From positions 1 through 32,628 of the forward strand of contig JACREZ010000043.1 in NCBI GenBank assembly GCA_016212665.1: 32,628 bases of DNA, given 5' to 3'. The position numbers and the translations under genes were made by a program. Origin of the DNA: Ignavibacteriota bacterium (GTDB taxonomy: Bacteria; Bacteroidota; Ignavibacteria; UBA10030; SZUA-254). The notes below the pieces were generated by a model, which was not told the DNA's origin, made no database searches, and saw only the letters and a list, made by a program, of their open reading frames with translations. Below, piece after piece: positions 1 through 32,628 of this stretch (position 1 is the stretch's first letter; each line of letters opens with the position of its first letter).

Positions 1-1900
1 ATTCACGAACGAATAATTTCCGTTCGCATCTGTTGTCGTCGAATCAACCCGGTCTCCGCCAATATAAATCTTCCAACCGCTCACACCATTATCTCCCTCG
101 TCTTTTACACCGTCTCCGTCCATGTCGTTGAACTTCATCCCACTAATCGTGCCTAACTGAATGTTGCCAAAGTTTTGTCCGGTCACATCTGTGCCGCTTG
201 ATGTTGTAATCGGGGATGGATTGGTCGTGGTTTGTGTCCAGCCGTTTTGCACCGCTTCACTCAACGAGTATGTTCCAGGACCTAAGTTGATGAACGAATA
301 ATTTCCATTCACGTCCGTCGTCGTTGAATCTGTCGCCGAACCGGATAGGTAAATCTTCCAGCCACTAATGCCGGTATCTTCCGCGTCTTTCGTTCCGTCA
401 CCATCCACGTCGTTGAACTTCATCCCACTGATGGTGACTTTGTCAAAGTTCCCGAAGTCTTTTCCACTCACATCCGTTCCGCTTTGAGTTGTTATCGCTG
501 ATGGATTGCTTGTCGTCTGTTGCCAGCCACTCTGCACTCCTTCGCTCAACGAATATGTACCGGGTCCTAAGTTGGTGAATGAATAATTTCCATCAACATC
601 TGTCGTAGCGGAATCGGTCGCTGAACCGTTGAGATAAATCTTCCAGTTTGAAAGACCTGTATCTTCCGCATCCTTCATTCCGTCGCCGTCCATGTCATTG
701 AACTTCATTCCACTGATGCTGACCTGCTCGAAGTTCCCGAAGTTCTTCTCCGTTACATCCGTTCCGCTTGCCGTTGTAATTGCTGACGGATTAGTTGTCG
801 TCTGCATCCAACCCGCTTGCACCCCCTCACTCAACGAATAAGTACCAGGTCCTAATTCCACAAAAGTATAACTACCATTCGCATCCGTAGTCGCTGAATC
901 AGTCGCTGAACCGGAGAGATAAATTTTCCAACCCGAAAGTCCGGTGTCTTCCGCATCTTTCGTTCCGTCACCATCCATGTCGTTGAACTTCATTCCGCCG
1001 ATGCTGACCTTCTCAAAGTTGCCGAAGTTCTGTCCGCTTACATCCGTGCCGCTTGAGGTTGTAATTGCAGACGGATTTGCAGTGGTTTGCACCCAACCCG
1101 CTTGCACACCTTCACTCAACGTATATGTTCCAGGTCCTAAGTTGGTTAATGAATAATTTCCATTCGCATCTGTCGTCGCTGAATCGGTCGCTGAACCGTT
1201 CAGATAAATCCTCCAACCGGAAAGTCCTGAGTCCCCTTCGTCCTTCGTTCCGTCGCCATCCATATCATTGAACTTCATCCCACTGATACTGACCTTCTCA
1301 AAGTTACCGAAATTCTTTTCGGTCAAATCCGTGCCGCTCGTGGTGATTGTCTCGCTGTACATTCCGCCAGCAGGCGCTGTCAATAACCAGCCGCTCTGCA
1401 CTTCTTCCGTGATGGTGTAATTCCCTTGCGCAAGATTCACGAACGAATAATTTCCGTTCGAATCCGTCACAGTCGAGTCAACACGACTGCCGCCTATGTA
1501 AATCTTCCAGCCGCTGATGCCGGTGTCTTCCGCGTCTTTCATTCCGTCGCCATCCATGTCGTTGAACTTCATCCCACTAATCGTGCCGAGTTCAAAATTT
1601 CCGAAGTCTTTATTATCGGCAAGTAATCCTTTGGTAACATCAATAGTATATGTTCCAGGAGTCACAGGTAACGTTTGCTGATAACCCGTTTCCATTTTTT
1701 CACTTACAACATATTGTCCCGGATATAAGCCGGCAAAAGAATAAGAACCATCTGCCTGTGTCTGCACGCTATCAAGCGAAACACTGTTCGATGTCAATCG
1801 AATCAGCCAGTTTTGAAGTCCCGGTTCACCGACATCAATTGCTCCATCACCATCCAAATCGTCAACTTTCTTTCCGCTGAGTGTTCCGCCTTGTTCGGCA
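1..1900 (-). repeat. Tandem 285-bp coding repeats (SdrD-B-like domains)
   Basis: The conserved calcium-loop DNA recurs at about 126, 411, 696, 981, 1266 and 1560. The spacing is exactly 285 bp (95 residues) four times and 294 bp once. A more divergent unit lies near 1867. Neighbouring units are very similar at DNA level, which suggests recent duplication or gene conversion within the gene. Confidence 0.85.
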
Positions 1901-3975
1901 ATCGTCCATTCGGACCATGTGGAAATGCCGGTTTGCTCAACCCAATTATCGGTCGAATTCAAACTGCTTACGCCGTTATCTCTCCATCGCAATCCATCAT
2001 ACCGCCAGAGACGAAAATCGGATTCGACCTGACCGACGCGGACTTCACTTTCTGCATACGCAAACCGGAGCGTTCCCATCAGCGATGCAGACGGTGTAAC
2101 CGAATAATATCTCTTTAATGCAAATAAAGAAGGATCACTTGGTGCATCAGTATTCCTGTGGGAGTTAATTGTTACACTCAAGGCTGAAGCATTTGCCGAT
2201 GGCAAAATACTCGTGTTCGCATCGGTGAAGAGATAGGTTCCTGATGCGCTCGAAGGAAATGCGCGCCTCATCGTTCCGTTCACATAACCGTTGGAAATTG
2301 ACACCGCGCCGGATGCCGTATTCGTTACGTCAACCATGAACGCTCCGGTTGTTACTTCGCCGTTCGTCGTCGTCACTGTTCCGCCGATTCCGATAGTTCC
2401 GTCCAGCACAAACCCTGCTGTATTATTGAGAATCAAATTATAAAATGATGTTGCATCAATATTTTGAGATGATGAACCTCCAAGCGTAACGGTCGAAGTT
2501 CCCGCTGTAAATGTACCGGTGTTGTTCCATTGCCCGGGGACGCTTATCGCGCTACCGTTGGCAACGAACGTTCCAGCCAACGTAAAATCTTTTCCAACAG
2601 ACAATCCGAAGTTCGTTCCGGTGTTGTATGTTCCGGCGTTCACAGTAAAATCATTCGATGCAGTAATATCTCCTTTTGCTGTTGCTGTGCCGACTGTTTT
2701 ATTTATTATCAGATTGAAAAACGTTGTTGCATCAATGGAAAGATTGTTTGAACCGTTGAACGTTATTGTTGAAGTTCCCGCGTTGAAGGTTCCTGTTCGA
2801 ATCCATGACCCTCCGACAGTATGATTGAATGTGCCGGCATTAAATGTCGTACTTGCCCCAATGTTCACTGAGTCGCCAATCGCTAACGCTTCATTTGCAT
2901 TGACGGTTACTGATATTCCAAGTCCTTTCAAGAGAGTGAATTTACCGCGAACGGTAAGTGCGGAAGCAGGAAGTGTTTTTACAACCGTGCCGCTATCGCT
3001 TCGAAATTCCAAATGCCCGTACCCGCCTGCAATGTTATCAATCGTTTGATTTAACCCTGCATAACTAACTGTGCTTGTCGCTCCGAGAACATTTGTCCAC
3101 CCGCTCGGGAAACTGCTCTCGCCAGTCAAATAAAACGTGGCGCCATTTGCAACTTCAAATGTGTCAGGAGCAGAGCCGAGAATTAAGTACCCTCCGTTCA
3201 CCATAATTCCTGTCTGAACCCGGACATTTCCTGTCACATTCGTTGTGGTAATTTGATTTCCAAGTGTCGCACCGGAGGAACTTGTATTGTTTAAGAGCAG
3301 ATGATGATATTGAAATGTGGAACCAATACGCACCGTTTGCGGAACTGACGTCCCTTTATAGTTAAACGTACTGCTTGTTCCTCCAATCAAATTTCCTTTC
3401 GATGAATCACCGGTCGCACTGAACACCCTTAACAAATTAATTCTTCCTGCCCCGCCGCTCATATCAATAACAATTCTATCCGGATGAATAGTATTTTCAA
3501 AAATTAGATCGCGGTTAAAATTACAAGTACCGGTCGTAAGTGTCATCTTTGCCACACGCGTATCGGCGCCGCCGCTTGCCGCTTTGAACACAATATTATT
3601 ATTCGCTGTCAGTGTTCCGGGACCGACTTGAAGAGTTGTAACCGTTGCATCGGCAGTTGGTCCCCGCACAATGATTTGATTCGTTACTGTTAGAGTGCTT
3701 GTCGAACTTGAAAAGATGAGAGCAGTAGAACTCGACCCTGAATTAGAATTGAGGTTGAGTGAAGCACACACTTCGTTCCGGTTGGTTGCGATGGTGACGG
3801 TAAATCCTGCTGGAATATTGACCGTATCACTCGAGCTCGGTACTCCGGAGGGAGACCAAGTAGAAGCGGTGCTCCAATTACTGCTTGCTACAGCCGTCCG
3901 TTGTCCTGCATCCAGGCGGAAACAGAATATTGTGAAAAGTACAATAATGGTGAAAATTGTAAAACGAGTATTCAT
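1..3975 (-). CDS. Large secreted surface protein with SdrD-B-like repeats (C-terminus cut by window edge)
   Basis: The frame is open from an ATG at 3975 to the window edge, 1325 codons with no stop. The start has a good ribosome site (AAGGAT, 5 bases upstream) and a signal peptide of about 25 residues (hydrophobic core IIVLFTIFCF). Residues about 30-650 are rich in Ser, Thr, Gly and Asn, with recurring motifs of the form GTSTVTxxG and FxNLIxN, as in large beta-rich exported proteins of FCB bacteria. From about residue 693 there are seven SdrD-B-like domains, each opening with a DxDGDGxxD calcium-binding loop (for example MKFNDMDGDG): one divergent, five complete and one cut by the edge. Such domains form rigid stalks on adhesins. 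The C-terminus, where a T9SS sorting domain would be expected, lies outside the window. Probable role: cell-surface or secreted adhesin; the exact ligand cannot be told. Confidence 0.85.
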   Translation of the reverse strand, partial: MNTRFTIFTIIVLFTIFCFRLDAGQRTAVASSNWSTASTWSPSGVPSSSDTVNIPAGFTVTIATNRNEVCASLNLNSNSGSSSTALIFSSSTSTLTVTNQIIVRGPTADATVTTLQVGPGTLTANNNIVFKAASGGADTRVAKMTLTTGTCNFNRDLIFENTIHPDRIVIDMSGGAGRINLLRVFSATGDSSKGNLIGGTSSTFNYKGTSVPQTVRIGSTFQYHHLLLNNTSSSGATLGNQITTTNVTGNVRVQTGIMVNGGYLILGSAPDTFEVANGATFYLTGESSFPSGWTNVLGATSTVSYAGLNQTIDNIAGGYGHLEFRSDSGTVVKTLPASALTVRGKFTLLKGLGISVTVNANEALAIGDSVNIGASTTFNAGTFNHTVGGSWIRTGTFNAGTSTITFNGSNNLSIDATTFFNLIINKTVGTATAKGDITASNDFTVNAGTYNTGTNFGLSVGKDFTLAGTFVANGSAISVPGQWNNTGTFTAGTSTVTLGGSSSQNIDATSFYNLILNNTAGFVLDGTIGIGGTVTTTNGEVTTGAFMVDVTNTASGAVSISNGYVNGTMRRAFPSSASGTYLFTDANTSILPSANASALSVTINSHRNTDAPSDPSLFALKRYYSVTPSASLMGTLRFAYAESEVRVGQVESDFRLWRYDGLRWRDNGVSSLNSTDNWVEQTGISTWSEWTIAEQGGTLSGKKVDDLDGDGAIDVGEPGLQNWLIRLTSNSVSLDSVQTQADGSYSFAGLYPGQYVVSEKMETGYQQTLPVTPGTYTIDVTKGLLADNKDFGNFELGTISGMKFNDMDGDGMKDAEDTGISGWKIYIGGSRVDSTVTDSNGNYSFVNLAQGNYTITEEVQSGWLLTAPAGGMYSETITTSGTDLTEKNFGNFEKVSISGMKFNDMDGDGTKDEGDSGLSGWRIYLNGSATDSATTDANGNYSLTNLGPGTYTLSEGVQAGWVQTTANPSAITTSSGTDVSGQNFGNFEKVSIGGMKFNDMDGDGTKDAEDTGLSGWKIYLSGSATDSATTDANGSYTFVELGPGTYSLSEGVQAGWMQTTTNPSAITTASGTDVTEKNFGNFEQVSISGMKFNDMDGDGMKDAEDTGLSNWKIYLNGSATDSATTDVDGNYSFTNLGPGTYSLSEGVQSGWQQTTSNPSAITTQSGTDVSGKDFGNFDKVTISGMKFNDVDGDGTKDAEDTGISGWKIYLSGSATDSTTTDVNGNYSFINLGPGTYSLSEAVQNGWTQTTTNPSPITTSSGTDVTGQNFGNIQLGTISGMKFNDMDGDGVKDEGDNGVSGWKIYIGGDRVDSTTTDANGNYSFVN

Positions 3976-4353
3976 AGCACATCCTTGAAAATAATTTGTT
4001 GTTGAAAAACGAATCATAATTGTATAAAAGAGAATTATTCATTAATGAAACAATTCTCTATAGAGAAACTCTTTAACAGTAGTTGGAGTAGAATGAGTGG
4101 TGTGGATGTTAGGTTAGGCTATCCAGCTACTAAAACAATATTACTATCGACCTTCAACGTTTGACATCCTCGAAATGTCCAGGAAGGTTCTTAAACTAAA
4201 GAACAAAAGAATTGATTTGATATTCTTTATGCGTTATCATGCAAATGCACGACGGTGAAAAGGTAAGAAAAGTTTTTAATTAACAAAACATTTTTCTGTC
4301 ATTTTGTTTGATTATTTATTCATCACAAGAAGGCGACAGAATACGAAACTGTC
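3976..4353. other. Intergenic region with one perfect palindrome
   Basis: No gene is seen here. It contains the ribosome site of the preceding large surface-protein gene (AAGGAT at 3981-3986) and a perfect 14-bp palindrome, TTCTCTATAGAGAA, at 4054-4067, about 80 bp upstream of that gene's start. The palindrome could be an operator, but nothing else supports this. The rest is AT-rich with no recognisable element. Confidence 0.4.
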
Positions 4354-5268
4354 TTATTTTTGAGATTCTGGAAGAAATTCAGATATACTCGACGGTTCGA
4401 TATGAACCAGAACATCGAGAATCCTTGCATTCGATTTGCAGACAGCCGATTTCACTCTTCGGGCAACTTCATGTCCTTCATGGACAGTGATGGTTGCATC
4501 TACGGTTACATGCAGGTCAACAAAAAAATCGAACCCCATTTTTCTTACATTGCATTTTTCCAACCACATCACGCCTTCTACTTTACCTGCTATCTCGCGA
4601 ACACTGTTTTCAATTTCGGGTTGAGGCGCGGCATCCATGATTTCGTTCAACGCCGGACGAAATATTCTGAATGCATTGATTGCAATAATCACTGAGACAA
4701 ATAACGCTGCATAATCATCCGCGCTTTCATAGCCTTCACCACCAACAAGCGCAAGAGAAATTCCGACCGCCGCCGCGGCAGAAGTAATCGCATCACTCCG
4801 GTGATGCCAAGCATCTCCTTTCACCGCTGTACTGTTTACTTCTTTTCCGACGCGAATAACAAACCGGAACAATATTTCTTTCGTCAGAATTACCGCCACG
4901 AGAACAATAAGCGTAAACGGCTCCGGTGCATGATGCGGCGTAATGATTTCATGAACACTTTGGATGATGATGATTACGGCACCCGCAAGTAATCCAATCG
5001 AAACCAACGCTCCAGCAAGCGGCTCTGCTTTTCCGTGTCCGTACGGATGGTCGGCATCGGCGGGCAACGTCGAAATCTTTAATCCTCCCCACACAATTGC
5101 AGAACTAAACACATCGAGCGATGATTCAATCGCATCGGCAACAAGCGCGTAGGAATTTCCAAAGATACCGGTAATTCCTTTTACAGCGGCTAACACTGCG
5201 TTGACAAGAATTCCGATAACACTTGTCTTCATTCCTTTTTCGGCAGGATGTGATATTGATTTGGTCAT
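4354..5268 (-). CDS. Cation diffusion facilitator (CDF) family metal exporter
   Basis: This 304-residue protein has the CDF layout: several membrane segments in the first 200 residues, then a cytoplasmic C-terminal domain of about 85 residues. Family signatures are the acidic stretch VADAIESSLD in the second helix, the PYGHGKAEPL loop after it, and HHRSD at about 155-159, whose His and Asp normally build the central transport site. CDF proteins export divalent metals such as Zn, Fe, Co or Mn in exchange for protons. In the second-helix site the usual second Asp/His appears to be Glu48 or Ser49, so metal preference cannot be read from sequence. The ATG at 5268 lacks a clear ribosome site; Met13 (5232) is an alternative. 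The gene stands 80 bp downstream of the dehydrogenase gene on the same strand and may be a separate unit. Confidence 0.88.
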   Translation of the reverse strand: MTKSISHPAEKGMKTSVIGILVNAVLAAVKGITGIFGNSYALVADAIESSLDVFSSAIVWGGLKISTLPADADHPYGHGKAEPLAGALVSIGLLAGAVIIIIQSVHEIITPHHAPEPFTLIVLVAVILTKEILFRFVIRVGKEVNSTAVKGDAWHHRSDAITSAAAAVGISLALVGGEGYESADDYAALFVSVIIAINAFRIFRPALNEIMDAAPQPEIENSVREIAGKVEGVMWLEKCNVRKMGFDFFVDLHVTVDATITVHEGHEVARRVKSAVCKSNARILDVLVHIEPSSISEFLPESQK

Positions 5269-5269
5269 T

Positions 5270-5346
5270 GACGATTTACGATTGATGATGTATGATTAGT
5301 TCAACATTCATTATTCAATATTCGAAATTCAGAAATCATCAATTCT
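5270..5346. repeat. Degenerate 7-bp-period array filling the intergenic gap
   Basis: The gap between two genes is filled by a heptad-periodic sequence. GATT occurs at 5273, 5280 and 5294, and ATTC at 5306, 5313, 5320 and 5327 (exactly 7 bp apart). The word strand changes in the middle: GATT words on the left, ATTC-type words on the right, so the array can partly fold back. It abuts the stop codon at 5348. Confidence 0.65.
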
Positions 5347-5347
5347 T

Positions 5348-6595
5348 TTACACCCATCCGCGTAGTTTGCACGCTTCTGCGACGCGCGCAACGCCAACTA
5401 CCATCGCCGCAAGTCGGGGATGCACTTGTTTCTCTTTGATTGCTTCCTGAACACGGTGATACGCTTTCGTCAGTTTTTGGTCGAGGCGATGCTGAACGAC
5501 ACTCTCTTCCCAGAAATACGAGTAACTATCCTGCACCATCTCGAAATAAGAAACCGTTACACCGCCTGCGCTTGCAAGAATGTCCGGAATAACGTGAATG
5601 TTGTTGTTGTATAAAATTAAATCCGCATCCGGCGTTGTCGGACCATTGGAAAGTTCACAAACAATTTTCGCTTTGATGTTCGATGCGTTTTTCTCATGAA
5701 TTGAATTTTCTAAAGCGGCGGGATACAACACTTCCACATTCGCGCTCAACACTTCTTCATGAGAAATTGGTTTCGCTCCGGGAAAGCCAACAATGGAACC
5801 GGTCGTTAACTTATATGTGACAAGTTCTTTCGGATTGAGCCCATCAGAATTATAAATCGCCCCGCGCGAATCACTCACAGCAATCAACTTTCCCCCACCA
5901 AGAATTTCCTGATGAAGAAGCGCGGCACGTTGCCCCGCATTGCCAAATCCCTGAATTGCATACGTACGTGTCGGGTCAACGCAGAGGGATTGACAGGCTT
6001 CGCGAACGGTGATAACACCGCCCCGTGCAGTCGCATCCCGTCGTCCTTCCGTGCCGCCGATTTGCAACGGCTTATCTGTCAACACACCGGGCTGATGATG
6101 ATGCATGATTGTCTCGTATTCATCCATCATCCATGCCATCGTCTGTGGATTGGTATAAACATCAGGTGCAGGTATGTCGCGGTCAATGCCGATGTATTCT
6201 GCAACGGCGCGAATATACCCTCGAGACAAATTTTCTAACTCACGCTCCGACATTTTTTTCGGGTCGCATTTCACTCCGCCCTTTCCTCCGCCAAGCGGCA
6301 AATCAACAACAGCAGTTTTCCATGTCATCCATCCCGCAAGCGCACGAATCGTGTCCACCGTTTCATCAGGATGGAATCGGATTCCGCCTTTTGCCGGACC
6401 GCGCGCGTAGTTGTGCTGAATTCTCCACGCATGAAAAATTTTTTTCGTTCCGTCATCCATCTGAACGGGAACGGTAAATTTGTATTCTCGTTGGGGCCAA
6501 AGTAACAGTTCGATTGTCGCCTCATCCAGATTAAGCAATCGAGCCGCTTCACGAACCTGTTGTTGTGCTACATCAAATGAATTGTACGATTTCAT
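5348..6595 (-). CDS. Glu/Leu/Phe/Val family amino-acid dehydrogenase (copy 1)
   Basis: This is a 415-residue member of the glutamate/leucine dehydrogenase family, which oxidatively deaminates an amino acid to its 2-oxo acid with NAD(P), or the reverse. The catalytic region is intact: AKGGIRFHP, then LPLGGGKGG with the catalytic lysine, then DIPAPD. The Rossmann fold follows with IQGFGNAGQ. Length matches the short hexameric enzymes. The ATG at 6595 was chosen over upstream frame-compatible starts because AAGGAATGA lies just before it and overlaps the end of the preceding gene; the gap is only 4 bases, so translation is probably coupled. It is the last gene of a three-gene operon. Glutamate is the likeliest substrate, but leucine or another amino acid cannot be excluded. 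Two further paralogs lie within 8 kb. Confidence 0.9.
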   Translation of the reverse strand: MKSYNSFDVAQQQVREAARLLNLDEATIELLLWPQREYKFTVPVQMDDGTKKIFHAWRIQHNYARGPAKGGIRFHPDETVDTIRALAGWMTWKTAVVDLPLGGGKGGVKCDPKKMSERELENLSRGYIRAVAEYIGIDRDIPAPDVYTNPQTMAWMMDEYETIMHHHQPGVLTDKPLQIGGTEGRRDATARGGVITVREACQSLCVDPTRTYAIQGFGNAGQRAALLHQEILGGGKLIAVSDSRGAIYNSDGLNPKELVTYKLTTGSIVGFPGAKPISHEEVLSANVEVLYPAALENSIHEKNASNIKAKIVCELSNGPTTPDADLILYNNNIHVIPDILASAGGVTVSYFEMVQDSYSYFWEESVVQHRLDQKLTKAYHRVQEAIKEKQVHPRLAAMVVGVARVAEACKLRGWV

Positions 6596-6599
6596 TTTC

Positions 6600-6797
6600 T
6601 CATTCCTTATTCTTCGTTGTGTCGGGTGATTTCTCATCGTTGTTGACGCTGAGGATTATGCGATACCAGCAATGCTTGCACATCAACGCGCGGTCAATGC
6701 CAAGCAGAACTTTTTCCCACGGACTTAACTCCCGCCCGCAGTGCGGACACGCATCAAAGACCTTGGTTTTTTTCTCAGAAGATTCTTGTGTGTTCAT
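6600..6797 (-). CDS. Small zinc-ribbon protein (CxxC-x19-CxxC)
   Basis: This 65-residue protein has two Cys pairs, CPHC at 17-20 and CKHC at 40-43, 19 residues apart, the layout of a treble-clef or zinc-ribbon fold. A charged tail follows. It resembles small CxxC-20-CxxC type proteins but no specific family could be assigned. It begins one base after the stop of the upstream 991-residue gene and ends 4 bases before the dehydrogenase start, so all three are surely co-transcribed and probably translationally coupled. That tight packing, plus conserved paired cysteines, is the main evidence that it is a real gene. A regulatory or metal-sensing role for the operon is possible but is inference only. 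Confidence 0.75.
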   Translation of the reverse strand: MNTQESSEKKTKVFDACPHCGRELSPWEKVLLGIDRALMCKHCWYRIILSVNNDEKSPDTTKNKE

Positions 6798-6798
6798 A

Positions 6799-9774
6799 TC
6801 AAACCGGTTTTAAAATTATTCCCTTGTGTTCATGTCCATTCATCTTCACGACAATAGGACTCTCGAATTGCACATGCTTTGTAAACTGTTTTTCTTCGAC
6901 CGCAGGCAATGACTTCAACCAATCCCAATCAACAAAACCCTGATTTGTGTGCGGATTCACGGTAAAATAGCCAATCATAAATGCCGTGAGATTTTGGAAG
7001 AAATGAGAACCTTGCGACGGTTCAACTGCAAAATCCTTAAAGCCCGATTCGACAATTGCTTTCGCTCCGGAGATTTGGTCCCAACGAACGGGAATGCCGA
7101 GCCACGGGTCGAGCGTTCCCCAGCGACCAACACCGATGAGCAAATATGATTTTCCTTCCGCGACAAGTTTGCCGTTGAACTGACCAACCTCACGCGCAAC
7201 ATCCTGACTCTTCGCCCGCTCGAACGTATCGAAGTCAACAACAACAATATCATAGATGTTTGAAATCTTTCCGTTTCCCAACACTTGCGCACTTTGGCAA
7301 ATCAATGTTGACTTATCAATTTCATCAACATGCAACTCTTCAAACTCGCGGCTAACAACCAACGGACGCATTTGGAGAACGCCGAACTCCTTCAACTTTC
7401 CCGGTCGCACATTCATGTTCACTGCAAATTCCATCTCGACGGGCGTTCCCATTCCCCACGTTCCCATGTCAAGCAGTAATTCCAGAATTTCAGGAAGCGG
7501 AAGTAACTTGCTTTTCAAAATCGGAGCGAACGTTACTAACCGCAATCCTTGTCGTGCGATGCCTTCATAGACGCGGTCATTTTCGTGCGAGTATGTGGAG
7601 CCGACAAATGAAAGCGTTCCGTCTTGTTCGGCAACATCGAGATTGAATGTTTTTGTCAAGACATCATAGGTGTGGATTTCATTATCAAGTTGAGCGGTTA
7701 AATCAAGAGCAAAAAATTCATGTTGATTATTTGCAAGTGTGTCTTTAATCGTTGTAAGTTGTTGGATTCTGTTCGGATACTTCGGGCAGAAGCGAACAGT
7801 CGGTCCACCATCCACCACCATTTTTCCAAGACCGAGCGCAACCGATACCGTTCCGTCGGTCGGTACTTGCGGTTCGATGGGATAAAAGTTATATGATTTT
7901 GCCACGCCGGAAATATTCGGATAGAAACGATTGTGGTAACGCGAGCCAATCATTTTCTGAATGATGACCGCCATCTTCTCTTCTTCGAGACGGTACGATG
8001 TTACCTTGATGTAATCTTTCGCCGCCTGATAAAACGTCGAAGCATACACTCGCTTGATGCTGTTAATCAATTCGCCGAGGCGGATGAACGGGTTCGGATT
8101 GTTATTCGGAATCATGTACGTTTCATAGACGCCGGCAAACGGTTGGTATTGAGAATCTTCCAGCAAACTCGATGAACGAACCGCAAGCGGCTCACGGATG
8201 ATGTCGAGAAACGCGGCAAGTTCTCCGAGAATCTGCTCGGGAAATTTTTCCGCTTCAAGAAACCGTCGCGTAATTTCCTGGTCATCGGAACAACTCATCG
8301 CAAAACTGCGGAGGTTGTTCTCTTCTAAAAATTGGTCGAACACTTCGGTCGCAATGACAACGCCCGAAGGGACGTAGATCTGAATTCCCGAAAATTTTTC
8401 CCTGACTCTGTAATAATTGATAAGCATGTTGAGGAAACCAAGTCCCCGCGCTTTACCTCCGAGCGAGCCGGCGCCGATGCGGGCAAAACTGCTCGAAGGG
8501 TCAAACGTATCTTTCACAAAATCGGTAATCAATCCCCGCTGTTGCATGATACGGTACGAGTGGAGTGAATTGATTAAATCATCACGCAGTTCTTTGATGG
8601 AGGCGTACTCGGCGACTTTGCGGGGACGAAGTTGTTGTGCAAGCCAGAACTCTGTTCGCGCTTTCAGCCAGTTCGAGAAATGATTTCGTTCGCCGTGGAA
8701 GCGAAGACTTTCTTCCGGAACAACCTGAAGTTGTTCTTCCAACGTTCGTAAATCGTTTGAACGCCCGACTTCAATTCCTTCCGGTGTTCGGAAAATAAAA
8801 TCGCCGAAACTGAAATACGTGTTCATGAATTGCCGGACCTCATTCAACAACAGAGGAGAATCTTTCAGCACGAACGATGCACCTACCGCGTACGCCTTTT
8901 GCTCATTCTCCGGTTGGTTTGATTGAAGTAAAATCGGGATATCCGATTGCCGCGACTTGACGTTGCGGGCAAACTCCAATCCCGCTTGCGAATCCGATTG
9001 CCCGTTTCGGTAGAAATCAACATCGGAAATTACTCCCAGAATGTGTTCCTGATAATGTTCAAAATAATTCCATGCTTCTTCATAATTTGTGCACAGAAGA
9101 ATTTTGGGGCGCGCCCGCATCCGGAGAAATCTGTGAGAAAGGTTGATTCCTTCTGAGATGAGCCGTTGAGATTGTTTGAGAATTTCTGTGTAGATGAGGG
9201 GAAGGTACGAAGAATAAAATCGAATATTATCTTCTATAAGGATGATTGACTGAACACCGACAAGTTTCGTATCGTGGTCAACATTCATCCTGTCTTCAAG
9301 ATGTTTGATGATGGCAATGACGAGCCGGAAATCTCCTTGCCAGATGAAGATGCGGTCAAAGACAGTGGTATCGTGGTGAGCGAGCAATTCGGCAAGTTCG
9401 CGGTTATCAAACGCAAGGAGAATGATTGGAATCGTTAGTCCTGCCGCCCTTGCCGCTTTAGCAAACTGAAGCGAGTGCATGTCCTCGATATGGAGCGTCG
9501 TGATAATGAGGTCAAATCGCTTCTCCTCTTTCGCAAGCGAGATTGCTTCCGCACCGCTTGAAACCCGCGTTAACTCCGGTGAGTGACTCAGGTTCAATCC
9601 CTGATATTCATTCCGAATCAATTCATATAATCGTCCGTCTTCTTCAAACAAATACGAGTCGTAGAGACTCGAAACAAGTAACACATCGCGGATACGGAGT
9701 CGCATGAGATTTTGAAATCCCTGAAAGCGCGTACCGTAACCATGTTCTATCCACAGTTGGTCGGGTGATTTCAT
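6799..9774 (-). CDS. Double receiver-like + PEP/pyruvate-binding (PPDK N-terminal) domain protein
   Basis: This 991-residue soluble protein has three parts. Residues about 29-165 form a receiver-like domain without clear acidic pocket residues. Residues about 174-320 form a second receiver with an acidic pair E181/D182, a candidate phospho-acceptor in VISDVDF (D251 or D253) and K304 in FVLKDS. From about 430 to the end lies a pyruvate phosphate dikinase N-terminal, ATP-grasp type domain, with GSLGGKARGLGFL at about 437 and AVRSSSLLEDSQYQPFAG at about 532. The swivelling phosphohistidine domain and the C-terminal PEP-binding barrel of true PEP synthases are absent, so it cannot run the usual full reaction alone. 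It heads the operon with a zinc ribbon and an amino-acid dehydrogenase. Its function is unknown; a signal-regulated phosphotransfer role is inference. Confidence 0.85.
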   Translation of the reverse strand: MKSPDQLWIEHGYGTRFQGFQNLMRLRIRDVLLVSSLYDSYLFEEDGRLYELIRNEYQGLNLSHSPELTRVSSGAEAISLAKEEKRFDLIITTLHIEDMHSLQFAKAARAAGLTIPIILLAFDNRELAELLAHHDTTVFDRIFIWQGDFRLVIAIIKHLEDRMNVDHDTKLVGVQSIILIEDNIRFYSSYLPLIYTEILKQSQRLISEGINLSHRFLRMRARPKILLCTNYEEAWNYFEHYQEHILGVISDVDFYRNGQSDSQAGLEFARNVKSRQSDIPILLQSNQPENEQKAYAVGASFVLKDSPLLLNEVRQFMNTYFSFGDFIFRTPEGIEVGRSNDLRTLEEQLQVVPEESLRFHGERNHFSNWLKARTEFWLAQQLRPRKVAEYASIKELRDDLINSLHSYRIMQQRGLITDFVKDTFDPSSSFARIGAGSLGGKARGLGFLNMLINYYRVREKFSGIQIYVPSGVVIATEVFDQFLEENNLRSFAMSCSDDQEITRRFLEAEKFPEQILGELAAFLDIIREPLAVRSSSLLEDSQYQPFAGVYETYMIPNNNPNPFIRLGELINSIKRVYASTFYQAAKDYIKVTSYRLEEEKMAVIIQKMIGSRYHNRFYPNISGVAKSYNFYPIEPQVPTDGTVSVALGLGKMVVDGGPTVRFCPKYPNRIQQLTTIKDTLANNQHEFFALDLTAQLDNEIHTYDVLTKTFNLDVAEQDGTLSFVGSTYSHENDRVYEGIARQGLRLVTFAPILKSKLLPLPEILELLLDMGTWGMGTPVEMEFAVNMNVRPGKLKEFGVLQMRPLVVSREFEELHVDEIDKSTLICQSAQVLGNGKISNIYDIVVVDFDTFERAKSQDVAREVGQFNGKLVAEGKSYLLIGVGRWGTLDPWLGIPVRWDQISGAKAIVESGFKDFAVEPSQGSHFFQNLTAFMIGYFTVNPHTNQGFVDWDWLKSLPAVEEKQFTKHVQFESPIVVKMNGHEHKGIILKPV

Positions 9775-9780
9775 TTCTTG

Positions 9781-9878
9781 GTTTAACGGTCAAGGGTCGA
9801 GTGTAAAAGGCTTGAGGTTTCCGGTTTGTGGTTTGAAGTTTTTGATTTCAGGATGAAATATCAACATCGAGATTCAAG
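9781..9878. repeat. Degenerate 7-bp-period array
   Basis: GG-starting heptads recur in fixed phase: GGT at 9788, 9795, 9816, 9823 and 9830, and GGC at 9809. The pattern extends across the whole gap and into the last codons of the lipoprotein gene (stop at 9874-9876). No fold-back is obvious in this copy. Confidence 0.6.
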
Positions 9879-10368
9879 GTTCATACCGAAGGTCTTCGTA
9901 TCCATATTCAAATTTTTGATGATTCAAATCCGCATCGTCGCCGGGGATGACTTCTGTGTTCCATTCGAGCGTCCCTCCGTTCCATCCGGCAATAATCAGG
10001 CGGAAATCATACAGACCATAATAATTTTGTGAAGCGATACCGCTGAACCTGATTGCATCGTTCCTGCTTCCGAACACATTGACGGTTTTATCCATGACAA
10101 AAGTCCATGATGTTTCGTTCGCAAACTTCGTAAACAATCGGACGGTAATTTCCCTTGTGACATTTTTGCCGACATCAACTTCGACATTTAGCGTTCCTGA
10201 TGTCGTGTATCCGTCCCGGTCAGCATCGGGACGGTTTGTCCAATAGACATCCCTCAGCGAATAGGACGAGCGCGTCGTTCCGGTAAGTTCGCTCTCATCT
10301 TCAGTCTCACAACCGAGGAGAAAGAGAAAAGCAATAACCATAATGAGCAAAGTTGCCCGAATATTCAT
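9874..10368 (-). CDS. Hypothetical outer-membrane-type lipoprotein
   Basis: This 164-residue protein starts with a lipoprotein signal: a positively charged start, the hydrophobic core LLIMVIAFLFL and the lipobox LLGC at about residues 15-18. The mature protein begins with an acidic stretch (CETEDE). The rest looks like a small beta-rich domain; no enzyme motif was found and no family was recognised. The ATG at 10368 was chosen because GGAGA lies 7 bases upstream; an earlier in-frame start at 10383 would disrupt the lipoprotein signal. It has its own promoter-like sequence (10409-10439) and follows the terminator of gdhA, so it is probably transcribed alone. Confidence 0.75.
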   Translation of the reverse strand: MNIRATLLIMVIAFLFLLGCETEDESELTGTTRSSYSLRDVYWTNRPDADRDGYTTSGTLNVEVDVGKNVTREITVRLFTKFANETSWTFVMDKTVNVFGSRNDAIRFSGIASQNYYGLYDFRLIIAGWNGGTLEWNTEVIPGDDADLNHQKFEYGYEDLRYEP

Positions 10369-10408
10369 ACAGATTCTCCACATAGTTTCATGATAATTTT
10401 TCGTGGGC

Positions 10409-10439
10409 TAAAGGTAAGAATCTATTTGAAGAAGAACAA
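10409..10439 (-). promoter_or_regulatory. Bacteroidota-type promoter for the lipoprotein gene
   Basis: Reading the minus strand, TTG (10437-10439) is followed by exactly 20 bp and then TACCTTTA (10409-10416), close to the known Bacteroidota -33/-7 pattern (TTTG / TAnnTTTG). The inferred leader is about 35 bases. The same 20-bp spacing occurs at three other genes here. Confidence 0.55.
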
Positions 10440-10493
10440 TTTCTATCATCACTTTTTTGATTTTTTTTCTATCCTTGAATCTGTTGTATTGAT

Positions 10494-10527
10494 AAAAAAA
10501 TGCCACTCACCTCACCGGCAAGTGGCA
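10494..10527 (-). terminator. Rho-independent terminator of gdhA
   Basis: On the minus strand the stem TGCCACT/AGTGGCA (10521-10527 with 10501-10507, loop 13 bases) is followed by seven T residues (10494-10500). It lies 27 bases after the gdhA stop and separates it from the lipoprotein gene. Confidence 0.85.
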
Positions 10528-10553
10528 TTTATTATTCTAACACAAGTAGGAGT

Positions 10554-11933
<1,380 letters not shown>

Positions 11934-12002
11934 TTAGTTTGTGGACTGGTTGTTAGTTTGTTAAAATAATTAGATTTCTTTATTTCTTAATACACACACT
12001 TT

Positions 12003-12079
12003 TTCATTTATCATTTATTATTCGATATTCGACATTATTATAATCACGAATAATGAATATCGAATATTGAATGAAGAAG
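12003..12079. repeat. Fold-back 7-bp-period array
   Basis: The left half has CATT or TATT at 12006, 12013, 12020, 12027 and 12034; the right half has GAA at 12049, 12056, 12063, 12070 and 12077. All steps are exactly 7 bp. The halves are roughly reverse complements around 12040, so the region can form a long imperfect hairpin. It lies between the stop of copy 3 (12115) and the start of gdhA. Confidence 0.7.
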
Positions 12080-12114
12080 TATTTGGAAATTTTCTAAGAA
12101 AAAAGAAGTTTTTT

Positions 12115-13527
12115 CTACGGGAAAATCCCCATCTCTAAATACGACTTCGCAATCTTATCAATCGAACTGATGAATGCCGCTGTTCTCATACTCACACCCT
12201 TGTGCTGTTTCCATCGCTCACGGATTTCGTTGTACGCGCCTATCATTGTGTCTTCAAGACCTGAGTTCACGAGCGCTTCTTCATCGGGACCCTGAATAAT
12301 TCGCTCACGTTCTGAAGGAGTGAATGATTCACCTGTGAGTTTTTCAATGACAGAAACAAGTTGACCGTACGAACTTTCCGTGTAGCGTTTTGCCATTCTT
12401 CCCATGCGAACATGCTGAAGATTTTTCAACCATTCAAAATACGAAACTGTGACGCCGCCTGCGTTACAATACATGTCAGGAATGACGAGAATTCCTTTTG
12501 CCACCAAAATCTCTTCTGCGTCCGAACTCGTCGGTCCGTTTGCGCCTTCGCCGATTATCCTTGCTTTGATCCGGTCTGCATTTTCTGCTGTGATTTGTTT
12601 TTCGAGCGCGGCAGGAATAAGGATATCGCAATCAAGTTCAAGCGCTTCCTTCGAATGCGGAATATTTGTCGCTCCGGGGAAACTGAGAATTGAGCGTGTG
12701 TTTTTTCGATGCTTCATCACCGCTTCAACATCCAATCCTTTCGGATTGTAAATCGCTCCTTCATACTCAGACAATCCGACAATAATACCGCCACCTTCCT
12801 GAATAAACTTTGCCGCATGATAACCGACGTTCCCAAGTCCCTGAACAACGACTCGCTTTCCTTCCAATCCGGGAGTGAGTCCGAATTTCTTCATATCTTC
12901 TTTATTGTTACATGCTTCACGGACTGCGAAGAACACACCGCGACCTGTTGCTTCACGTCGCCCGCGAATGCCACCTTGGCTGATTGGTTTTCCTGTTACG
13001 CAGGCGGCAGCATCAATCTGTCCGGGATTCAACGCCCCGTAGGTGTCAGCCATCCATGCCATCTCACGCTCGCCCGTTCCGTAATCAGGAGCGGGAACAT
13101 CAATGCCGGGTCCGATAAAATTTTTCTTCACAAGTTCCGCCGTATAACGACGCGTAATTCTTTGGAGTTGTGAGACAGAATATTCTTTGGGATTGATTTT
13201 GATTCCACCTTTCGCTCCACCAAACGGAACATCAACAACCGCGCACTTGTACGTCATCAACGCGGCGAGAGCCATTACTTCGTCCTCATTCACGTCTTCA
13301 TTGTAACGGATGCCCCCTTTCGTCGGCGACTTGTGCTGACTGTGTTCCACACGCCACGCGGAAATGACCTGATAGCCTTCATCCGTCTCAACAGGAAACT
13401 TAAAATGATAGACACTGTTACATACTTTGATCTGCTCTAACAGACCTTTCGGGTAATCGAGATACTGTGCCGCGTTATCAAAATTGCGGACAACATCTCC
13501 AAAAAAACTGGTTTCGTTCATTGACAT
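12115..13527 (-). CDS. Glu/Leu/Phe/Val family dehydrogenase (copy 3)
   Basis: This is a 470-residue member of the glutamate dehydrogenase family, distinct from the other two copies. The catalytic core is intact: [18 protein letters not shown] with the catalytic lysine, and [16 protein letters not shown]. The Rossmann fold shows [11 protein letters not shown] and then LSEYEG; an acidic residue after the second strand often goes with NAD, so a catabolic NAD-linked role is plausible but inferred. The ATG at 13527 was chosen; an upstream GTG at 13575 would add an unlikely hydrophobic extension, and 13521 is a second ATG two codons on. No strong ribosome site is seen. It sits just upstream of gdhA on the same strand, with a heptad array between them. 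Confidence 0.92.
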
Positions 13528-13741
13528 AAATTGTGATTTAAAAATAAATGGTGAGAAAAAAGGTAAGGCATCCACCGGACGGCGGATGAGGTCAAAAAAG
13601 TTGTCGTCATTCAGGCAATGCCTTTGGGTGATTGACCATAAACGCCCTGAAAATCGTCAATTTGTATGCCAGATGCAAATTCAACTTTAGATTTGATAGA
13701 GACTGTATGTTTTTGCATCTATCTCAGGACTGAGAAGAAAG

Positions 13742-13937
13742 AGGATTTAGGTTTTCATGAGTGAAAGATGAAAATGTGGGTGGTGAGTGGGCGATTGGTG
13801 AGTAGTGAGTTGTGATTCGTAAGAACGGAAACAGAAGTAGAACGATTCTCTATTCAATAATCATCGAATCACTACTCACTCTACGAGTCGTAGACCATTT
13901 AACCAATTAACAAGTTAACCGTTTTACCAATCATTAC
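13742..13937. repeat. Long fold-back 7-bp-period array
   Basis: About 28 heptads in near-constant phase (GTGA at 13798, 13805 and 13812; 13783 is one base out of phase). A clear inverted pair is 13804-13819 versus 13865-13880, 15 of 16 bases matching with a 45-bp spacer. It runs into the stop codon of the T9SS-sorted gene (13934). The central words resemble those of the 20210-20356 array. The rest of the gap (13528-13741) shows no gene or other element. Confidence 0.7.
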
Positions 13938-15367
13938 TTCACCAGCATCATCGTCTTCGTATCCTGAAAGTGTTTTCCATTTGATATACTCAGCACATTG
14001 ATTCGGTAGAAATATAAGCCTGTCGGAAGCAAGCTAGCATCGAAATCAATTGCGTGTTGACCTTCTTCCATCTCCCGTTTGTGTAGTTCAGTTGCAACTT
14101 CTTGTCCGAGAATGTTGAACATCTGAAGCGTTACCGTTGCGGGAGAAGGCAAGTCAAAACGAATTGTTGTAACAGGGTTAAACGGATTCGGATAATTTTG
14201 GTGGAGAAAAAATTCCTTCGGAACAGATTCAACTCTCAGGAAATATTTTTTATCTTCATTAATTGAAATTGTAAGCGAACGATTTTGTTCGAGTTTGTGA
14301 AAGGCTACCATCTTTTTTCCTTCACGTTCAACAAGAGAATATTTTACCTCATCCTGATGTTTCAAACTCATCGTTACAGTTATCGGCAAATTGTTTGTCT
14401 GAAATCGAACCGGAAGTTCGACAGGTTCCTGTATTCGTGATGGAAGTATCTCTACCAATCTGTTCGACGCAAAACGAATGTCGAACGCTCCGACCGGAGG
14501 AACAGGCGGCAATTCGAATTTCTCCAAATTCATTTTTTCTCCCGTTTCAAAACCAAACTGTAAAACCTGTTGTTTTCCTCTGCTCGAAGATGCATCATCA
14601 TTTACCGTGAACGAAATTGTGTTCAGGGCTTCTTCAACCATTTCCTCCCGATGGGCTGGAAGTTGTTGCGATGTAAATGAATTGGGTGGTGGTGCGACAT
14701 CTTTTAAAATGATGGAACCTACTCCTTTTGCTTTCACCCAGTATGCTTTTCCCGGTTCGATGATATTGGTTGCAAAATATCCGGAGTTGTATCCGAAATA
14801 ATTAGTTGATATAAGATTCTCCGGAACCTGGATAATGTTCGCGGTATCAACCGGTATTGAAGTAGCGCCAATCATATTCCAATTATCGGCAAGTTCGAGT
14901 GTGTCACTGTTTCTGGGACCGCCTTGTAACGGTAATGCCTGATTTCCCGGAAACTTCAACCAATATCCTACGCCATGCTTGAGTGTATCCTGTTGCTGAT
15001 AACCGCCTTGGTACGAGAATGCGCTTGATGAAGATGTCGGGAAAATAAATGACTTGGAATAATTTGGTACAACAAACGGAACGGAAACCATATTCCATCC
15101 ATCATTATAGAACATGAGAGGAATCGGGGGTTGTCCTCCGCCGCCATCACCATTCCAAAAACCAACACCTTGCCGGAATTGAGAGGATGCACTGGTGCCG
15201 GAGATGGGTTGACCGACAGAAACATTCATTTGAAATTGAGAAGACTTGGAAAAACCACTCGACGCACCTATCATGGCTTTTGACTGTCTTATCAATTGTG
15301 CTTGCAACGTATCAGCTGTTAATAAAGCACAAAGTATTAATATGAGAATCAAGGTTGTTGCTTTCAT
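13934..15367 (-). CDS. Exported protein with type IX secretion sorting domain
   Basis: This 477-residue protein has a signal peptide (MKATTLILILI... to about residue 23, ending LQAQ) and a C-terminal T9SS type A sorting domain in the last 90 residues: HQNYPNPFNPVTTIRFDLP, then FNILGQEV, then LPTGLYFYR, ending in KTMMLVK. In known systems this domain directs secretion across the outer membrane and is then cleaved. Two repeated modules in the middle contain DGWNMVSVP and DNWNMIG, each leading to a GYWLK or AYWVK motif, a pattern common in secreted FCB proteins. No catalytic motif was seen. The start at 15367 was preferred (AGG seven bases upstream); 15397 is possible. Last gene of the secretion operon. 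Role: secreted or surface protein of unknown activity. Confidence 0.85.
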   Translation of the reverse strand: MKATTLILILILCALLTADTLQAQLIRQSKAMIGASSGFSKSSQFQMNVSVGQPISGTSASSQFRQGVGFWNGDGGGGQPPIPLMFYNDGWNMVSVPFVVPNYSKSFIFPTSSSSAFSYQGGYQQQDTLKHGVGYWLKFPGNQALPLQGGPRNSDTLELADNWNMIGATSIPVDTANIIQVPENLISTNYFGYNSGYFATNIIEPGKAYWVKAKGVGSIILKDVAPPPNSFTSQQLPAHREEMVEEALNTISFTVNDDASSSRGKQQVLQFGFETGEKMNLEKFELPPVPPVGAFDIRFASNRLVEILPSRIQEPVELPVRFQTNNLPITVTMSLKHQDEVKYSLVEREGKKMVAFHKLEQNRSLTISINEDKKYFLRVESVPKEFFLHQNYPNPFNPVTTIRFDLPSPATVTLQMFNILGQEVATELHKREMEEGQHAIDFDASLLPTGLYFYRINVLSISNGKHFQDTKTMMLVK

Positions 15368-15417
15368 CGCTTTACCTATATTTGTATTATTGTTCATAGC
15401 AATTGATAACTGAATAT

Positions 15418-16665
15418 TTATTTGCCGACGATGATTGTTCCGGGTCCCGAATATGTTCTCATCTTATTGAGGATGAGTGTTTTTTCAGGATAGTTTCCCG
15501 GATATAAAAAAATGTAATCACCCGACGATGTGTATGTTTGAGCGCTGGTAATTGTTGGAAACGGTAAACTACAATCTCCGGTATATATTGTTCTCATTGT
15601 ATCGTAGTCTGTATAAAAAATTCCTTTCCCGTTGCATGATTCAGACACGACTGTAGGTTGAGTACAAGAAAAAGATGAAGCTACCATTTTCGACTCCTCG
15701 TATGTAATACAACTTATTGTACTTGATTGGTAAGCCCCCTCCTTCATCATTGCTACATCACTAATATTATTCCACTCGTTATAATCATCAATCATTCGTT
15801 TGTCCGCCCCTGTTTGATTACACCAACCATAATCATTATCTGTATTATTACTTAAATCTCTCTGAACACCCGTAGCGCCTATAACACCCGAACAATTCCA
15901 GTCCACAGATACAAACCCCATCCCGAAATCCTCGTCTAAATTATCTTCATCAATACTACAAATTCGACCATGTGAATAATCAATGTTCTTATACGGGTGT
16001 GTTTCCATTCTTGCTAATCCAAGACATTCTAAAATATTTTTTACACCCATAACTTGATACCGATAACTCATGACACTACCCAAAGTCAGTAAATATGAAC
16101 CGACATTCGACTCATTCATTGAACCAGAATGTTTAAGTCCCAAATTATGTCCTAATTCATGCGCGAACGTTGCAGCCCTCTCAAAGCCTGAACCAATATT
16201 ACCGCCCCATGAACCGAGCGTAACGACTAAATCATTACCCGGTCGTTCCGCTAATCCTGAGGAACTTGTCGCTGTGTAGGTTTCATCTTCATAATCATGT
16301 CCAAAAAGACAATAATGCCAACCGTTTCCATGGTTAGCGTTAGCATCTTTGAAATTTTTGAACCCATTCGTTCCATCATAACCAAAGAAATTATTCGCGT
16401 TCCCCGGGTCACGTCTAAGAGTGTTCGTATGTCCTACATTGTTACTAATATCAACGTTTAATGTAATTCCCTGACAAGCGAACATTTGGATAACAGCATC
16501 AATCTCGCTTTGTGAGGGACGATGTGAATGTACACCATCATCCATCCAATCAATTTCTACATTGATTTCTGTCGGAACTTTTTGTTGCTGACCAAACAAA
16601 AATTGTGTTGCAACAGCCATCACCAAGAGTAATTTGGTCAACTTCGAGATAGAGAATTTGTTCAT
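15418..16665 (-). CDS. Secreted zinc metalloprotease (metzincin)
   Basis: This 415-residue protein carries a signal peptide (core LLLVMAVATQFLF) and the extended zinc motif HELGHNLGLKH at 169-179, with three zinc-binding histidines and catalytic E170. The Met-turn SVMSY follows at about 197-201. Together these define a metzincin endopeptidase. The last about 60 residues form a separate module beginning RTIY and ending in TIIVGK. The protease encoded next door ends in a similar module, although its catalytic domain belongs to another family. There is no typical T9SS sorting domain at the C-terminus. It lies 41 bp downstream of that protease gene and 20-50 bp upstream of the T9SS protein, in one operon. 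Likely role: degrade extracellular protein; substrate unknown. Confidence 0.85.
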   Translation of the reverse strand: MNKFSISKLTKLLLVMAVATQFLFGQQQKVPTEINVEIDWMDDGVHSHRPSQSEIDAVIQMFACQGITLNVDISNNVGHTNTLRRDPGNANNFFGYDGTNGFKNFKDANANHGNGWHYCLFGHDYEDETYTATSSSGLAERPGNDLVVTLGSWGGNIGSGFERAATFAHELGHNLGLKHSGSMNESNVGSYLLTLGSVMSYRYQVMGVKNILECLGLARMETHPYKNIDYSHGRICSIDEDNLDEDFGMGFVSVDWNCSGVIGATGVQRDLSNNTDNDYGWCNQTGADKRMIDDYNEWNNISDVAMMKEGAYQSSTISCITYEESKMVASSFSCTQPTVVSESCNGKGIFYTDYDTMRTIYTGDCSLPFPTITSAQTYTSSGDYIFLYPGNYPEKTLILNKMRTYSGPGTIIVGK

Positions 16666-16705
16666 GGATAATCTTTATTAATGATTACTTGATTTCATGT
16701 GAGTA

Positions 16706-17803
16706 TTATTTACCAATAATAACATTGGAGGACGTTGTATTCCATTTCCTCAACTTCAAACTTTTGCTGATTGTAATCGCACCGGCATAATTTCCGGAAT
16801 TTACAATCAAATAATTCCCTGATGATACATCCGTGATACCTTCTGAAAGTGTGTCGTACGGTTTTTCCGGTGTTCCGTTTTCTAATCCGGAAGAAGAGCC
16901 ATCCACATAGATCGTTCTTGTATAGAGATTGGTTCTATCCGATGTCAATGTATTTAACGCACGCTCGCGTTGTCCTGAAGTGAAATCCGTTCTGCAATCC
17001 TTCGGTGCATACGACATCATATTGTTCACTTGAGGAGAATATGGGGTGGCATCACACTCGGCAGGCGGCGACGCAGAGTTATCATAGGTGCAGGTTGCGG
17101 TATCAACTCTACCGGATTGTCCCGGGTCGGCTGGGGTGTCACAGACTAAATCACCACGCGATCCGCAATGGCTTCCATCCGGACACTCAATTCCAACAGC
17201 ATCTTCATGCGTATGGTATAAATCAAAGTGGTGCCCAACTTCATGCGGAGTTGAAGAAGGATTCGTTGCACAAGAACTATCAATCAATATTCCTTGAAAT
17301 GTACTGAAGGTAAACGCGCTACTCCCGCATTTATTAGTCAGATTAGTGAAGTATAGGTTTACTGTGTTCGATACGAAATTCACATCTCGCAGTTCATCCT
17401 CTAATTCTTCACTATCCGGAACCGTGTGAAAATAGTCACTATTGATATAATCAATACTTCCATGCTGAAAAAAAATCATATCCATCTCCTCAAACTCGGA
17501 ATTTAAAATCTGCATAGCGAGATTTACGTCGGAGACCGACATCCCGCCTGTGCCATCCGAAAACCTTACGACATGGATACTTACCGGGATATGATATGGA
17601 TAAGAAACCATCGAAAAAAATGACGGCAACGTATTGCTGGCAATACGTTGCAATTCCCTTTCAATCTGTGCTTTCGGAATTGGAGTTCTACATTCTTCCC
17701 ATTGACTTAATGCAGAAACCGGCATAAAAGATTGTGTTCCAAATCCTATCAAACAAAGGAACATAATTTTTAACAGATTCTTTGTAGCAATTTTGCAATT
17801 CAT
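16706..17803 (-). CDS. Secreted M43-type (pappalysin-like) metalloprotease
   Basis: This 365-residue protein has a signal-like hydrophobic start and the zinc motif HEVGHHFDLYH at 187-197, giving His187, Glu188, His191 and His197. CDTPADPG follows at about 221, then NNMMSYAPKDCRTDFTSGQ, which combines the Met-turn with the Cys-Phe-Thr-Gln pattern of the M43B/pappalysin family. These enzymes cleave extracellular proteins. The C-terminal 70 residues (RTIYVDG to VIIGK) resemble the first turns of a parallel beta-helix and match the tail of the following protease. The ATG at 17803 was chosen over a TTG at 17821. It starts 23 bp after the YadA-head-like gene and is surely in the same operon. Substrate unknown. 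Confidence 0.85.
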   Translation of the reverse strand: MNCKIATKNLLKIMFLCLIGFGTQSFMPVSALSQWEECRTPIPKAQIERELQRIASNTLPSFFSMVSYPYHIPVSIHVVRFSDGTGGMSVSDVNLAMQILNSEFEEMDMIFFQHGSIDYINSDYFHTVPDSEELEDELRDVNFVSNTVNLYFTNLTNKCGSSAFTFSTFQGILIDSSCATNPSSTPHEVGHHFDLYHTHEDAVGIECPDGSHCGSRGDLVCDTPADPGQSGRVDTATCTYDNSASPPAECDATPYSPQVNNMMSYAPKDCRTDFTSGQRERALNTLTSDRTNLYTRTIYVDGSSSGLENGTPEKPYDTLSEGITDVSSGNYLIVNSGNYAGAITISKSLKLRKWNTTSSNVIIGK

Positions 17804-17826
17804 AAAGTTTTCTTTCTGCAAAATTA

Positions 17827-20070
17827 CTATTGCAAATTCACCAGAACCAGAACTAATCCCCTGCCTTCTTTTAGTGAAGACATAGCTTTACCAATAATTG
17901 CTCCATGAGATTCCTCTTTATTAATCGCCTTCATGGCATATCCCGGCACATCAGATGTTGTAAGCAAGTCTCCTGGAGCTATCGGAGAAGTGCTTGCGTC
18001 AACATAACAATACACTCGCCCGCTCATCGCAACATTACGACCGTTCACAAATACTTCGCGTTGATTTAAAGTAATTCCCGGTTTGACTCCGCCCGCTCCG
18101 CTGATAACTCCCGCTACTTTAGTATCATAAGACTTGTCACTAAGTTTGAGGTTGCCTGAATGTATTTCATCAATTGAAACTACCATACCTGCTTCCACAA
18201 TCTCTGAACCGGTGATTTCAAATGGTTCTGCAAGATCTGAGCCACCTGTAATTTCCAAAACTTGTGTGGTCACGCGACTCTCACCCGTTCCGTTATAATC
18301 CGCATCAATGTCTATAGTCTTAGTCCCTGTACTATTATACATTTCCAAAACTGCACCCTGGGTCCCTTCCTGAGCATCAAACACAAAGGTCGTAGTTCCA
18401 TCTTCTCTTTTCATTTCTATTTGTGCACCGCCGGAACTTGAACCTTCCTGAGCAGTGAGAATGATGGTTTGTGTTGCATCGCTTTCTGCCAATGCAATTC
18501 TTCCCCCCAAATCATTGTAATTTGCATCAAGGTCAATCGTTTTATGTGTTGCACCATCATACATCTTAATGAGCGCGCCGCCGTCTGCTACACTCTCTTC
18601 TGCCATAATTGTAATAGATGTATTTCCTGTTTTCTCCCGAAGTTTCAACTGAGCGCCTGTTGAACCGTCTTCTGCAAGAATCTGCACAGCGCTGATTCCA
18701 TCCGAATTATAAATGTCGGTGGTACCGTCGCTTGCAATTTTGAATAATTGATTATTCTCAAGACTATCATCTTTACTCAGGACAAATTCATTGTTTGTAT
18801 CATCTAAGCCGAGACTCCATTTCGTTTGGTCTGTCACCAAAACATCTTTTCCAATGTTGAAAATAATTGTCGCGTCGGCATCTACATTTAATCCGGCTGC
18901 TTCTAATTCAAGCGTGGCTGAATTTCCCGCAGTGTTCGTACTGTTTTCTATATGCAATTCACTTTCAGGAGAACCCGTGTTTATCCCTACGCCGTTTGCT
19001 GCATTGATAAGAAATTGCAGAGAATCAGAAGAACTAAAACTACTCGTGCTGCTATTCCAGACAAAACTGCCATCATCTTCTGCTTTTGCATATCTTCCCG
19101 CTGCAAACGAGGAATTACCTGATGCAATATTTGCATGACCTCCTGCAACCGCAGAGTATGTTCCGGAGGCTGAATTTGAATCTGATAGCGATGCACCACC
19201 GCCGCCAAGCACAGACGAATAATTTCCTCTTGCATTATTATACCTGCCACCACCAACAAACGAACTCGTTCCCGTCGCTTCATTGAATCCTCCACCTGCA
19301 ACTACCGATTGATTGACAGTAGCATCATTTCCTTCACCGCCTCCAACCGTTGATTTATTTCCAGAGGCGGTATTTCCATCACCGCCGGCAACCGTTGCTT
19401 GTACTCCGCTTGCTGTATTTGTCCAACCACCGCCGATTGTTGATTGAGCGCCACTTGCAACGTTCATGTATCCGCCTGCAATGGTGGATGAATTTCCTGT
19501 TGCGTCATTGTATTGCCCACCTCCAACAACTGATGAACCGCTTGCTTCGTTTCCTTTCCCTCCCCCGATAGTGGCAAAACTACCTGTGGTCGAATTTGAA
19601 TCTCCTGCAGTTGCGCCGCCACCACCGCTGATAACGGAGAACGCTCCTCGCGCTCTGTTGTTACTACCCCCTGCGATTGATGCAGTTCCGGTTGCTTCGC
19701 TATTCGGACCTAACAGAAACAATGAATTCATTGCATATGGCGCATCGGTAAGTCGTATTCTTGGAGCAAGCGTTGAACTACCGACCTGCGTTTCCATCCA
19801 GAGTTGTTGGTTAAAACTTACCGTTGAAACATCAAGATTGACTGAATAAGCCCCCTTATTTACCGGAACACCCGGAATAGTCTGTGTAAACATCAACGTC
19901 CCCGCAGTTGTATCCGTGTACAAATTGAATGTCATATTGAAAATACCATTCAAAGGCACACCTGCCGTATCCGTGAGGAATCCCTGCTGATTCAACTTTG
20001 TGGGCAACTGTGCCTGCACCGCAGAAAGAGAGAGAAAAAGTAAAAAAGTAAAAATGAACAATTGTTTCAT
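17827..20070 (-). CDS. YadA-head-like repeat surface protein
   Basis: This 747-residue protein has a clear signal peptide (to about residue 20, ...VQAQ). Residues about 25-115 form a domain often found first in such FCB proteins (QGFLTDTAGVPLNG... LTDAPYAMNS). Residues about 128-330 hold about 13 repeats of roughly 15 residues with the pattern SxxxGGGxxNxASG, the left-handed roll repeat of trimeric autotransporter adhesin heads. A repetitive linker follows, then a C-terminal domain with GDLLTTSDVPGYAMKA and GAIIGKA, ending in LVLVNLQ. The YadA beta-barrel anchor is absent, so export and attachment differ from classic autotransporters. The start has AGGAG 8 bases upstream. It leads the operon with two proteases and a T9SS protein. 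Likely a surface structural or adhesive protein. Confidence 0.82.
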   Translation of the reverse strand: MKQLFIFTFLLFLSLSAVQAQLPTKLNQQGFLTDTAGVPLNGIFNMTFNLYTDTTAGTLMFTQTIPGVPVNKGAYSVNLDVSTVSFNQQLWMETQVGSSTLAPRIRLTDAPYAMNSLFLLGPNSEATGTASIAGGSNNRARGAFSVISGGGGATAGDSNSTTGSFATIGGGKGNEASGSSVVGGGQYNDATGNSSTIAGGYMNVASGAQSTIGGGWTNTASGVQATVAGGDGNTASGNKSTVGGGEGNDATVNQSVVAGGGFNEATGTSSFVGGGRYNNARGNYSSVLGGGGASLSDSNSASGTYSAVAGGHANIASGNSSFAAGRYAKAEDDGSFVWNSSTSSFSSSDSLQFLINAANGVGINTGSPESELHIENSTNTAGNSATLELEAAGLNVDADATIIFNIGKDVLVTDQTKWSLGLDDTNNEFVLSKDDSLENNQLFKIASDGTTDIYNSDGISAVQILAEDGSTGAQLKLREKTGNTSITIMAEESVADGGALIKMYDGATHKTIDLDANYNDLGGRIALAESDATQTIILTAQEGSSSGGAQIEMKREDGTTTFVFDAQEGTQGAVLEMYNSTGTKTIDIDADYNGTGESRVTTQVLEITGGSDLAEPFEITGSEIVEAGMVVSIDEIHSGNLKLSDKSYDTKVAGVISGAGGVKPGITLNQREVFVNGRNVAMSGRVYCYVDASTSPIAPGDLLTTSDVPGYAMKAINKEESHGAIIGKAMSSLKEGRGLVLVLVNLQ

Positions 20071-20133
20071 AATAGTAACTCCTATGAGTTATAGATAGTG
20101 GATAATAGTTCAGTAAAATTATTTATGACGATG

Positions 20134-20199
20134 TAAAGATAGGAACTGCTTGAGTTTAAATCAATAGAACAAATGTTCTATTTTTTGAAAATAGAACAT
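20134..20199 (-). promoter_or_regulatory. Promoter and candidate response-regulator operator of the surface/protease operon
   Basis: Minus-strand promoter: TTG (20162-20164), 20 bp, TATCTTTA (20134-20141). The palindrome AATAGAACA-AA-TGTTCTATT (20163-20182) overlaps the TTG by two bases. A third half-site, AATAGAACA (20190-20198), lies next to it and forms a second inverted pair of 12-base arms (20173-20184 with 20188-20199). Heptamers separated by two bases (TAGAACA-N2-TGTTCTA) match the 7-2-7 geometry known for NarL-type regulators, and a NarL-type gene is adjacent. Confidence 0.65.
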
Positions 20200-20209
20200 T
20201 GGAATGTTT

Positions 20210-20356
20210 GTGAATAGTGAGTGGTTAATTGGTGAGTAGTGATTCGTGAGTCATGATTCGTGAATAGTGAACTGTGAAGACGAAAACAAAAAGGAACGAT
20301 TCACTAATTAACTAATCACGATTTACGAAGTAACGAATCTCCAAGTAACCATTTAA
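20210..20356. repeat. Fold-back 7-bp-period array
   Basis: GTGA recurs at 20232, 20239, 20246, 20260, 20267 and 20274 in exact 7-bp phase (two earlier copies at 20210 and 20217 are one base off). The right half carries the reverse-complement words (CTAA at 20304 and 20311; ACGA at 20318 and 20325). The array runs into the stop codon of the response regulator gene. The central words resemble the 13742-13937 array. Confidence 0.7.
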
Positions 20357-20994
20357 GCAGAAAGAAGATTCTCCTTCAACGCCTTTGCCACCGCCTGAGA
20401 TTTTGAATGAACATGGAGTTTATCATAGATGTTTCGCGTGTGAGCGCGGACTGTGTAGTTGCTGAGAAATAATTTGTCCGCGATAGTTTTATAATCGTCT
20501 CCCTGCACAAGATGCTCAAGCACTTTCAGTTCGCGTTTCGTGAGCGAGTAATTCACATGCTTTGTCGGTAAATTCTCTTTAAACATTTGAAGAACTTTAC
20601 TTGCAATATGAGGCGAGATGGGCGTACCTCCGTCGAACGCATCCTCCACCGCCTCAACTAATTTTTCCGCGTTGACATTTTTGGAAACATACCCGCTTGC
20701 ACCAGCGCATATTGCCTGAAAAACTTTTTCGTCATCATCATACACGGTGAGCATGATGATTTGAACATACGGATATTCCCGCTTCAATCGTGCCGCGGCT
20801 TCAATTCCGGAAATTCCCGGAAGTCCGATGTCCATCAATACAACATCGGGAGAAACTTCATCGAAATTTTCAATTAATGGTTCAGCCTGTTCATACTCAC
20901 CGACAACCTGAAATTTTCGGGAGTTTGTGAGCATCATGGATGTTCCTAACCTGTAGTCGGGATTATCTTCTACTATTGCAACGGAAATTGACAT
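20353..20994 (-). CDS. NarL/FixJ-type response regulator
   Basis: This 213-residue protein has a receiver domain (residues 1-120; acidic pair E9/D10, phospho-acceptor D55 in MDIGLPG) and a LuxR-type helix-turn-helix at about 148-205 (LTKRELKVLEHL, then SNYTVRAHTRNIYDKL). It should bind DNA as a dimer when phosphorylated. Its partner is the histidine kinase gene directly upstream on the same strand (stop at 21073, 79 bases away). Its own promoter carries the palindrome also found at the surface-protein operon, so autoregulation is likely. The start at 20994 (MSISVAIVEDN) gives the normal receiver beginning. Confidence 0.95.
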   Translation of the reverse strand: MSISVAIVEDNPDYRLGTSMMLTNSRKFQVVGEYEQAEPLIENFDEVSPDVVLMDIGLPGISGIEAAARLKREYPYVQIIMLTVYDDDEKVFQAICAGASGYVSKNVNAEKLVEAVEDAFDGGTPISPHIASKVLQMFKENLPTKHVNYSLTKRELKVLEHLVQGDDYKTIADKLFLSNYTVRAHTRNIYDKLHVHSKSQAVAKALKENLLSA

Positions 20995-21023
20995 TAAACT
21001 TTGTGTGTGTGGAAAATGATGTG

Positions 21024-21072
21024 GTAAGATATTTCATCCTTGCTTGGGAAACAATAGAACAAATGTTCTATT
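21024..21072 (-). promoter_or_regulatory. Promoter and candidate operator of the response regulator gene
   Basis: Minus strand: TTG (21052-21054), 20 bp, TATCTTAC (21024-21031). The palindrome AATAGAACA-AA-TGTTCTATT (21053-21072) overlaps the TTG by two bases, exactly as at 20134-20199. The palindrome ends next to the kinase stop codon. Confidence 0.6.
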
Positions 21073-24000
21073 TTATGTTCTCGCGGTAATTATTATGGTC
21101 GTTCCCTTCCCTTTTTCAGAGACGATATCGAAAGAACCATTCAGATTGTTCGCTCGCATGAGCATATTAGCAAGTCCTTTCCCCCGGAATGTTCGTTTCG
21201 GGTCGAACCCTGCGCCATTATCCCTTATTCTTATGGTTATCAACCCAGCATCATAAGTCGCCTGCAAAGTAATCTGCGTGCAGTTGGCGTGCTTAACGGT
21301 ATTGTTTACTGCTTCTTTGATCATCAACCAAAATTCTTTTCGTACCTCGGATGATAAAAACACGGTTGCGATTTCTTCCTTTGGAGGAATCTCAAAGACC
21401 AACTCGATATTCCTTGCATGGCAAGTGAACTGAATTAAATCCCGAAACCTGAGAAGCAACGTGTGAAGTTTATCCGGCTTCGGGTCAATCGTCCAAATAA
21501 TTTCGCGGATGGAATTGACCGACTCTCTCGAAAGGGAAACAATGCGTTCATGCAAATTCGATTTCGTTTGCTCATCGAGTGATTCTGATTTCTGAAGCAA
21601 CTCCCCGAACATTGCAATGCTACTAAGGTTCGTTGCAAGTTCATCATGTAAATCGGAAGCGAGCCGCACGCGCAAGTGTTCGATTTTATGAATCTGTCCG
21701 AGACGGTAACGATACATCAGATACAATATCGAAACAATGAAAAGAATGACAAGAAGAGCAAACCACCACATTTGCCAAAACGGAGGATTGATAATCACCT
21801 TCACTGAAGTGCCACGTTCATTCCACACACCATCATTGTTTGAACCGCGTACACGGAACACATACGTTCCCGCATCGAGATTTGTGTACGTTACATAGCG
21901 CCGGGTTCCTGCATCAATCCAAAATTCATCGAAGCCTTCCATCATGTATTGAAATTGATTTGTGATTGGGTCGGTAAAATCCAAAGCGACAAATTCAAAC
22001 GAGAAAAAATAATCTGTGTGAGATAACTCGACTGTCGCTTCCCTACCCGGGCTCCATCCTTCTTCTAATTTATCAAGCCGACGAAACGAAGTGACAACAA
22101 CCGAGGGAATATTCTGATTATCTTTTATACGATTCGGAAAAAATCTGTTGAAACCGTTCGGACCGCCGAAGAACAATTCCCCTGACGATGAACGATAATA
22201 CGCATTCGCATTGAACTCGTATCCCTGCAGTCCGTCATAAATATCAAAATTCCTGAATCGCTTTTTCAGGAGAGTGCGGTCTTCCTGCACAGTAAGATTG
22301 GAAATGATGAATCTTGAAATTCCCCTGTTCGTACTAAGCCAGAGATTCCCGTCATCATCCGGAAGTATTCCATAAATGAAATCGTTCGGTAAACCATCGG
22401 CTTCCGTGTAATGGTTGAATTGTTGAGTCGTCGGGTCGAAACGGTTCAATCCGGCTCCCGTTCCGAGCCAAAGAATTCCTTTCGCATCTTCATAGATTGA
22501 CGTGACAATATTGTTGCTGAGACTGTTTGAATCACTCGGATTGTGTTGAAAGCGCGTAAATGTTCCATTCGCCCGATTCATCTTGTTCAGTCCCCCGCCA
22601 ATAGTTCCAATCCAGAACGAACCCGATTTGTCTTCATAAATAAATCCGATGACATCATTACTTATACTTGTACTATCTGCCGGATTATTTCTGTAGGTCT
22701 TGAATTTCAATTCTGTTTTCCTGATGTCTCCATCGAACGGCAACATCTTTATCAAACCGCCACCATCCGCTCCGAACCATATCGTCCCCGCTTTATCTTC
22801 ATAACTGACGATGATTTGATTTGAACTTAATCCGTTCGCCTTTGATTGAACTTCCTGAATCCGGCGAAACGATTTGCTCTGTTCATCAAACAGATTCAAA
22901 CCGCCGCCGCGTGTACCAACCCAGATATTTCCTTTCCTATCCTGACACATCGTCACCGCAACATCAAAACTTAAACTCCGGGAATTTCTTTCATCATGTT
23001 TGTAGATTGTCTCTAACTCTCCATCAGCAGAAAAAACACTCACTCCTCCTTCCGTTCCCACCCAAAGATTTTTCTTGTCATCTTCAAGAAAACACCAGAC
23101 AGAATTATGACTCAGACTTTTCGGATTCATCGGGTCGCGAAGAATATGTCCGAACCGTTCGCTTCTTCTGTTATATTTGTTCACTCCGCCGTTCAACGCT
23201 CCCAACCAGATTACTCCCGACTTATCCTCAAACACGGAAAGTATTTGATTCGCACTCAACGCTCCCGGTTTATCGGGGGTATGCCCGACAAATGTAAATT
23301 TCTCTTTCCTCGTATCGAAAATATTTACTCCTTGGTCGGTGCCAAGCCACAACATTCCATTCCTGTCCTTGCACATTGACCAGACTCTGTTGCCCTTCAA
23401 CGTATTCTGTGTTTCTCCCTGATTCGAAAACCGTGTAAACACTTTTGATGAAGGGACATATTTCACAAGCCCGCCCGATGTAGTACCTAGCCAGAGAATT
23501 CTCTCAGTTCCGGAATGTTCTTCCACAATCGAGTACACCATATTATCTCCCGGCTGTTCTGTTGGAATTCCAAGATTCATGAACGCCGTACGCTCTTTGT
23601 TAAGCATGTACAATCCTTTCGATGTTCCCAGCCACAACACCTCGTTGTCGTCCTCATACATTGCCATTACAGAATATTCGGTTGACTTGAACGATTCCAT
23701 ATTAAATGAAGTGACAAGATTTGTTTGAATATCGAGTTTGTGCAATCCTCCGTTCTTCGTTCCAATCCACAACAATCCCTCTCTATCTTGATGAATCGCC
23801 ATGATGTCGCCTGATAACAGGCTTGATTTTTTTGTCGCATTGGGGAGAAATCGGGTGAAGGATTGAGTTGCTCTTTTGTATTTATTCAATCCGGTCAGTG
23901 TTCCGAACCACAAATTTCCTGAGCGGTCTTCATAAATTCGTCGAACAAAATTATCGGAAATGGAAGTCGAGTCCGCGGGATGTGTTTTGAATGTTGTGAA

Positions 24001-24198
24001 CGTAAATCCGTCGTACCTATTTAATCCGTCCTGTGTTCCAAACCACAGAAATCCCTCGCTGTCTTGAAAAATATTCAGCACGGTATTTTGAGACAATCCG
24101 TCCTCAACCGTCAGATGCTCGAAATGAATATTTTCAAATTGAGCAGACGCGGCAATCACCAAAAAAAAACTTAGAAGAACAAGCGCTTTGATTCTCAT
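21073..24198 (-). CDS. Two-component sensor histidine kinase with propeller periplasmic domain
   Basis: This 1041-residue protein starts with a signal sequence and carries many repeats of the type DxxGxLWxGTxxGLNR (residues about 25-690), which form two seven-bladed propellers in known relatives. A Y_Y_Y-like domain follows (about 720-790), then a membrane helix around 795-815 (FALLVILFIVSILYLMY). In the cytoplasm there is a HisKA_3-type dimerisation domain with phospho-acceptor His851 in SDLHDELATNLSSIA, then an ATPase domain with NNTVKHA at about 965 and DNGAGFD at about 993. The propeller senses an outside ligand, often a glycan or peptide in related systems; the ligand here is unknown. 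It pairs with the response regulator just downstream. A candidate promoter sits only 4 bases before the ATG. Confidence 0.95.
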   Translation of the reverse strand: MRIKALVLLSFFLVIAASAQFENIHFEHLTVEDGLSQNTVLNIFQDSEGFLWFGTQDGLNRYDGFTFTTFKTHPADSTSISDNFVRRIYEDRSGNLWFGTLTGLNKYKRATQSFTRFLPNATKKSSLLSGDIMAIHQDREGLLWIGTKNGGLHKLDIQTNLVTSFNMESFKSTEYSVMAMYEDDNEVLWLGTSKGLYMLNKERTAFMNLGIPTEQPGDNMVYSIVEEHSGTERILWLGTTSGGLVKYVPSSKVFTRFSNQGETQNTLKGNRVWSMCKDRNGMLWLGTDQGVNIFDTRKEKFTFVGHTPDKPGALSANQILSVFEDKSGVIWLGALNGGVNKYNRRSERFGHILRDPMNPKSLSHNSVWCFLEDDKKNLWVGTEGGVSVFSADGELETIYKHDERNSRSLSFDVAVTMCQDRKGNIWVGTRGGGLNLFDEQSKSFRRIQEVQSKANGLSSNQIIVSYEDKAGTIWFGADGGGLIKMLPFDGDIRKTELKFKTYRNNPADSTSISNDVIGFIYEDKSGSFWIGTIGGGLNKMNRANGTFTRFQHNPSDSNSLSNNIVTSIYEDAKGILWLGTGAGLNRFDPTTQQFNHYTEADGLPNDFIYGILPDDDGNLWLSTNRGISRFIISNLTVQEDRTLLKKRFRNFDIYDGLQGYEFNANAYYRSSSGELFFGGPNGFNRFFPNRIKDNQNIPSVVVTSFRRLDKLEEGWSPGREATVELSHTDYFFSFEFVALDFTDPITNQFQYMMEGFDEFWIDAGTRRYVTYTNLDAGTYVFRVRGSNNDGVWNERGTSVKVIINPPFWQMWWFALLVILFIVSILYLMYRYRLGQIHKIEHLRVRLASDLHDELATNLSSIAMFGELLQKSESLDEQTKSNLHERIVSLSRESVNSIREIIWTIDPKPDKLHTLLLRFRDLIQFTCHARNIELVFEIPPKEEIATVFLSSEVRKEFWLMIKEAVNNTVKHANCTQITLQATYDAGLITIRIRDNGAGFDPKRTFRGKGLANMLMRANNLNGSFDIVSEKGKGTTIIITART

Positions 24199-24202
24199 GG
24201 GA

Positions 24203-24233
24203 CAAAGGTAAGCATGTTTTCAACAATAGGCAA
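24203..24233 (-). promoter_or_regulatory. Bacteroidota-type promoter of the histidine kinase gene
   Basis: Minus strand: TTG (24231-24233), 20 bp, TACCTTTG (24203-24210), a full match to TAnnTTTG. Only 4 bases lie between the box and the ATG at 24198, so the transcript would start at or beside the start codon (leaderless). No ribosome site is present. Confidence 0.6.
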
Positions 24234-24249
24234 TTGAAAATTTCACACT

Positions 24250-24280
24250 TTGTTCATTCCAAAAAATTCCTCTATACTTA
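24250..24280 (+). promoter_or_regulatory. Weak candidate promoter of the gltS-like gene
   Basis: Plus strand: TTG (24250-24252), 20 bp, TATACTTA (24273-24280). The spacing matches the other promoters but the second box is a poorer fit. It would give a leader of about 60 bases to the start at 24349. Confidence 0.35.
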
Positions 24281-24348
24281 CCGCATTCTATAAACTCTGC
24301 GCTCTTTGCGTCTCTGCGATTTTTTTAAAACGTAATCAATTGAAATCA

Positions 24349-25575
24349 ATGCCGACTACCGAAATTTTTACTCTCAAACTCGACCTCATTCAAACACTCG
24401 CCATTGCGTGTGTAGTCTATTTTCTTGGAATGGTGTTGAGACGAAACATCCCAATCCTCGAACGATTGAATATCCCATCGGCAGTCATTGGCGGATTACT
24501 GTTCGCCGCGCTCAATCTCGTGCTTCATGATAGATTTCTCAACTTGAAATTTGAAACTGCGACACAACCGCTCTTTATGGTACTCTTCTTCACAACAATC
24601 GGAATGAGCGCAAGTCTCCCGCTTCTGAAAAAAGGAGGCATTCAGGTTTTTATTTTTCTCCTCATGTCAACGGTATTTTGTTTTGTACAGAATTTTGTCG
24701 GGATGGGAATATCATCGTTGTTCGGAGTGCATCAGTTACTTGGTGTGATGGCTGGCTCGGTAACGCTTGTTGGCGGTCCTGCAACAGGACTCGCATTCGC
24801 TCCGTTGTTTGAACAAGCAGGACTCACCGGTGCAGGAACGCTTGCAATCACTGCGGCAACATTCGGCATCGTGTGCGGCGGAATTCTCGGCGGACCGGTT
24901 GGAACTTCGTTGATTAAACGACACAATCTTCGAGCAAACAAATCAATTTCAAAATCAGAACTACAACACGAGCTTGCAGACGAATCACCGACTATCTCGG
25001 TCGAAATTGAAAAAGAGGATTCCAATCTCGTCATGACAATAATTATTGCTGCGGCGGCGATGGGATTGGGAAGCATCGTGAGTTACTATTTTCAATCGCT
25101 CGGATGGACTTTACCAGCGTATATCGGCGCCATGCTCGTCGCTTCCCTCTTTCGCAATGTTGACGACGGAACCAAGTGGCTGAAGATTGACCAACAAGCA
25201 ATGGAACTCATCGGCACAATTGCCCTGAACATTTTCCTCGTTGTTGCGTTGATGGATTTGAAGTTGTGGGAATTGCTTCATCTCGCTGGTCCGCTTGCGG
25301 CAATTCTCTTAGCGCAAGTGATTGTAGTTGTTCTCTTCTCACTTACACTTTCATTCTGGGTGATGGGAAAAGATTATGAATCGGCAGTAATGGCGAGCGG
25401 TTTTATTGGGTTCGTTCTCGGAACAACTGCCAACGCCGTTGCGAACATGAAGACACTTGTCGGAAAATACGGAGCCGCTCCCCGCGCCTTTCTCATCGTC
25501 CCGATGGTCGGCGCGTTCTTTATAGATTTCACAAACGCGCTTATTATTACCGGGTTTTTGAATTGGTTGAAGTGA
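24349..25575 (+). CDS. gltS: GltS-like sodium/glutamate symporter
   Basis: This 408-residue, very hydrophobic protein has about ten membrane segments. It shows the GltS family pattern: IPSAVIGGLL near the start, GVMAGSVTLVGGPATGLAF in the first half, and a matching second half with GFIGFVLGTTANAVANM. GltS imports glutamate with sodium. The ATG at 24349 (MPTTEIF) was chosen; the upstream TTG at 24250 would add an improbable 33-residue extension. It diverges from the kinase gene. Three glutamate dehydrogenase family genes lie within 20 kb, which supports glutamate as substrate. The leader contains a pyrimidine-rich phrase with three TGCG words (about 24297-24321). Confidence 0.9.
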   Translation: MPTTEIFTLKLDLIQTLAIACVVYFLGMVLRRNIPILERLNIPSAVIGGLLFAALNLVLHDRFLNLKFETATQPLFMVLFFTTIGMSASLPLLKKGGIQVFIFLLMSTVFCFVQNFVGMGISSLFGVHQLLGVMAGSVTLVGGPATGLAFAPLFEQAGLTGAGTLAITAATFGIVCGGILGGPVGTSLIKRHNLRANKSISKSELQHELADESPTISVEIEKEDSNLVMTIIIAAAAMGLGSIVSYYFQSLGWTLPAYIGAMLVASLFRNVDDGTKWLKIDQQAMELIGTIALNIFLVVALMDLKLWELLHLAGPLAAILLAQVIVVVLFSLTLSFWVMGKDYESAVMASGFIGFVLGTTANAVANMKTLVGKYGAAPRAFLIVPMVGAFFIDFTNALIITGFLNWLK

Positions 25576-25578
25576 ATG

Positions 25579-25634
25579 GATTAACGATTGAGGATTTTCG
25601 ATTGAAGATTGGAGTTTTTGAGTTTCGAGTTCCA
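25579..25634. repeat. 7-bp-period array after gltS
   Basis: GATT at 25579, 25586, 25593, 25600 and 25607, exactly 7 bp apart; the phase continues with three GTTT/AGTT-type heptads to 25634. It begins 3 bases after the gltS stop codon. Confidence 0.75.
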
Positions 25635-25745
25635 TGACAAGATAGGTTCAAAATTCAAAATTGATGTTGCGAAGAAAAACAACCCCGTTAGGTCAATGAC
25701 TCGTTGAGGGTCAAATATTTGTAGAATATATTAACAACCATTTTC

Positions 25746-25852
25746 CAACTCCGTAGGAGTTGAACAGCGCAACCTTGCGAAGGTTTCTCGATTGAAATAG
25801 TTTTTCCGTGAACTCATCTCTACACTTCTTTGATAGGAAAACCTTCGCAAGG
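25746..25852. repeat. REP-like hairpin cluster
   Basis: Three compact hairpins: CAACTCC-GTA-GGAGTTG (25746-25762), AACCTT-GCG-AAGGTT (25771-25785) and CCTT-CGC-AAGG (25842-25852). The second and third share the CCTT/AAGG core with CGC or GCG loops and are followed by related words, which suggests a repeat family with a mirrored arrangement. Confidence 0.6.
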
Positions 25853-25882
25853 ATCTCAACTCCGCAACTCCATCACTTCTTG

Positions 25883-25917
25883 AATCCTAAATCCTAAATC
25901 CTGAATCTTAAATCCTA
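25883..25917. repeat. Five tandem AATCCTA-type heptads
   Basis: AATC occurs at 25883, 25890, 25897, 25904 and 25911, giving five 7-base units (three AATCCTA and two one-base variants). On the opposite strand the words become GATT-type, like the array at 25579-25634, so the two arrays form an inverted pair around the hairpin cluster. Confidence 0.8.
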
Positions 25918-26078
25918 AGTCGTGTATAAGGCGAATCTCAACTTTGCCAATCATTTCTTCACATCTGAAAATTCTCTTCTCATCAGCAAAGTTTAAATCT
26001 GTCAATCAATCCAACTTTATTTTGGCATACAATCTGACAATTAAAAATACAGTTATTTGTATTTCTCATTGTCATCGA

Positions 26079-28271
26079 ATGAATACTGTCTCACGAAGGA
26101 AATTTTTAAAGATTGGCGGCGCAACACTTGGGACTGCGCTTGCGGGCGGCGCACTTCTCAAAGGAACTTCACTTCTTTCAAAACAACAATCAACCGAAAC
26201 GCAAACCGTTCCGACATTCTGCGATATGTGTTTCTGGAAGTGCGGCGCAATTGCTCATGTGAAGGATGGAAAACTCTGGAAAGTTGAAGGAAATCCGCTC
26301 GACCCGCTGAGCAACGGGAGATTGTGTCCGAGAGGAACGGGCGGCATTGGCGCACATTACGACCCGGACAGGTTGCGTTCGCCGCTCCTCCGTAAGAACA
26401 ATCGGGGCGAAGAGCAATGGGTGGAAGTGACGTGGGACGAAGCGTTCACCTACATTGCCGACAAGATGCAGAAAATAAAATCGAACTACGGACCGGAATC
26501 GGTTGCGCTGTTCAGTCATGGCATCGGAGGAAATTTCTTCAAGCACACACTCAAAGCGTTCGGCACACCGAATATTTCTGCGCCATCGTTTGCACAATGC
26601 CGGGGACCACGCGATGTCGGCTTCCGTTTGACGTTCGGTGAAGATGTCAGTTCACCGGAACGGACAGACATCAAAAATGCACAATGTCTCGTTCTCATCG
26701 GAAGCCATCTCGGCGAGAACATGCACAACACGCAAGTGCAGGAATTTGCCGAGGCGGTCGAGAAGAACGCAAGCATCATCGTCGTTGACCCGCGGTTCTC
26801 CGTCGCGGCAAGCAAAGCGAAATATTATCTCCCCATCAAACCCGGCACCGACCTCGCGCTTCTTCTCGCGTGGCTCAACGTCATCGTGAATGAAGGTCTC
26901 TATGATAAAGTGTATGTTGAGAAGTACGGATTCGGGTTTGAACAATTCTCCGCGCTCATTCAGGAGTACACGCCGGAATGGGCGTATCCCGAAACAGGAA
27001 TCGAACCGGAACTTATCAGGCAAACGGCGCGTGAAATGGCGCGCTACAAACCGGCAACGCTTGTGCATCCCGGTCGCCACGTTACTTGGTACGGCGATGA
27101 CGCGCAACGAAGCCGTGCAATCGCATTGCTGAACGCGTTGCTCGGAAGTTGGGGACGTAAAGGCGGATTTTACACTCCTGTTAGTATGGATGTTCCGCCG
27201 TATCCTTACCCCGCGTATCCCAAGTCTGAAAAAGGAAAAGTGGACAACCCCGAACACAAGTATCCGTTCGCCCACGAAACAATCACCACAGGAATTCGCG
27301 ACGCGACAATTTCCGGTCAGCCGTATCCTGTAAAAGGTTGGTTTGTGTACGCGACAAATCTTTTGCACGCATTACCGAATGAAGCGGAAACAATCAAGGC
27401 AATTCAGAATCTCGACCTGCTTGTAGTGATTGATGTTATTCCAAGTGAGATTGCCGGATGGGCTGATGTTGTTCTGCCTGAGTCGGTCTATCTCGAACGC
27501 CACGATGATTTGAATGTTGAGTGGTTTCGCGAACCGTTCGTCGGGTTGCGCCAACCGGTTGTTGAATCGCCGCATGAACAAAAACCAAATTGGTGGATGG
27601 CGAAGAAGCTTGCAGAGAAACTCGGACTCGGACAGTATTACCCTTGGAAAACAATCGAAGAATATTTTGAACATCGCCTGAGCGCGGCGGGATTGAGTTA
27701 CGCCGAGTTGAAGAAGAACGGAATCATCCGCGGGGCAAAGCAACCGATTTATTTTGATGAAGGAGTTCCGGCAGAGTTCCCGACACCAAGCGGAAAGATT
27801 GAGTTCTATTCCATGCAACTTGCTGAAGCCGGATTCGACCCGGTTCCGAAATACAAACGACCTTCAGCAGGCGCACCCGGCTCGTTCCGTTTGTTGTTCG
27901 GGCGGGCGCCTGTTCACTCATTCAGCAGAACACAATCGAATCATCTTCTCATGGACATGATGAATGAAAATGAAGTCTGGGTAAATGCAGACATCGCGGC
28001 TCGGTATGGCTTGAAGAGCGGTGAGTATGTCCGATTGAAAAATCAGGATGGCGTGGTGAGCAACCGAATTAAACTCAAAGCGACGGAGCGCATTCGTCCC
28101 GATTGCGTCTATATGGTGCATGGCTTCGGACATAACGCGAAAGGATTGACGTATGCGTTCGGCAAAGGCGCAAGCGATGCGCAGTTGCTGACTCGCTACA
28201 CAACCGACCCGCTCATGGGCGGCACCGGAATGAACGTGAACTTCGTGACCATCGAAACGGAGGGTGCATAA
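26079..28271 (+). CDS. PsrA/PhsA-type molybdopterin oxidoreductase (catalytic subunit)
   Basis: This 730-residue protein has a twin-arginine signal (SRRKFLK at 5-11), so it is exported folded with its cofactor. A [4Fe-4S] cluster site follows: C48, C51, C55 and C83. C174, in FAQCRGPRD, is placed to be the molybdenum ligand, as in the polysulfide/thiosulfate reductase class. The rest covers the two pterin-binding domains and a C-terminal domain (GRAPVHSFSRTQ). Family members reduce polysulfide, thiosulfate or related compounds; arsenate or tetrathionate relatives cannot be fully excluded. The ATG at 26079 was chosen because it begins the twin-arginine signal; the frame is open 45 codons upstream without good starts. 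It heads a six-gene sulfur operon and ends one base before the ferredoxin gene. Confidence 0.9.
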   Translation: MNTVSRRKFLKIGGATLGTALAGGALLKGTSLLSKQQSTETQTVPTFCDMCFWKCGAIAHVKDGKLWKVEGNPLDPLSNGRLCPRGTGGIGAHYDPDRLRSPLLRKNNRGEEQWVEVTWDEAFTYIADKMQKIKSNYGPESVALFSHGIGGNFFKHTLKAFGTPNISAPSFAQCRGPRDVGFRLTFGEDVSSPERTDIKNAQCLVLIGSHLGENMHNTQVQEFAEAVEKNASIIVVDPRFSVAASKAKYYLPIKPGTDLALLLAWLNVIVNEGLYDKVYVEKYGFGFEQFSALIQEYTPEWAYPETGIEPELIRQTAREMARYKPATLVHPGRHVTWYGDDAQRSRAIALLNALLGSWGRKGGFYTPVSMDVPPYPYPAYPKSEKGKVDNPEHKYPFAHETITTGIRDATISGQPYPVKGWFVYATNLLHALPNEAETIKAIQNLDLLVVIDVIPSEIAGWADVVLPESVYLERHDDLNVEWFREPFVGLRQPVVESPHEQKPNWWMAKKLAEKLGLGQYYPWKTIEEYFEHRLSAAGLSYAELKKNGIIRGAKQPIYFDEGVPAEFPTPSGKIEFYSMQLAEAGFDPVPKYKRPSAGAPGSFRLLFGRAPVHSFSRTQSNHLLMDMMNENEVWVNADIAARYGLKSGEYVRLKNQDGVVSNRIKLKATERIRPDCVYMVHGFGHNAKGLTYAFGKGASDAQLLTRYTTDPLMGGTGMNVNFVTIETEGA

Positions 28272-28272
28272 C

Positions 28273-28812
28273 ATGTCACGATACGGAATGGTGATTGATA
28301 CAACGAAATGTGTCGGCTGTAAGGATTGCGTGGTCGCATGTAAAACAGAAAATAATGTTCCCGAAGGATACAACCGCGATTGGATTGTGCAGGATGTGAA
28401 CGGAAAATTTCCCGACCTGACTATGGAGATTCGCTCGGAACGATGCAACCATTGCACGACTGCGCCGTGCGTGAGTTGCTGTCCGACCGGCGCGAGCCAC
28501 ATTCACGAACTTGGCGGCGTGGTGCTGGTAACAAACAATGAGTGCATCGGTTGCAAGGCGTGCATCGCTTCGTGTCCGTACGATGCGCGGTTCATTCATC
28601 CCGACGGATACGCGGATAAATGTACCTTCTGCATCCACCGCGTTGAAAAAGGACTCGACCCTGCATGTGTCTCTGTCTGCCCGACGCATTGCATGACATT
28701 CGGAGATTTGAACGATGCGAACAGTCAGGTAAGTAAGTTACTGAACTCGCGTAAACATCACTCGTTGATGCCGGAAGCGGGAACAGAACCGAACATTTTT
28801 TATTTGATGTAA
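28273..28812 (+). CDS. PsrB/NrfC-type four-cluster [4Fe-4S] ferredoxin subunit
   Basis: This 179-residue protein carries four groups of cysteines of the NrfC/PsrB/DmsB family: CVGCKDCVVAC near the start, CNHCTTAPCVSCC, CIGCKACIASC and CTFCIHRV...CVSVC. It passes electrons from the quinol-oxidising membrane subunit to the molybdoenzyme. It has no signal peptide, as expected for a protein carried out with its twin-arginine partner. The ATG at 28273 lies one base after the previous stop, with GGAGG 9 bases upstream inside the preceding gene. A palindromic element separates it from the membrane subunit gene. Confidence 0.93.
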   Translation: MSRYGMVIDTTKCVGCKDCVVACKTENNVPEGYNRDWIVQDVNGKFPDLTMEIRSERCNHCTTAPCVSCCPTGASHIHELGGVVLVTNNECIGCKACIASCPYDARFIHPDGYADKCTFCIHRVEKGLDPACVSVCPTHCMTFGDLNDANSQVSKLLNSRKHHSLMPEAGTEPNIFYLM

Positions 28813-28818
28813 CCATGT

Positions 28819-28899
28819 TGTCATTCTGAATCCCGCTTCAGCGGGATGAAGAATCTCCATCTGTCACGAACGAGATTCTTCGCTCCGCTCAGAATGACA
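28819..28899. repeat. REP/MITE-like nested palindromic element inside the sulfur operon
   Basis: An 81-bp element with perfect terminal arms TGTCATTCTGA (28819-28829) and TCAGAATGACA (28889-28899), an inner stem GAAGAATCTC (28848-28857) with GAGATTCTTC (28872-28881), and a separate hairpin ATCCCGCT-TC-AGCGGGAT (28830-28847). From memory, very similar sequences are scattered in genomes of many phyla. It lies between the ferredoxin and NrfD genes and contains no gene. Confidence 0.8.
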
Positions 28900-28916
28900 G
28901 AGAGAGAAGAGAAACA

Positions 28917-29861
28917 ATGAACGAACTATCAACAACACGAACGAACCCACTGATTGACCCGTCGCTCCATATTTGGGGCTGGGAAATCCCGGTCTATCTT
29001 TTTCTTGGCGGACTGGTCGCCGGCATTATGATTATCTCCGGCTACTTCATCTTCAAAGGAAAATCGAAACACAGTTATTTTTCCTGCTTCTATCTTCCAC
29101 ACATCAGCCTTCTCCTTCTCAGTGCAGGAATGTTTGCTCTATTCCTTGACCTCGAACATAAACTGTATGTCTGGCGATTATACACCGCGTTCAAAATCAG
29201 TTCGCCGATGTCGTGGGGTTCATGGATTTTGCTCCTCGTGTATCCAACATTGCTCGCCACAACACTCACAAGAATTCCTCCCGCGTTTCAAAATCGAATA
29301 AAAATATTTGATACAATTTCCACCTTCATCAATCAACATCCGACTGCAGTGAAAAACGTCGGCGTGTTGAGCATGATTGTCGGAGCGATTCTCGGAATGT
29401 ACACCGGAGTTCTACTTAGTTCTCTTGGCGCTCGTCCGCTCTGGAACAGTTCAATTCTCTGGGTTCTCTTTCTCACCAGCGGACTCTCATCTGCCGCGGC
29501 GTTCGTTCACATGATTACCGACGACAAGTATGAACGGGAACTTCTTGCAAAAGCAGACAACGGATTTTTAATTTTCGAACTGTTCGTCTTCTCACAATTC
29601 ATCATTGGCTTGCTCAGTTCAACACAAGCACACCAACGCGCTGCATATTTGATTTTGAACGGACCGTATGCGGCGGTGTTTTGGGTGTTCGTCATCGGGC
29701 TGGGAATTGTCGTTCCTCTCATCATTCAACTTCTTGCGGTGAACCATAAAGTTCAACACACACCCGTCGCGCCAATCATGGTGGTTGCAGGTGGATTGAT
29801 TTTGCGATTCGTGATTGTCTCTGCCGGGCAGTTCAGTCATTGGACGATTACAGGACAATAG
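28917..29861 (+). CDS. NrfD/PsrC-family membrane subunit
   Basis: This 314-residue protein has about eight membrane helices and the family start WGWEIPVYLFLGGLVAG, with LDLEHKLYVWRLY in the loop after the third helix. PsrC-like subunits oxidise membrane quinol and feed electrons to the ferredoxin subunit. Together with the two genes before it this gives a complete three-subunit Psr/Phs-type reductase. The ATG at 28917 follows a purine-rich stretch just after the palindromic element, so that element helps set the leader. The stop codon overlaps the first base of a second palindromic element. Confidence 0.92.
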   Translation: MNELSTTRTNPLIDPSLHIWGWEIPVYLFLGGLVAGIMIISGYFIFKGKSKHSYFSCFYLPHISLLLLSAGMFALFLDLEHKLYVWRLYTAFKISSPMSWGSWILLLVYPTLLATTLTRIPPAFQNRIKIFDTISTFINQHPTAVKNVGVLSMIVGAILGMYTGVLLSSLGARPLWNSSILWVLFLTSGLSSAAAFVHMITDDKYERELLAKADNGFLIFELFVFSQFIIGLLSSTQAHQRAAYLILNGPYAAVFWVFVIGLGIVVPLIIQLLAVNHKVQHTPVAPIMVVAGGLILRFVIVSAGQFSHWTITGQ

Positions 29862-29941
29862 TAGAGTCCGTTCAGCGAACGGACGAACTGAACGGATGAA
29901 TTTTTAATAATGCTTTTGTCCGATTACGAATCGGACTCTAC
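29861..29941. repeat. Second palindromic element in the sulfur operon (two hairpins in an outer repeat)
   Basis: Outer arms GTAGAGTCCG (29861-29870) and CGGACTCTAC (29932-29941) are perfect. Inside are two 8-bp hairpins with 3-base loops: GTCCGTTC/GAACGGAC (29866-29884) and GTCCGATT/AATCGGAC (29918-29936). The element begins on the last base of the NrfD stop codon. Paired hairpins of this kind resemble REP doublets. Confidence 0.8.
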
Positions 29942-29970
29942 AGGTCATAAATAATTTGAAAAAGAACAAT

Positions 29971-30552
29971 ATGAAAACTCTAACATTCAATGAACCTCTT
30001 GATGATGTCTCTGAAGAGACAATCGAGAATACTGTAAAATCTGCCGCGCCGTACTGGAATCCATACGTTGCCGGAATCGGACTCGGACTTGTTCTCCTTG
30101 CTTCGTTCGTGATTATGGGACGCGGACTTGGCGCATCGGGCGCGTTCACGTCGTTGGTCTCTGTCGGCGTCAACGCTGTCGCACAGGAACATGCGCGCTC
30201 GAATGGATTCTTCTCGGAATATCTCGGCGATGGCACACACAGCCCGCTCAAAGACTGGCTTGTGTTTGAAGTGCTTGGCGTAATCGTCGGAGGATTTTTC
30301 TCCGGCATCCTTGCGCACCGGGTAAAGGGAACGGTGGAAAAAGGAGAACGCATCTCCACAGGCAAACGATTTCTCTTCGCTTTCCTCGGCGGCGGAATCA
30401 TGGGCTTTGGTGCGAAACTCGCCCGCGGTTGTACAAGCGGACAAGCATTGACGGGCGGCGCTCTGCTCAGTCTCGGAAGTTGGGCATTCATGCTCTCTGT
30501 CTTTGCGGGCGGTTACATGGTTGCATATTTTTTCAGGAGACAATGGCAATGA
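29971..30552 (+). CDS. YeeE/YedE-family sulfur transporter, first half
   Basis: This 193-residue membrane protein has a short cytoplasmic start and about five helices. The family motif GAKLARGCTSGQALTGGA lies at about residues 140-160; in the studied thiosulfate importer TsuA a conserved Cys takes part in binding. Typical TsuA proteins are about 350 residues with two such halves; here the halves are separate genes. The ATG at 29971 is preferred over a TTG at 29956. It overlaps the next gene by 4 bases. Probable cargo is thiosulfate or a similar sulfur anion, judged from the neighbouring sulfur reductase genes. Confidence 0.88.
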   Translation: MKTLTFNEPLDDVSEETIENTVKSAAPYWNPYVAGIGLGLVLLASFVIMGRGLGASGAFTSLVSVGVNAVAQEHARSNGFFSEYLGDGTHSPLKDWLVFEVLGVIVGGFFSGILAHRVKGTVEKGERISTGKRFLFAFLGGGIMGFGAKLARGCTSGQALTGGALLSLGSWAFMLSVFAGGYMVAYFFRRQWQ

Positions 30553-31154
30553 ACGCACCATTTTTCAAATTCGATTACTTCGGTGAGGAGACAAGTCTCA
30601 TCGTCGCGTTCATCATCGGTATCGGGTTCGGGTTCTTCCTCGAACGCGCCGGATTCGGAAGCGGAAGGAAACTCGCAGCACAATTTTATCTTACCGACCT
30701 CACCGTGTTTAAAGTAATGTTCACCGCAATCGTCACGGCGATGGTCGGATTGTTCTGGCTTTCCGTTCTTGGTATTGTTGATTTATCCCTCGTCTATGTA
30801 AGCAACACGTTTCTCGTTCCGCAAATTGTCGGCGGGCTGATTCTCGGAGTCGGGTTTGTCATCGGCGGTTACTGCCCGGGAACATCGTGCGTGGCGGCAT
30901 CAACAGGAAAGTACGACGGAATGATTTATCTGCTTGGAATCATTGCCGGAATATTTGTTTTCGGTGAAGCATTTCCTCTCCTGAAAGATTTCTATTCGTC
31001 ATCAGCGATGGGAAAAGTAACTCTCCCACAACTCTTTGGTGTCTCCTACGGACTTGTTGTTTTTCTTGTGATATTGATGGCGCTTGGAGGATTTGTCGGT
31101 GCCGAATGGGTTGAGAAAAAGTTCTCGGCAAAATCAGGAGAAGTTCGAAAATGA
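30549..31154 (+). CDS. YeeE/YedE-family sulfur transporter, second half
   Basis: This 201-residue membrane protein has about five helices and the second family motif GYCPGTSCVAASTGKYDG. It starts at the ATGA overlap with the previous gene (30549), with AGGAGA 8 bases upstream; the ATG at 30543 is too close to that site. Its end overlaps the rhodanese gene start by 4 bases. It likely combines with the first half into one importer. The pair is not a frameshifted single gene: each has its own ribosome site and start. Confidence 0.88.
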   Translation: MNAPFFKFDYFGEETSLIVAFIIGIGFGFFLERAGFGSGRKLAAQFYLTDLTVFKVMFTAIVTAMVGLFWLSVLGIVDLSLVYVSNTFLVPQIVGGLILGVGFVIGGYCPGTSCVAASTGKYDGMIYLLGIIAGIFVFGEAFPLLKDFYSSSAMGKVTLPQLFGVSYGLVVFLVILMALGGFVGAEWVEKKFSAKSGEVRK

Positions 31155-31801
31155 AAACGTTGAAACTTTCACTCCATCAATCTCTTGCTCTTGTTGCCGG
31201 ACTTCTCGGCATCCTCGCACTTGTTGCCGGTAATCCTTACAAAGGAAACACCGCAACCATGAATGTGAAAGAACTTGGTCTCCTCGTCGAAAAAGAAACC
31301 GACCACATTTCCGTTGAGGAACTTGCCGATTGGCTCATTCAGGGAAAAGCGGATTCTCGCCTCATTGATGTTCGGAGCGAGAAAGAGTTTGCAGAGTATC
31401 ATATTCCATCGGCAGAAAATATTCCTGTCGGTTCCCTATTCGATGCCGAACTGATGCGGAATGAAAAATTACTTCTCTATTCTGAAGGAGGAATCCACGC
31501 GGCGCAGGCATGGTTTCTTTTGAAGGCACAACAGTTCAAGCATGTATATATTTTACGCGACGGACTCGCCGAATGGAAAGACAAAATCCTCTTCCCTTCC
31601 ATTAGCGATAGCGCTTCGTCGGAAGAAACGTTGGCATTTGAAAAAAGAAAATTCGTCAGCAACTATTTCGGCGGCACACCAATGAGCGGCACGTCCTCCG
31701 TTTCTCAGACAAAGCAACTTGCTGTTCCGAAAATTCAAATGCCATCCGGCGTCCCTTCTCCCACCGGTTCACCAAAAAAGAAAAAGAAGGAAGGATGTTG
31801 A
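31151..31801 (+). CDS. Membrane-anchored rhodanese-like protein with Ser in place of the catalytic Cys
   Basis: This 216-residue protein starts with a single hydrophobic segment (about 8-27) and a rhodanese domain at about 52-145. The domain has LIDVRSEKEFAEYHIPSA and the end motif LRDGLAEW. The active-site loop reads LLYSEGGIHAAQA, so the sulfur-accepting Cys of normal rhodaneses is replaced by Ser111; classical sulfurtransferase activity is unlikely. The C-terminus is a flexible Pro/Ser tail, then a run of five Lys and the final residues EGC, leaving one Cys at the very end. It overlaps the transporter gene by 4 bases and closes the operon. It may bind sulfur species or act as a structural partner; this is inference. 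Confidence 0.85.
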   Translation: MKTLKLSLHQSLALVAGLLGILALVAGNPYKGNTATMNVKELGLLVEKETDHISVEELADWLIQGKADSRLIDVRSEKEFAEYHIPSAENIPVGSLFDAELMRNEKLLLYSEGGIHAAQAWFLLKAQQFKHVYILRDGLAEWKDKILFPSISDSASSEETLAFEKRKFVSNYFGGTPMSGTSSVSQTKQLAVPKIQMPSGVPSPTGSPKKKKKEGC

Positions 31802-31802
31802 G

Positions 31803-31851
31803 AGATTTCGGATTGCGGATTTCGGACTGTGGATTTTACGATAAAAGATTA
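31803..31851. repeat. 7-bp-period array after the sulfur operon
   Basis: GATT at 31804, 31811, 31818 and 31832 (GACT at 31825), exact 7-bp phase, beginning 2 bases after the rhodanese stop codon. The same placement is seen after gltS. Confidence 0.7.
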
Positions 31852-31930
31852 GCCAAGCAGAATTATCGTTCCCTGATGATGCTTCCAATGATGTTGCAAA
31901 ACGTAGTACATCCGTCATAGGAAGCAGGGA

Positions 31931-32203
31931 GTCCGTGGCGTGGCTACGGGAATCCGTGGCGCGGCTACGGGTGTCCGTGGCACAGGTACGGGTGTCCGTG
32001 GCACAAGTACGGGTGTCCGTGGCATGGCTACGGGAGTCCGTGGCACAGGTACGGGAGTCCGTGGCATGGCTACGGGTGTCCGTGGCACAAGTACGGGAAT
32101 CCGTGGCATGGCTACGGGAGTGCGTGGCACAAGTACGGGAGTCCGTGGCGCGGCTACGGGTGTCCGTGGCGGAGTTACGGACGTCCGGAATTCAATTACG
32201 GAC
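31931..32203. repeat. 21-bp tandem repeat array (12 units plus a degenerate one)
   Basis: Units have the form GTCCGTGGC-NNNNN-TACGGG(A/T), 12 copies from 31931 to 32182 with no phase slip, then a decayed unit to 32203. The ends CCGT and ACGG of each unit are complementary, so each can form a small hairpin. The 5-base centre switches between a few forms (ATGGC, GCGGC, GTGGC, ACAGG, ACAAG). Several frames stay open through the array because 21 is a multiple of 3, but no ribosome site or protein signature supports coding. Confidence 0.85.
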
Positions 32204-32365
32204 GGGAAACAGGCGAAAATGGATTGTTTTTGATGGAGGGGCGATTTGAGTTCGTTTTCATCGGTACTAACTCAATATTCGAGAAAAGTTGGAACTGATT
32301 GATAATCGTGGACAGGATGAATTGGGAAATAGTTTTATGAAGGACGCGGAGCATTCGGGCTTACA

Positions 32366-32399
32366 TTCCCACGCTGATAAATGATAGGGAGCGTGGGAA
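32366..32399. repeat. Inverted repeat TTCCCACGCT / AGCGTGGGAA
   Basis: Perfect 10-bp arms at 32366-32375 and 32390-32399 with a 14-bp spacer, set in a longer phrase (GACGCGGAGCATTC upstream, GAACGAGATGC downstream). From memory, near-identical phrases recur in many unrelated bacterial genomes. No gene is present around it. Confidence 0.65.
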
Positions 32400-32435
32400 C
32401 GAGATGCATTTTTAGTTAATTAGATTGCAGATGGC

Positions 32436-32464
32436 AATAAAAAAGGCACACGTATTTTACGTGT
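32436..32464 (-). terminator. Probable rho-independent terminator for the minus-strand gene at the window end
   Basis: On the minus strand the stem ACACGTA-AAA-TACGTGT (32448-32464) is followed after GCC by a run of six T. This suits a gene transcribed leftward from beyond 32628. Confidence 0.6.
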
Positions 32465-32494
32465 AAGACCAAACCTAATTACTGCCGAACAATG

Positions 32495-32524
32495 CCACAG
32501 GCGGTGCTGCAACACCGTCTGTGG
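32495..32524. repeat. Strong hairpin CCACAGGCGGTG / CACCGTCTGTGG
   Basis: Arms of 12 bases (11 of 12 pairing) around the loop CTGCAA. It lies between the end of the edge gene and its likely terminator. A T-rich stretch follows on the plus strand (TCGTTTTA), so it could also act as a terminator in that direction, or be a REP-like element. Confidence 0.5.
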
Positions 32525-32559
32525 TCGTTTTATGGGATCATTTCACATTGTCTTTCCTT

Positions 32560-32628
32560 TCATTTTCCATGGAGAACAATTGTTTTACGTCCCTGTGAAT
32601 CAAATCCAATGATAAATACTTCTTTTCC
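32560..32628 (-). CDS. C-terminal end of a minus-strand gene (partial)
   Basis: The minus strand is open from the window edge for 22 codons to a TGA at 32560-32562, reading GKEVFIIGFDSQGRKTIVLH then GK. The alternating hydrophobic pattern with a final Lys would suit a beta-strand end of an exported FCB protein, such as the tail of a sorting domain, but it is too short to assign. A hairpin and a terminator follow it in the right direction, which supports a real gene end. Confidence 0.4.
   Translation of the reverse strand, partial: GKEVFIIGFDSQGRKTIVLHGK

Follow-up and report, generated by a model that had tools for sequence, protein, structure and literature searches.

To our knowledge, the binding sites of most response regulators are unknown. 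In NarL of E. coli, the residues that contact DNA are K188, V189 and K192. NarL sites with a 7-2-7 layout lie at -40 to -49 at napF and at -38 to -47 at yeaR, both NarL-activated, a repressing NarL site at frdA lies near the start, and an engineered NarL site reads TACCCCT-AA-AGGGGTA (PMC4549865). DosR/DevR of M. tuberculosis recognizes the 9-2-9 box TTSGGGACT-WW-AGTCCCSAA and controls a regulon of about 50 genes (PMC2275270), and its base contacts are made by Lys179, Lys182 and Asn183 (PMC4082495). Here we describe a locus of an Ignavibacteriota bacterium in which a NarL-type response regulator and its propeller sensor kinase are accompanied by two copies of a 9-2-9 palindrome, each merged with a promoter. 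The window, by which we mean the whole stretch of DNA analysed (32,628 nucleotides), contains the following features.

13934..15397, minus strand: final gene of the promoter A run; its 487-aa product has a type IX secretion sorting tail
15418..16665, minus strand: metzincin-like metalloprotease (HELGHNLGLKH; Pfam matches weak), promoter A run
16706..17821, minus strand: M43-type metalloprotease (HEVGHHFDLYH), promoter A run
17827..20070, minus strand: 747-aa protein with YadA/UspA1-type head repeats (UspA1, PDB 3pr7, E 9.7e-28), first gene behind promoter A
20136..20141, minus strand: TATCTT box of promoter A (-7/-10-like), 20 bp from the TTG
20162..20164, minus strand: TTG box of promoter A (-33/-35-like), two bases in common with palindrome A
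20163..20182, minus strand: palindrome A, AATAGAACA-TT-TGTTCTATT, proposed operator of the surface-protein/protease operon
20190..20200, plus strand: extra half-site AATAGAACATT upstream of promoter A
20353..20994, minus strand: NarL-type response regulator, 213 aa (Pfam Response_reg 5.1e-26 and GerE 9.6e-19, both above the Pfam cut-off)
21026..21031, minus strand: TATCTT box of promoter B, 20 bp from the TTG
21052..21054, minus strand: TTG box of promoter B, two bases in common with palindrome B
21053..21072, minus strand: palindrome B, immediately following the stop codon of the kinase gene, a proposed operator for autoregulation of the response regulator
21073..24198, minus strand: propeller sensor kinase, 1041 aa (Reg_prop, Y_Y_Y, HisKA_3, HATPase_c)

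By its domain content, the regulator is an ordinary NarL-type response regulator. Its receiver carries the phosphoacceptor D55 and the conserved K105, invariant in 11 of 11 aligned relatives, its recognition helix presents R183, A184 and R187, and it scores 120.6 bits against the NCBIfam NarL equivalog model, under the cut-off of 250. The kinase, whose phospho-histidine likely sits in SDLHDE, combines Reg_prop and Y_Y_Y with a histidine kinase core next to the regulator gene, which is the gene arrangement of a propeller two-component system; palindrome B lies between the two genes, downstream of the kinase and upstream of the regulator. Promoter A precedes a run of four genes on one strand. 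Pfam and NCBIfam gave no match for the 747-aa protein.

The remainder of the window holds other gene groups. Three genes of the glutamate dehydrogenase (ELFV) family lie within about 8 kb on one strand (5348-6637, 10554-11921 and 12115-13575, minus strand). A 991-aa protein (6799-9774, minus strand) has a pyruvate-phosphate-dikinase ATP-binding domain and an N-terminal part that weakly resembles a receiver, slightly below the Pfam cut-off. Genes for a molybdopterin oxidoreductase, an Fe-S protein and NrfD, followed by two Sulf_transp genes and a rhodanese gene (25944-31801, plus strand), look like a polysulfide/thiosulfate module. Repetitive reading frames close to the window end (31935-32249, plus strand; VAWLRESVAQVRVS / ATGVRGTGTGVRG) are probably a tandem repeat.

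On the plus strand, AATAGAACA-AA-TGTTCTATT occurs exactly at 20163-20182 and 21053-21072; in gene direction, both copies read AATAGAACA-TT-TGTTCTATT-G, and the TTG box consists of the last TT of the palindrome and this G. Searching the window with up to three mismatches found these two copies only, and at least two copies occurred in 0 of 100 shuffles. Within the 9-2-9 palindrome, the inner heptamers TAGAACA form a 7-2-7 layout. The extra half-site upstream of promoter A may hold a second dimer or a monomer. A first-pass annotation of this DNA had pointed out the two palindromes, their two-base overlap with the TTG, the 20 bp to TATCTT and the inner 7-2-7, and each of these holds for both copies, the last also fitting a published NarL site (PMC4549865). 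Its proteases are borne out as an M43-type and a metzincin-like enzyme, and its YadA-like surface protein by the UspA1 match of the head. It had further called the proteases secreted; in this operon, secretion is indicated by a sorting tail for the 487-aa protein alone.

We then consider the whole genome (3,909,958 bases in 45 contigs). With up to two arm mismatches, three sites were found, all of them perfect: the two in the window and one at C1:13112-13131. Three arm mismatches gave three more places (on C8, C16 and C28), with the promoter layout in 0 of 3, and the pattern TGTTCTATTG-N19-21-TANNTT returned only the same three sites. All three perfect sites carry G-N20-TANNTT, and the third copy has the same orientation and distances as the others (AATAGAACATTTGTTCTATTG, 20 bases, TACATT). 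Downstream of it come two genes, the first for a protein of 1683 aa and the second for one of 1335 aa; each product has a type IX sorting tail that scores above the NCBIfam cut-off. The predicted regulon of the window regulator thus very probably consists of three promoters: its own, that of the surface-protein/protease run and that of the C1 gene pair.

Related genomes preserve much of this arrangement. In another genome of the genus (G002), a regulator 95% identical to that of the window has both sites beside it. The regulator site, AATAGAACA-TA-TGTTCTATT, keeps perfect arms around a changed centre; the site before the surface-protein gene keeps a perfect promoter-proximal arm, with one change in the distal arm, and the extra half-site is also kept, 6-7 bp from the palindrome. 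Spacers differ between the two genomes' promoters. Regulators of 63-66% identity in G014, G006, G015 and a hold-out locus from another family (L316, genome G074, arms TATAGAACA/AATAGAACA) keep the promoter-proximal half TGTTCTATTG. In other relatives of similar identity, CTATTG is kept and the inner bases differ: with the same TVRAH helix, a paralogue on contig C4 has AATAGCATA/AATAGGCAG, G001 has AATAGTACA and G018 has AATAGTCAG. As for the C1 gene pair, the G001 orthologue of the C1 protein (76% identity) is without the palindrome, and the best regulator match in that genome is 64% identical; since the assembly is 83% complete, a joint loss of palindrome and regulator is only suggestive. G002, whose assembly is 81% complete, has no close orthologue of the C1 protein (best 43%).

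Our main reading, which we hold with a probability of about 0.78, is that the neighbouring NarL-type regulator binds the palindrome and, once phosphorylated by the propeller kinase, activates the three promoters. The phosphorylated regulator would dimerize on the 9-2-9 palindrome, with recognition-helix residues around 183, 184 and 187 reading the arms AATAGAACA. The dimer would sit just upstream of the TTG box and share two bases with it, its axis at about -43.5 when TATCTT is counted as the equivalent of an E. coli -10 element. Activation of its own gene would create a positive loop, and the regulator would also switch on the adjacent surface-protein/protease genes, presumably co-transcribed, and the distant C1 pair for type IX-secreted proteins.

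The direction of control is read from position only. The palindrome overlaps the -33 box at the same place in all three genomic sites, and an operator that abuts or overlaps the -35/-33 element is one feature expected of class II-type activation. The same two shared bases could also serve a repressor: the regulator would bind the palindromes and keep sigma off the TTG, giving negative autoregulation and repression of the secreted proteins until the signal changes, and NarL itself represses at frdA (PMC4549865). However, the -10-like box and the likely start lie outside the palindrome, and the inferred axis falls within the NarL ranges at the activated napF and yeaR (same source), which makes activation the likelier reading; repression is the main rival, and an unlikely one.

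Relatives of the regulator were then examined for sites of their own. The set comprised 99 distinct regulators at least 38% identical to that of the window, drawn from 40 genomes that share its genus, family or order; one further regulator had too little upstream sequence and was left out. A pattern blind to palindromes, TTG-N19-21-TANNTT, was found in the last 130 upstream bases of 37 of the 99 (200 shuffles: mean 3.7, maximum 11). At these anchors, the 9-2-9 register, in which the 9 bases ending in the TT of TTG are paired with the 9 bases beyond a 2-bp centre, reached a mean of 6.20 of 9 pairs, versus 1.95-3.61 in registers with other axes. A combined score of at least 10 was obtained for 28 of 99 regulators (shuffles: mean 0.3, maximum 2), and a score of at least 9 within 130 bases, which defines a called site, for 52 of 99. 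Among a further 80 named loci, score 10 was reached by 9 of 79 (shuffles: mean 0.15, maximum 2). The arms vary between paralogues (AACTACCCG, AATAGATAA, AATGACATA, AATCACACG, AATACCCCA, AATAACGTA and others), one sister palindrome being AACTACCCG-TT-CGGGTAGTT. In this order, about half of the subfamily members thus carry a 9-2-9 palindrome of their own in front of their gene, at this same place and with differing arms. The layout is not shared by GerE regulators at large: among 17 further GerE-type regulators encoded in the window's genome, each less than 38% identical, 2 have the promoter anchor and 1 has a called site.

Two hold-out sets extend these counts. The first was drawn from 81 loci of the same order, reduced by 15 duplicates to 66 regulators, 65 of them with enough upstream sequence, and gave called sites in 27 of 65 (shuffles: 0.34, maximum 2). 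The second, 45 loci from the same class or phylum, gave 7 of 45 (shuffles: mean 0.9, maximum 3). The layout is rarer outside the order, and its extension to the whole phylum is only weakly indicated. Separately, two Flavobacterium-type loci (L213 and L218) have TGTACCCTA-AT-TTAGG(G/T)ACA followed by TATCTTTG before related regulators, a similar layout in other Bacteroidota.

The window's own genome offers further examples. The general pattern AAY-N14-RTTG-N20-TANNTT occurs there at 37 places, versus 20 for a backwards control pattern, and 8 of the 37 have at least five of six inner pairs (0.17 expected). These eight are the three window-type sites, two sites on C34, one site each behind regulators on C9 and C15, and one before a tRNA-Gly gene. 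One C34 site is at a regulator's own promoter, the other before the gene of a 707-aa type IX-secreted protein that adjoins another regulator. The tRNA-Gly site (C45:58954) has no regulator near it in the stretch examined and is probably a chance match. The C4 paralogue (genome G000, locus L042) has its own site, AATAGCATATTCTGCCTATT with 20 bases and few inner pairs, and an identical copy precedes a 1595-aa reading frame elsewhere in the genome, at C16:241584 (L355); together, these copies form a second predicted regulon, small and of the same design. In the broader model set out below, a self-site palindrome would in some cases recur at one or two other promoters, frequently those of large secreted proteins.

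The variety of arms could be compared with the variety of recognition helices. Training used 70 sites (52 from the relatives and 18 from the 79 named loci), in which the two helix residues after T-V/I, R183 and A184 in the window, seemed to be paired with particular bases. The resulting rules were fixed before the hold-out loci were obtained. Both hold-outs, which together provide 34 sites, were drawn by similarity to a single paralogue with Phe (L056), and their regulators are 49-93% identical to a training regulator. Counted in half-sites, Phe184 went with C3 in 12 of 12 (others, 2 of 56), Asn184 with G4 in 11 of 12 (2 of 56), Asp183 with G7 in 4 of 4 (3 of 64) and Ser184 with C4 in 16 of 18 (2 of 50), while Thr184 went with A4 in 16 of 18 (10 of 50) and with C5 in 16 of 18 (4 of 50). 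Twelve hold-outs are less than 60% identical to any training protein, and they gave 2 of 2 for each of Phe to C3, Asn to G4 and Asp to G7, 13 of 14 for Ser to C4, and 3 of 4 for Thr to A4 as well as for Thr to C5.

Part of this association reflects descent. Between pairs with less than 35% N-terminal identity, bases 3-5 agree at 0.34 when residue 184 is the same (135 pairs) versus 0.05 when it differs (594 pairs). In a set thinned to 44 representatives that share less than 55% identity, the strongest signal among the positions scanned came from residue 184 (z 9.2 with base 4 and 8.6 with base 3), and residue 187 was associated with base 6 (z 8.3). The pairing of residue 183 and base 7 reached z 5.0, below residues 168 and 182 at the same base (z 8.1 and 7.8), and residue 152 scored with base 3 (z 5.7); that residues 168, 182 and 152 also score means that shared ancestry contributes. 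On the N-terminal tree, Asp183 arises once, and there are 3 changes for Asn, 5 for Phe, 7 for Ser and 11 for Thr; independent-pair tests on supported branches (1-2 pairs per rule) reached significance for none of the rules whose results were listed, the per-rule tests being without power because there are too few independent changes on those branches. For Ala184, the window's own residue, the representatives gave no clean rule: such regulators have TAG in many cases and TTACCCA-like arms in others. Since inner bases differ behind identical TVRAH helices, the code read here is incomplete. Some palindrome bases appear to be predictable from helix residues.

These comparisons bear on who reads the palindrome. 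GAACATTTGTTC contains GAAC-N4-GTTC, which resembles the Gram-positive SOS box, and another protein such as a LexA-like repressor might read it, its nearness to the regulator being coincidental. We regard this as very improbable: the three perfect sites occur solely at the regulator gene, the neighbouring run and one gene for a secreted protein; a single shared binder would not account for the different palindromes (such as AACTACCCG, AATGACATA and AATCACACG) that occupy this position at sister regulators; and arm sequence tracks the helix residues. A LexA/SOS operator in particular was set aside, as what follows the three perfect copies is the regulator gene, the surface/protease genes and the type IX-secreted protein gene rather than DNA-repair genes. 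A transcript-level element such as a terminator or hairpin after the kinase, or a mobile repeat, would suit palindrome B directly after the stop codon and can be set aside on position and composition, since the arms are AT-rich, the preceding gene ends about 170 bp before palindrome A and about 240 bp before the third copy on C1, and the distance to TTG and TANNTT is fixed at three sites whose spacers and flanks differ.

Binding and activation by the regulator stay the preferred reading. The first-pass annotation had named a NarL-type regulator as the reader of the palindrome, and the third copy, the conservation in G002 and the covariation of bases with residues, hold-outs included, all argue for it. 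It had proposed looking for the motif elsewhere in the genome and at the same promoters in relatives: the former yielded one further perfect copy with the same promoter layout, and in the latter both sites are kept by the 95%-identical orthologue. The random scatter away from promoters that it named as a refutation was not seen, 3 of 3 perfect copies being at promoters.

At the level of the order, we favour, with somewhat less confidence than the main reading, a model of parallel insulated modules. Each regulator would have a private 9-2-9 palindrome fused to its own -33 box, the modules having arisen by duplication and joint change of helix (183, 184 and 187) and operator, and the private palindromes would keep parallel sensor-to-secreted-protein modules apart. 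The self-sites would then amount to a readable NarL-family code from which targets can be predicted in genome sequence. Dozens of similar response regulators can occur in a single genome of this group. If self-sites can be recognized by their fixed place, an operator can be read from sequence and its other targets searched for, as for the third promoter. If true, the model would also let helix and operator be compared pair by pair, making it testable how paralogues diverge in DNA specificity without cross-talk, and would connect one propeller sensor of the window with a surface protein, a pair of metalloproteases and a further two proteins secreted by the type IX route. We found no description of private palindromes merged with the -33 box, with a readable code, in the open-licence literature, and one may still be published; the lineage-wide arrangement and its partly readable code seem to be new.

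Among known systems, a sequence comparison of the window regulator with the PDB gives VraR-type regulators as its best full-length relatives (E 3.6e-33). DosR differs from it in arms and signal. DosR Asn183 would correspond to window residue 184 if chain and residue numbering coincide (alignment ends 3-205 to 2-204), and base 4 of the DosR box is G, in agreement with the Asn rule (PMC2275270). Like the regulator described here, NarL of E. coli combines receiver and GerE domains, and its inverted heptamers with a 2-bp centre match the layout of the window palindrome. The position of the window sites relative to the promoter resembles napF and yeaR, and the engineered NarL site aligns with family members such as AATACCCCA and resembles Thr184 members (PMC4549865). 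Unlike in NarL, the window arms are TAGAACA, the outer AAT/ATT bases are conserved too, the TTG box lies within the palindrome edge, and the three sites found serve the regulator itself and secreted or surface proteins. Finally, the locus shares with propeller (Reg_prop) two-component systems a kinase with Reg_prop, Y_Y_Y and HisKA_3 beside the regulator, but here kinase and regulator are separate proteins rather than a hybrid, with the predicted operator between their genes.
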